From Ailanthus altissimus (Eukaryota > Streptophyta > Magnoliopsida > Sapindales > Simaroubaceae), in the NCBI GenBank assembly GCA_946807835.1, contig OX327690.1, positions 6,482,501-6,546,500 on the forward strand: DNA of 64,000 nt. Direction: 5' to 3'. Shown here piece by piece: positions 1 through 64,000 of this stretch. The position numbers and the translations under genes are program-made. How positions within the stretch are numbered: the first letter of the stretch is position 1; every line of letters starts with the position of its first letter. The notes beneath the pieces were generated by a model. That model was not told where the DNA came from, made no database searches, and saw only the letters and a list, made by a program, of their open reading frames with translations.

Positions 1-1629
1 TTATTAAATAATTTTTTATATATAATATTTCTCATAAAAGTTTAATTATTTAAATTAAAATAATATATAATAATCGGTGAGTTTATAAGGTAAAGTTAGA
101 AAAAAATTTAAGTAAGTTTATAAAGTAAAAATTTAAAATTTAAAAATAATAAATTTATTGAAAAAGTGAGCTTATGAATGACTAGGGGGGTTTAGATAAC
201 CCATCTATAAAACTTTGGGCTTCAATCTCAAATAGTCTAATTATAAAGGGGTTTTATTATTTTAATTAAAATCTTTTTTTTTTCATATTTTCTTATTAAA
301 AAAAGAATGTACAATTAATTTTTTTATTAAAAAAATGATCAAGCAATAGGATTGTCTAGCAAATTAAGCATTGAATTTTAGAGTGCTCGATAAAATTATC
401 AATTTGAATAAGTTCTCTAAATTTCTCTTTTAAAAATTTCTCTATTAAATTCATTTATTTTTTATCTTATAAAACCTAATACCTTACTTTTAATTATTAT
501 AACAAAAATTTATAATATTAAATATTTAAAAATTTAGCGGTGTAATTTAATTTAAATAACTAACTTTGTTTACATCATTTAAAATATTGGTTATTGACTA
601 ACTTACAATATTAAACAAACAAGTAACTTTATAATATTACTTATATTAATAAAAAAAATACATTTTTTAATAAATTATTAAATTACTGTTGGGCCCAAAT
701 TCGGCTAGCCCTAATCAATCCAGTGCCTCCAGTCTAATTTCTACCTTTATGATAGAGCTCGTGTGAGTGCGTCTACACCAAATTGTTTTCCAACAAACTG
801 ATCTAACTAATTCACCCAATTGCCAACAATGTACAATGGAACTGTTGGAAGGGGACTAGCCCACATCCAACGATTGTAAAATTTTTGAAGGAAAATCCCA
901 ATTTTTCCATCAAATCTCCAATTCTGACATGGAAGTAATTGCCTTTTACCACATAATCATAATAAACATATTGTGTACATTAATAAGGGGCATTGTCTGA
1001 TTAACAAATAGAGGGATTTAATTATTTATAAACACACAAATATGTTCAGATACATATACAATTTTCTTAACAACCAAATATTATTTTTCTTGTTAATGAT
1101 ATAATTTCCCTTGAACTTAACTTTTTAATCCTTTAACTTAAGCATCAAAACCTCTTTTGCAGGTAGACAAAGACATTTTGAATCATTTGGAAAGTTAAGA
1201 GTAATGGTGTGAAAGTAATTATTTTAAAAACTCTAATCTATAATAAACTTTCAATGATGTTGTTTGTGAGAATGTTTTAAATGACTCAAGCTTTAAAAGA
1301 TAGTAATAAGAGAAGATGGTGGGCTAAGACACAATTAAGTGGCTTGTTCAGAATATGAAGAAGATATAGAAAGAGAGAAGTTGAGTATGGCTGAAGTAGT
1401 AGTATTGAGTAGCAAAATTTTGGTTGCAATGACAAAGGTTCTATTGAAGATCTTGAAACAACCGTAGGAATCAAAGAATGAGAACAAAAAGTTAAGATAG
1501 AGACCTACGATGACGAAAGAATTTGAAGATTTAAATGACAACTAGAAATAATCACAATGATAGTTTCAACAGGATAATGAGGTAGAAGAAGTGGTTTATG
1601 AAGTGACGAAAAGAGAGAGTTAAGAGAAA
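1..1629. other. AT-rich non-coding stretch, nothing recognised
   Basis: Very AT-rich sequence with frequent stops in all frames. No paired LTR, PBS, RNA gene or protein domain was recognised. A somewhat less AT-rich patch lies around 690-900 but matches nothing else in the window. The short minus-strand frames near 1286-1541 look like chance frames. Confidence 0.5.
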
Positions 1630-2300
1630 ATGAACAATATGGAGGCTGTAAGGGCTTTTATCATAAAAAAGGTAGGTAAATTAAATGAGAGGATGAAGAG
1701 GCTTGAAATTATGGAAGATGCAATAGTCCTAGCAAAGAAAATTAACGAGGATTCATTTATAGAGCCTACTAATAGACCTCAAAACTTTACAAGTTTGTGA
1801 TCTTAAATTTTCATATGGATTTAGGGACTCAGAGGACATCTTTTCCATTTTAATACAAAGATAGCCATGCACGCAAATAATAGAACACTAAAATGGATCA
1901 CTTTTCTCTTAAGTTTGAAAAGACTAATGCAAGTGCGGTTTCAAGAATTAAAGGAAAATTTAATTTCCTATAAAGACTTGTCGGCTCAATTCATAGCTCA
2001 GTATATATAGAATCAAAAAAGGAGAAAGATCGCATTAGACTTATTCCTTATAAAGCAGGGAAAGAATGAAACCATCAAAAGTTTCCTTAATCGATTAAAT
2101 TGGGAGCTCAGTGAGGTAGAAAGTTACGACATAAAAATTATTGCCCAAGCATACTAGAAGGTAGTGAAGGCTTCCACCCTTTATTACTGGTACTAAGTTC
2201 GAAATAATTTCACTTCCTTCAAAGTAATCAACCAAAAATTCGAGCAATAGATTCATGAAGAGGAGGATGATGCAGGGACAGTTAAGGAGACTTCCATAAT
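1630..2300 (+). pseudogene. Decayed Ty3/gypsy-type gag remnant
   Basis: The stretch from 1630 reads as a charged, helix-like segment with several Lys/Arg/Glu residues and stops near 1800. Past a frame change, about 1945-2130 gives a chain resembling the retrotransposon gag domain: a segment like YKDLSAQFIAQY, then KIALDLFLIKQGKNETIKS, then FLNRLNWELSEV. In plant Ty3 gag proteins the usual pattern is a 'W..L..F...F' helix, a basic 'K....L....Q..ESL..F' segment and a 'RFN.E' motif, and these correspond. Several stops and shifts show it is dead. No LTR or pol could be tied to it, so it is an orphan fragment. The lineage cannot be assigned. Confidence 0.5.
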
Positions 2301-4040
2301 TATAACTAAAAAAGATGTTGGAATGTCATAAAGGAAGGGTATAATTATAACTCAAAAAGACTTCCAGCCATTGTTCCCAATCAACACACTAGTATAAAAC
2401 ATCTAGATGAAGTATAAGGACATTGGGTCTATTTTAGAAGCTGAGAACCATCTCAACCTCGATAGATTAAAGAGACTCTAAGCATTGTGTGTTTCACAAT
2501 GAGCCTAGACATAATATCAGTGGCTCACCTTCTTTATAGGGACAAATCAACACCTTCATGAGAATCAGTTACTTGGTAGGATTCAAATTTGAGATACAAC
2601 CAAAGAATTTCATAAAATTAAAGGAGTCAAAAGTGTATACGAGTGAAGCTATCGTCATAAAGAATATAACAATGCCTATATTAAATATGATTCATGGACC
2701 ACTTTTAGACTTTTGTTACTTGGAAAAGGATGAAGGAGATACAGGACATGAGAAAGTAATTAAAGAGCAAAATTTGGTTCGAGAAGTCACTCATAGGATC
2801 AAAGCTAAACGAAAGGAAGGATTATATGTGTACATGATGATCTTAGAGGGCCTTTAGACGAACGAGACTTTTGCAGAAGAGTCCATGGAAGTCGTATAAG
2901 CAAGGATGATGGTTGGTCAATTCTTTCTAGTAATGTTACATGCAAGACCACCAAATAGAGACAGAAGAGACAAGAGATAGATTGTTTTTTTAGAAAAAAT
3001 GTTCAAAGTTGGAATATCTTGCAAAAATGTATAATGGGTTTAAAAAAATATTTTTAAGCCTATATGTACAAAATTATTTATAAAAAAAATAAAGTAGGCT
3101 CGTTATAAACATCAGAAGACCACATGCAATTAGGCTTGCAGGGAACCTGACCAAAGTTAAATTAAATGTTATTTTATATTTTTTTGTGATGAATTATAAC
3201 ATGATTATAAACTCTTATTCGTATCACTTTGTAATTTGTAATACTCATTACGGTTTGTCTGAAGAATATACTAAAAACTTGTATTTTGCTAGTGTAGTGA
3301 GATAAACGGTTAGAATTGTGTTTTACAGATATAAAATTCATTCATTCCTAATGAAAATTAGAAAGAATGTTCCCTTAAGGGTTAATTCTGGAACTAAATA
3401 GTTAGAGCGCGCAATTTGTAAGAAGGTTACAAATTAACTATTCACTAGTGAATTAATAGTATTTAAGGATAAAGTAGTAATTAAAGGGGTAAAATAGTAA
3501 TTGACCTAGTTCTGATTATGAACCATCTATGGAGGTTTAAATTACATGTAGTGATTAAATCGATGAGCTGATCTAAGTTTTTTGAGTAAATATATATGTA
3601 ATTTTAAGAGTGCAATTCCAAATTTTTAATAGAATAACATTGGAATTAATAAATTGAATTAATTAATTAAAGAGTTTAATTAATTATTTAAAATTTAATT
3701 TGAACTTGAATTTTAGATCCATAAATCCTCAACACTATCTCTTTAGTTATTACAATGAATAAAAAAAAAAGAGATTATGTAATTACATAGTAGTTATGTC
3801 CTTATTATAAATTAATTAATTAGAGAGATAATATGTTTAATTTTTGAAATTAGATATATAAAATCTCAACGATGATTTTTGAAATCATCAAAGAGATTTT
3901 TTTCTCCTTGAATCTCTCTTAATAAAAGGAAAAATTACACCTTTTAGGTTTTTCTTTTATGAAAGATTACTTTTAGAAATTAATTTTTAAAAATCAAATA
4001 TATTTGAAAATTATGTAACACTAAAATTTTGGGTATTACA
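2301..4040. other. Unassigned AT-rich stretch with one 99-codon frame
   Basis: The stretch contains an open frame at 2558-2857 (+) of 99 codons. It begins MRISYLVGFKFEIQPKNF and contains a lysine-rich segment (RIKAKRKEG). It lies just downstream of the gag remnant and could be part of the same dead element, but I recognise no domain in it. From 2860 to 4040 there is only AT-rich sequence with long A and T runs, and no paired repeat was found in the window. Confidence 0.3.
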
Positions 4041-4076
4041 CGTGAGCTAAAGAGAGAAGGTCTCTCTTAGCTCATG
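4041..4076. repeat. Near-perfect inverted repeat (hairpin)
   Basis: The arms CGTGAGCTAAAGAGAGA and TCTCTCTTAGCTCATG are complementary apart from one extra base and one mismatch. They are separated by a 3-base loop (AGG). The hairpin is not followed by a T-run typical of a terminator, and no gene flanks it. It may be a remnant of a foldback element or an isolated palindrome. Confidence 0.7.
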
Positions 4077-4930
4077 TTTTCTTCTCTCTAAAATTAGGGA
4101 GATATTTTTTGATTTTAACTAATAAATATTATTGATTAAAATTATTCAATCAATATAAAGAATTTTATTTTAATTGTAATATTATAAAAGGAGGAGAAAA
4201 GGGAAAGAGGCAGACATGTAAGACAACAAGAAAACACAATACATATTCCTTTGATTGAAAATTGGAAACCTACCATTCCATTCATTATTATACTAGAGGC
4301 TTGGTTTGAAATACTTTGGTAGAAGAAAACTAAGTTTGGATTCAATGTATGTTTATAGGTTTCTTGATTCTTACTTTTTTTTAAAAAGCATTAAATTCAT
4401 ATTGATGAACACTTAAAATTATATATTTAATAAAAAAAAATTTAGAATCATTTTGCACCATTAGTGTATTTAATCTCTATAACTTGAGCATATTTGCAAT
4501 ATTGTATCTAATTAAGTTTTTAACTGTTTTAATGTAGGTTCGATAAATTAGGTATAACTTTCTATCAAGAAATTCAATTGAAGTAATTCTTAAACCTATA
4601 GAGAGATCATTTCATGGCAATAAAATTAAATTTCACGCACAATTTGTAATTCAAATGTTTGAAGGGTAAAAAGTGACTTTGAAGAGGACCTATTTGCAGC
4701 GTAGGCCCAGTTCGAGAGGACTTTAGTATTTGGACCATATCTCATAAAATAAGAATCCAATTGGTATGATTCTAAAGCCACAGAAAGATAATTCAATTAT
4801 ATACAAATTATTAGTTGAGTACAAAGTCTAATTCAGCTAGCTTACCAGTCAAAAGAGTATTACAAATTCAGGACCTTCGAGATGCCTCAGTATAAGGAAA
4901 AGCTTGGGATTACTCATGGTAGAATGCGAG
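4077..4930. other. Non-coding, nothing recognised
   Basis: AT-rich sequence with no domain, repeat pair or RNA gene that I can support. The last part (about 4850-4930) may already belong to the Copia remnant that follows, but the frame is too broken to say. Confidence 0.4.
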
Positions 4931-5330
4931 ATATGGCATTCATCGAGGCTAAGGTTGTGTTTTCTTAAATTGCATACATATACAAGGGTTTAAGTTTCGA
5001 TCAATATTTACGGAGTTGATCATCCTTCATGATGTGCTTTATGCTCCCAGTGTCCGAAATAATCTTATATCAATTATTGCATTGATTAGGCTTATTTTAG
5101 TGTCAATCAGTTTGTTATTCTTTCCTTCGTTTGAAAAGGGATATTACTAGCCGAGCATAAGTTACGATGTGATCGATGGTTTGGCTTGAAAAAGCATTCA
5201 TAAAACTGGCTTTCTTATTCATTACATTAAAAAAAGAGCACATATCCTCTTTCCTTTTGCCCTTGGTTGCAAGAACATATGAAAAGTTTGGTAGTAAAAA
5301 ATATTGAACATTTGGTCATACGTAAATAGT
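4931..5330 (+). pseudogene. Copia pol remnant (protease/pre-integrase linker)
   Basis: Around 4985-5095 one frame reads GFKFRSIFTELIILHDVLY followed by APSVRNNLISI. The 'L.DVLYAP..R.NLIS' signature is the conserved segment just downstream of the aspartic protease in Ty1/Copia polyproteins. Upstream and downstream reading is interrupted by stops, and no catalytic DTG/DTA triad is visible. This fragment is not clearly the same family as the three larger Copia elements in the window, whose corresponding segment differs. No LTRs can be assigned to it. Confidence 0.55.
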
Positions 5331-5639
5331 GCTCATAAATTTGCCTATTTAATGATACCCTTGGTTGAAGGGGGGAATATCTTTTATCGTTTTGTATTCT
5401 TTAGTTCACTTTTCATTATATTCTATTTTTTAAAAGTTATATTGTTCTAAATTCTTAATTAAGGCTAGAAGTGAAACACTTAATAGAGGTGTAGTTTTGT
5501 CACTTTGATCATACTCTTGTATTTCATGTTTGTGTTCAAATGATTTGATTTATCATTTTTGAAAGTGGGTTTGGTTGGTTTAAGGCCTTACTTCTTTATA
5601 GACAAAGGGCACAAAGAATGTTTGGAAAGATCTTCTACA
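5331..5639. other. Non-coding, nothing recognised
   Basis: AT-rich sequence between two retroelement fragments. No frame, repeat or signal could be supported. Confidence 0.4.
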
Positions 5640-5931
5640 TATCAACAACATATTTTTACAAATGATATTTTTCATCAATTGAAATCATTTTTCAAGTGAG
5701 TAAAAGGATCAAAGGAACACTACTACAACTAAAGTAAGTATGGATCTCTAATGTCTTAGTGTTCTTTTAAATTGATTTCTTAATTACACTTGATAATCTT
5801 TGCTTTTAAAATCAACCAATATTCTCCATCTTTGGGTACAATACTTCATTATTCTTGAACATTAACAAACAACCTTTGATCTCGGTGATCACTCCCTGTG
5901 GATACAACATTCGGACTTATTGCAACTATTT
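5640..5931 (+). mobile_element. Possible end of an Athila/Tat-type LTR
   Basis: The last 50 bases contain CACTCCCTGTGGATACAACA followed by TTCGGACTTATTGC and end in TTTGACA. The two Athila-like LTRs elsewhere in the window end, in their own orientation, with a similar CCTTGTGGATCGACCTTG block followed by a TTATTACTTTGACA block. This suggests a plus-strand LTR terminus cut by the Copia LTR fragment that begins at about 5932. The upstream boundary is arbitrary. It could instead be unrelated sequence, because the resemblance rests on one short block. Confidence 0.35.
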
Positions 5932-6369
5932 GACATTTCCTAGCACCGATTGCAACTCATTGCAATTATGTCATTGCTAGTATATTTCCAGGTATTTGTC
6001 CCATTTCAGACAAGGCTCTAACTTTTTAGATTTTGTTGACTCTTATAACTTGCTAACTTTTTAGATTTTGTTGACTCTTATAACTTGCTAACTTTTTAGA
6101 TTTTGTTGACTCTTATAACTTGCTAACTTTTAGCATTGTTAATTCTTAGCATTTTTAACTTTCAATATTGCTAACTCTTAGCCCTGGTCTAAACTCCTTT
6201 GGACTTGATCTGAACTCATTCACATTAATACAATGTCTGAAATGTTACAAACATTTTACTATATATGTAAAATATTAACGATATTATTCGAAATGTTCGT
6301 TGAATAAATATTAAACAATTAATATTTATACAATATTGGAATGACACATAAGCACCATCTTTAACAAAC
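5932..6369 (-). repeat. Partial 3' LTR of Copia-1
   Basis: On the plus strand this reads GACATTTCCTAGCACCGATT, then GTCCCATTTCAGACAAGGC, and then the blocks ATGTCTGAAATGTTACAAAC and AAATATTAAACAATTAATAT. The same order occurs in the complete minus-strand Copia LTR at 60820-61182. The LTR start abuts the purine-rich tract rc(AACTCCCATTT) at about 6370, as in Copia-B. The remaining ~1.7 kb of LTR is missing on the left, where an Athila-like LTR end appears. Confidence 0.75.
6020..6124. repeat. 35-bp unit repeated three times in tandem
   Basis: The unit starting AACTTTTTAGATTTTGTTGA and ending CTCTTATAACTTGCT begins at 6020, 6055 and 6090, with an incomplete fourth start at 6125. The related LTRs at 33417-33604 and 60820-61182 carry the segment once, so this expansion is local to Copia-1. 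Confidence 0.9.
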
Positions 6370-6374
6370 TCCCA

Positions 6375-7990
6375 TTTATTTTAGTGCCAATATTGATAAT
6401 ATCTCATATTTATCAATTCCAACTACTTCATTACATCTCCACTAGTCAAAAAATTTCCAATTATGTGGTATTCAGAGTCCACATGATCATAATTCTAGTG
6501 TGCGTAATGACTTCTTGGCATGAACAATTACTCCATTATTGTTGCATATAGTAGGATAGGATTTACTGAGTTAGAAAATATTTTTAACTCTGTAACTGAC
6601 TTGTATGTCCTCAGAACTTCCTTTGCAAGCTTCTCAAGTCACAACATATTCTACTTCTAAGGTAGAATCAACTATGGATGGCATTTTCAAATAACTAAGG
6701 TGCAATTGAGAAGAAATAAAAAATGAGATGTAGATTTTTTATTATCCAGAACAGACTGATAGTCTAAGTCTATATATCCTCTGAATCATAAGTAACATTC
6801 TCCATAATTCAAAAACTTATCTTTTATCTTACTCAAGTATTTCAGATATATTTCATGACCAATTAATGGTCGTTTCCCAGATAAAACAAATACCGACTCA
6901 TAATACTTACAACTATCCAGATCCAAGTCTCGTACATAACATGGTGTACATCAATCTACTTTTAATTGATGCACATCATGAGTTAGATACTCTAACTCTT
7001 TCATCTTCTTACTAAGGACACTTCCTCTTAGAAAGATGAATACTATGTTTGAAAGGTTGCTTAACTATCTCACAGTTATTAAAGTGTACATTTCAAGAAC
7101 TTATTGTATGTACAAAGATTGGGATAGACGTATTAGCCTCATTTCTCTCTATAACACTTTATAGCTAAGTATATAGGAAGTCTGTCCCAAATCTTTCATG
7201 GAGAAGTTCTTACTTAGATAACTCTTAACTAACTGACTTGCAATATACTAACGTCATTTCTGGCATTTATGTATGTCTTCGACACAGAGAATTAGATAGA
7301 CAATTATGCTCCCACTACCTTTATGAACACACATGATTTCTTTTCATTCTTTATGAAACTAAACTTTTTGATTTCTTTATTAAAATAAAGATACCTATTT
7401 CAGGAAAAACTGCTTAAGTCCATAAATAGACTTTTTGTAATTTGCACATCAGATTAGAAGTTAGGTTGGATATAAAACCTTCAGGCTATTCTATACATAT
7501 CTTTAAGTCTAGATATACATTCCGAAAAACCCATTTTACATTTATTTGCCAGACCTCAAAATCTTAAAATGCTATAACAGCCAATAAAATTCAAATTGAC
7601 TTAAGCATGACTAATGATGAAATATGTTTCCTTATAATCCATCCTAGATCTTTAAGTGTAACCTTTTATCATCAATCGGGCTTTGGAGGTCTCTACCTTC
7701 ATATTGCGTCCTTGCTTCCACTGTATAAACTCATTTACAACAAATAAGAACTATTCCTATAGAAAGCAAAACCAAGTCCAGACTTGATTGTCATGTATAG
7801 AGTTAATTTCAAATTTAATGACATATTTTTATTCTCCTGAATTGATATCCAACATCGTTTCTTTATAAGTCAAAGGATTATTTTCTTTAACTAAGAAAAC
7901 ACCAAGGGCACTTTCAAGTATCACACATACCTAACAGGTGATCATTGATAACCTTTGATGACTTACAGGAAAGTGTGTGTTAAAAATATT
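6375..7990 (-). pseudogene. Copia-1 reverse transcriptase and RNase H remnant
   Basis: The minus strand keeps short recognisable blocks. At about 7430 it reads CANYKKSIYGLKQ, matching the RT block 'VCKLKKSIYGLKQAS' seen in the other Copia elements here. At about 6530 it gives a residue run like YYMQQ*WSNCSCQE, matching the RNase H 'CDNNGAI..AKE' block. The 3' end near 6375 matches the tail before the LTR in Copia-B. Stops and frame shifts occur throughout, and no YVDD motif could be read. The function is that of a dead polyprotein segment. Confidence 0.6.
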
Positions 7991-8119
7991 TCACTCAATT
8001 GAACTTTAAGTTTCATTGTTGGTTCATATGTTTCTTGATTGGCTTCATAAAGTTCAATCTTTCCATAATCGCAATGATCTATGAGAAACTCTTTCTCTAA
8101 GAAAATGATGTTCTAAGAA

Positions 8120-8950
8120 ACGAATATACTTCGTTCCTTTGGATCATAGAATTGGTATTCCATTGGGTTCTTGAAATATTATCTGAACTGATATTTGTAC
8201 CAATTGGGTGCAAGTTTATCCTATTATGTAACTCTTATACAAGCGAAACAACCCCAAATCTTAATATACTTAAGACTTGGTTTCCTTCAGTCTATCTCTC
8301 ATATAGAGTAAAAAGAACGACTTTTGATGGAATATTCTTCAATAAGTGAACAACAGTTTCTAGAGCACAATCTCATAGATATTCTAAAAGATCAATGAAG
8401 CTTAACATCGATCGAACAATATCTAATAAGGTTTGGTTTCTCCTTTCCAAAACACCTTTGACTTGATGAGATCTTAAAGAACTATATTAAGCGAGAATCT
8501 CATTCTCCTTTAAATAATCTGTGAATTTACTGCTCATATATAAACTGCCTTAATTTAATTGAAGGCATTGAATATACATAAGGGTTTGTTCCTTTATTTC
8601 CAGTTAGAACTCTTTGAGCTCTTCAAAAATTTTCAACCAATGTTTCCTAGAAATAGACGTCCCTATCGTAACAAATCACGATAAAGATAATAAAGTATCG
8701 AAATCCACCTAATGGTAGAAGCATATACATCATTATGTATTAGTTCTAATAAATCAGTGAAGTAGTGTCCAACACCTACACAAAAATTTGGTCATTTTCC
8801 CTCGAATACAAGATTCATAAACTAGTTAAGATTTTATAGTTAGATCAAATATCTAACTATCCTTAACTAGACGGGATAGTCGTCTCACGGTTATATGACC
8901 TAATTTTATGTACCACAATTCATTATTATTTAAAGTTTTCGAACCATATT
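8120..8950 (-). pseudogene. Copia-1 integrase remnant
   Basis: The minus strand at 8120-8310 corresponds closely to the integrase C-terminal region of Copia-B around 41650-41820. It shares the blocks AAACCAAGTCTTAA and ATAGGATAAACTTGCACCC, and reads as KPSL.YIKIWG followed by DKLAP and NPMEYQFYDP. At 8400-8530 it keeps the nucleotide blocks around the integrase catalytic Glu (GAGCAGTAAATTCAC, TTTAAAGGAGAATGAGAT) and 'VLERRNQTLLDIVRSM'. Many stops are present. Confidence 0.65.
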
Positions 8951-9850
8951 TATTCTGTTCACCTAGATACTTCTTATTATGTTTAAGATATAATGATAAT
9001 ACATTAACTGACAATTAGTTAGCAAAACATTATCTTTATCATATATACACGAGGAACTATTCCTAAATGTATTTATGATCACCCTTTCTATTTACTACAA
9101 TGAGTGATATGATTTACTTAATAATGTAAAGAACAAAATAGCAATTGTACAACATAATGCTTCAACCAGAATGAAGAAGTGACTTATAAGTAGTAACAGC
9201 TACAATGTCTTGGAAATCTTCATTTCCTGCGTGAATCCATATTTTTCTTTTCTTAGATACTTAGCATTTTTAAAATCATGCAACGCATTGCAGAAATGAG
9301 AAAGACAAGCGGTGTCCCATACCCTTACACTTTTTAGCATCAAATACGAATGAAATGTCTATAATTGGTAAACAAATATCTTAGGGGTCTATTTATCTTA
9401 AGGTAATGTATGTTAAACAATAACAGTTACTATTTCAACTCTTACCATAATGGAAACACTTTCTATTGTTTTTATTCTCTTTTTGTGATTTGTATATATC
9501 AAACAAATTTCACACTGAGTATATTACTACTTTTACATCTTATATGCATATACTTACACTGAAGATCATTAGACATCGAGACCAAGATATATGATTTGAC
9601 TCTCAAATCATTCTTAATCCTATTTCTGATAATTTCCATTTCTTCCAAAGAAATGTCATCAAAAACACCTCTACTTATTTGTTGATTATTGATATATCCA
9701 AGTTTATCTTGAATTTGGAACTATTCACGGATTCATTGGCAAGTTAAATATATTATTGATACCTCTAGTTGGTGTGTAAAGATCAAGTACACTAATGGAT
9801 TGCTTATAGTCATCTTATCTCTATAAGATTAAATAGGAGATGTATAGCAG
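8951..9850 (-). pseudogene. Copia-1 gag and protease-linker remnant
   Basis: On the minus strand, about 9840-9560 reads out blocks such as THQLEVS, IQDKLGYINNQQISRG, and NDLRVKSYILVSMSNDLQCK. These match the gag of Copia-B (ERLGYVINQKMPRG and GDLKVKSYILASMSTKLQRE). A broken CCHC region (KCFHYGKS) follows at about 9455. Further on, HYVVQLLF near 9150 corresponds to the 'IIVLHNYYF' linker after the protease. The frame is lost repeatedly. Confidence 0.6.
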
Positions 9851-10031
9851 AACATATCTTATCATTAATTAGTAATGCTTTAGATCATGAGTATAACTTT
9901 TATATATTTTTTAATCTAAAGTTACCCTTCCACTACTTTACATAATCCCTTAAATCTCTCAAAGGAAAAATGACAACTTATACTTTTAAACTATATAGCG
10001 GAAAGTAGACCCTATTGGTATTTTACTTTAG

Positions 10032-10323
10032 TCTCACGCTTTAGTAATATTGGCATTTGTAACTCAAAAGGTTGACAACTCTTATCAATTGCATCTCATG
10101 GAACTCTTACCACTGATTCTAAATACACTTTATTCTCACGCTTTAGTAATATTGGATAAGTGTACTCCAGATTAACTTGTCAATTATCATATATATGTTA
10201 TTGATATTACCCTCACACTTTAGCAATATTGGATAATACGTTCGCATATATTTGCCTCATCTCATGTTTAACCGGCATAGTCCAAATCATACTGATCAAA
10301 TCTCTTACGCTTTAGCAATATTA
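10032..10323 (-). repeat. Fourfold leader motif of Copia-1
   Basis: Plus-strand copies of CTCACGCTTTAGTAATATTG-like sequence lie at 10032-10053, 10134-10154, 10211-10232 and 10303-10323. Read on the coding strand the motif is CCAATATTRCTAAAGCGTGA. The start-to-start distances are 102, 77 and 92 bp. They match the spacing of the equivalent motif in Copia-A (103, 77, 90) and Copia-B (100, 77, 87), read in the same order. The motif sits between PBS and gag, in the part of the transcript where packaging or dimerisation signals usually lie. Its function is unknown. Confidence 0.85.
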
Positions 10324-10697
10324 GGAAAGATAGATATTACCTGTCTAACACCACATTGACAAGACGGATCAATATGTAACATTATCTTATAATGGAACAC
10401 TTTTCAATATGATTAAGAAATATTTCTTAATTCTATCCCCATCTCATGAGACCATGATTCTAAATCACATATCTGTTTTGTGCAAATATAACTAACTCCC
10501 ACCACTAGAACTCCCATTGTGGTTATTAGCATAAACAAATGAAGCTACAATTTATATCACATTTATAACATTTATAAATAGCCAAAAATAAACAATTTAT
10601 ATTTAAACCATTTAAAAATAAAAAATTAGAGTGACAAGTGCAATTACAGCTTTCTTAAGTTTCGATACTATGACACTAAAGACCATGCCTCCGGTGT

Positions 10698-10741
10698 CAT
10701 AAAACTAACCTAAACACGTCATAAAACTAACCTAAACACGT
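10698..10741. repeat. 22-bp tandem duplication
   Basis: CATAAAACTAACCTAAACAC plus GT occurs twice, back to back (10698-10719 and 10720-10741). It lies in the Copia-1 leader, beside a GC-richer stretch (TTGCGGTGCTAGGG and onward) that corresponds to the GC-rich part of the Copia-B leader. Confidence 0.95.
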
Positions 10742-10887
10742 TGCGGTGCTAGGGTCTCTACCCTAGTGCCACGGCGCTGAGCCTACAGTGTTGCGATGTT
10801 GAGGATAAAATCCTCAATTTTCAACACTTGAAACATATAATTAACAACCCTAGAAAATCCAATTAAAGCACAAATAGCACACAAAAT

Positions 10888-10901
10888 GCTCTTTGATACC
10901 A
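10888..10901 (-). promoter_or_regulatory. Copia-1 primer-binding site (initiator tRNA-Met type)
   Basis: The minus strand reads TGGTATCAAAGAGC, the common plant Copia PBS (TGGTATCAGAGC type) with one extra base. It lies a few bases inside the end of the 5' LTR fragment and just upstream of the leader. Confidence 0.75.
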
Positions 10902-10904
10902 TTT

Positions 10905-11145
10905 GTTATGTTAGTGTATCGTGCATCGGGTGATTATGTACATTGTTTTTAATTTTATTACATGTCTCACATGTAATAGTACGCAGCAAAAATGATATAC
11001 ACAATTCTATTTTATTACACTTATGAGATTAGAAAACTCACACTTGAAGCATGCTTTAGCAATTTTAGTTGAGAATGCGATGGCTTTCTCAAGCTAAAAT
11101 AGTAGCTTTCAAATCTCGGAACAAATAATGAAATAAATTTTTTTG
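10905..11145 (-). repeat. Truncated 5' LTR of Copia-1
   Basis: On the minus strand the segment resembles the last part of the Copia-B LTR. It has a block CTATTTTAGCTTGAGAAAGCC and then GCATGCTTCAAG, compared with CTATTCTAGCTTCCCCAAGC and GGTTGCTTCAAG in Copia-B. Only about 240 bp remain before the Copia-A leader begins. The exact junction is uncertain by tens of bases. Confidence 0.5.
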
Positions 11146-11564
11146 GAGCATTATATTATATAATCTTATAACGTTCAACTTTTAATGCTGATCATTCTAA
11201 ACAATATACTCTAATTTGAAATTTTTGCATATGAGGTTCATTTAATATAATTTTAATTGTTATATCATTGTATTAATTATTGTATATATATTTGTTTATA
11301 CTTATTAATCACAATGGGAACCTATTGGTGGTATTTAGTTATGCTTGCATAAATAAATATTCTAATTATAAATTAGATTCGCATGAGATGCAAAAACTTA
11401 TTATAATTGTTAATGGTAATAATAATTGTAATAATTATTAAAAAAAATATTAAATTAAAAAAAAATCTCTCTAAATTAGATTAAATAATATTGTATTATG
11501 AGATAATATTATATAATGATCCGTCTTGTCAATACAATATTAGACGGTTCACTTTGGTATTTTT

Positions 11565-11856
11565 CAATATTGCTACAACATGAGAGATTCGTCGAGGTGA
11601 TTTGAGCTATGCCAGTTAAACATGAGATGAGACAAATTTATTGGAATGTATTATCCAATATTGGTACAGTGTGTGGGTTATACTGGTAGCATATATTTAA
11701 TGATTAATAAATTAATCTGAAATACACTTATCTAATATTGCTACAGCGTGAGGATAAGGTGTATTTAAGATCAATAGTAAGAGTTGCATGAGATACAATT
11801 GACAAGAGTTGTCTACCTTTTAGGTTTACAAAGGCTAATATTGCTACAGCGTGAGG
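11565..11856 (+). repeat. Fourfold leader motif of Copia-A
   Basis: Copies close to CTAATATTGCTACAGCGTGA lie at 11565-11584, 11655-11676, 11732-11753 and 11835-11856. The third and fourth are identical over 22 bases. Spacing (90, 77, 103) matches the other two Copia elements. The motif lies upstream of gag and is not coding. Confidence 0.9.
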
Positions 11857-12074
11857 CTAGAGTAAAATGCCAATAGGATCCACTTCTCACTATATAGTTT
11901 AAAGAATCTAAAACTGTTATTTTTTCATTTGAGAGATTAAAGGGATTATGTAAAATAGTGGGAGGACTTTTTTAGATTAAAAATATATAACAGTTATACT
12001 TTTGATCTAAAACGTTATTTATTAGCAATTGAAATATTCTGATAATATCTTTTCTTTTGTCTTGTCAAGATCGA

Positions 12075-12950
12075 ATGGCTTGAAGCAACCCACTAGTTCG
12101 TATTTTTGATTCACATCAACTCAAAGGTGCAAAATATTATGCTAACTAGCTTATGAATCTCAAAATAGTTTTGGATTCTGAGAAGCTTGGATATGTAATT
12201 GATCAGCGCCTGCCTCGAGTTTTTTCTGATGATGCTTCTCTAGAAGAAAATGAGACATATCGAAAATGGTTGGATGATGATTTGAAAGTCAAATTGTACA
12301 TCCTTAGCTCAATGTCTATAGAGTTCCAAAGGGAGCATGTCTACTTTGTCCATATTAGGAGTATAATGTTTTAGCTGAAAGAGTTATTTAGTGACCGACC
12401 TCAAGTTAAATATACAGTGTTGCCAAACCTCTCTTTCAGACTAGACTACTTAAGGGAAGTCTAATGAGTCCCCATATCCTTAAGATCATATCTCATATTT
12501 AGAGGTTAAAAACTATAGATATCTCACTAAGTAATACATTGGGGAACAGTTTTATTCTCCAATAACTTTCAGGGTCATTTGCACAGTTCATCATGAACTT
12601 CAACATGCAAGGATTGATCCCTTCTTATACTGGTCTGCATAACATGCTGAAAATAATTCAAGAGGACATGAACAAATAGGGCACGACTTTTTTATATTCA
12701 GAGTGCTTCATCTTCGGTCTCGAAGAATTTTACGAAGTTTAAAAGAAAGAATAAAAAAAAAAGTAAAGTATGCACTCAAAATGGGTCCTAAAAAATAACA
12801 CATGTCCAAGCTCCAACATAAGAACAAAGTAAAAGGAAAATGTTTCTAGTGCAGCAAGCATGGGCATGGGAAGCAGAAGTGCCCAAAATACATTGCCACG
12901 ATTAAGAAGAGCTTTTTAGGTTTGCACTTGCCTATCATTGACATTTTTTT
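12075..12950 (+). pseudogene. Copia-A gag
   Basis: From the start at 12075 the frames read as a Copia gag: KIVLDSEKLGYVIDQRLPR, then DDDLKVKLYILSSMS, then EFQREHVYF, collinear with Copia-B gag. A CCHC zinc knuckle lies at about 12839-12888 (KCF*CSKHGHGKQKCP), with a stop inside it. Gag would package element RNA. Stops and frame changes make it non-functional. Confidence 0.75.
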
Positions 12951-14073
12951 GAGTAGTTAATGCTAATATTGATTGAGTATTAGATACTGTTTGTCTTTCT
13001 TATATCTACAATGTGTTGCAGGGTCTGAAGGAAGTTAGATTGTTGCAGCCTGGAGAAGTACATTGTCGTGTTAAAAATAGAGATTTCCTACAGGTTGAGG
13101 CTATTGGACATTTTAATTCACTTCTTCTACGTAATAAAATTATTGTACTATATAATTATTATTATATGCCAAACATTATCTGACAAATTATTTTCATTCC
13201 TGTATTGGACAATGAGAAATATCATAAGTATGTACGGAATCGTTCCTTAAGTTTGTATGATTTGGATAATATTTTATTAGCTGAATGTCAGTTGATTAAT
13301 GACCATTATATATTAGATACAACAGGAAATGTCATGAATGTACAGATAAATGCTGATAATAACTCGAGAACTTTAAATGATACAGAATTGAGGCCAATGA
13401 GATTAGGTCAAATAAGTATGAGACTCCTAATTTATCTGGTTAAAGATGGTCAGATACTTGATCGACCATAGAGCCTTATCCAGTTTGTTAATCTTGTATT
13501 CAAGGAAAAATGACCAAAGCTCCATTTATTGGTGTTGGACACCGCGCCACTAATTTCTTGGAACTTGTACATAGTGATGTATGTGGTCCAATGAATCACA
13601 CTACAATTGGTAGCTTTCGGTTCTTCATTATCTTTATTGATGATCTATCACGATTTGGATAAGTGTTTCTTATAAAATACAAGTCAGAAACTTTTGAAAA
13701 GTTCAAAGAGTTTTGAATCAAAGTAGAGCAACAAACTAAAATATATATCAAATGCCTTTGGTTAGATCAAGACGGTGAATAGATGAGCAGTGAATTGTTG
13801 GATTATTTAAAGGAGAATGGAATTCTCGCTTAGTATAGTCCTTTAGGTTCTCCACAACACAATGGTATTTTGGAGAGGAGGAATCGAACTTTATTGGATT
13901 TAGTCTGATCAATGATGAGCTTCATCAATCTCCTTGAATATCTGTGAGGCTATGCTCTAGAAACCGTAGCTCATATATTGAACAAAGTTTTCTAGAAAAC
14001 TGTTCCTTCAAATTCTTATGAGATGTGGAATGAAAGGAAACCAAGTCTTAAATATGTTAAGATTTAAGGCTAT
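12951..14073 (+). pseudogene. Copia-A protease, pre-integrase and integrase (first part)
   Basis: A protease active-site remnant VLDTV occurs at about 12977, where related elements have VLDT(G/A)S. The pre-integrase region follows (RPMRLGQISMRLLIYLVKDG, with the usual LWH.RLGH eroded), then the integrase core at about 13560-13930 with HSDVCGPMNH and FIIFIDDLS. The catalytic Glu region lies near 13780 (a stop where GE is expected, then MSSE), followed by LERRNRTLLDLV. The frame breaks at 14073 because Athila-1 was inserted there. TSD copies GCTAT (14069-14073) and GCTCT (25852-25856) flank the insert. Confidence 0.75.
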
Positions 14074-15503
14074 TGACACGTCTAGAATATAGGAGTTTAT
14101 TCTCAAGTGCAGCATTGTCAAAGTAATAAATAACCCGATGAGAACAAGGTCGATCCACAAGGAAGTAGAATTAAAATTACAAATTATAAACACTTTAAAG
14201 ACAATTAATGCTGTATAAGATGTTTGTAAATATTAATTCAATTAACCAATTCAAATAAAAGCTAAGGTTAGGGGGATCCACTATTAGCATAAGAAGTAAG
14301 AATATATTTAACTCTTTTTATAACTCAATTGGAATCCTCACACAAATGAGGTTCCAACCAAAAAATATAACAATTAAAGTTCATCATCATTTATATATTG
14401 ATTAATATTTATTTCTTTCAATTATTATACGCTAAATCTTATAAAGGGGTTCAAGTATTTATTATACCAATATTTATATTTGTCTACAATAAATCAAGAC
14501 TCCCACTTTACAAGAAATGTTATATACACCAAATCTTGTAAATGGTTTCAAGAATTTATTGTGCAAAGTATAAATTTTGTCAATAATAAATCAAGAATCA
14601 CCACTTTAGAAGAAAGGATATTAATTCTACAAACAAAATAAATATATCATATATAAATTTGCATAACTTAAGAATGAAGCATTAAATTCTTGAATAAGTG
14701 TTAAACATGTCTTATTACCTTGCCAAGAGCTTCACTCTTTCACCTTAGCATAAAAAAAAATATTTGGACATAATAAAACCAAAGAAAAAGAAAAGAAATG
14801 GAAAAAGAAATAACATGACTTAATAGTAAATAAGAGAAATAATATTATAAAAAAATGGATACAAAGGACAAGTATTTTGAACTAAATTCTAACTTTCTAA
14901 TTACATGCTTTAGGTATAAACAAGACACCAATTTATAGAAAAACATGGATAAATCGAGACAAATTTGAAGGGAACCACTTGGATGATGAAAGTCAAGAAT
15001 GATGGCAAAATAATTTGCATTAATTATCACTAAGGCACCCACTTGATTATCTAATTTGGAATTGATGTGATCTGAATTAGCTGTTACACAAAATATCAAA
15101 GTTATAGTTACATCTCTTATCTTTTCAAATTGAGTTATCTCATACGTATTAGATTCATATTGATATAGTTATAGGCCAAATACTGTAACTGTTTAAACTG
15201 GGCCTGTACTATAGATTAGTTCTGTTCTAGGCCATTTTCACCCTCTAAACACTCAAATTTCAAATGCTTTGTGAAATACAATATGTTAGAACATTGCATC
15301 AACTCTTAACAAGATCAAGAATCACTCTAATTGAATCTTTAGGTAGAAATTTATGCCCATTTTACCGAACCTACTACAAAACAGTTAAAAGATAATTAAG
15401 TATAATATTGTAAACATACTTAAGTTAAGAAAATTAAATACACTAGTAATACAAAATAATGATTTAAAACTCTTATTAAATGTGTAATTTCAAGTGTTCA
15501 TCA
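14074..15503 (-). repeat. 3' LTR of Athila-1
   Basis: The LTR is 1430 bp, identical in length to the copy at 24422-25851. In element orientation it starts TGATGAACAC and ends TAGACGTGTCA. A TATA-like CTATAAAT lies on the minus strand at 14932-14939, consistent with a U3 promoter. It is followed on the plus strand by a rc polypurine tract (15504-15517). Confidence 0.95.
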
Positions 15504-16865
15504 CACCCTTCAACTAGTTTGTTGCTAGTCACTAGAAACTTGAGCATAAATAAAATTTGAACACTACTTAAGTATTTCAAACAAAATGTTAATTCAAGAT
15601 CACAATCGCTATAAAGGTTATTTCAATTATAACTCCTAAAATTTTGTGTGTGTGTGTGAATTAAGCCGAAGCCTTCTTGCCACACACCACAACATATATA
15701 GCCTTGAAATTGTTTTTTAAAGTAAAAATATCAACTCTATATCCTCAAAGGTGAATAGCTTGTTTAATGGCTTAGGATTTCACTCATAGAGTTAGAAAAT
15801 AGATAATTGCACAAGAAAAAGTTACATTTAGTGATAGACGGACAAACTAACATTGATTCAAAGATAGGAAAATCAATTATTTAGAGTCAAACCATTGTTG
15901 TTACATGCTAGCTTCAAGACTTTAATTATTTTATGCAAATCTTACGAATATAGAGTCTGGTGATAAGATTGCTTCCTAATGATTTTAGTCTTCTAAAATT
16001 GAATGAAAACTTTATTGAATTGAATTGACTTCTTTTCTTTTTTTTTTTACTCTTTTTTTTTGTTTTTTTTGAAAGACATAAGGAATCATTACAACATAAG
16101 AGCAATTTATCACCATAATACTTTTCTTTTTTTTTTTCATCCTTCAGCTAAACAACCAAATCATTCCTCATCCTAAATAATGTTATTCCAAATAAAAATT
16201 AACCATTTCAAAAGATCAATGAAAGTTCGTAAGCTTTTATCTCAAACCTTTCCACTCACTCACAAAAGATATGTGAGTTTAGAAAATAATATATATACTT
16301 AAACATGGAAATTCTCTTGGCTATATATATTGAATCATCCATCTTATCACAAGGCTTAGTATTGTTCTCAAGAAATAATTTTTGAAGTTATTCTTTAGTA
16401 ACCTAGATAGAAAAAGTGATTTAAACTAAATAATTTTGAAATCATACATCGATAGCAAAGCAAATTTATTTATGTAAGAGTTACCAAAAACTTAAGCAAC
16501 AAACATAAAATATATTAAAAATAAACTAATTAGAATGTGTTTTAAAAGTTCAGTAATGTACTCTTTACTCTGCCATTCTAGAAGTAGAATGAGTCTCAAG
16601 AATGCATAAATAAATCTTTTATTCACACCATTCATGAAATTATTTTTTATAGAACAAAGTGATAACAACAATAAAATAATTAACACTAATATTATATATC
16701 AACTATCCTCCCCCCAACCAGATTGAGACATTGTCCTCAATGTCAAAATATAGAAAGAGTAAAGTATAGAAGATATCACCTAAAACATCTTTTATTGAAA
16801 ATTAAACCTGCAACAAAATAAAACAAGCCACACAAAATGCTTAAAAATACATAGAAGTAGATAGG
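15504..16865 (-). other. Athila-1 3' non-coding region and purine tracts
   Basis: About 1.36 kb lies between the LOG frame and the 3' LTR. On the minus strand CTAGTTGAAGGGTG directly precedes the LTR and is the likely polypurine primer. A second purine-rich motif is at 16704-16745 (minus strand ACATTGAGGACAATGTCTCA, then CTGGTTGGGGGGAGGATAG). This resembles the 'TTGAGGACAATG...GTTTGGGGG' motif common downstream of pol in plant Athila/Tat elements, and recurs at 52474-52515 in Athila-2. T-runs around 16030-16140 and a short TG microsatellite at 15643-15657 are also present. No other frame is supported. Confidence 0.7.
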
Positions 16866-17518
16866 CTACAGACGGAGCGTCAAATCTATCTTATATTTCT
16901 TTTCATTGCTATCAGTATACCAATCTATCTGACTCATTATTGGATCAGATAGAAGTGTAAAAGTTTGTAGTTAATCGAGTAATTGATCAACAGTTGAAGT
17001 AGAAATGAGGATCTGTCGTGTTGTAGATGAGATGAATTATTTTTTCACCGCATAGTCAAGAAAAGATAACAATCCATTATAAAAACGAACATTTAACAAT
17101 CCAACGAGTTTTTTTTTATATATTTGCAATTGTGCCCATAAGACAATTTGAAAAATTTCCTCCAATGTTTCAAAACCTTCAGGTAGAGCTATGAAGGCAT
17201 CAGCATTACGAAGCATAAAAGATATTTGTTCATGCATTGATGATACATGTAACTCATCCCCAATTATTTTTCCTACAATGTCTCTAACAACCAGAGCTTT
17301 CGGTATGATACCCAAAATTCGACTGTCTTTATTTTGTGCAGCGGTTGCCACACGTCCCATTAATCCAAGACTACCTCCTCCATATACTAAATGAATATTT
17401 TGCTCAGCTAACATCTTACCAAGGGTTTTGCTGCTTCTACAAACTCACTAGTTTTTCCAAGGCTGGATCTATAAAAGACACAAATTTTTGTGAATTTACG
17501 AGTTGATGATCCTTCCAT
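16866..17518 (-). pseudogene. LOG: LOG-like cytokinin phosphoribohydrolase inside Athila-1
   Basis: LOG enzymes release active cytokinin bases from their riboside 5'-monophosphates in the cytosol. From the ATG at 17518 the frame gives KICVFYRSSLGKTSEFVEAA, a one-base shift near 17420, then LVYGGGSLGLMGRVA (the Rossmann nucleotide-binding loop), RILGIIPKALV, RNADAFIALPEGFETLEEIF, WAQLQIYKK and GLLNVRFYNGLLSFLDYAV. Past a stop at 17037 it continues FISSTTRQILISTSTVDQLL, and ends DLTLRL at 16866. That is about 217 codons, the usual length of plant LOGs. There are no introns, whereas plant LOG genes normally have several. The family motif PGGxGTxxE has become PEGFETLEE, and the Arg-Lys of the MHxRK segment is lost (MHEQIS). 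It is therefore inactive. It is collinear with the LOG copy in Athila-2, so it belongs to the element and is not a local insertion. Confidence 0.9.
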
Positions 17519-17581
17519 GATTACACTCACACTCTCTTGAATGATTTTAAGTTTGTACAAAGATGTAAAAATAATGCAATG

Positions 17582-17590
17582 TATTTATAG
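17582..17590 (-). promoter_or_regulatory. TATA box upstream of the Athila-1 LOG
   Basis: The minus strand reads GCTCTATAAATACATTGC, 64 bp upstream of the LOG ATG. The equivalent position in Athila-2 reads ACTCTATAAATACAACACC. Identity of the CTCTATAAATACA core in two otherwise diverged elements suggests a retained promoter. Chance is possible in AT-rich DNA, but the shared position argues against it. No transcription evidence is available. Confidence 0.55.
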
Positions 17591-17736
17591 AGCTAAAAGG
17601 TGTTGCAAAGTTAAGTCACATGGGTTGTTGGCTTAAAATGCAAAATTTTCAAAAAAGATTATAAGTGGTTGGTTATTGAAAAGACATTTGTGTTTGAAAT
17701 GAAACATTTAAAAATAACAGCTATAGTAAATATATA

Positions 17737-18351
17737 CAAGTAGTTGTGATTGTGGCTCACATCTTCCTCTAGTTTTATGTTGAGTAACGGCTTAAACGCC
17801 CTCTATGGGTTAGGGATAGGCTTCCCATCTAATTTTTTTATAAATTGGCAAACAGGGTCTTTTAAAATCAGATTCCTGAGATTGTACCGCTTATGTTCTT
17901 TGAGGAATATATCCCATAATTCACAAATTATAATATGCATATATCCATTAAGATGTGTCTCAAGATTCGATAAGATATCATTTAAAGACTCCTTACTCAA
18001 GCTATCCTTAATGAACCTAATTTTATCTTTGCAATTTATAGACACCATTCCTAAAGTGCGGCAACGTGTGCTGCAAGTCACATGTGCATACTTGTAACAA
18101 ACATTTAATCGTTTTGCTCTTCGTTTTTTTGCAAAAGAGCTTTTACCTAAGTCAGGCATATAGGAAATTAATGAGTCTGAAAATTTACCTATCAATCGAA
18201 CAATAACTTTAATTAACCAATGTAAATCAACAGGTATATTCATAATCATTAATAACCTTGATCTTTCACATCTTGCTTGGTAAATTTTCTTCAAAGAAAT
18301 TTAAGGCAATGAGGGAAAATGCTTTTTCAAATTTTTTAGAATGTCATCCAT
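17737..18351 (-). pseudogene. ORF-X: unrecognised accessory frame of Athila-1
   Basis: The frame is about 205 codons, from an ATG at 18351. It begins MDDILKNLKKHFPSLP, then meets a TAA at codon 17 and continues KIYQARCERSRLLMIMNIPV, DLHWLIKVIVRL, SYMPDLGKSSFAKKRRAKRL, a Cys-rich segment (CYKYAHVTCSTRC), and DPVCQFIKKLDGKPIPNP. A TAG follows at 17803-17805, then conserved residues KLEEDVSHNHNYL. The basic run KKRRAKR resembles a nuclear-localisation signal. I see no membrane helix, protease or zinc-finger fold that I can name. It lies 208 bp after pol and 218 bp before LOG. Athila-2 carries the same frame with stops at the same two places. The function is unknown. Confidence 0.75.
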
Positions 18352-18559
18352 TTTTGTTTTAGAAAAGGGGGAAGAAGAGAAGATATTAGTAATTAGGAAA
18401 AACTGACAAAACCGACTTGAAATTTTACGGAGTATCGTTATCCGCCACTTAACCGGGGTGAAAAATAAAACTTTAACAAAAATAATAAATTAACCTGCAA
18501 GTAAAAAAAAAAAAAAAGTTAGAAGAAAAATAAATATATATAAATATGTAAAATATAGA

Positions 18560-19765
18560 TTAATTGATCTCGTAACAAGGGTCCGACAGGGATGTAAATG
18601 CTTCATGAAAAGCTTGATTTTCTAGAAATGGCTTGAGTCTTTGCCCATTTACCTTAAACACATTCCCATTTCTAAGATTTTCAATGTCAATTATTTCATA
18701 AGGGTACACATGTTTTACAATAAAATGGCCACTCCATCTTGATCTTAATTTTTCAAGGAATATGTGAAGTTGAGAATTATAAAGCAAAACCTTCTGATCA
18801 GTGTCAAAAGTTTTTCTTTGAATTTTTTATCATGAAAAGTTTTGATTTTAGCTTTATGAATTTTCGAATTCTCATATGCATCATTTCTCAATTCTTCAAG
18901 TTCATTTATTTGTAATTTACGTATGTGTCCAGTAGAATCAAGATTTGCATTGAAAGTTTTAATGGCCCAGTAGCCTTTATGCTTAAGTTCCACAGGTAAG
19001 TGACAAGGCTTTTCATAAACTATCTTATAAGGAGACATACCCAATGAAGTTTTAAAAGCAGTTCTATAAGCCCACAGTGTATCATTTAGTCTTAAAGACC
19101 AATCTTTGCGATTTGGGTTTATATTTTTTTCTAAAATTTGTTTTATCTCCCTATTTGCTAATTCAACTTGCCCACTTGTGTGAGGATGATAAGGGGTGGC
19201 AACTTTATGAGTACTACCATATTTTTTCATTAATATTTCAAATGGTCTATTACAAAAATGCTTAACCCCATCACTTATAATGGCTCAAGGGATTGCAAAT
19301 CGACTTAAGATATTTTCTTTCAAAAATTTCATGACTGTTTTATGGTCATTATTTTGACATGGAATAGCCTCAATCTATTTTGAGACATAATCTACTGCAA
19401 ATAAGATATACGTAAATTCAAATGATAACAAAAATGGTCCCATGAAATCTATCCCCCAACAATCATAAATTTCAATAACAAGAATGGGGTTCAAAGGCAT
19501 CATGTTTCGTTTTGAAATTAATTCTAACTTTTGACAATTTTCACACGTTATACAAAATGCATGTGTATCATTAAATAAAGTGGGCCAATAAAATCTACAC
19601 TGCAAGATTTTTACAACTATTTTCTTTGATGAGAAATATCCCCCACATGTTTTAGAATGACAAAATTCAATAACTTTACTTACCTCATTGTCGGGTATGC
19701 ATCTTCGAAATATTTGATCACGATAATATTTGAAGAGATAAGGATCATCCTAATAAAATTTTCTC
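18560..19765 (-). pseudogene. Athila-1 integrase and pol C-terminus
   Basis: The order on the minus strand is: zinc-binding region (YFSSKK near 19630; CITCENCQKLE with the CxxC pair near 19535), catalytic core with WGIDFMGPF (first Asp, about 19455), [14 protein letters not shown] (second Asp, about 19280), [16 protein letters not shown] (catalytic Glu, about 19160), then [20 protein letters not shown] and [15 protein letters not shown], and a C-terminal RSRWSGHFIVKHV with a worn GPY/F motif, ending FKVNGQRLKPFL. Several stops (for example near 19378 and 19288) interrupt it. It would insert element cDNA, but in this state it cannot be made whole. Confidence 0.85.
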
Positions 19766-19768
19766 ACC

Positions 19769-21033
19769 TCAGTTAAAAATTTCTTTTTGTCTTGAGCATT
19801 CCATTGAGGTGGCATTTCTCCTGTTATAAGCAAAATTAATAATATTAGCATACCAAGGCATTGTAACAGTAAAAAATAAAAATTCATCGAGAAAAGAATC
19901 ATTAATATGTGTTATTTCTGTTGATGAATCTAGTGCGAGTCTTGATAAGTGATCTACAACAACATTCTTAGCTCCCTTCTTATCCTTGATAGTGATAATA
20001 AATTCTTGAAGCAATAGAATCCATCGAATCGACCTTAGTTTTACATCCTGTTTTGACATTAAGTACCTTACAGCAGCATGGTCAGTAAATACAACAGTTG
20101 AAGAACCAATTAAGTAAGAACGAAATTTGTCTAATGTAAATATTACAGCAAATAGTTCTTTTTCAGTTGTTATGTAATTTATTTGTGCACTGTTTAAAGT
20201 TCTACTTACGTAATAAATTACATAGGATTTACCTTCTTTTCTTTGTCCCAATACAGCACCAACAACGTAGTCACTAGCATCACATATTAGCTTAAAAGGT
20301 AAAGACCAGTCAGAAGATTCTATGATAGAAGCAGATGTTAAGAGGCCAATTAATTTTTCAAATGAATTTTGACACTCTTGAGTCCACTCAAATGATACAT
20401 TTTTTGCTAAGAGGTTACAAAGAGATTTAGATATAGCATTAAATGTTTTGATGAACCTCCTATAAAATCCAGCATGTCCTAAAAAGAATCGGACTTCTTT
20501 GACTGTTTTTGGTAGAGGCAAATGTGTAATGAGTTCAAATTTTGCATTATCCACTTCAATTTCTTTAGAAGACACTACATGTCCCAAAATAATTCCAGAA
20601 GTAACCATGTAATGACATTTTTCCCAATTCAATACAAAACTTTTTTCTTCACATCTTTTTAAGACTTTTTCTAACTTTTCAAGACAATTATCAAAAGAAT
20701 TTCCAAACATAGTTAAATTCTAAATAATGTTCAATCATGTCACTAAAAATGCTTAACATACATCTCTAAAATGTTACTGGGACATTACAAAGTCCAAAGG
20801 CCATTCTTGTAAAAGCAAAGGTTCCAAAGGGGCATGTGAATATAGTTTTTTCTAGGTCCTCTAGTGCTATGAGAATTTGATAATAGCCAGAATAACCATC
20901 TAGAAAGTAATAGTAGGGATGTCCTGCTACTCTTTCTATAATTTAATCAAGGAATGGTAAAAAAAAATGGTCTTTTCTAATGGCTGAGTTCAACTTTCTA
21001 TAATCTATGCACATTCTCCAACTAGATGAGACT
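19769..21033 (-). pseudogene. Athila-1 reverse transcriptase (3' part) and RNase H
   Basis: A 313-codon open stretch (19769-20710) carries the RT thumb/connection ([22 protein letters not shown]) and RNase H ([50 protein letters not shown]) with the acidic residues in place. Upstream, RT blocks are readable (CIDYRKLNSAIRKDHF, LDGYSGYYQI, MAFGLCNVPVTF). At about 20715-20730 the sequence runs from 'HYLE' straight into the codons of 'MFGNSFD'. The 'VFMDD' that Athila-2 still has at 57730 is absent, so the catalytic aspartates are deleted. Confidence 0.85.
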
Positions 21034-22110
21034 CAAGTTGGTATTAACTCATATTTTTCATTTTCAATGACTGTGATTCCAGATTGTTTTGGTGCTACCT
21101 GAGTAGGACTTACCCACTTACTATCTGAGATAGGATAGATGATTCCTACTTCAAGTAATTTGAGAACTTCAGCTCTCACTACCTCTTTTATATGTGGATT
21201 TAATCTCCTTTGAGGTTGTTGGGAAGTTTTGGCATTATCCTCTAGGTGTATTCTATGTGAGCAAATCAAAGGATTAATACCATTTATGTCTTTCAAAGTC
21301 CACCGAATTTCATTTTTATACTTTTTTAATAATTTAATCAACTTACCTTCTTGTTCGCTTGTAAGTGTAGAAGACATTACCACCGGGTAAGTTTGTTTCT
21401 CTCTAAAAAATGCATATTTCAGTCCTTTAGGCAGAGGTTTTAACTCCAACTTTGAAATTTTGTTCTGTTTATCCTCATTTTCTCCCAATTCTTCAAACTT
21501 TAGTTTCCATCCTTTATTTTTAGTCACTTGTGCACAGTCAAGTAAAGAACATATATCAGAGATTTCAGGATCTAATTGTATATTTGACTCAAATGAATTT
21601 ATTAAACACATTTCTAAGGGATTGGTAGAACTCCATTTTTGAATATGATCCTCCACAATCATTTCAATTATGTCGCATTCTTCACTTTCATCCTCTCCTT
21701 CATATGGTTGCTTACACATATTGAAAACATTGAGTTTAAGTGTCATGTTTCCAAATGAAAGCTTCATTACTCCATTCCTGCAATTAATCAAAGCGTTAGA
21801 AGTTGCTAAAAATGGATGACCCAAAATAACAGGTATCAGATTATATTCTTTAACAGGTTCAGTGTCCAAGACAATAACATCCACAGGATATATGAATTTA
21901 TCAACTTGAACTAAAACATCTTCCACTACCCCTCTTGATACTTTTATTGATCTATCAGCAAGTAAAAGGGTTACAGAAGTTGATTTTAACTCACCGAGAT
22001 TGAGCTGCTGATAAACTGAATACAATAATAAATTCACACTAGCACTAAGATCAAGTAAGGCTTGTTTAATTTTATGACTTCTAATAATACATAAAATTAT
22101 AGGACAACCA
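21034..22110 (-). pseudogene. Athila-1 protease and reverse transcriptase N-terminus
   Basis: The retroviral-type aspartic protease begins near 22110 with ALLDLSASVNLLLYSVYQQL. The D-L-S-A-S matches the family's DLGAS, here with Gly changed to Ser. It continues LLLADRSIKVSRGVVEDVLV and VILGHPFLATSNALINCRNG (the second conserved region of the protease). After an acidic linker the RT begins near 21310: RWTLKDINGINPLICSHRIH, RRLNPHIKEVVRAEVLKLLE, SKWVSPTQVAPKQSG. A 334-codon frame (21033-22037) is open here, so decay is milder than in the Copia elements. Processing of Gag-Pol would be its role. Confidence 0.85.
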
Positions 22111-22282
22111 GGTTCTTATATTTTAAAGCATTATTGTTTTGAAGAATGACACTTACTTGTTCAGCTAAAAATGCTTTCTTTTTCACATTCAGTTTTCTTT
22201 TTACTATGTATAAATCCTTCAAAAATTTTGCATAAGAGGGAACCTGTTTAATAGCATCCTGTAAAGGAATATTAACTTTTAC

Positions 22283-23976
22283 CTATTTGAAGATTTCAAA
22301 AATTTCAGGATTGTGATTCATCTTCTTAGTATTATGTAATGCATGAGGAAATGGGAGTGGAGGTGAGAGTTTGGTGTTTTCTTCATTAGGTGTTGGTTTA
22401 ACACTTTCCTTAACCTTAGAGATTGATTCATCGCTCTCATGAGGTTCAGGAATTTCATTTTCAGCAATTTTACCACTTCGAAAAGTGATAACTGCTTTAA
22501 CTTGATTCATGTGTTTGCTTCCTGAACTACATACATTTGAGTTATGTTATCCTTTGGGGTTTGGCTATGGTTGAGAAGGAAATTTTTCTTTCTCATGAAT
22601 GTTCAGTGCAGATGCAAATTAGCAAAAGCATCTTTCAAATCAACAAATGTTTGAGCATTTTGAGAATTAACAGACTCTTGCTTTTCAATGAATGTTTGCA
22701 AAGTTTCTTTAAGATTTTTCCTAGGAGGTAGGACATATGGTGCATAACCTTGATGATTTTGAAAATTTTGGTGTGGTTGGAAAGGTGGTTGTGAAACTTG
22801 TGCTTGAGTGTCATTCCTCCAAGTAAAATTCGGGTGATTTTGCCATCTAGGATTATAGTTTTGTGAATATGGTTTATTGTTTGGCCTCTTGAATGTGTTT
22901 AGAACATTGGCTTGTTCATGGAGACATTCCCTAAATGTAGGCAAAGTTGGGCAATCATTGGTAGAGTGATAATGAGTTTCACAAATGTGACACACAATTT
23001 CTTGAACAGATTTTATTTGATCACTTTTTTTCATTTCTAAGGTTTCGAATTTTCTAGCAAGGGATGCTAATTTGGCTTGAAGGTCCTGGTCTTCCCTAAG
23101 ATAATAAATACCCCCACTAGATGTAGTGGTCTGATTTTTGCTAAGTGCCTCACAAGTATCAACAGTGTTCTAATTTTGAGCATTTTCTGCTAGTAAGTCA
23201 AGATAGTTCATTGCCTCTTCTGGGTCTTTATCCTCAAATGTTCCATTATACATCATTTCTACCATTTGCCTAACTCGGGGTGTTAAGCCCTTATAGAAAT
23301 TTGAGACTAGCCTCCATATTTCAAAGCCATGATGGGGACAGGTATTAAGTAATTCTTTATACATTTTCCAACATTGGTAAAAGGTCTCTCTTGGTTTTTG
23401 GGCAAAAGTCGTGATTTGTCTTTTAAAAGAATTTATTCTATGGGAAGGAAAAAACTTTTTCAGGAATTGTTGTTGCATCTCATCCCATAAAGAAATGAAT
23501 CTCGGCCTAAGGTTTTGTAGTCATGTTTTAGCTTTATCTTTATTAAAAAAAAGGAAAAGCTTAAGTCAAATTGTGTTCATGCTACAATTTTGGTCATTAT
23601 ACATGTTACACACTTTTTCAAATTCTCTTAGATGTAGATAAGGGTTCTCTGCATCTAAGCCATGAAAAGTGGGTAAAAGTTGGATAATGTATGGCTTAAA
23701 ATTAAAATGCGTTGCATCCGGAGGAAAAATTAAGCAAGATGGTGCACCGGTTCATGTAGGGTTCATATAGTCTCTAAGTGTCTTAGGTCGGTTATGGTCA
23801 TTATGTTGAGACTGATTGTCCCCTGGGTCTATGAGTCCCTCAATTTGATTTTTGCTGATGGTGTTAATTGATGAAGAATAAGAAGATGAAGGAGAATTTA
23901 TCAAATTATCAAAGGAAGTTTTGAAATTACCTTTCACAAAATGATGAGAATTAGGATCTCGAAACCAACTGCTCAT
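22283..23976 (-). pseudogene. Athila-1 gag
   Basis: The frame starts at about 23976 (MSSWFRDPNSHHF); earlier in-frame residues are a hydrophobic run unlike gag. Blocks in order are: TLRDYMNP, then NFKPYIIQLLPTFHGLDAEN, MQQQFLKKFFPSHRINSFKR, CWKMYKELLNTCPHHGFEIW, LVSNFYKGLTPRVRQMVEMM, and a zinc knuckle CHICETHYHSTNDC (CX2CX4HX4C, about 22975), then a Gln/Asn/Pro-rich segment. This is the typical Athila gag plan: capsid, zinc knuckle and a long linker to the protease. Stops near 23752, 23590 and 23172 break it. Confidence 0.85.
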
Positions 23977-24150
23977 AAAAAGAAATAAAACAAAATACAA
24001 TAACAATAAATAATACAAATAAGAGAAAAAAATTAAAATATTAAACACAGGTAAATAAAATAGGCAAAAGTAAAAGTAAAATAAAGATAAATAATTAGAA
24101 GTTAGATTAGTAATGTTAGATTATATGATAAAAAGTTAATAAATAAAGAG

Positions 24151-24360
24151 TAAGAGGCTCAGCTTTTCATGAAAATAAAAATAGAATAGTAAATAAAGTA
24201 AAGCACGTTAGGAGGCTCGGTCTTCCATGAAAATAAAAAGCGAATAATAAATAAAGATTAGGAGGCTTAGCCTTTTATGAAATTGAAAAGTGAAAATAAA
24301 AAAGGAATAATAAAAAAAGTAAAGCAAGTTAGGAGACGCAGCCTTCCATGAAAATAAAAG
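24151..24360 (-). repeat. Four imperfect leader repeats of Athila-1
   Basis: Plus-strand copies start at 24151 (TAAGAGGCTCAGCTTTTCAT), 24209 (TAGGAGGCTCGGTCTTCCAT), 24259 (TAGGAGGCTTAGCCTTTTAT) and 24330 (TAGGAGACGCAGCCTTCCAT). Each is followed by GAAAATAAAA-like sequence and an A-rich spacer. They lie between PBS and gag. Similar TTAGGCGGT...CCAT units occur in the leader of Athila-2. Confidence 0.85.
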
Positions 24361-24397
24361 ACGAATAAACAACAAAAGAAATAATATTAATTTCATT

Positions 24398-24416
24398 TCT
24401 CTGGCAACGACGCCAA
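24398..24416 (-). promoter_or_regulatory. Athila-1 primer-binding site (tRNA-Asp type)
   Basis: The minus strand reads TTGGCGTCGTTGCCAGAGA a few bases downstream of the 5' LTR. The plant Athila/Tat primer site is TGGCGCCGTTGCCGGGGA, complementary to tRNA-Asp. Here three C-to-T or G-to-A changes have occurred. Confidence 0.8.
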
Positions 24417-24421
24417 AAACT

Positions 24422-25851
24422 TGACACGTCCAGAATATAGGAGTTTATTCTCAAGTGCAGGATTGTCAAAGTAATAAATAATCCGATGAGAACAAGGTCG
24501 ATCCACAAGGAAGTAGAATTAAAATTACAAATTATAAACACTTTTAAGACAATTAATGTTATATAAGATGTTTGTAAATATTAATTCAATTAACCAATTC
24601 AAATAAAAGCTAAGGTTAGGGGGATTCACTCTTGGCATAAGAAGTAAGAATATATTTAACTCTTTTTATAACTCAATTGGAATCCTCACACAAAGGAGGT
24701 TCCAACCAAAAAATATAACAATTAAAGTTCATCATCATTTATATATTGATTAATATTTATTTCTTTCAATTATTATACGTTAAATCTTATAAATGGGTTC
24801 AAGTATTTATTATGCCAATCTTTATATTTGTCTACAATAAATCAAGACTCCCACTTTACAAGAAATGTTATATACACCAAATCTTGTAAATGGTTTCAAG
24901 AATTTATTGTGCAAAGTATAAATTTTGTCAATAATAAATCAAGAATCACCACTTTAGAAGAAATGGTATTAATTCTACAAACAAAATAAATATATCATAT
25001 ATAAATTTGCATAACTTAAGAATGAAGCATTAAATTCTTGAATAAGTGTTAAACATTTCTTATTACTTTGCCAAGAGCTTCACTCTTTCACCTTAGCATA
25101 AAAAAAATTATTTGGACATAATAAAACCAAAGAAAAAGAAAAGAAATGGAAAAAGAAATAACATGACTTAATAGTAAACAAGAGAAATAATATTACAAAG
25201 AAATGGATACAAAGGACAAGTATTTTGAACTAAATTCTAACTTTCTAATTACATACTTTAGGCATAAACAAGACACCAATTTATAGAAAAATATGGATAA
25301 ATCGAGACAAAGTTGGAGGGAACCACTTGGATGATGAAAGTCAAGAATGATGGAAAAATTAATTTGCATTAATTATCACTAAGGCACCCACTTGATTACC
25401 CAATTTGGAATTGTGTGATCCGAATTAGCTGTTACTCAAAACATCAAAGTTGTAGATACGTCTCTTATCTTTCCAAATTGATTATCTCATACATATTAGA
25501 TACGTATTGCTATAGTTATGGGCCAAATACTGATGATTGTTTAAACTGGGCCTGTACTGCAGATTAGTTCTGTTCTAGGCCGTTTTCACCCTCTAAACAC
25601 TCAAATTTCAAATGCTTTGTGAAACACAATATGTTAGACCATTGAGTCAGCTCTTAACAAGATTAAGAATCACTCCAATTAAATCTTTAGGTAGAAAGTT
25701 ATGCCTATTTTACTGAACTTACTACAAAACAGTTGAAAGATAATTAGGTACAATATTGTAAACATACTTAAGTTAAGAAAATTAAATACACTAGTAATAC
25801 AAAATAATGATTTAAAACTCTTATTAAATGTGTAATTTCAAGTGTCCATCA
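24422..25851 (-). repeat. 5' LTR of Athila-1
   Basis: It is 1430 bp, matching 14074-15503 along its whole length with scattered substitutions. In element orientation it begins TGATGGACACTTGAAATTAC and ends GACGTGTCA. A TATA-like CTATAAAT on the minus strand lies at about 25279-25286. The TSD copy GCTCT follows at 25852. Confidence 0.95.
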
Positions 25852-26849
25852 GCTCTCCTGCTTACGTAATAGGATAAACTTGCACCTAAAGGATATAAAT
25901 ATCCATTCATTGGATATCTTAAGAATTCAATGGGATACCAGTTCTATAATCCTGAGGAACAAAATGTGTTCATTTGTCGAAATGACACTTTTCTAGAGAA
26001 ACATTTTCTCATGGATCATGGAGATTGTAGAAAGATTGAATAATTAGATGAACTTAATCAGGATGTAAATGAATCAACGAGAGAACCTCAGGCTCAATCG
26101 AGCAGAATACCTTTAACACACTCTCCACGTAGGTCAGAAAGGATATTAAAGCCACCGAAAGGTATGATTCAATACCTGAAAGTGTTATTGGTGTTTTCTT
26201 GATTGAAAAAAAGGATCATTTGACTTATAGAGATGCGATGTTGGACATCGATTTAGGAAAATGGCAAGAGGCTATGAAATTTGAGATTGACTTAATGCAT
26301 AAAATCAAGTCTAGGACTTGGTTGAACTTCTTGAAGGAATTATTCTTATCGATTGTAAATTCATTTACAAGCGGAAGCATGGGCCCGATGGAAAAGTAAA
26401 GACTTTCAAGGCCCGTTTGGTGGTAAAAGATTATATTTAGCGATCTGGGATCGATTATGAGGAAATCTTCTCACCAGTAGTGATGCTTAAGTCAATTCAA
26501 ATTTTACTGACAATTGTCGCATATTATGATTATGAAATTTGGCAAATAAATATAAAAACGGCATTCTTAAATGGATATCTTGAAGAAGAGGTCTATATGG
26601 AACAACCTAAAGGTTTTACATTTAGCCAAACTTTTGGTTTAGTATGCATACTGAAGAAGTCTATTTATAGACTTAAACAAGCTTCCCAAAGTTAGAATCT
26701 TTATTTTGTTGAAGTAATCAGAGGGTCTAATTTTATCAAGAACGAAGAAGAATCATGTGTTCATCAAAAAAGCATTAGGAGCATGACAGTCTTCTTGGTT
26801 CTTTATGTGGATAACATACTCATTATCGAAAATGATATTGGTATGTTAC
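25852..26849 (+). pseudogene. Copia-A integrase end and reverse transcriptase (first part)
   Basis: Resumes the Copia-A frame after the Athila-1 insertion (25857 onward CTGCTTACGTAATAGG, as in Copia-B). It reads IGYLKNSMGYQFYNP, then RDAMLDIDLGKWQEAMKFEI, the start of RT. Next come VCILKKSIYRLKQAS and QINIKTAFLNGYLEEEVYME (RT catalytic block A region; QMDVKTAFL in active relatives). The active-site box reads LYVDN (about 26805), where LYVDD is expected. The frame is cut at 26849 by the solo LTR. Confidence 0.8.
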
Positions 26850-29615
26850 TGTAATATCCAAACCCCAATAGTAGTATTGGCGCCTAAATTTTGGTATAGA
26901 GTAATGAAGACACCGTGGGGTTACCTAATTTTAACCCTATTAGAAATATTTTTTTATGGTGCGCATGAGAGATATTAGACATAGTTTCGTAATTTCACAC
27001 TTGGTCGGAGCATTGAGCAACCTTAGAATATTTTTGGAAATTTTCTCTATTAGCTTGGAAAAATAAATTTTAATTTACTACATGAATTTCTATTTAAGGG
27101 TTATGTATGGAATAAGCCTTTGTTGAGAAACACAATACATATATTAGAAAATAGACAAATTAGAAACAATCTGATGAATTATCAAGTTGTAAATTCTAGT
27201 TAGTTCCTTGAACTATTCTAATTAGGTAGTTACAAATGAACCAACTACATACTTAGTTTCCAACCAAATACAAATTAGAAATTTAGAGTAAGTTAAGGGG
27301 CAAATTGGTCTTTTGAGGGAGCACTATATATATGGTAGAAGTGTGTAGAAATTTCAAGTGATTAAAAGCATAACACTTAGAAAAAAAGATAGTAAAATTC
27401 GTACAAAAAAATAGGGGGCTGCTACAGTGAAATTTCAGTTTTGTTTCCATGATTTTTCATACTTTATCAAACTAAAATAAGGTTACAGACCAGTTCTTAA
27501 GATCAATTGAAACCTCTATTAGTGAAAATTCAAGAAAAAGAAAGAAAAACATTGGTTTGTGAGATTGATATGTGAACTTTCAAGATTGCTTCAATTGATG
27601 TTCTTGTGTGTATTCTTGGTTTAGATTGAGTTGAATTCGAGTATGGAGCTTAAAGGAGTCATCAAAGTGAAGAAATTGGCAAGGTAACAATTAGAATTTT
27701 GGGTGATTTAGATGTAGAGACTTCAATTGGTTATAATTAGGGCATTATAATGAAATTGGCTTGATTTTGACGCAATTGGAACAAGAAATTAAGAAAAGAA
27801 ATGTGTTGGAACATAGGGTGAAATTCTGCCACTTTATGCAAGTTAGGGATTGAGTTGTGATGTACAAATGGTGTCTTATGTAAATTGAATGTATATGGTT
27901 GATAAAAAAATCAAAAATGAAGAAAATGGGATATAATTGTCCATTTTGATAAGGTGAAGGGCAATTATGTCCAACCAAAGTTATAAGGTGTTTAATAATT
28001 TTCAGGATGCCGGATGGTGAGTTAGATTAGATTAAATGGCTCCTTAAATGAAAATCGAGAAGTAGTATCCATTCGGGCTTTTTGTATGCCAATTAGGGTG
28101 TTTAGTAGTTAAATGAGATTCTAGTATTTGAATTAGTTCTAATGTCATTTATTGTGCGTAGGTCAAAAAAATCGAGATCGGTAACAAGAGCAGAAATTCG
28201 GAGTGAAATCGAGCTCAGAGCGGTTGTGAGTGAAAATCTGCCACTTCTTTTATCTTTCATTTATTATGTTTCCGAATAATGAAAATGTATGTTTTATGTG
28301 CTTTTAATGCATAAATATGAGTTAGGATCTTGATATATATCCATATATATGCTTTTATATGTTCGGTTTAAAAAATAGCTTTAAATTTACTGCATCCGTT
28401 TCAAAGGCCGTTGGTACCCTCAGATTATAATGGCGATGATTGTATTAGACCCAGCCGATATATCTCGTACACATGGGTAGGTTATGGGGTGTGTCACTAA
28501 CTCCAGGAAGTCAGGATGTCGAGTCATGTGAGTCGCTCTATTTGTACGGGGTATTGTCTCACTATATGTATGCGATGTAGGATTCTGCTGTATAGCTAGT
28601 GAGATGTCTTGAGATGTCACTGTGAGTGATGCTTGTTGAGGCGCCCCATGGCCTACTCACGTGTGCTGTGCTAGTTGAGTCGTTGCATGAGTATAGAACT
28701 TTAGGGTTTCCATTGGTACAGTTTAGAAAGAAAATGGCCGAGCGAGGGTTTTAATAATTTTTCTTCTACCGGTTGCATATTATGCGTTTATATGCACATG
28801 CTAGTTATTATGTTGTACAGATTTTGGATATTATTTTCCGAAGATGTAAATAAAACCCGCTCGAAAAGATTTTATCAGCATATGATATTAGAAACCGTTT
28901 TACAGCTTTATACCAGTTTTAGAAGCATGATTTATGCATGTCTTTTAGAATTTAATATATATGCAGAATGTTATTTTATTTGAAATCTTAAATGCACTCA
29001 CTAAGCTCCTTTAGCTCACTCATTTTGTATTTTATCTTTTCTAAACCCCCTTCCCAGGTGCAGGTCTCAGTACGCCAGCTGCTGATTCTTCTATTGTTGA
29101 TTAGTGAGCCAAATCTAAAGATCATTTTATACATGTAAATGTGCTAAATAACACTATTTTTGCTTTTAGCAAAGTAGTTCTAGATTTATGCATTGTACAT
29201 ATGTTTTGGATAACCAAGAAGAGATTTCGATATTTTGATAATTGTTTCACTTTTTATCACTATTCCAGTTTTATAATCCTAATGAAATTATTGAGTTGAG
29301 TTGGAATTATTTTGAAAAAGACCGAAGGTTCTATTTGGCAGTGTTGAGAAGTGGTTTGGAAATAAAAGTGTAATTCTTTACAGGTTTTGTACTGAATTTT
29401 TTGAAAAACAGGAGAAACTCTGCCTATTTTTTTTAAAGAATTAATTTGTCATCTTTATGTATATTCCAAAATTTTCTTAGTAATAACAAGAACTAAAAAG
29501 GGGTTTGTCTCGTAAAATTTCTCAACTTACCCAGTTATATTCTGAGAAACGTTTGTCGGGGTGTTCGACAGAGCCGCTGGGATCTAGTGTAGAGGTCTCA
29601 GGCCAGGTCCTATCA
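26850..29615 (+). mobile_element. Solo Tekay-like Ty3 LTR (plus orientation)
   Basis: The insert is 2766 bp, begins TGTAATATCCAAACCCC and ends CCAGGTCCTATCA. It is flanked by GTTAC (26845-26849) and GTTAT (29616-29620). Copia-B shows the uninterrupted target (GTATGTTACAATCAGTC). A second copy in the opposite orientation is at 42246-44996. TATA-like CTATATATAT lies at 27324-27333. The segment ATGCACTCACTAAGCTCCTT at about 28991 resembles a block frequent in Tekay/Del LTRs. There is no coding region or PBS, so a solo LTR left by recombination is the simplest reading. Assignment to Tekay is an inference from length and that block. Confidence 0.85.
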
Positions 29616-30535
29616 GTTATAGTCAATTAAAAGCTACCTTGGTAAGAATTTCTACATGAAGGAATTGAGAGAGGCTTCCTATATTCTAGGTATAAAGCTT
29701 TATAGAGTTAGAGCTAGAAGACTCTCTTAATCATCGTATACAGACAATGTCTTGGAAATGTATAATTTTAGTAACCGTAGGATAGTTAATATACCTTTTA
29801 GATATGACGTTTATCTTTCGAGGAATATGTGTCATCAAAGTGAAGATGAAAAGGTTAGAATGTCTAACATACCATATGCATCAACTGTAGGAAGCTTGAT
29901 ATATGTTATAATGTGTACAAGACCTAACATCAGTATTGCTGTAAGTGTTATAAACCGGTATTAGTCTGATCCAGATGAAGGCCATTTGATGGTTGTAAAA
30001 CATATGCTTAAATATCTTAAAGAGACTAAGGATAAGTTTCTGATATATGGAGAAAGTAACTTACAAGTGAGAAGATATACGGATTTAGACTTCCAATCTA
30101 ATCTAGATGATAGAAAGTCTACATCTAGATATGTATTCATTATCAATGATGTTGCAGTTAGTTGTAAGAGCAACAAAGAGTCGTCCACAGCTGATTCCAC
30201 AACAAAGGAAGAATATATTGCAGCTTCAGAAGCAGTAAAAGAAGCAGTGTGGATACGTAAATTTGTCACTGAACTTGGAATAGCTCCAAGTGAAATGGAT
30301 CATATAACATTATTTTGCAACAACAATGGAGCCATTGCATAAGCTAAAGATCCAAAAGCATACAAAAAGTTTAAGTATATGGAAAGGAAATACCATATCA
30401 TTAGAGAAATCTTGGCTAGAGAAGATGTAATAGTTTGTAGAGTAAACTCTATAAATAATGTAGTGGACCCACTCATTAAAGCTTTAACTCCAAAAGTATT
30501 TGAAAGACATGTGGAGTCAATAGGTATTTGATACC
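29616..30535 (+). pseudogene. Copia-A reverse transcriptase end and RNase H
   Basis: Continues with MKELREASYILGIKLYRVRA (RT end), YASTVGSLIYVIMCTRPNIS, HMLKYLKETKDKFLIYGESN, RRYTDLDFQSNLDDRKSTSR (RNase H first Asp), VSCKSNKESSTADSTTKEEY (the usual Trp changed to Cys; catalytic Glu present), and LFCNNNGAIA with Asp changed to Asn. It ends before the purine tract AAGTGGGAG at 30557-30564. RNase H would degrade the RNA of the RNA:DNA hybrid. The changed acidic residues and stops make it dead. Confidence 0.8.
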
Positions 30536-30565
30536 ATTGTGAATGGTACTAAAGCAAGTGGGAGT

Positions 30566-32667
30566 TATTGGAATTTATGCTTACGTGTCATCCTTTTATG
30601 TATGAACATTTGTTTAATATTTATACTTGTATTATCATTTCATTAAATCGCTAATTATATTTTATATATAGTAAGATGCTTGTAACATTTCAGACATTAT
30701 ATGATCTAAAAGAGTTCAGATCTGGTCTAAATGAGTTTAGATTAGTGCTAAGAATTGGCAATGCTGAGAATTATAAATGTTAAGAGTTAGCACTAATAAG
30801 AGTTATTAGGTTATAAGAGTCATTGATATCTAAAGAGTTAGAGCTTTGTTTAAAATAAGACAAAGGCCTGAGAATATATTAGCAATGATATAGTTGCAAA
30901 GAGTTACAAATAGTGCTACAAAATGTCATATGCAAAAATCTTTTCAAATATTATATTCTTGATCTATCTTCATTACTACTGGTTTGTCAGTGAACACCTT
31001 AATAAATATATAGATCGATATATGTCTATATCTGGATGGTCTAGATGGTTAGTTTTGGCAGACTATGAGTTTAGTGGAAGCTCATATAGAGATGCAGGTA
31101 TTCAGTAAGGATTGAATACTAAACAGACTCATAAAGACCTCCAATAGACATCCCATAAAGCCGTCAATGAAGGGTCTTTTGAGTTTAGTAGTATTCGTGG
31201 TCCTTTAACCTGAGTGTCATGGTGGGCTTGTGAGTGATCCTCCATACTTTGGTTCTATACATGTCAGAAATCTTTCATGGTCTGACCACTGGGTGTCGCT
31301 GGGTATGGTCTGATGCTCATAGAGTTCGGTGTAGATAGATATAGGATTCATTAGCTCATTTGGGTGAGTAATATATCCTAATGCTCTAAGATTGTATTTT
31401 AGAAAGTTTTATGGCCATAAACAGTAATTATCGGGAAAAGAGTTTAAACTTAGGGATAAATAATATTACAAAAGTATTTGAGAATATTATTTATTGAAAA
31501 AAAATTCTAGAGATAAACTTTCGGTCGGGCATATGGAGATTTGACGATGTTAATCTATATCTCTGCTCTACCCGAATATAAATGATTGAGGGATTATACA
31601 AATACGTTATAACCTCAACTTGTATGGTCTAACACACCGCTTTATAATAACTATAATGTGTGTGTAGGGCATCGTTCACAGACGTATGAAGGAGTTTCAT
31701 ATGACAATTCAGGCGTGGATCTAGAGAGTCTCACAATATGAAGTGTACTCGTTGTGCATTAGGGCAGCATTATGGATTGAACAGTTCAATCCTAGAAATT
31801 CCAGCAAGCCGAAAATATATTTTAGGGTTCATCAAGTAATGCACTTGTCTAGACTTAAATGTTAAGTATATCATTTAATTAGTTGGCAAGAGTTATTAAC
31901 TAATTAAATGTTAAGAAGTAGCACAATTTTGTTCCATGAATTGTTTCACCATGAATTCACCTATTTACCATATTAATAAAATCAAATAAGGTACAAATTA
32001 ATTATTTAAATATTATTTTTGAATATTTGAATAATTATTATTTAAATAAATAATAATATTTATTTAGTTATTTATTATTTTAGTTTAGGTGGGAGATATA
32101 TACTTAATTAGGTATACTTGCCACTAAATATTTTTTTTTTAGTTTTTGGCCATTTAATCAATTTTAGGAGCACTTGTGAAGTGCTTAACACACCTAAACA
32201 TTATTTTGAATAATTGATTAAAAGAGTGTGAAGAAAAAATCGTACAAGGTAGAGTGATTTAGAAAGAGTTTGATTTTTGGAGAGTTTTTCTTTGAATAAA
32301 GGTCAGAAAAATTATAGAGAGAGAAAAATAAATCCCTATGATTTTTGTTTCAAGAAAGAAACCTTGTTGCTGGAAATTCAATTACTGCTATTTTAGCTTC
32401 ACAATCCCATTGGATTGTTGTGAACTAGAATTGAACAATAGTGCACTTTAGTTTGAGTTCAAAGTTAGAGTTAGGAAGATTCCGGAATTGAAATCTTCAC
32501 CAAAATTCTTAAAGGGTATGTTTTCTATCATCTTGTGTTTTTAATGATTTAAGTTACATGTGTATATATTGATTACATGCTTAATTCCGCTGCAACATTC
32601 ATGTATATGATACATGTATTTAGTTTTTTTAACATGTACACAATTACATGCATACACCTTAAAAGCA
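30566..32667 (+). repeat. 3' LTR of Copia-A
   Basis: Starts TATTGGAATTTATGCTTACG immediately after the purine tract and ends near CACCTTAAAAGCA. It is collinear with the solo LTR at 59030-61182 (read on its minus strand) and more distantly with the Copia-B LTRs. The exact 3' end is uncertain by a few bases because an inverted LTR fragment follows directly. Confidence 0.8.
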
Positions 32668-32671
32668 CGTT

Positions 32672-33604
32672 AACACCACACACGGACGTTCTGAATAATA
32701 CAAAATTGCAAGACAAACTATACAAGTTGAGGTTAATGCATATCTGTATAATTTCTCTATCATTTATATCTTAGAAGAGCGAAGACATAGATCAACATCA
32801 TTAAGTTTCCTATTGCTTAACCGTAACCTTATCTCCTAGATTTGTATTCCACAAACAATATCTGTAAATACTTTTTCGATATTGTTTATCTCTTAGGAAA
32901 CTCTTTTTCAGGTTAATATGCTTGTGGCCACAAGACTTCTTGAAATACAATATTGGAGCATCAGGAAATTCAACTCACCCATATAAGTCGATGGATCCCA
33001 TGTCTAAACACACCGAACTCTATGAGCATCAGACCATACTCAGCGACACCCAGCGGTCAGACCATGAAAGGTTTCTAACATGTGTGGAACCTAAGTATGT
33101 TAGATCACTCACAAGACCATTGTGGTGCTCAGGTCAAAGGACCACGAATACTACTCAACTCGAGAAGACCCTCTATTGATAGATTTATGGAATATCTATT
33201 GGAGGTCTTTATTGAGTCAATTCAGTATACAGTCCTAACTGAATACTTGTATATCTATATGTGGTTCTACTAAACTCATGGTCTACTAAAATTAACCATC
33301 TGGATCATCCAAATATAGACATACACTGATCTATACAAAATAAGGTTTCTACCAACAGACCATGCATCAGGAAAAATAGACCAGGAACATATAGTTTAAG
33401 AACATACTTTCACAATGACATTTCCTAGCACTGCTTGCAACTCATTGCAACTATGTCATTGCTAGTATATTTCATATTTTTGTCCCATTTCAGATAAGGC
33501 TTTAACTCTTTAGATTTTACTGACTCTTATAATGTGCTAACTTTTAGTATTGCTAACTCTTAACATTTTTAACTTTCAGCACTACTAACTATTAGCTCTA
33601 GTCT
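32672..33604 (-). repeat. Inverted fragment of a Copia LTR
   Basis: On the plus strand it reads CATACAAGTTGAGG-like sequence (32724), CATTTATATCTTAGAAGAGC, ACCGAACTCTATGAGCATCA, TCACTCACAAGACCA, and TTTGTCCCATTTCAGATAAG, in the same order as 60085-61016. It is therefore the LTR promoter-proximal half in minus orientation, abutting the plus-strand LTR of Copia-A. Both its start and end are truncated. A rearrangement or a decayed separate insertion could give this. Confidence 0.75.
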
Positions 33605-34105
33605 AAAATTATTTTATTATGTCTTAAAGTATGATATACTTTCCTTTTGTGAAACTACTTGAGAATTATTCTTGAGACATAACTTAGCCTAAAATAAATA
33701 ATTTAATATTGAATTGAAATAAAATATTTTATAATTATTTTAATCTGAAGCTTTCAAAATTTGCTAAACAAATTCTATATTTTAAAAAATCATAACAATT
33801 CCAAAACAATGAGTTAAATACTCAAATTTGGATCTATTATACTAGACATAGAAATATTATTTTCTAGAAAACTATAATTTTCTTAGATCATTTAATAGGT
33901 TATGATCAATCCGTTATTTGTTCATTCTGTAGAAATAGATGATTCTCATAGTTTCAGGGTCATTTTTAAAAAATCATTAAAAATCTTGTTTATGGAGTTT
34001 TAAATGATTTAAATTTATAAATGTTTCTTAAGTTGTCTATTTTCATGGGTTAAAATATCATATCCAAAATAAAATGCACAAGAATTTACAAAAATTAATG
34101 ACTAA
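33605..34105. other. AT-rich non-coding stretch, nothing recognised
   Basis: No open frame, repeat pair or known element block is visible. It forms the left flank of the MITE. Confidence 0.4.
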
Positions 34106-34113
34106 GCTACTAT

Positions 34114-34351
34114 TACGGGTGGGTAATTTTTGTTTTTTGTTAGCTCGAAACTAAACTAACAAATAACAGAATCGACCAATTTACAAAAAGTTGAAGGATT
34201 GGTTTAAAAATGAGGAACTTAACCGGGTTGTTTTAAATTTTTATTTTTGCCCAATTTTTTAAATTTATTTTGGGATTTTTTTTTAGGTTTTGAATCAAAC
34301 CAAACTAGTTCAGCTAGCTCAGTCAGTTCAGTTCATATTTGCTCACCTTTA
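34114..34351. mobile_element. Probable hAT-type MITE (238 bp)
   Basis: The termini TACGGGTGGGTAATTT and rc TAAAGGTGAGCAAAT form imperfect terminal inverted repeats of about 15 bp. They are flanked by 8-bp near-duplications GCTACTAT (34106-34113) and GCTATTAT (34352-34359). Eight-base TSDs and GGTGGGCAAA-like ends are typical of plant hAT miniature elements. The interior holds AACCGGGTT- and CAAACCAAACTAG-like runs and no frame. Confidence 0.7.
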
Positions 34352-34359
34352 GCTATTAT

Positions 34360-36024
34360 CATTAAAAAAAAAAAAGCAGATCTTTCTTAATATATTCCAT
34401 TCATATAATAATTGTTAATATCAAGTAGATCCAATGAAACCAAAAATAAAAATCTCAACTTAATATGTTTTATTAACAAAATTTAACAAAACTTACACAA
34501 TAAACACTAAAGATTAGAGAAAGAGATATGAAAAATACCTCTTAAGAGATTAAAGTTCTCAAGATACTCTAATATCTCCTTCTTCTCATTTTCTTCTTTG
34601 TTCTCTCTTTTCTCTTATCTTTTTTTTTTAATTTTCTAAAAAAGAACGATCATCCAAAATAAGAGTTTTGAGAGTAAGAGATATACTTATATCTTTGCCT
34701 TCTCATTCTCTTTCTCTTTTACCTTTTGTTTGTTTGCCAAAAAGAAGAGTTTAGCTAAATGAGTGCTTTAAGAGAACGAGATATATTTATATTTTAGTCA
34801 AAGATATAAATACACTTCATTCTCTCATAATCTTCATTTGGCCAATCCATCGCTCTAGGTGGTGTCAATTATTTTTCTTTCTTAATAATTGAGTAATGTA
34901 TGCTTTTTATGTATTGTTATAAACATTGTTTGTATAGAACATAGTCTAGTTGTTAGTATTGGGTCAATTTGTTAGTTTTAAATCTCAATTTAGACCCAAT
35001 TTAAATACTAAGAAAAGACGTACGGCTTAATTAAAGAAAAATGACAAATTTTGAGTTTAATTGATAATATTTATTAAAATAGTTATTGAGCGAGAAAAAT
35101 AATTTTTTTTTTCGAGCCAACGAGCTTTGAATTTATTTTATTGTAAGAATTAGTATCTTGGCTCTATCTGACTGGGCTTTAGGCTTCAATCTAGTTGGGC
35201 TTCTCTTCCGTTGCAATGGTTACAAACTCTTAAAAAACACTAAAACTATCATTAAGACTTTGCCGAGTGGGCTCTGGAGAAATCTCTCTGATCCTAAGTC
35301 AGGTATAGGCTTTTTATTGAGATTATGAGAGCAAAAGAAAACAAAATTGAAGAAATAAAATAGAAGAATTAGATATCCAAGTTGTTACTGTCCCATTTGT
35401 GTAGTTTTCTTACCTGTTTATAGCATCGGTCTTCCTAGAATATTCCTTGTGCTTATTCTTATCTTCGCTAGAGTTTATGCTTGTTTAAGTAATCTCTTTA
35501 GGTTTTAGATAAGTCTTAATTATTTTTGGCTAATCCTTTGATCTCTTGGCATAATTTGGGGGAATCTTTCCAAAAAGCACCATAATTCTTATTCTTCTAT
35601 GACTCTATCTCTTAAATAGTGTTGGTTTCTTTCTTAAGCTTTATCCTTATTTAAATTTTCCTTTCAAGTTATTGACTACTGTTTAGTGTAGGGTCTTACT
35701 CGGTCTTATTGTGTAAGAATGGTTTTGAAATTTTTGCCAACAGGTAGTCTTGAATCTTGCTTTGGTAAGTTAGATGAGTATCCAGATGCAGTGATACCTA
35801 ATTATTAAATGAGCTGTTTAGTTTGGTGACTTGTTTGGCTTCTGAGTAGGTTTGGTATTTTTATTCGATCCAGTATCCTTGTGTTTTTCCAGCCTTGGTC
35901 GTACAAATATTTAGAGTTCTGATCGGTACGGTCATGAATGGTGTGGGGCTAATATCTAAGTGGTTCAGACTAGATCTAATTTGAGCGACTGAATAGGTTT
36001 TATGCTTTCAAATTACTTAAGGCC
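34360..36024. other. Unclassified flank left of Copia-B
   Basis: No coding frame. Pyrimidine-rich tracts at 34560-34800 contain an imperfect tandem duplication of about 100 bp (GAGATATACTTATATCTTTG near 34678; GAGATATATTTATATTTTAG near 34776). From about 35160 the base composition becomes less AT-rich, with blocks such as GGGCTCTGGAGAAATCTCTC and CCTAAGTCAGGTATAGGC. It appears to continue at 48762 on the other side of Copia-B (TSD TAGTT). It may be an LTR of an unidentified Ty3 element, but no second copy is in the window. Confidence 0.35.
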
Positions 36025-36029
36025 TAGTT

Positions 36030-38383
36030 TTTATTGGGATTTGTGCTCAAGTGCCATCCTATTATTGTATGAATATTTTATTTTATAATATTTATCCAGT
36101 TCATTATTTATTAAATCGCTAATTACTATTATTAAATGGTTCAATGCTTGTGACACTATAGACATTATATGATATGAAAGGGTTCAGATTTGGTCTAAAG
36201 AAGTTTAGATCAATACTAAGAGTTAACATCACTGAAAAAACTATAAATGCTAAAGGGTTAGCATGTTATATTAATCAGTAAAGTCTAAAAGTTAGAATCT
36301 TATCTATAATGGTACAAAGACTTGAGAATATATTAGTAATAACATAGTTGTAAAAGTTGTAATAGATGCTAAAAAATGTTATTATACAAGTCTATTCTCA
36401 AATTATATATTCCTGGTCTTAATTCCCCGATGCAGGTCTGTCGGTGGAATCCTTTTACATAGACCAATGTATACTATACCTAGATGGTTATTCTTAGTTG
36501 ACCATGGGCTTACTGAAAGTTTGTATAGCATATAGGTGTTCAGTAAGGACTGAATACTGAACAGACTCAACGAGGATCCCAATAGACATACCATAAAGCC
36601 ATCAATAGAAAGTCCTCTCAAGTTGAGTAGTATACGTGGTCCTTTAACATGAGTGCCACGGTGGGCTTGTAAGTGATCCATCATACTTTGGTTCCACGCA
36701 TGTCATAGACCTTTCATAGTATGACCGCTGGATGTCGCTGGGTATAGTTTGCTGTTTATAGAGTTTGGTGTGTACAGATATAGAATCTGTCAGCTCATAT
36801 AGATGAGTTATATATCTGGATGCTCAGAGACTGTATCTTAGAAAGTATTATGCCATAAGCAACAAACCCAGGAAAAGAGTTTCCTGTAGGGTTAAATAAT
36901 ATTGTAAAGTGTTTGCATATATTATTTATTAAGATACTTGTCTGGAGATAAACTTACGGATGAGCATATAGGGATTTGATGGTAGTGATCTATATCTCTG
37001 CTCTTCTAAGATATAATTGGTAGAAAGATTATACGTATGTTCTATAAGCTCAACTTGTATGATTTATTGCACTAATTTATAATATCTGTGATGTGTGCCT
37101 GGGGCATCGATCTTGGACTTGCATAATAGTTCTGTTTGACACGTCGTGAGTGGACCTAGTGAGTCCCACAATATAAAATGTACTCGTTGTGTACTGGGAC
37201 AGCGTACTGAATTGAATAGTTCGATCTGAAAAATTTCAACAAACCAAAAATTTACTTCGGTCTCCCTCCAGTCATGCATGTGTCAAGACTTAAGAGTTAA
37301 CTATCGATTAGTTAACAATTAGTTGTTGACCAATGGGATGTTGACATATGGCACATTGTGGGCCAATTATTGTTTGACTTGGGAATTACCCAAATGCTCT
37401 TATTTGTTTGATAAATGATATTATTATCTTATAATGTTTATCTAATAAAACAATAATAATAATAATAATATATGATATTATTATTTAATTGAAGTCAAAC
37501 AATTCATTTTTGTATTTAAATTGGCAAGTGTTTCTACCATGATTTAATAAGATTAAATCATTTATTTACTATTGATTAAATGTTATAATAAAAGTAAATG
37601 GGTAGCACTTATAAATGGTAGGCCTTAAATGTCACTTGCAAATGAAAAAAGAGTTTTCATTTTGGCTAAATTCATCCAAGTCATTTTCTATTTTATTTTG
37701 TTTTTATTTGTTTATTGTAAACAATGATAAATAAATTACTAATGACAAACATTAATCATTATAATGGATGTCATTATACGAGATAATGGAAGAAAAATAA
37801 TAAATAAATTACTAATGATAAATATTGATCATAATAGTGGGTGCCATTATGTGAAAAAAAGGAAAAAATAATAAACAAATAAAAGAGCAATATGTTACTC
37901 AATATTTTAAGGTGAAAATTGGCCAAGGCATTAGTGGGAATTGTAGAGAGAATTTGAAAGACTAAGTGTTAAGAAAATTCTCTTAAGTGTTGAGAGTAAA
38001 AACACATTCTCTCTATTTTTCTTTTCCATTTTGGTTACCCTTACTACAAGGTAGAAACAACAATTCAAAAGTTGAATCATTTGTTGGAAAAGTTCTTATT
38101 CTAGCTTCCCCAAGCCCACCGTGTTAAGGAACTAGAATTATGAACGGGTTGCTTCAAGGTAAGTACTCCGGTTCGACTATATACCAAAGGCTTGACAAAG
38201 TGCTTTTTCTCAATCTTGATGTATTTTACATTTATGAGATAACATGTAAAAGTTCATTTGTGTTTATCATTGAGTAATTTATATTCTGTTCATCCATTGC
38301 ACATGTATGTATGTGATACATATGCTATATTTGAATGATAGACACAAACCTATATGCATGCACTCTAGGTTTAAAATCACTCA
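36030..38383 (+). repeat. 5' LTR of Copia-B
   Basis: It starts TTTATTGGGATTTGTGCTC (TGTTAGGATTTGTGCTC in the 3' copy) and ends at TCACTCA, six bases before the PBS. It is collinear with 46402-48756, with scattered substitutions and small indels. It contains an AAT microsatellite at about 37446-37470. Confidence 0.9.
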
Positions 38384-38388
38384 GAAAA

Positions 38389-38400
38389 TGGTATCGGAGC
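38389..38400 (+). promoter_or_regulatory. Copia-B primer-binding site (initiator tRNA-Met type)
   Basis: TGGTATCGGAGC differs by one base from the standard plant Copia site TGGTATCAGAGC and lies directly downstream of the 5' LTR. Confidence 0.9.
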
Positions 38401-38514
38401 GATTTTGAGTTGATATTGGGTGTTTTGAGTGCAAAATTGTTGTTGGTGATGTTCCGGTGCTGAAAATGTGTATTTAAAGTTGTTAAAATGGGTATACTGA
38501 AAGTGGAGAGCATC

Positions 38515-38830
38515 AGAGCGTCGCGACCATAAGTACTCAGCACCGAGGTCCTAAAAAGTTTTGTTCCAACACCTAGGGCTAGTAGCTGGCGTCGCGGTGT
38601 TAAAGCTTCTAGGCCCTAGTGCTGTAGTGCCAGGTGTTGGGCACCTTAGCGCTAGGTGATGGGTGCTTAAGCATTGATTATGAAATTTATGCCATAGTGC
38701 CAAGCGCTGTGGAGCCTCTAGGCCTTGGTGCTGCAGCGTTAGTGGTGTGACCTCCATCGCCTCGGCATGGGGGCTATGCCCCTCCAGTGCTGCTATATAA
38801 TGAACCCAGCACTGCGGCGCTAACAACACT
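38515..38830 (+). repeat. GC-rich, repeat-like part of the Copia-B leader
   Basis: A GC-rich island in an AT-rich element. Variants of 'CTAGTGCTG(C/T)AGCG' and 'AGGC(C)CTAG/TTGG' recur: GGCCCTAGTGCTGTAGTGCC, CACCTTAGCGCTAGGTGATG, GGCCTTGGTGCTGCAGCGTT. Palindromic AGCGCT and CTAGG cores suggest stable RNA structure. A shorter equivalent lies at 10735-10800 in Copia-1 (minus strand). Confidence 0.65.
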
Positions 38831-39183
38831 CACTCTAATTATGTTTTTAATTATTAAAAATATTATTTTAATCATATGGGGGTTTATGGGATACAATAAT
38901 AAGAGTTATTAGATTGTATTATAAACTATGATCATTTATTTGTTTTTTTGTTGATAAATACAATAGGAGCCCTACTGTGGGGGTTAGTTGTGCTTACACA
39001 AAAATTAATGTTTGATTGAGAATTACCTCCTAATGAGATGGGGATTAAGTTTTTGTGTTACTAAAAAAAAAAGTAAAAAAAATTCTCTCTTAATCAAATT
39101 GAACAATATTATATTATGAGATAGTATTTTATTGTTGATCTGTCTTGTCAATACAGTGCTAGTTGTATTATATCGGTCTTTTT

Positions 39184-39470
39184 CAAGATCGTTACAGTGA
39201 GAAATTTGGTCGGTATGATTTAGATTATATCGATTAAACATTAGATGAAGCAAATATATGAAAAAGTTTACCTTAGATCGCTACAATGTGCAGGCAGTAC
39301 CAGTAGCATATATTTGATAATTGACACGTTAATCTGGAATACACTTACCTTAGATCACTACAGTGTGCAGATGTGTAGTTAGGATCAAAAGTAGGAGTTT
39401 CATGAGATGCAATTGACAAGAGTTGTCTACCTTTTGGGTTTACAAATGCCTAGATCGCTATAGTGTACGG
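39184..39470 (+). repeat. Fourfold leader motif of Copia-B
   Basis: CCTAGATCGCTACAGTGTGCAG-type copies lie at 39184-39203, 39271-39294, 39348-39370 and 39448-39470. The core (TAGATCGCTACARTGTG) differs from the Copia-A core (TAATATTGCTACAGCGTG), but within each element the four copies resemble one another. Spacing is 87, 77 and 100 bp, as in the other two elements. Confidence 0.9.
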
Positions 39471-39701
39471 CCCGAGTAAAATGCCAATGGGGTTCACTTC
39501 TCACTGTATAATTTAAAATAGTTTAAACTATCGTTATCCCATTTTGAGAGATTAGAGGGATTATGTAAAACAGTGGAAAGGCATTTTAAATTAAAAAATG
39601 TATAAATGTTATACCCATGATTTAAAATTTATTATTAGTGATTTAATGATATTTTTCGCTTACATCTCCTAATGTTATTTTATTTGACTTAGTAAGTTAG
39701 G

Positions 39702-40560
39702 ATGACATCTTCAAATCCCTTGTTGCATATACTGAATGCACACCAACTTAAAGGTGCCAAGAATTTCACTGACTGGTATATGAATCTCAGAATTATTCTG
39801 GATTCAGAAAGACTAGGATATGTTATTAACCAAAAGATGCCTAGAGGTATTTCTGAGGATGCCACCGAGGAAGAAAATGTGGCATATCAAAACTGGTTGG
39901 ATGGCGATTTAAAAGTTAAATCGTACATCCTTGCCTCAATGTCTACTAAGCTGCAGAGAGAACATGTCTGCATGGACAGTGCCAGTAGCATTATGCTTCA
40001 TCTCAAGGAGCTCTTTGATGATCAACCCCAAATGGAGAACTATAGCATCGCTAAAGCGCTGTTTCAAGAAAAACTCCCTGAAGGCAGTCCAGTGAGTCCT
40101 CATGTTCTCAAGACGATAAGATTAATTAAGAAGCTTGAGTCCATGGATATCTCTTTGAGCAATAACTTGGGGAACAGTTTATTTCTTCAGTCACTGTTTG
40201 GGTCATATGCACAGTTCATTATGAACTTCAATATGTAAGGAATGACCCTACTTATGCTGATCTTGACAATATGCTGAAGATAGCTGATAAGGACATACAT
40301 AAAGGAGGCTCGATCCTCCTTATTCATAGTGCTTCATCTTCGATCCTGTGGGCTTTTGAAAAGTCCAAAGGGAAGAAGAAAAGAAAGGTGAGGCAGACAC
40401 CCAAGATGGGTCCTCAGCAGCAACAAATATCCAAACCACTGAAAAAATCGAAAGCAAAAGGCAAATGCTTTCATTGCGATAAAGATAGGCACTGAAAACG
40501 CAATTACCCCAAATACCTTACCATTATGAAGAAGATTCCCTCAGGTATTATCTTTCCCAT
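39702..40560 (+). pseudogene. Copia-B gag
   Basis: Open for 178 codons from the ATG at 39702: HQLKGAKNFTDWYMNLRII, SERLGYVINQKMPRG, GDLKVKSYILASMSTKLQRE, then FDDQPQMENYSIAKALFQEK. This is the Copia gag (UBN2-type) fold. It is cut by a TAA at 40237 where Copia-A has CAA (Gln). The next frame holds a basic linker and a zinc knuckle at 40467-40510 (KCFHCDKDRH*KRNYP), whose Trp codon is TGA and whose last Cys is Asn. It would form the capsid and bind element RNA. Confidence 0.9.
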
Positions 40561-41700
40561 TATTGACATTTTTTTAGCATTTGATGCTAGTATTGGCTGG
40601 GTATTAGATACCGCAAGTCCTTCTCACATCTGCAATATATTGCAGGGTTTAAAGAAAGTTAAACTACTTTAGTCGTGAGAAGTGCAGTTTCGAGTAAGAA
40701 ATGGTGATCTCTTATGAGTCGAGGTTGTAGGACATTATAATTTGATTCTCCCTTGTAATAAAATTATTGTACTTCATAACTATTATTTTGTGCCTACTAT
40801 AATCAAACAGATTATCTCTCTTCCTGTACTTGACAGTGAAGGGTATCATATGTATATTAAGAACTGCTCTTTATATTTATGTGATGTGTTTGATATTTTA
40901 TTAGCTGAGTGACAGTTAATTAATGGGCATTATATTTTGGATACAACGATAAATGTCATGAATGTACAGGGTAGCACTAGTAATAGTGTGGAAGCTTTAA
41001 ATGATACTCAATTGTGGCACATGACATTGGGTTATATAGGTGTAAGACGCCTAAACCGTCTGGTTAAGGATGGTTGGATACTTGATCTGATCATAGAACC
41101 TTACCCAATTTATGAATCTTGTATTCAAGGAAAAATAACTAAATCTCTATTCACTGGTATTGGACATCGTGCTATTGATTTATTGGAACTAATATATAGT
41201 GATGTATGCGGTCCAATGAATCACGCTGCAATGGGTAAATTTCGATACTTTGTTACCTTTATCGATGATTTGTCATGATACGGGTATGTGTTTTTTTTAT
41301 GAAACACAAGTTGAAAACCTTTGAAAAGTTTAAACAGTCCAGACTTGAAGTAGAGAAATAAACTAGAATGTATGTCAAATGCCTTTGAGGCGATGAGTAC
41401 ATGAGCAATGAATTCTCTGATATTTGAAGGAGAATGGGATTTTGGCTCAGTATAGTCTTCTAGGTACTCCACAACACAATGGCGTATTGGAGAGGAGAAA
41501 TCAAACATTATTGGATATAGTCTGATCGATGATGAGCTTCACCGATGTACCTGAATATCTTTGGGGTTATGCTCTGGAAACTGCTACTCATAAATTGAAC
41601 AGAGTTCCATCTAAAGCTGTTCCAACCACTCCACATGAGATGTTGAATGGAAAGAAACCAAGTCTTAAATACTTTAAGATCTAGGGCTGTCCTGCTTACG
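40561..41700 (+). pseudogene. Copia-B protease, pre-integrase and integrase
   Basis: Protease active site GWVLDTASPSHIC at about 40595 (the D-T-A-S of active enzymes is present). The pre-integrase domain follows at about 40985 (LWHMTLGYIGVRRLNRLVKD, with the last His of LGH changed to Tyr, and YESCIQGK with one Cys lost). Integrase: LIYSDVCGPMNHAAM (first Asp, about 41200), FVTFIDDLS then TGA for Arg at 41276, and catalytic Glu near GDEYMSNEF (41389). The usual second Asp segment (SDRGGEY) is shortened there. LERRNQTLLDIV follows. Dead. Confidence 0.85.
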
Positions 41701-42245
41701 TAAAAGTTATGATATAGGATAAACTTGTACCCAAGGGGTACAAATACTAGTTCATTGGGTATCCCAAGAATTCAATGGGATATCGATTCTATGATCTCGA
41801 GGAGCGAAATATGTTTGTTTCTCGATATGCACCTTTCTTTAAGAAATAGTTTCTTATAGATCGTGGAGGTTGTAGAAAGATTGTGCTTGATGAAGCAAAT
41901 CATAATGAACATAAAACCGATATGGAACCTCAAAATCAATTGAGAGGAATACCTTTAACAAACCCTCCACGTAAGTCTAAAAGGATGTCCAGGCCACCAA
42001 CTAAGTATGGTCAGATGCCTGAAGGTGCACTTGGACTTTTCTTAGTAGAAGAAAATGATCCGTTAACTTATAAGGATGTGATGTTAGACATCGATTTGGG
42101 AAAGTGGCAAGAAGCCATAAAATCTGAAATTGCTCAATTCATCACAATCAAGTATGAGACTTAGTTGAGCTTCTTGAAAGGAATAGTTCCTATCAGTTGT
42201 AAATGGATTTATAAGTGGAAGCGTGGGCCTGAAAGAAAGGTAAAG
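41701..42245 (+). pseudogene. Copia-B integrase end and reverse transcriptase start
   Basis: Reads KNSMGYRFYDLEERNMFVSR (integrase C-terminus), then PPRKSKRMSRPPTKYGQMPE, LTYKDVMLDIDLGKWQEAI, and GIVPISCKWIYKWKRGP, the RT N-terminal block. It is interrupted after codons 'RKVK' by the solo LTR at 42246. TSD-like TAAAG (42241-42245) and TGGAG (44997-45001) flank the insert, with two A/G differences. Confidence 0.85.
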
Positions 42246-44996
42246 TGATAAGACCCACCCCAAGATCCTCTACTGTAAATCCTAGTGGCCCTGTTAGGCA
42301 CCCCAATGGAAGTTTCTCAAAATCTAACTGTAAAATTTGAGAAATTTCATGAGGGAACCCATTTTTAATTTTTGCTATTACTGAGAAAATCTTGAAATTT
42401 ATATGAAAATAACTTATTAAATTTTAAAAAAACAGACAGAGTTTCCTATATTTTTCTAAAAATTCTATACAAAACCTACAAAGAAAACTTCACTTCAATC
42501 TCAACCAGCTTTTTAATACTTCCAAATAACACTTCAAGTCATTCTCAAAACCAAATTCAAACTCAACTCAATAATTTCATTTTGATCACAAACTAGTATA
42601 CTAATAAAAAGTGAAACGATCATCATCATATTGAAACCTCTTCTTGTTTGTCCAAAACATATTTACAATATACACAAGTCTATAACTACTATGCAGAAAG
42701 CAAAAAAAGTTCTACTTAGTACATTTACATTTGCATTTACAAAATGATCGTCCGACTGGGCCACTAATCAGCCGTAGGAGAATCAGCAACTTGCGCTCTG
42801 AGGCTTGCACCTAGAGGGGGTTAGAAAACATAAAACACAAAACGAGTGAGCTAAAAGAGGTCAATGAATGCATTTAAGATTTCAAATAAAATAAAATTCT
42901 GCATATATATTAAATTCTAAAAGACATGCATAAATCATGCTTCTAAAACTTTTATAAAGCTGTAAAATAGTTTGACATTATATGCTGATGAAATCTTACC
43001 GAGCGGATTTTATTTACATCTTCGGAAAACAATACCCAAAATCTGTAAGATATAATAACTAGCATGTACATATATAAATGCGTAAAATGCGTACGGTAGC
43101 TCAAAAACTATTAAAGCCCTCGCTCACCCATTTTCTTTCTAAACTGTACCAATGGTAACCCTAAAGTTCTATACTCATACAACGACTCAACTGGCACCGC
43201 ACAACATGAGTAGGTCACGGGGCATCTCAAATAGCAACACCCACTGTGACATCTCAAAATATCTCACTGGCTATGCAACGAAATCTTACATCGCCTACAT
43301 ATAGTGAGACAATACCCTGTACACATAGAGCGACTCATATAACTCGACAACTCGACTTCCTGGAGTTAGTGGCGCACCCTCAGTACCTGCCCATGTGTAC
43401 AGGATATACCGGCCAGGTCTTAAACCATCACCACCACTATAATCTGAGGGTACCAATGGCCTTTGAAATTAATGTAGTAGTTTTAAAACTGTTTCTTAAA
43501 ATCGTAAATCATGTTTATACATTATAAGCACATAAAACATACAAATTTCAATATGCGGAAACATATTAAATGAAAGATAAACAATGCCAGATTTTCACTC
43601 ACAACCTTTCCGAGCTCAATTTTGCTCTGGACTTTTACTTATGTTACTGGTCTCGATTTTCTTCACCTACACGCCATAAATGACATTTAGAACCTTTACA
43701 AACGCAAAAATTTCATTTAACTAATAAGTGACCTAATCAGCTTACAAAGCGTGAATGGATACTACTTTTCGATTTTCATTTACAAAGTCATTCAATCTTA
43801 TCTAATTCACTATCCGACGCCTTGAAAATTGCTTAACACCCTATGAATTTGGTTGGACATAATTGCCCTTCACCTTACCAAAAAGGACAATTATGTCATA
43901 TTTTCTTCATTTTTGATTTTCCATCAACCATATACATTTTGTTGACACAAGAAATCATTCATACATAACAATTTAACCAAAACATAACTCAAGTCCTAAA
44001 ATCCTTTATGTGGCTAAATTTACATCCTCCACCCAACACATTTCTTTTCATCAATTTCTTACTCCAATGGCATAAAAATCAAGCCAATTTCATTCTAATG
44101 CCCTAATAACATTCAATTGAAGTTTCTACATTAAATTCACACCAAACCCTAATTTTTACCTTACTAATTCCTTTACTTTGATGAGTTCTTTAAACTTTAC
44201 ACTTAAATTCAACTCAACCTACATCAATAATTCTCATAAAAATATCAATTGAAGCAATCTTGAAAATTCACACATCATCATTACAAAACAATGCTTTTCT
44301 TACCTCTTTTCCTTGGATTTTCACTAATTGAAGCTTTAATTGATCTTAGAAGCTTGTGTTTGGCTTTATTTTGGCTTGATCAAGCATGAAAACTCATAAG
44401 GAACCTTGGGTTTTACTATAGCAACACCCATCTTCACTTGGCCGAATTTTTGCTCCTCTTTTGCTTTAATAGGTATTGTTTTCATCTCTTCAAAATTCTA
44501 CACACTTCCACCTTTATATAGTGCTCTCTCAATTATCCAATTTCCCTCTCAACGTACTCTAAATTTCTAATTTGCCATTGGTTAGCAAGTAAGTATTTAA
44601 TTGGTTTCTTTGTAACTATTTGGTTAGAATAGTTAAATGAACTAACTAGACTTTCAACTTGGCAATCCATGAAATTACCTCTAATTGGTCAATTCTCTAA
44701 TATATGGATTGTGTTTCTCAACAAAGGCTTGTTCCATGCATAACCTTTAAATGGAAATTCATGTAGTAAATTAAAATTTCCTTTTTTCAAGCCAATAGAG
44801 AAAAATTCTAAAAAATATTCTATGGTCGTCTGATGCTCCGACCAAGTGCGAAATTAGCAAATTAGGTTTAATACTTCTCACGAGCACTATAAAAAAAATT
44901 ATTTCTAATAGGGTTAAAATTTGGTAACCCTACGACGCCTTTATCATTAAAAATCGAATCTAGGTATCTACACTATTAATAGGGTTGGATATTACA
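42246..44996 (-). mobile_element. Solo Tekay-like Ty3 LTR (minus orientation)
   Basis: 2751 bp. The minus strand begins TGTAATATCCAACCCTATTA and ends GTGGGTCTTATCA, matching the copy at 26850-29615 at both ends and along its length. A TATA-like CTATATAAAGG on the minus strand lies at 44512-44521. Comparison with Copia-A (26395: AAGTAAAGACTTTCAAGG) shows the empty target site. No coding or PBS. The frame at 43246-43527 is a chance frame inside the LTR. Confidence 0.85.
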
Positions 44997-46360
44997 TGGA
45001 GACCTTCAAAGCACGACTAGTTGTAAAAGGTTATTCTCAACGATATGAGATTAATTATGAGAAAAACTTTGCACCAATGGCAATGTTGAAGTCAATACAA
45101 ATTTTATTAGCTATTGTTGCATATTATGACTATAAGATATGATAGATGGATGTAAAGATGAAATTCTGAATAGATATCTCTAGAAAGAGATATACATGGA
45201 AAATCCTAAAGGTTTTGCATTTAGCCTATCCACGGGTCTAGTATGCAAACTAAAGAAGTCCATTTATGGGCTTAAGTAGGCTTCTCAGAGTTGGAACCTT
45301 CGTTTTGATAAAGTGATCAAAGGATCTGGTTTCATAAAAAATGATAAGGAACCATGTGTATAAAAAGGTTAGTGGGAGCATGGTAGTCTTCTTAATTCTC
45401 TATGTGAATGACATACTGATCATTGGGAATGATATCGGTATGTTACAATCAGTCAAAAGTTATTTAAACAAAAACTTCTCCATGAAGGACTTGAGAGAGG
45501 CTTCCTATATACTGGGTGTAAATCTTTATAGAGATAGAACTAGGAAGCTGATAGGACTCTCTTAATCACCATACATCAATAGTGTCTTAGAAAGGTACGA
45601 TTTTACTAACTATAAGATAACTAATGTACCTTCTAGACATGATATTCATCTTTCGAGGAGAATGTCTCATCAAACGGAAGATGAAAGAGTTAGAATGTAT
45701 AAAATGCCATATGCATCAGTTATTGACAGCCTGATGTATGCTATGATATGCACAAGACCTGACATCAATATGGCTATAAGTGTTACTAGCCGGTATCAAT
45801 CTGATCCAGATGATAGCCATTGGATGGCAGTCAAACATGTCCTTAAATACCTTAAGGGTACAAAGGACAAGTTTCTTATTTATTGAGACAATGACTTGCG
45901 GATTAGGGGATACACAGATTCAGACTTCCAGTTTAATCCAGATGATAGAAAGTCTACATTTGGATATATATTTATCCTTAACGGTGCTACAGTGAGTTGG
46001 AAGAGCACCAAACATGGATCCACAGCTTATTCAACAACTAAAGCGGAATACATTGCAGCCTTTGAGGTAGTAAAAGAAACAGTGTGGATTTACAAGTTTG
46101 TCGTCGAGCTCGGGATTATCCCGAGCTTAATAGATTCTATCCCTTTATTCTGTGACAACAACAAAGCCATTACACAAGCAAAAGAGCAAAGAGCGCACTA
46201 GATATCTAAGCATGTGGAGAGAAAATACCACATAATTAGAGAAATTTTGGCTAGGAGAGATGTAATAATTTGTAAGGTTGACTCTATAAATAATGTTGCG
46301 GACCCACTAACTAAGGCCTTAACTCTAAAGGTATTTAAGAAATACGTAGAGTCTATAGGT
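44997..46360 (+). pseudogene. Copia-B reverse transcriptase and RNase H
   Basis: RT: TFKARLVVKGYSQRYEI, MLKSIQILLAIVAYYDYKI followed by TGA TAG where Trp-Gln is expected (45140-45145), VCKLKKSIYGLK then TAG for Gln (45277), and LYVNDILIIGNDIGMLQSVK, where the active-site YVDD is YVND. RNase H: YASVIDSLMYAMICTRPDIN, RGYTDSDFQFNPDDRKST, VSWKSTKHGSTAYSTTKAEY, LFCDNNKAITQAKEQ, with the acidic residues in place. It is followed by the purine tract AAGTGGGAG at 46391. Changes match C-to-T and G-to-A decay. Confidence 0.9.
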
Positions 46361-46401
46361 ATAAGATACCACTATGAATAGCATTAGAGCAAGTGGGAGT
46401 T

Positions 46402-48756
46402 TGTTAGGATTTGTGCTCATGTGTCATCCCATTATTGTATGAATATTTTATTTTATAATATTTATCTAGTTCATTATTTGTTAAATCGCTAATTACTATT
46501 ATTAAATAGTTCAATGCATGTGATGTTACAAATATTATACGATCAGAAAGGGTTCAGATTTGGTCTAAAGAAGTTTAGATCAATGTTAAGATTTAACATT
46601 AATGAAAACTATCAATGCTAAAAGATTAGCATGCTATATTAATCAGTGAAGTCTAAAAGTTAGAATCTTGTTTGTAATAGTACAAAGACCTAAGAATACA
46701 TTAGTAATAACATAGTTGTAAGAGTTGCAATAGGTGCTAAGAAATGTTATTATGCAAGTCTATTTTCAAATTATATGTTCCTGATCTTAATTCACCGATG
46801 CAGGTCTGTCGGTGAAATCCTTTTACATAGACCAATGTATATTATACCTAGATGATATAGATGGTTATTTTTAGCTGACTATGGGCTTACTAGAAGTTCA
46901 CATATCATACAGGTGTTCAGTAAGGACTGAATACTAAACAGACTCAACGAGGACCCTAATAGACATCTTATGAAGCCGTCAATAGAAGGTCATATCGAGT
47001 TGAGTAGTATATGTGGTCCTTTAACATGAGTACCACGATGGGCTTGTAAGTGATCCATCATACTTTAGTTCCACGCATGTCATAGACCTTTCATGGTGTG
47101 ACCGCTAGATGTCGCTGGGCATGGTACGATGTTTATAGAGTTCAGTGTGTACAGTTATAGAATCTATCAGCTCAAATGGATGAGTTATATATCTAAATGC
47201 TCAGAGACTATATCTTAAAAAGTATTATGCCATAAGCAACAAACCCAGAAAAAGAGTTTCCTACAGGATTAAACAATATTGTAAAGTGTTTGCATATATT
47301 ATTTATTAAGATACATGTTTAAAGATAAGCTTACGGACGAGCATATATGGCTTTGATGGTAGTGATCTATATCTCTGCTCTTCTAAGATATAATTGATAG
47401 AAGGATTATACGTATACGCTATAAGCTTAACTTTTATGGTCTACTGCACTGATTTGTAATATTCGTGACATATATATGGGGCATCAATCTCGGACTTGCA
47501 TAATAGTTCTGTTTGACAAGTCGTGAGTGGAGCTTATGAGTCCCGTAATATGATGTGTACTCGTTGTGTGCTGGGGTAGCGTACTGGATTGAATAATTCA
47601 ATCCAAAAAATTCCAGCAAACCGAAAATTTACTTCGGCCTCCCACTGGGTCGTGCATGTGTCAAGACGTAAAAGTTAAGTATATCAATTAGTTAACAATT
47701 AGTTGTTGACCAATAGGATGTTGACACATGGCACATTGTGGGTTAATTATTCTTTGACTTGAAATTATCAAAATACCCTTATTTGTTGAACAAATAATAT
47801 TATTATTTTATTCCTTAAAATATTTATTGAATAAAATAATAATAATCATAATATATGATATTATTATTTAATTGAAGTCAAATAATTCATTTTTTATTTA
47901 AATTGGCACGTGTTTCTACTATGATTTAATAAGATTAAATCATTTATTTACTAATATTTAAATGATATAATGAAAATAAATGGGTGACACTTGTAAATGG
48001 TAGGCCTTAAATGTCACTTGCAAATGAAAAAGAGTTTTTCATTTTGGCCAAGATTTTGACTAAATTTATCCAAGTCATTTTCGTTTTTATTTTATTTTTC
48101 ATTTGTTTATTGTAAACGATGATAAACAAATTACTAATGGCAAAAATTGACCATTATAATAGATACCATTATGAGAGATAATGGAAGAAAAATAATAAAT
48201 AAATTACTAATGGCAAACATTGACCATAATAATGGGAGAAAAAAAATAATAAACAAATAAATAGCAATATGTTGCTCAATATTTTAAAGTGAAAATTGGC
48301 CAAGGCATTAGTGGGAATTGTAGAAAAAATTTCAAAGGCTAAGAGTTAAGAAATTTCTCTCAAGTGTTGAGAGTAAAAGCACATTCTCTCTATCTCTTCC
48401 ATTTTGGTCACCCATACTACAAAGTAGAAACAATAATTCAAGACTTGAATCATTTGATAAAAAAGTTGCTATTCTAGCTTCCTTAAGCCCACCATATTGA
48501 GGAACTAGAATTGTGAACAAGTTACTTTAAGGCGGGTACTCTGGTTCAACTATATACCAAAGGCTTGACAAGGTACTTTTTCTCAATCTTGATGTATTTT
48601 ACATTTATAAGATAACATGTAAAATTTTATTTGTGTTTATCATTAAGTAATTTATATTCCGCTCATTCGCTACACATATATGTATATGATAAATATAATA
48701 TATTTGAATGATAGATGCAAACCCACATGCATACACCCTAGGTTTATAATTATTCA
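46402..48756 (+). repeat. 3' LTR of Copia-B
   Basis: TGTTAGGATTTGTGCTCATG to TTTATAATTATTCA, 2355 bp, collinear with 36030-38383. It carries an ATA/AAT-rich segment at 47800-47870. The TSD TAGTT follows at 48757. Confidence 0.95.
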
Positions 48757-48761
48757 TAGTT

Positions 48762-49676
48762 TTGCCATGCCTTGGCAACTCCTACCTCCTTGGACCTTTG
48801 GGCCAGCCCATAAATAGGTTATTTAGAGGGTTGGTTTTTGGACCTCTAGGAGCAGAGTCATTATGGAGATTTTAAAGGGAAAGCAAGGGTCCACCAATAT
48901 CTAGTTTTGATTTATTCAAAACTGAAAAATTTTATTGTTGTATTTCACCTGCTTGAACTCTTGAAAACTTCCTTAGACCTGCTCGAATTTCTCTATTTGA
49001 AGTACTTTTTAGTTCATCTCAAGGTGTTGAATAATGAACAGGACCGAGCAGGTTTGTTTCTTTTTTTTTCGACCTTTCTTGTCTTGGCAATGGTGCACTG
49101 TGCACTGACCTACTTGGTTTTTTTGCCTTTTTGTAACTGCTTGGGTCAAGACGTTGAATAGGTTACCTCTGTATTTTTGAGATTTTCCTCACACTCTGAT
49201 CATTTATAAGGTTATGATGATAAAGATTTGAAATGTCATCCTTGATATGTATTAGAAGATGTCCTAAGCATAGGAACTGACCTCAATAAATAATTCTCTT
49301 TTGATCGTGTGGCTGGAGGTAGTAGAAGTTGGAACATCACTTCTTTACTTTTTTTTTAAGTGACAATTGGGTGATTGCAAGGATTTGGTCTATTTAAGTT
49401 TTGAATTTAAACGGTCCAAATTAAAATTTCTAAAGATATGTGCATTAAATGCTCTTCGAATTTGAGACAATGCGTCATTCTGTAGGAGGGATGTCTCTTG
49501 GGTTTCCCTGATGATCTCATTCGTTCATTTTATTTGAACAGTTATGATTTGTTCAACCCCAATGGCTATAAAAACCTTTCTCTTGGTCCAATTTTTCTGC
49601 ATGGTTATTTTCTGGCATTCTTTGATTCATCTTCTTTGTTCATTCTTGCATTTCTGGGATTTTTTCTTATAACTAT
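48762..49676. other. Unclassified flank right of Copia-B with a TATA motif
   Basis: Sequence that was joined to 36024 before Copia-B inserted. It is less AT-rich than the surroundings, with blocks such as GACCTTTGGGCCAGCCCATA and GGACCTCTAGGAGCAGAGTC. A TATA-like GGCTATAAAAACC at 49564-49576 is followed about 30 bases later by a pyrimidine-rich stretch, as in an LTR U3/R or a gene promoter. It ends where the Athila-2 LTR begins. The frames at 48907-49161 and 49498-49764 show no recognisable domain. Confidence 0.35.
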
Positions 49677-51243
49677 TGTTTACGCTCAAAATGTAATGCG
49701 GCTATCACAGTATAGATTAAGGTGTCAATCCCACGAGGAAGCTCTTGGCAAAATAGATTGGTGAAGTAAAATATTAAAGCAGTAGCAAAGGAGAAAATTA
49801 ATTAATTAGTTTAAGTTGATGATATAGTATTGTCTATGAATTGAGAAAAATGTCTTATGATGATGTAAGCAAGGCTTCAAGAATTATAATTATGCTTTAT
49901 AAATCTACTATACACTTTAATTCAATATTTGTAATTCAATTGAAAGTTTCACATCCCAAACAATCAGTTAGAAGATATGTAAAATATAGCACATTTGATA
50001 ACACATGTATTTGATATGACTAAACTCTTTGCAAACATTAACCCAAACCATATTCATTTATATAAGTTATCTAAGATCGATAATATATCATTTTGATAAT
50101 ATTACAGTAAAAGATCAACTTGAATATCAAACAATTATTGTTTTTACATGTTATCCTATATCGACAATATATCGATTGACAATATTGTAGTAAAAGATTA
50201 ACTTGTAAAATAAAGTAACTAATAATAATTATAATTAAACAAGAATCACATAAAAGAAAGTATGACTAAAAATATATAAAACATGATAATTATAACCTTG
50301 GATTATAGAAAAATATTAGATAAGAGTTTAGGCACAAACAAACTTATAAACATTTGTAGCTCTTGACAAAGAATCAAAGTATAGAAGTACATTTATTATA
50401 CATAAAAATTCATCTCTTAACCTTGCCAAGAACTCTAGCATAAATTACAATGCATGTTAATGAGAAGAAAATAATATAGAATTATCTAATGTTTAAAACA
50501 TCCTAAGAGTGTCCTTATATAGGCAATGAATGGAAATATGTTAAGTGTAATTTCAATCTTCAATAATTTAGACCAACCACTCGTTCACCCACTTGCAGCA
50601 CCTTTTTGATAATATAAATGACCGATGTAGCCTTTTTTTTATGACATGAAAGTTGTAGCATTTTGTCTTTTTTTTTCTCATATGCACCATGTTCATGCAA
50701 ATTGGATGAGTATCCAATGAGATATGGGCAAAATTCCAAAGATATATCAGATTTTGGCCAACAACCTTTTTACCCATTTGCAATACAATTTGATCCATGA
50801 TAACAGCTGATTTGGACTTTACCATCAACATAATAGTTGTTGATAATTGTGTTAATATTTCACAGCCTCAAAAATTATACCAATTAGATACGTATTTTGT
50901 GAAATATTGTCCAAATACCTGAGGTGGGTCAAGCTAAGCGGAGTTGTAATCCAATTCCGTTGTATCCCAATTTTGGCCCATAAAATGTTGGATTTGACTT
51001 TTCAACTGTTCTTAAAGTTTGTATAAGATTGAGTCATGTTACTCTAAGTTTAAGAATTTTTTCATTTTGATTTCTACATTGAGAGTTACGTCTATTTTAC
51101 CTAAAGCTATGCAAATAACATTTATTAATCATAATTTAAGGACAACACTTTATTTAAAGCCTAAAAATATAAAAATGCTAAAATTAATGACATTAAATGG
51201 TGACTGACTCTCTTAATAAATATACATTTTAATGTGATTATCA
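49677..51243 (-). repeat. 3' LTR of Athila-2
   Basis: In element orientation it begins TGATAATCACATTAAAATG and ends GAGCGTAAACA. The end keeps CCTCGTGGGATTGACACC, like the CCTTGTGGATCGACCTTG of Athila-1. TATA-like TATATAAGG on the minus strand is at 50513-50521. It is preceded by the tract CTGGTTGGGGGCTA. The boundary at 49677 is inferred from the TG..CA rule, since the partner LTR is not in the window. Confidence 0.8.
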
Positions 51244-52646
51244 TAGCCCCCAACCAGTTTATTGCTAATCTCTAGCAATTCAAGCGTAAATAGAATATGC
51301 AAAACTACCTAAGCATTATAAACAAAGCATTAGTTCAAGATCACTATTGCTATTATGATTTTTTCAATTATAACTTCCAAAATTTGTTTGTGTATGAACT
51401 AAGTCATAACCTTTTTACCATAAACCATAACAGATATATAAGAATTTCTCCAAGTAAAAGGCTCAACTCCATATCCTCACAAGTGTATGACTGTTTAAAT
51501 GGCTAAGATTTCTCTCATGGAATTGGAAAACAGTTAAACACTCAAGAAAAAGTCAATTTTAAGGACAGACATACAAACTAACATTGATCTAAAGATAGAA
51601 AAATCAATTGTTTAAAAATCAATCATTCTTAATATGCACTAGCTTTAGGACTTCAATTATCTTGTGAGAATAATACAAATATAGCTTGGTGAGAAAACTG
51701 ATTTACAAGATATTTGTCTTCTAAAATTGAATGAAGACTTTATTAAACTAAATGGATTCATCTGATTTTTCTCTTTTTGTTTTGGGTATTTTGCTCTTTT
51801 TCTATTTTTATTTATTTTTTATTTTTTTCAAGAATACAAGGAGACAAAAAATATAGTTTCTCACCAAAATATATTCACACAATTTGAGAATTCACTTTAA
51901 ATCGTCCTTCAGTTATGTAACCAACTTATTCTTTAATTCAAATAATATCAATTTAAACAAAAATGAACCAATTCAAAGGATCAATAAAGGTTCGTAAGCT
52001 ATTTTCTCAACCTTTCCACTTACTCACAAACAATATGCGAGTTTAGAAAAATATATACTTAAACATAGGAATTCTCTTAACTATATAAATTGAATCATCC
52101 ATTTTACCACAAGACTTAGCATTGTGCTCAAAAATATTTCGAAAGTCATTTTTTAGTAACCTAAATAGAAATAGTAACTCAACTCAAATAATTTTGAAAT
52201 CATACCTAGGTAGAAAAGCAAATTCCTTTATAAAATAATTACCAAGACTACAAGCAATAAACAACAATGCATGAAAGATAAAAAAAAATATAAGTTAGTT
52301 AAAATGCGTTTCAAAAGTTGAAAATAAAACTCTTTACTCTACCATTCTAATTTGACCTAGAATGCGTCTTAAAAGTTTAAAAATGAACTCTTTATTCTGC
52401 TATTTTAATCAAATAGGTATGTCAGACCTCATTATCTTTTTTTTAAATGCAAAATACAATTATGTCTACTATCCTCACCCCAAACTAGATGAAATATTAT
52501 CCTCAATGTTTAAATAGAAAGAGATAAAGTATAAAAAAAAAACATTACTGAAAAGCCAGTTATTCAAAAGAAACAAACTTGAGAGACACTTAAGCAAATA
52601 TAAACTAAAATAATGATGCTAATAAATAAATAAAACAAAGAAAAAA
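51244..52646 (-). other. Athila-2 3' non-coding region
   Basis: Collinear with 15504-16865 of Athila-1. It contains the LTR-adjacent polypurine tract (51244-51257) and the internal motif at 52474-52515 (minus strand AACATTGAGGATAATATTTC, then GTTTGGGGTGAGGATAG). The rest is AT-rich with T-runs at about 51770-51830. No frame supported. Confidence 0.7.
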
Positions 52647-53295
52647 TTACAAACAAAGTGTCAGATCCAATTTTCGTTTGTTATGGCCAACTGACCAATC
52701 GATCTGAGTTATTGCTAGGTCAGGTTCGTAGGTAACTGCCTATAATTTGTCAATCAATTCATCCGCATTGATAGCAGAAATGAGAATCTGTCGCACCGAA
52801 TGTGAAATAAAATTATGTTCCACAACTTGATCAAGAAAATAGAGTAAATAATCAAAAATAGTTACTAACATTCAACAAATCTATGGGTTTTCGGAGGATA
52901 TTCAGCTGGGTCTAAGAGGCAATTTAAAAAATTTCTTCTAAGATACCAAAACCACTTGGTAAAGCAATAAAAGCGTCTGCATTGTAAAGCATTCTAACTG
53001 TATGTTCATGCATGGATGAGACTCGTAATTCTTCCCCTAGTGTTTTTCTAGTTAGGTTTCCCATGGCTAAAACTATAGGAATAATACCTAAAACTTGACT
53101 TCTTCCTAAATGTGCAACTGTTGACACACACCCCATTATCCTAAAGCTACCTCCTCCATAAATCAAATAGATTTTTCTTGTAGCTAATACTTTTCCTAGA
53201 TTGTTTGTTGCTTCTACAAACACTTTATTTCCCCCAGGACTAGATCCACAAAATACACATATATTTCAAATTTGTTAAAATGAGGTTTCCTTCAT
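52647..53295 (-). pseudogene. LOG: LOG-like cytokinin phosphoribohydrolase inside Athila-2
   Basis: From an ATG at 53295, after stops in the first 10 codons, it reads ICVFCGSSPGGNKVFVEATN, then NLGKVLATRKIYLIYGGGSF, RSQVLGIIPIVLAMG, NADAFIALPSGFGILEEIF. Past stops comes TQLNI.RKPIDLLNV, then FISHSVRQILISAINADELI, ending DLTLCL at 52647. The N-terminal CGSS motif of LOG proteins is better kept here than in Athila-1 (YRSS). The catalytic motif PGGxGTxxE reads PSGFGILEE, and the MHxRK segment reads MHEHTVR, so Arg and Lys are lost. Its length (649 bases, Athila-1 653) and end point are the same as in Athila-1, and it too has no introns. Substrate and activity are inferred from the family only. 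Confidence 0.9.
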
Positions 53296-53347
53296 ATCTA
53301 CACTTACCTTTATCTCAATATATAAAAATGAAGAAAATGAGGTGTTG

Positions 53348-53356
53348 TATTTATAG
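53348..53356 (-). promoter_or_regulatory. TATA box upstream of the Athila-2 LOG
   Basis: The minus strand reads ACTCTATAAATACAACACC, 53 bp before the LOG ATG. It shares 13 identical bases (CTCTATAAATACA) with the element-1 site at 17582-17590. Confidence 0.55.
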
Positions 53357-53550
53357 AGTACCAAATGATAACAACGATTTTGATAACCCGACAATTTGTC
53401 AGAAGAGAGTTAAAAATAAATCACAAAATTTAAACGTAATGACCCACATGTATTATTTAATAAAAAGATTTGAATTTAAGACATCTACATGAGTAGCTTT
53501 ACTATTCATAAAATAAAATAAAATAAAGTTTAAAATTAAAACACATGTAT

Positions 53551-54168
53551 TTACAGGTAGTTATGATTGTGGCTCATATCTTCCTCTAGTTTTACCTTTA
53601 GTAACGATTTAAACACCCTCTATGGGTCGGGGATAGGTTTCCTATCAAATTTTCTTATAAATTGGCAAATAGGGTCTTTTAGAGTCAGATTCCCGAGACT
53701 ATACTGTTGATGTTCATTTTTGAATTTATTCCATAAATCAAGAAGTTCATGCTGCATGAGCCCACAGGGATGCATCTCAAGAGTCAATAGGATATCATCC
53801 AAAGACTCCTTACTCAGTCCATCCTTAATGAACTAAATTTTATCTTCTCAATTTCTAGATGCAAATCCTAAAGAATGACAACTCCGGTTACAATTTCATC
53901 GAGCACATTTATAACAGACTTGTAACCTTTTTGCTCGTTGCCTTTTGGCATAAGATCTTCTTCCAAGATTAGGCATAAAAGAAATAAAATCATTTGCAGA
54001 CTCACCAGATAATCGAACCTTGGCTTTAATTAACCAACGAATGTCCGCAGGGATATTACTCAACATTAATAGCCTTAGTCTTTCACACCGTGCTTTGTAA
54101 ATCTTAAATAGAGCATTTTAAGGCAATAGAGGAAAACGGTTTTTAAGGTTGGCAAGAATGTGATCCAT
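53551..54168 (-). pseudogene. ORF-X: unrecognised accessory frame of Athila-2
   Basis: 206 codons from the ATG at 54168: MDHILANLKNRFPLLP, TAA at codon 17, then FKIYKARCERLRLLMLSNIP, ADIRWLIKAKVRLSG, SFMPNLGRRSYAKRQRAKRL, QVCYKCAR*NCNRSC, then DPICQFIRKFDRKPIPDP, TAG at 53620-53622, and KLEEDMSHNHNYL with a final TAA. It is collinear with Athila-1 ORF-X over the whole length. The Cys pattern here is C-x2-C..C-x3-C, next to a basic KRQRAKR. The pattern could be metal-binding, but no named domain fits. It lies 255 bp from pol and 255 bp from LOG. Confidence 0.75.
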
Positions 54169-54423
54169 TTTGAAAGAAAGTGAAAAAGAAAAGAGATGAA
54201 TGCATAGTTTGAGGAACTATTTTTAGAGAACTGAGAAACCGACTTTAAGAGTCATAAAGTACCGTATCCGCCACTTGACTGGGAAATAAAATCACACTAA
54301 AAAAAGAAAAAGAAGAAAATAAAATATATAAAAAATACGAAAGAAAACAAAAGCAAAAATAAAGATTCAAAAGATAAAATATAGACAAACTATAAAATAT
54401 GGTATACATAGATTGAACCTGAT

Positions 54424-56800
54424 CAAGCATGATAGACAGGATTTACAAGAGGGATCTCGTCTAGATACATAGAGTAGTCTACCTTTTCCACATAGCTTTT
54501 CAGCCACTATCCATTCACTTTAAACGTTCATCTATCAGTGGAGTCCTTGATTTCGACAGCACCATTAGAAAAAATATGTCTTATCACAAATGGACTAGTC
54601 CATCAAGATCTCAACTTTCCAGGGTGTAAATGCAATTAAGAATCATAAAGATAAACTCGTTGATTTGGCTCAAAGTATTTCCTTGAGATTTGTTTATCAT
54701 AAGCTGCTTTCATTTTAGCTTTGTAAATCCTAGAGTTGTCATATGCATCATTTCGTAGCTCTTCTATTTCTGACAATTATAACTTTCTCTGAAGACCTGC
54801 AGCACTCAAATCAAAGTTAAGAGGTTTTGACAGCCCAGTAAGCGTTATGCTCTAGCTCAATAGGTAAATAGCAAGCTTTCCTATAGATAAGCTAGTATGG
54901 AGATATTCCTAATATGATTTTGTATGTAGTACGATATGCCATAATGCATCAGAAAGGCGTAGAGACCAATCTTTACGATTTAGGTTAAACGACTTTTTCA
55001 AAATCTGTTTAACCTCTCTATTTACTAGCTCGGCTTGTCCATTTGTCTGTGGATGGTATGTAGTGAAAACTTTATGAAGAACACCATACTTGTGCATCAA
55101 AGCTTCAAAAGAGCGGTTACAGAAATGTATTCCTTGGTCACTAATAATGACATGTGGCATATCGTACCTAGATAATGCAAGTTTTTTAAATATTTTCACC
55201 ACACTTGTATTATTATTAGTACGAAAAGCTACAGCCTCCACTCATTTTGATATATAGTCAATAGCTAAAAGGATGTAAAGGTAGCCAAAGATGAAGGAAA
55301 ATGACCCATAAAATTGATATCCCAATAATCAAATATTCTCAATAATAACAATAGGGTTAAGAGGTATCATATGTCTTTAAGATAAAGTACCTAACGTTTG
55401 ACATCTTTCACAGAAATGACAAAAATTATTAGTGTCTTTGAACAAAGTGGGCTAGTAAAGACTACACTGTAAAATTTTTGCAGCTGTCTTCTTTATAGAA
55501 AAGTAACCACCATAAGCAACACTATGGCAAAAATTTAAGATACTAGAAACTTCACTTTCAGGAATACAACGTAAACTTCACTTTAACCTCTTTATTTGCT
55601 AGCTCGGCTTGTCCATTTGTCTGTAGATGATATGTAGTGAAAACTTTATGAAGAACACCATACTTGTGCATCAAAGTTTAAAAAGAGCGGTTACAGAAAT
55701 GTATTCCTTGGTCACTAATAATAACATGTGACATACCGTACCTAAATAACGCATTTTTTTAAAGATTTTCACCACAGTTGTATTATTATTAGTACGAAAA
55801 AGCTACAGCCTCCACTCATTTTGATATATAGTCAACAACTAGAAGGATGTAAAGATAGCCAAAGATGAGAAAAAATGACCCATAAAATTGATATACCAAT
55901 AATTAAATATCTCAATAACAACAATAGGGTTAAGAGGTATCATATGTCTTCAAGATAAAGTACATAACATTTGACATCTTTCACAGAAACGACAAAAATT
56001 ATTAGTGTTTTTGAACAAAGTAGGCTAGTAAAGACTACATTGTAAAATTTTCGCAGCTGTCTTCTTTATAGAAAAATGACCACTATAAGCAACACTATGG
56101 CAATAATTTAAGACACTAGAAACTTCACTTTCAGGAATACAACGTAAACTTCACTTTAACCTCTTTATTTTCTAACTCGGTTTGTCCATTTGTCTGTGGA
56201 TGGTATATAGTGAAAACTTTATGAAGAACACCATACTTGTGCATCAAAGCTTCAAAAGAGCAGTTACAGAAATGTATTCCTTGGTCACTAATAATGACAT
56301 GTGGCATACCGTACCTAAATAACGCATTTTTTTAAAGATTTTCACTACTGTTGTATTATTATTAGTACGAAAAGCTATAGCCTCCACTCATTTTGATATA
56401 TAGTCAACAGCTAAAAGGATGTAAAGGTAGCCAAAGATGAGGGAAAATGACCCATAAAATTGATATACCAATAATCAAATATCTCAATAACAACAATAGG
56501 GTTAAGAGGTATCATATGTCTTCAAGATAAAGTACCTAACGTTTGACATCTTTCACAGAAACGACAAAAATTATTAGTGTCTTTGAACAAAGTGGGCTAG
56601 TAAAGACTGCCTGTAAACTTTTCACAGCTGTCTTCTTTATAGAAAAGTAACCACCATAAGCAACACTATGGCAAAAATTTAAGACATTAGAAACTTCACT
56701 TTCAGGAATACAATGTCTCATAATTTGGTTAGGACAGTATTTAAAAAGATATGGATCATCCCAATAAAAATTACATACCTCAACTAAGAACTTACGCTTA
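54424..56800 (-). pseudogene. Athila-2 integrase and pol C-terminus
   Basis: The minus strand enters at about 56790 ([20 protein letters not shown], then the HHCC-type region and [20 protein letters not shown]). It then passes through three tandem copies of the core (55011-56713). The last copy reads HVIISDQGIHFCNRSFEALM and QTNGQAELVNREVKQILKKS (catalytic Glu as E in AELVNREV), then [13 protein letters not shown]. The C-terminus ends FKVNGQWLKSYVEKVDYSM with stop at about 54424. A GPF motif (RSRWTGPFV) is kept near 54600. The duplication and stops make it inactive. Confidence 0.8.
55011..56713 (-). repeat. Tandem triplication of ~573 bp in the integrase
   Basis: The block starting AACCTCT(C/T)TATTT begins at 55011, 55585 and 56158, giving units of 574 and 573 bp and a third of about 556 bp. 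Copies 2 and 3 share the junction ACAACGTAAACTTCACTTT and the AACGCATTTTTTTAAAG variant that copy 1 lacks, so they are the closer pair. Each encodes, on the minus strand, from the zinc-binding region to just before LVNREV. Confidence 0.95.
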
Positions 56801-58400
56801 TCTTGTGTACTCCAGTTTGATGGATGTTCACTACAAACCAAATAATTTATGATATGTGCATACCAAGGTATATGGCTTATAGCGAAAAGATGTTTATCAG
56901 GGAAATCATCTCGAATGGGTGACAAATCAATGGAGTCAGTGAACTCAAGGTGGAATAAATGATCAGTAACAACATTTTCAATGCCCTTCTTATCTTTGAT
57001 AGCTAGATCAAATTCCTGCAAAAGAAGAATCCACCTAATTAAACGGACTTTAGAATCTTTTTTAGAAAGAAGGTACTTAAGGGTCGCGTAGTCAGTAAAA
57101 ATAATAATAGGTGAACCAATCAATTAAGAACGAAATTTGTCAAAGGAAAAAACAACAACTAATAGTTATTTTTTAGTAGTAGTATAATTCATCTGAGCAT
57201 CATTCAAAGTCCTACTAGCATAATAAATAACAAAGGGTTTTCCCTCCTTTCATTGCCCAAGAACTTCTCCTACAACATAATTACTTGCATCACACATAAT
57301 TTCAAATGGGAGGTTCCAGTCTAGTGATTGCATGATAGAAGCAATGGTGAGTTTGGCAATGAGTGTTTGGAATGCCTCCTCACACTCTTGTGTCCATGTA
57401 AATTCAACATCTTTTAGCAAAAGGTTATACAATGGTCTAGATATGGCAGAAACATTTTGTATAAACCTCTTATAAAAGCCAATGTATCTAAGAAAAGATT
57501 AGACATCTTTTACCATTTTAGGTGTAGGTAATTTAGAGATTAATTCAATTTTAGCCTTGTCAATCTCTATCCCTCTTTCAGATACAATGTGCCCTAAAAT
57601 AATTCCTAAAGATACCATGAAATGACATTTCTCCTAATTTAGCACAAGTCTTTTTTCTTCACACCTACTCAAAACAGCTTTCAAGTTCAGTAGACATAAA
57701 TCAAAAGAATTACCAAAAACAGTTAAATCATCCATAAAAACTTCTTTACATTTTTCAACCACATCAGAGAAAATACTCAGCATACAATATTGAAAAGTAG
57801 CTGGTGCATTACATAATCCAAATGGCATTCTACGAACAGTATAAGTACCAAAAGGGTATGTAAAAGTGATTTTTTTTCTTGATCTTCTATAATTATCTCG
57901 ATTTGATAATATCCTGAATACCCATCAAGAAAGCAATAAAAGGGATGTCCAACTACACGTTCTAAAATTTAGTCGATAAAGGCAATGGAAAATAGTCTTT
58001 TCTAGTAGCTGTGTTAATTTTCTATAATTAATGCACATCTTCCAACCACTTATTAACCTAGTTGGTACAGGTACCTCATTCTCATTTTCTACAACAGTAA
58101 CCCCAGATTTCTTAGGCACTACTTGAGTTAGACTTACCCATTAACTATAAAAAATTAGGTAGATTATACCCGCATCTAATAGTTTTAAGATTTCTTTCTT
58201 CACAACTTCTTTTATTATTGGGTTAAGTCTTCTTTGTGGGTCTGTACGGGGTTGGGTACCTTCCTCTAAATGAATTCTATGGGATCATTTCAATGGAGAT
58301 ATACCTTTAATATTAGCTATGGTCTAACTTAGTACAGATTTATGTTCTTTTATCAATTTTATCAATTTCTTCTCTTATTTAGCACTAAATTCAGAAGAAA
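56801..58400 (-). pseudogene. Athila-2 reverse transcriptase and RNase H
   Basis: RT at 58380-57480: SGWKMCINYRKLTQ, MPFGLCNAPATFQYCMLS, and KEVFMDDLTVFGNSFDLC, in which the catalytic FMDD is intact. RNase H at 57432-56900: [37 protein letters not shown] (the usual DHA changed to DYA), [17 protein letters not shown]. Frame shifts and stops occur at about 57900, 57630 and 57250. This is the better-kept RT active site of the two Athila elements. Confidence 0.8.
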
Positions 58401-58548
58401 TGATGACAGGAAAGGTATGACCTGGTCCCAAGAATGTGTGTTTTAAACCTTTGGGCAGTAAAGAAAGCTCAACTTGTGGTGTCTCAAGCTTTGATGGTTT
58501 CGGTTTCTCCCTCTCTCATGGCAACTCTTCTACGCGTGGCTGTCAAAA

Positions 58549-59024
58549 TCAAGTCCCTTTATCCTGTGAGTCAAAAATACTAAACACATCAGTTGTTTCA
58601 CCAGGATAATACAATTCTTCAAAATCAAAATCAAAATCAAAGAGGTTTTCTAAAGAATCAAAGCTATGATTTTTATAAGCTTCCTCTGCTATAAGTGTGT
58701 CTACCATATATGAATGATAGCATTCGTCTTCTACTCGTGGTTGCTTGTCAATATGAAAAATATTCACCCCAAGAATCATATTCTCAAAAGATAATTTCAT
58801 TAAACTATTTTTGCATTTAGTAAGAGCGTTTGCAGTGGCAAGAAAAGGTCTCCCCAAAATAAGAGGGATTTTAGACTTCATGTTAACCACAGTGTGAGTA
58901 TCTAAAATAAGAAAATTAACAGGGTAGTAAAATTTATCACTTTGCAACAAAACATCTTTTGCTTTTTCCCGTGGTTTCTTAATTGATCGATTAGCTAATT
59001 GTAAGACTACAGATGTATGTTTAT
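58549..59024 (-). pseudogene. Athila-2 protease (second part)
   Basis: Reads HTSVVLQLANRSIKKPREKA, KDVLLQSDKFYYPVNFLILD, LILGRPFLATANALTKCKNS, matching the Athila-1 protease (VILGHPFLATSNALINCRNG). The catalytic segment lies on the other side of the Copia LTR at about 61235 (CWDLGASVNLMSNSIYL). The 190-codon frame 58549-59121 begins inside the LTR: its first 32 or so residues are LTR-derived. Confidence 0.85.
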
Positions 59025-59029
59025 GTTTA

Positions 59030-61182
59030 TGTATTTTAAGGTGTATGCATGTGATTGTGTACATATTAAAAAAATTAAATACACGTATCATATACATGAA
59101 TATGGCAGCGGAATTTATCATGTAATCAACATATACACATGTACTTTAATTCTTAACAACTTATGAATACAGAAAATATACCTTTGAAGACCTCAGATAA
59201 AGATTTTAAATCCGAATTTCTTTGCTCCAACTTTGAGCTCACCTTGAAATGCACTTTTGTTCAATTCTAGTTCACAATAATCTGGTGGGATTATGAAGCT
59301 AGAATAGCAGCAGTATAATCTCCAGCAATAAGGTTTGATTACTTGAAAGAAAAATAAGAAGGATATATTTTTCTTTCTCCTTTGGTTTTTCTCACAAGTC
59401 TTTGTTCAATGAAAAACTCTCTCAACCAATTCTTCTTTTTCCTCTCAATCCTTGCACAAAAATTGATTCACACACTTGTTAACACACATGAAACCCAACA
59501 ATTTTTAGTGCTCTCAACACTTCACAAGTGCTCCACCAAAATTAGATTAAGTGGCCAACTACCAAAATAATTTTTTGTGGCCATTTTAATGGTCTAATAA
59601 AATTAACCATTAATCACAAAATAGCACTCTACTTAATTTATTTTATGTTTCTCAAATTAGGAATGTCTTCCATTTAGGAATAAAATAAGAAATAAATAAA
59701 ATCATATTTTTATTTAAATAATATTTATTTAATTATTCAAAAACTATTTGAATAATTAATATTTACCTTATTTGATTTTACTAACATGGTTAATGGATGG
59801 ATTCATGATAAAATAATTCATGAAATAAAATTGTGCCACTTGTTAACATCTAATTAGTTAATAACTCTTGCCAACTAATTAAATGATATACTTAACATTT
59901 AAATCTAAACAAGTGCACAACCCGAGGAACCCCGAAACATATTTTCGGTTTGCTGAAATTTTTAGGATGGAACTGTTCAATCCATTATGTTGCCCTAGTG
60001 CACAATAAGTACACTTCATATTGTGAGACTCTCTAGGTCGACGCTCGAATTTTTATATGGAACTCCTCCATAAGTCAGTGAATGATGCTTCACACACATG
60101 TTACGGATATTACAAAGCGGCGCGTTAGATCATACAAGTTGAGGTTATAACATATTCATATAATTCCTCCATCATTTATATATGGGTAGGGCAGAGATAT
60201 AGATCAACACCTTAAAATCTCCATATTCTCAACCTAAAGATTATCTCTAGAATTGTATTTCAATAAATAATATTCTCAAATATTTTTGTAATATTATTTA
60301 TCCCTAGGGTTAAACTCTTTTCCCTGGAATTACTATTTATGGCCATAAGACTTTCTGAAATACAATCTATAGAGCAATAAGATATAGTACTCACCCAAAT
60401 TTGTTGATGGATCCCATATCTATGTACATCGGACTCTATGAGCATCGGACCATACCCAGTGGTCAGACTATGAAAGGTTTCTGACATGTGTGGAACCAAA
60501 GTATGGTGAATCACTCACAAGCCCACCGTGGCACTGAGGTCAAAGGACCACGAATACTACTCAACTCAAAAGACCCTCCATTGATGTCTTTATAGGATGT
60601 CTATTGGAGATTTTTGTGAGTCTGTTCAATATTCAGTCTTTACTGAATACCTTTGTCTCTATACGAGCTTCTACTAAACTCATGGTTTGCTAAGACTAAC
60701 CATCTGGACCATTTAGATATAGACATACACCAATTTATATATTTATTAAGGTATTCACTAACAGACCAGCATCCGTGAAGATAGATTAGGAACATAATAT
60801 ATGAGAACATATTTGTATAATGACATTTTCTAGCACTATTTATAACTCCTTGCAACTACATCATTACTAATATATTCTTAGGTCTTTGTCCCATTTCAGA
60901 CAAGGCTTTAACTCTTTAGATATCGCTGACTCTTATAACCTGATAACTCTTATCAGTGTCAACTCATAGCATTTATAACTCTCAGCATTGCTAATTCTTA
61001 GCACTGAGCTAAACTCATTTAGACCAGATTTGAACTCTTTCAGATCGTACAATGTCTGAAACGTTACAAGCATCTTACCATATATAAATATAATTAGCGA
61101 TTTAATGAAATAATAATACTAGTATAAATATTAAACAAATATTCATACATAAAGAGATAGCATGTAAGCACAAATTCCGATA
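59030..61182 (-). mobile_element. Solo Copia LTR inserted in the Athila-2 protease
   Basis: 2153 bp, the same LTR as Copia-A (30566-32667). The minus strand starts TATCGGAATTTGTGCTTACA and ends CACCTTAAAATACA. Perfect 5-bp TSDs GTTTA lie at 59025-59029 and 61183-61187. Removing the LTR and one TSD leaves the Athila protease frame continuous. No Copia PBS or gag is attached, so it is a solo LTR. The frames inside (for example 60260-60514, 60640-60855) are not genes. Confidence 0.95.
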
Positions 61183-61187
61183 GTTTA

Positions 61188-63147
61188 ATCTCACCCAGTC
61201 CTAATTACAAGTAAATAGAATTAGACATTAAATTTACACTTGCTCCTAAGTCCCAACAAAGATTGACAAAACTCATATGTCCTAATTTGGCAGGAGATTG
61301 TAGGACATCATAGGTTTTTATACTTGGGTGATGTCTTTTGTTCAATTACTGCACTTACCTGTTCTGCCAAAAATACAATTTTCTTTATATGGTGTTTACT
61401 TTTGATAGTGCATAGATCCTTAATGACTTTTGCATAAGTTGGAACCTGCTAATCAAATGCAACAAGGAAATATTAATCTTAACTTGTTTTAAATGTTCTA
61501 AAATCTCACCTTGAATTTCTAAATTTTTCCCAACAGGTCGAAGAGCTTGAGAAAAAAGCACTGGGATTGAAAACTTATGTTTGAGCTCTTTTTCCACTAT
61601 AGCCTCTTTTTTAAGGGGGCATCTTTACTACTCGTAGATGTGTTAGTTTCAGAAGTAGGCTCACTCACAATCTTAGCACTTCAAGTAGTAATGGCGTTGA
61701 CTTCTTTGAGATTTTATGCATTAAAAGTATAAACTTGTGCCATTAATTGTCTTTTTGGATTGGATTGAGGTTAAGATGGAAACTGACTTTACTCTTGTAT
61801 AGTTAAGGCACTAGTCAGCTTAATGATTTGACTCTTGATTTCTTTGTTTTTTTCTATCACCTGTGCAAGAATTATTTCAAATTTTTTATTAGTCTTATTT
61901 TATGCCTCTATAAATGCTTGTAATATATCCTCTAAAGGACTCTTGGTTGGTTATGCATTATATTGAGGTGTAATATAAGACTTAAGTGCTTGTTGTTCTT
62001 GCTTCTAATGGTTGTTGGCTTGTTGGTCAGATTTTCAACTAAAGTTTAGGCGGTTTCTCCAACTAGGATTATAGGTTTCAGAGTAGGGTAAATAAAGCTT
62101 CTTGTACATCCCTTGGGCATTACATTGTTCCTCATATATCCCTCTCATCTTACTATAAGTGGGACAATCCTGAACTAAGTGTTCCGCTCCTCCACAGACA
62201 AAACAAACATCATTTGACTCAACCCTAGCAACTGTATGGGTGACCCTTTTATCTTTAGTGTTTAAGGCCTCTAATTTCCTAGTTAAGACCTCTAACTAGG
62301 CTTTAAGGCTATCCTCTTCCCTAAGATGAAAAATGTCATTAGGTCGTAACCTATTTGTACTTTCAATAGCGCTAGGTCCAGTCCATGTATGGACTTTTTC
62401 GGTTAAGTTATTAAGAAATTCTATAGCTTTCTCAGAATCTTTGTGAAGAAACTCCCCATTACACATCATCTCAACAAATTGACGCTCTTTAATTGTGAGC
62501 CCCTCATAAAAATAGCTAACCAAGTGCCAATTTTCATACCCATAGTGAGGGCACAGATTTAACAACTCTTTAAACCTTTTCCAAGCTTGATATAAGGTTT
62601 AACTGTCTTTTTGGAAAAAGGAAGAAATCTGTCTTTTCAGGCCATTAGTTTTATGTTGTGGAAAGTATTTATTGAAAAATGCTTGGGTCATTTTTGCCCA
62701 AGTTCCTATAGACCTTGGCCTTAAAGAGTATAACCAACTCTTTACTTTGTCTTTCAAAGAAAAACATTTAAGCATAACAGTGTCTATAGCTTCACGTTGG
62801 CTATGGAATGTGGCAATTACCTCTTCAAATTTCCTAACATATACATAAGGATTTTCATTATCTAGACTATGAAAAGTGGGCAGAAATTGTATCATTCTAG
62901 GTTTAAAATTTGAATATGGTATATTATGTGGAAATATAATACATGATGGTGTGGCTATGTGAGTAGGATGCAAGTAATCTTTTAAAGTTCTAATAGGGTT
63001 ATCCTCGTGTTGGCTCATTGTGTTGGAATTATAAGATGAACTAGATGGTGAATTCTCTTTTCTTACAAATTGTGGTGGTGGTTCTAGTTCTACTTCTCTC
63101 ACAAATCTTCCTCGTTTGTCTCTAAGTTGAAAATTATATCCTAACAA
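61188..63147 (-). pseudogene. Athila-2 gag and start of protease
   Basis: From the ATG at 63147: MLGYNFQLRDKRGRFVREVE, TLKDYLHPTHIATPSCIIF, NFKPRMIQFLPTFHSLDNEN, MTQAFFNKYFPQHKTNGLKR (180 codons open), then LCPHYGYENWHLVSYFYEGL. The zinc knuckle CFVCGGAEHLVQDC (CX2CX4HX4C) is near 62200. A Gln-rich linker and KNLEIQGEILEHLKQVKINI (61530) lead to the protease catalytic DLGAS near 61235. Its plan equals Athila-1 gag. Stops at about 62598, 62290 and later break it. Confidence 0.85.
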
Positions 63148-64000
63148 ATTTTTTTTTTTTGTTTTTATTCTTTTTTTTAATGAAAAAAATTCTCAAGGAA
63201 AAATTAAGAAGTGAAATAAAACACAAGAAATATAAATGAGTTAAGTGGTAAGACCAACCAAAAAATATAAATATAAAATACAATAAATTAACAAAAGATA
63301 ATAAACTGTAAAGTACAACAAATAAATAAATAAGTACAATAAATAAATTAAAAAAAAATAAATTACAAAGTACAATAAATAAATAAATAAATAATTAGGC
63401 AGTAGAATCAGTCATTAAAATAAAAAAATACAATATATTAACTAAAGAAAAAAATGCAATAAATAAATAAAAATAATATAAAAAAGTACAATAAATAAAA
63501 AAGTGCAATAAACAAATAAAAGAAAAAAAGTGCAATAAATAAATAAAAAATAAAGTGCAATAAAAAAATAAAATACAATAAATAAATAAAGGAAAATAAA
63601 GTGCAATAAATAAATAAAGTATAATAAATAAATAAAAGTGTAATAAATAAATAAAGTGTAATAAATAAATAAAATAAAATAAACTAAATTAGGCGGTACA
63701 ACCAGCCATTAAAATAAAATAAAATATGACAAATTAACAAAAAAATAAAGTGCAATAATAAATAAAAGAAAATAAAGTGAAAAGTACAATAAATAAATAA
63801 AATAAAATGAACTAAGTTAGGCGGTAGAAATAGCTATTAAACTAAAATACAATAAAATAACTAAAGAAAATAAACTGAGTTAGGTAAAACCAACCATGAA
63901 TAACAAAATAAATTACAACAAAGAAAATAAATTTAAAAATTAAATTTTACAAAGAAACAAATGTACAAAGTTACTGCTTTAATATTGATAAACGTAACCG
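63148..64000 (-). repeat. Athila-2 leader: AATAAATA low-complexity with spaced motif
   Basis: A-rich leader dominated by (GTG)CAATAAATAAATAAA runs between 63240 and 63830. Units TTAGGCAGTAGAATCAGTCA (63395), TTAGGCGGTACAACCAGCCA (63689), TTAGGCGGTAGAAATAGCTA (63817) and TTAGGTAAAACCAACCATGA (63880) recur, each followed by AAAATAAAA-like sequence. They resemble the Athila-1 leader repeats. The 5' LTR and PBS are not reached before the window ends. Confidence 0.75.

Follow-up and report, generated by a model that had tools for sequence, protein, structure and literature searches.

LOG is the cytokinin-activating enzyme of plants. Gypsy elements that carry LOG were reportedly described in 2011 by Steinbauerova et al. 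as Athila-like, with similarity to LOGL4. The YgdH domain, otherwise present in LOG proteins, has been reported in the LTR-retrotransposon consensus of two Citrus species and, without the filter of that survey, in elements of Populus trichocarpa (PMC9289625, Alvarado-Marchena et al. 2022); the 2022 survey of Citrus and Populus is said there to be in line with a 2011 report. Gypsy elements of Phalaenopsis have captured an AlkB m6A demethylase, an accessory gene proposed to act against host control and active in vitro (PMC9289625). In Athila and Calypso elements, an env-like frame follows pol. The origin and functions of the extra frames of plant retrotransposons are said to remain unknown (PMC11728184). 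The nucleic acid-binding proteins (NABP) of carla- and allexiviruses (PF05515, PF01623) are encoded by a 3'-proximal gene of the virus, and proteins of this kind suppress RNA silencing in, for example, sweet potato chlorotic fleck virus, potato virus M and chrysanthemum virus B (PMC12172455). The cysteine-rich protein (CRP) of chrysanthemum virus B is also a transcription factor that induces hyperplasia (PMC12172455).

Two Athila-type elements, designated element 1 and element 2, were compared with these systems. Like the plant Ty3/gypsy elements with LOG/YgdH, they have additional coding sequence for a LOG-family domain, and like Athila and Calypso elements they have an extra 3' frame on the coding strand. 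They differ from the latter in that the additional frames are a LOG homologue and an NABP-like frame, ORF-X, and no match to Athila ORF-1 (PF03078) was obtained in the frames scanned. They differ from the former in having ORF-X beside LOG, as the passages of PMC9289625 on the LOG/YgdH elements mention no viral-NABP-like frame. ORF-X resembles the viral proteins in its profile, in its basic stretch followed by cysteines, and in its location in the 3' part of the element. It is unlike them in cysteine spacing, in its length of about 180 codons and in its retrotransposon setting, and its NABP function is predicted. The accessory genes are comparable with the captured AlkB of Phalaenopsis, although AlkB is a different enzyme with activity in vitro (PMC9289625), whereas any activity of the genes described here is predicted from sequence.

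The window, which is the whole 64-kb stretch of DNA that was analysed, has a G+C content of 31%, is packed with nested repeats and is plant-like in content. Element 1 is inserted within a diverged repeat. Its LTR limits were set by the TG...CA ends, 1 base inside the BLAST match, and the two LTRs are 95.3% identical (K2P 0.046). The 5-bp flanks, GCTAT and GCTCT, form a target-site duplication with one mismatch, and a related empty site, GCTGT, is found at 41686-41690 in a diverged copy of the surrounding repeat that lacks element 1. The K2P value corresponds to an insertion age of about 1.8 to 3.3 million years at assumed rates of 1.3e-8 and 7e-9 substitutions per site per year. The primer-binding region is presumably of the tRNA-Asp type, judged by the Athila signature. 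A tRNA-Asp primer is given for the related Diaspora and Calypso elements (PMC1142308). Element 1 has the gene order of the Athila lineage (LTR-gag-protease-RT-RNase H-integrase-LTR), with PF03732, PF17917 and PF17921 in sequence and the protease placed by position. Two of its pol pieces are assigned by position and motif: the frame at 21033..22115, for which the Pfam scan gave no family, we take to be the protease region and the start of reverse transcriptase, and that at 18745..19284, without a significant Pfam match, presumably represents the integrase core and C-terminal piece. The pieces scanned, which cover part of the element, contain no second RNase H of the kind found in Tat. Each LTR of element 1 contains a 97-bp unit in about two copies (14426-14615 and 24782-24969). 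Elsewhere in the window, 4403-4769 on the plus strand is 71% identical to the LTR start of element 1 and may stem from a related family, as a lone or broken LTR.

Features of the two Athila-type elements in the 64-kb window, with the evidence for each
Feature	Positions	Strand	Evidence
Element 1, whole Athila-type LTR retrotransposon	14074..25851	-	LTR pair, ends, flanks
5' LTR of element 1	24422..25851	-	LTR pair, K2P 0.046 to 3' LTR
Primer-binding region, directly inside 5' LTR of element 1	24401..24421	-	sequence inspected
gag piece, element 1	23170..23520	-	PF03732 4.9e-13
Protease region and start of reverse transcriptase (presumed), element 1	21033..22115	-	open frame, position
End of reverse transcriptase and RNase H, element 1	19769..20719	-	PF17917 2.2e-33, PF17919 3.3e-29 (19769-20710)
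Integrase zinc-binding piece, element 1	19375..19749	-	PF17921 2.6e-10
Integrase core and C-terminal piece (presumed), element 1	18745..19284	-	position; tblastn match to element 2 integrase
ORF-X of element 1	17803..18351	-	PF05515 Viral_NABP 2.9e-6, 27.8 bits, cut-off 23
LOG homologue of element 1	16869..17518	-	PF03641 1.3e-22; TIGR00730 1.7e-28, above cut-off
3' LTR of element 1	14074..15503	-	LTR pair comparison
gag-pol of element 2	54636..63147	-	PF03732, PF00078, PF17917
ORF-X of element 2	53620..54168	-	piece 53896-54117: PF05515 1.4e-4, 22.4 bits, cut-off 23
LOG homologue of element 2	~52650..53265	-	piece 52924-53265: PF03641 2.1e-11, TIGR00730 2.8e-25

Element 2 lies about 36 kb from element 1, also on the minus strand, and is more decayed; roughly one base in three differs between the two elements. 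Its integrase region contains a 573-bp stretch three times in tandem (55008-56716, about 92-95% identical), and its gag-pol is interrupted by a 2.1-kb insertion at 59034-61182. This insertion is an inverted relative (80%) of 30566-32664, and more relatives are found near 36030 and 46400. Upstream of the gag of element 2, degenerate tandem repeats form a long A-rich array (63259-63884). No LTR pair of element 2 was found within the 64-kb window, so the element probably continues past the window at its 5' end. No third copy of the LOG or ORF-X frame was detected in the window by tblastn with the pieces of element 1 (E up to 0.01).

The location of the LOG homologue and ORF-X between integrase and 3' LTR, on the coding strand of element 1, agrees with the earlier note: on the minus strand, the segment 16866-18351 extends from the ATG of ORF-X, which comes first after integrase, to the end of LOG. 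A separate host LOG gene merely lying near the element was rejected, as LOG is situated between integrase and 3' LTR in element 1. The LOG of element 2 occupies the equivalent position. The earlier note had also given the second element the same two frames in the same order, spacing and length; order and ORF-X length are indeed common to both, the spacing is similar, and the LOG of element 2 is the more broken.

In both copies ORF-X, which the earlier note left unnamed, is 183 codons long with its stop counted; the two align free of indels and are 72% identical at the DNA level. Codon 17 is a TAA in each copy (18301-18303 in element 1 and 54118-54120 in element 2, both on the minus strand). 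It is the sole internal stop in element 1, where 165 codons are open after it, while element 2 has three further internal stops. By simple counting, such a coincidence would be expected by chance in about 4 in 181 cases. The codons on both sides, the 16 before the TAA and those after, look conserved, and the TAA may possibly close a short upstream frame, be spliced out or read through, or be a defect that both copies inherited.

The top Pfam match of ORF-X in both copies is PF05515 Viral_NABP, the carla-/allexivirus family, above the curated cut-off in copy 1 and just below it in copy 2, and this match to a plant RNA-virus protein family is new here. The other match, also to a carlavirus family, is PF01623 Carla_C4 (0.0065 and 0.032, below cut-off). 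The element 2 C-terminal piece 53620-53832 gave no Pfam match, and ORF-X of element 1 gave no NCBIfam match. The matched part has a basic stretch followed by cysteines. In copy 2 these cysteines span a stop and are arranged as C-x2-C-x4-C-x3-C; in copy 1 a Tyr takes the place of the second. In carlaviruses a basic motif stands beside a zinc-finger-like motif, which in potato virus H is C-X2-C-X9-C-X4-C (PMC3689765), a longer spacing than that of ORF-X. The match to Viral_NABP is significant but not strong, and it probably reflects a genuine relationship.

One alternative is that ORF-X arose in retrotransposons or in the host as a basic zinc-finger protein and merely resembles the viral NABP. 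The match lies in a basic, cysteine-containing stretch (residues 20-98 in element 1, E 2.9e-6), the cysteine spacing is unlike that of carlaviruses, and structure gives no support to a viral relationship, as the AlphaFold model of ORF-X (pLDDT 45) is too poor to use. Against this, PF05515 and PF01623 are the sole Pfam families matched by those ORF-X pieces that match at all, in scans with E up to 0.1 in one and up to 1 in the other, and neither was matched by any of six decoys (five shuffles and the reversed protein), two of which weakly matched unrelated families (0.034 at best). This alternative is considered less likely than not. A sequence search of solved structures yielded three weak matches to spike-protein constructs (best 0.0063), which were rejected as chance matches of helical sequence because no stretch was significant by itself. 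Viral contigs scanned with one piece per ORF-X and one LOG piece contained no relative.

The LOG of element 1 was described in the earlier note as full-length, with about 217 codons, but is not one open frame: it is interrupted by one frameshift and two in-frame stops. That of element 2 is interrupted by several stops and shifts, more than in element 1, and an intact LOG frame is thus present in neither copy. Their membership in the family, for which the earlier note had proposed the PF03641 and TIGR00730 profiles, is borne out for copy 1, whose longest piece exceeds both cut-offs; in copy 2 the piece 52924-53265 exceeds that of PF03641 but scores 89.1 bits against the cut-off of 96.35 for TIGR00730. 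The N-terminal piece of the element 1 LOG (17408-17584) gave no match by itself in the profile scans. Arabidopsis At2g37210 is the closest solved structure for the element 1 LOG (1.2e-33), with no intron-sized gap in the alignment, and it also matches the element 2 piece 52924-53265 (2e-27).

The proposed catalytic residues of LOG are an Arg and a Glu, and PGGxGTxxE binds the AMP part (PMC8234997). The corresponding positions in the element LOGs, assigned by alignment offset, fit R99 and E122 of 5ITS. The Glu is retained in both copies, while the Arg is lost in both, being replaced by Gln (CAA) in copy 1 and His (CAT) in copy 2; the two residues that follow it are changed too in both copies, and the PGGxGT motif is damaged in both, partly at different positions. 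Neither copy therefore retains the combination of catalytic Arg, Glu and PGGxGTxxE. Three of the seven active-site residues are changed in each copy, compared with 8 and 9 of the 34 other reference-invariant residues, which is no excess (Fisher p 0.36 and 0.40), so that the damage to LOG can be plain decay. Possibly the LOG of the ancestor was already without the catalytic Arg. With the Arg missing from both LOGs, the motif damaged and losses not in excess, an active ancestral LOG is not established, and both present copies are predicted to make no active LOG. The suggestion that such an element could raise cytokinin activity in its host cell finds no support for these two, and an effect of these very copies on cytokinin was rejected on account of the broken frames and the lost arginine.

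A second alternative is that the element retained the LOG fold for nucleotide binding or for a structural role and that the protein does not perform the LOG reaction. The loss in both copies of the Arg, together with the changes at the two residues after it, would be expected under this explanation, as would the retained Glu and a low overall dN/dS. However, active-site residues have been lost no more often than other invariant ones, and PGGxGT is altered differently in the two copies, a pattern that also fits independent decay after insertion. Retention as a non-enzyme is therefore regarded as unlikely.

Selection was assessed by dN/dS between elements 1 and 2, codon by codon and with bootstrap ranges. 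The values are 0.29 for LOG (173 codons, 0.16-0.46) and 0.34 for ORF-X (143 codons, 0.19-0.56), with 0.59 and 0.48 silent differences per site, respectively. As yardsticks, the pol regions gave 0.15 for RT/RNase H (0.00-0.26), 0.07 for integrase (0.00-0.23) and 0.30 for the protease region (0.00-0.48); in each of these regions silent sites are close to saturation. A 1.3-kb non-coding 3' stretch read in an arbitrary frame served as a control and gave 0.78 (0.53-1.28), a range that overlaps the upper edge of that of ORF-X. The short spacer between LOG and ORF-X is uninformative (0.39, range 0.00-1.65). Since decay after insertion shifts dN/dS towards 1, purifying selection probably acted on LOG and ORF-X during the active period of the family. 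These values bear on a third alternative, in which LOG and ORF-X are passengers that were transduced by chance and persisted without benefit. Transduction of host genes by plant retrotransposons is known (PMC7264820), and the LOG frames are broken in both copies. For mere passengers, though, ratios as low as those of LOG and ORF-X would be unexpected at such levels of silent difference, and so would an ORF-X of 183 codons free of indels. Persistence as chance cargo is accordingly judged quite improbable.

The relationship of the two LOGs was examined in trees of five rows, comprising the two element LOGs, two Arabidopsis LOGs and one bacterial LOG, with At5g11950 and 5ZBJ among the rows. The element LOGs cluster together with support of 91/91 with 87 columns, under the firm-support mark of the tool, and 93/93 with 88 columns; branches in the five-row tree are long, and none of its forks reaches the firm-support mark. 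The element LOGs have 10 residues in common that are absent from the two Arabidopsis LOGs and the bacterial LOG, and they are identical to each other at 49 of 87 positions, compared with 39-42 of 87 to the other three rows. Given this grouping, the common order and the common ORF-X, a single ancestral acquisition of LOG and ORF-X appears to be the simplest reading for the two elements of the 64-kb window, which make up the sample of copies. The data thus fit the capture by a common ancestor and the spread by retrotransposition that the earlier note had suggested, in order, ORF-X length, LOG grouping and dN/dS below 1. Separate local insertions of host genes into the two elements are highly improbable, as two genes, their order and the length of ORF-X are common to both elements, the spacing is similar and the LOGs group; two independent captures were rejected on the same order, length and grouping.

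The preferred explanation starts from what was observed or computed, namely the positions and order of LOG and ORF-X, their family matches and the selection signal. It supposes that a LOG-like and a viral-NABP-like gene constitute an accessory module that was gained once and kept because its effect on the host cell benefited the element, and it is as yet evenly poised between right and wrong. An ancestor of Athila type would have gained both genes once, downstream of integrase, with LOG taken up from a spliced plant mRNA and the NABP-like gene derived from an RNA virus. By converting cytokinin nucleotides into active bases, the LOG product would keep the expressing cell dividing and permissive. 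Like its viral relatives, the NABP-like product would bind nucleic acid and make RNA silencing less effective. Together the products may have led to more, or better-expressed, copies of the element; in both copies present here the module is now decaying. A bolder version, that a plant endogenous-retrovirus lineage paired an RNA-virus silencing suppressor with a host cytokinin enzyme, keeping cells dividing and unsilenced in an oncogene-like strategy, is rather improbable.

The earlier note presented LOG in a retroelement as a new kind of cargo. That claim is too strong, because LOG/YgdH domains have already been reported in plant gypsy elements (PMC9289625); the match of ORF-X and its pairing with LOG are what is new. 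No report of a viral-NABP-like gene in a retrotransposon was found in the open-access literature, judged by title among the matches listed. Both frames have named relatives, a hormone-activating enzyme for LOG and a family that includes known silencing suppressors for ORF-X, and concrete tests are therefore possible. If the pair were functional, it would represent a plant retroelement with genes directed against host silencing and for host cell proliferation.

Other repeats are also present in the window. The segments 11435-14071 and 25852-32069, on the one hand, and 39058-42245 and 45000-47873, on the other, represent one longer repeat stretch in two diverged versions (about 73-75%). Each version holds a relative (78%) of a 2.75-kb insert, at 26850-29618 and 42243-44996; the two inserts are in opposite orientation, and their sites differ by about 450 bp. 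Finally, a copia-type gag piece is located at 39702-40238.
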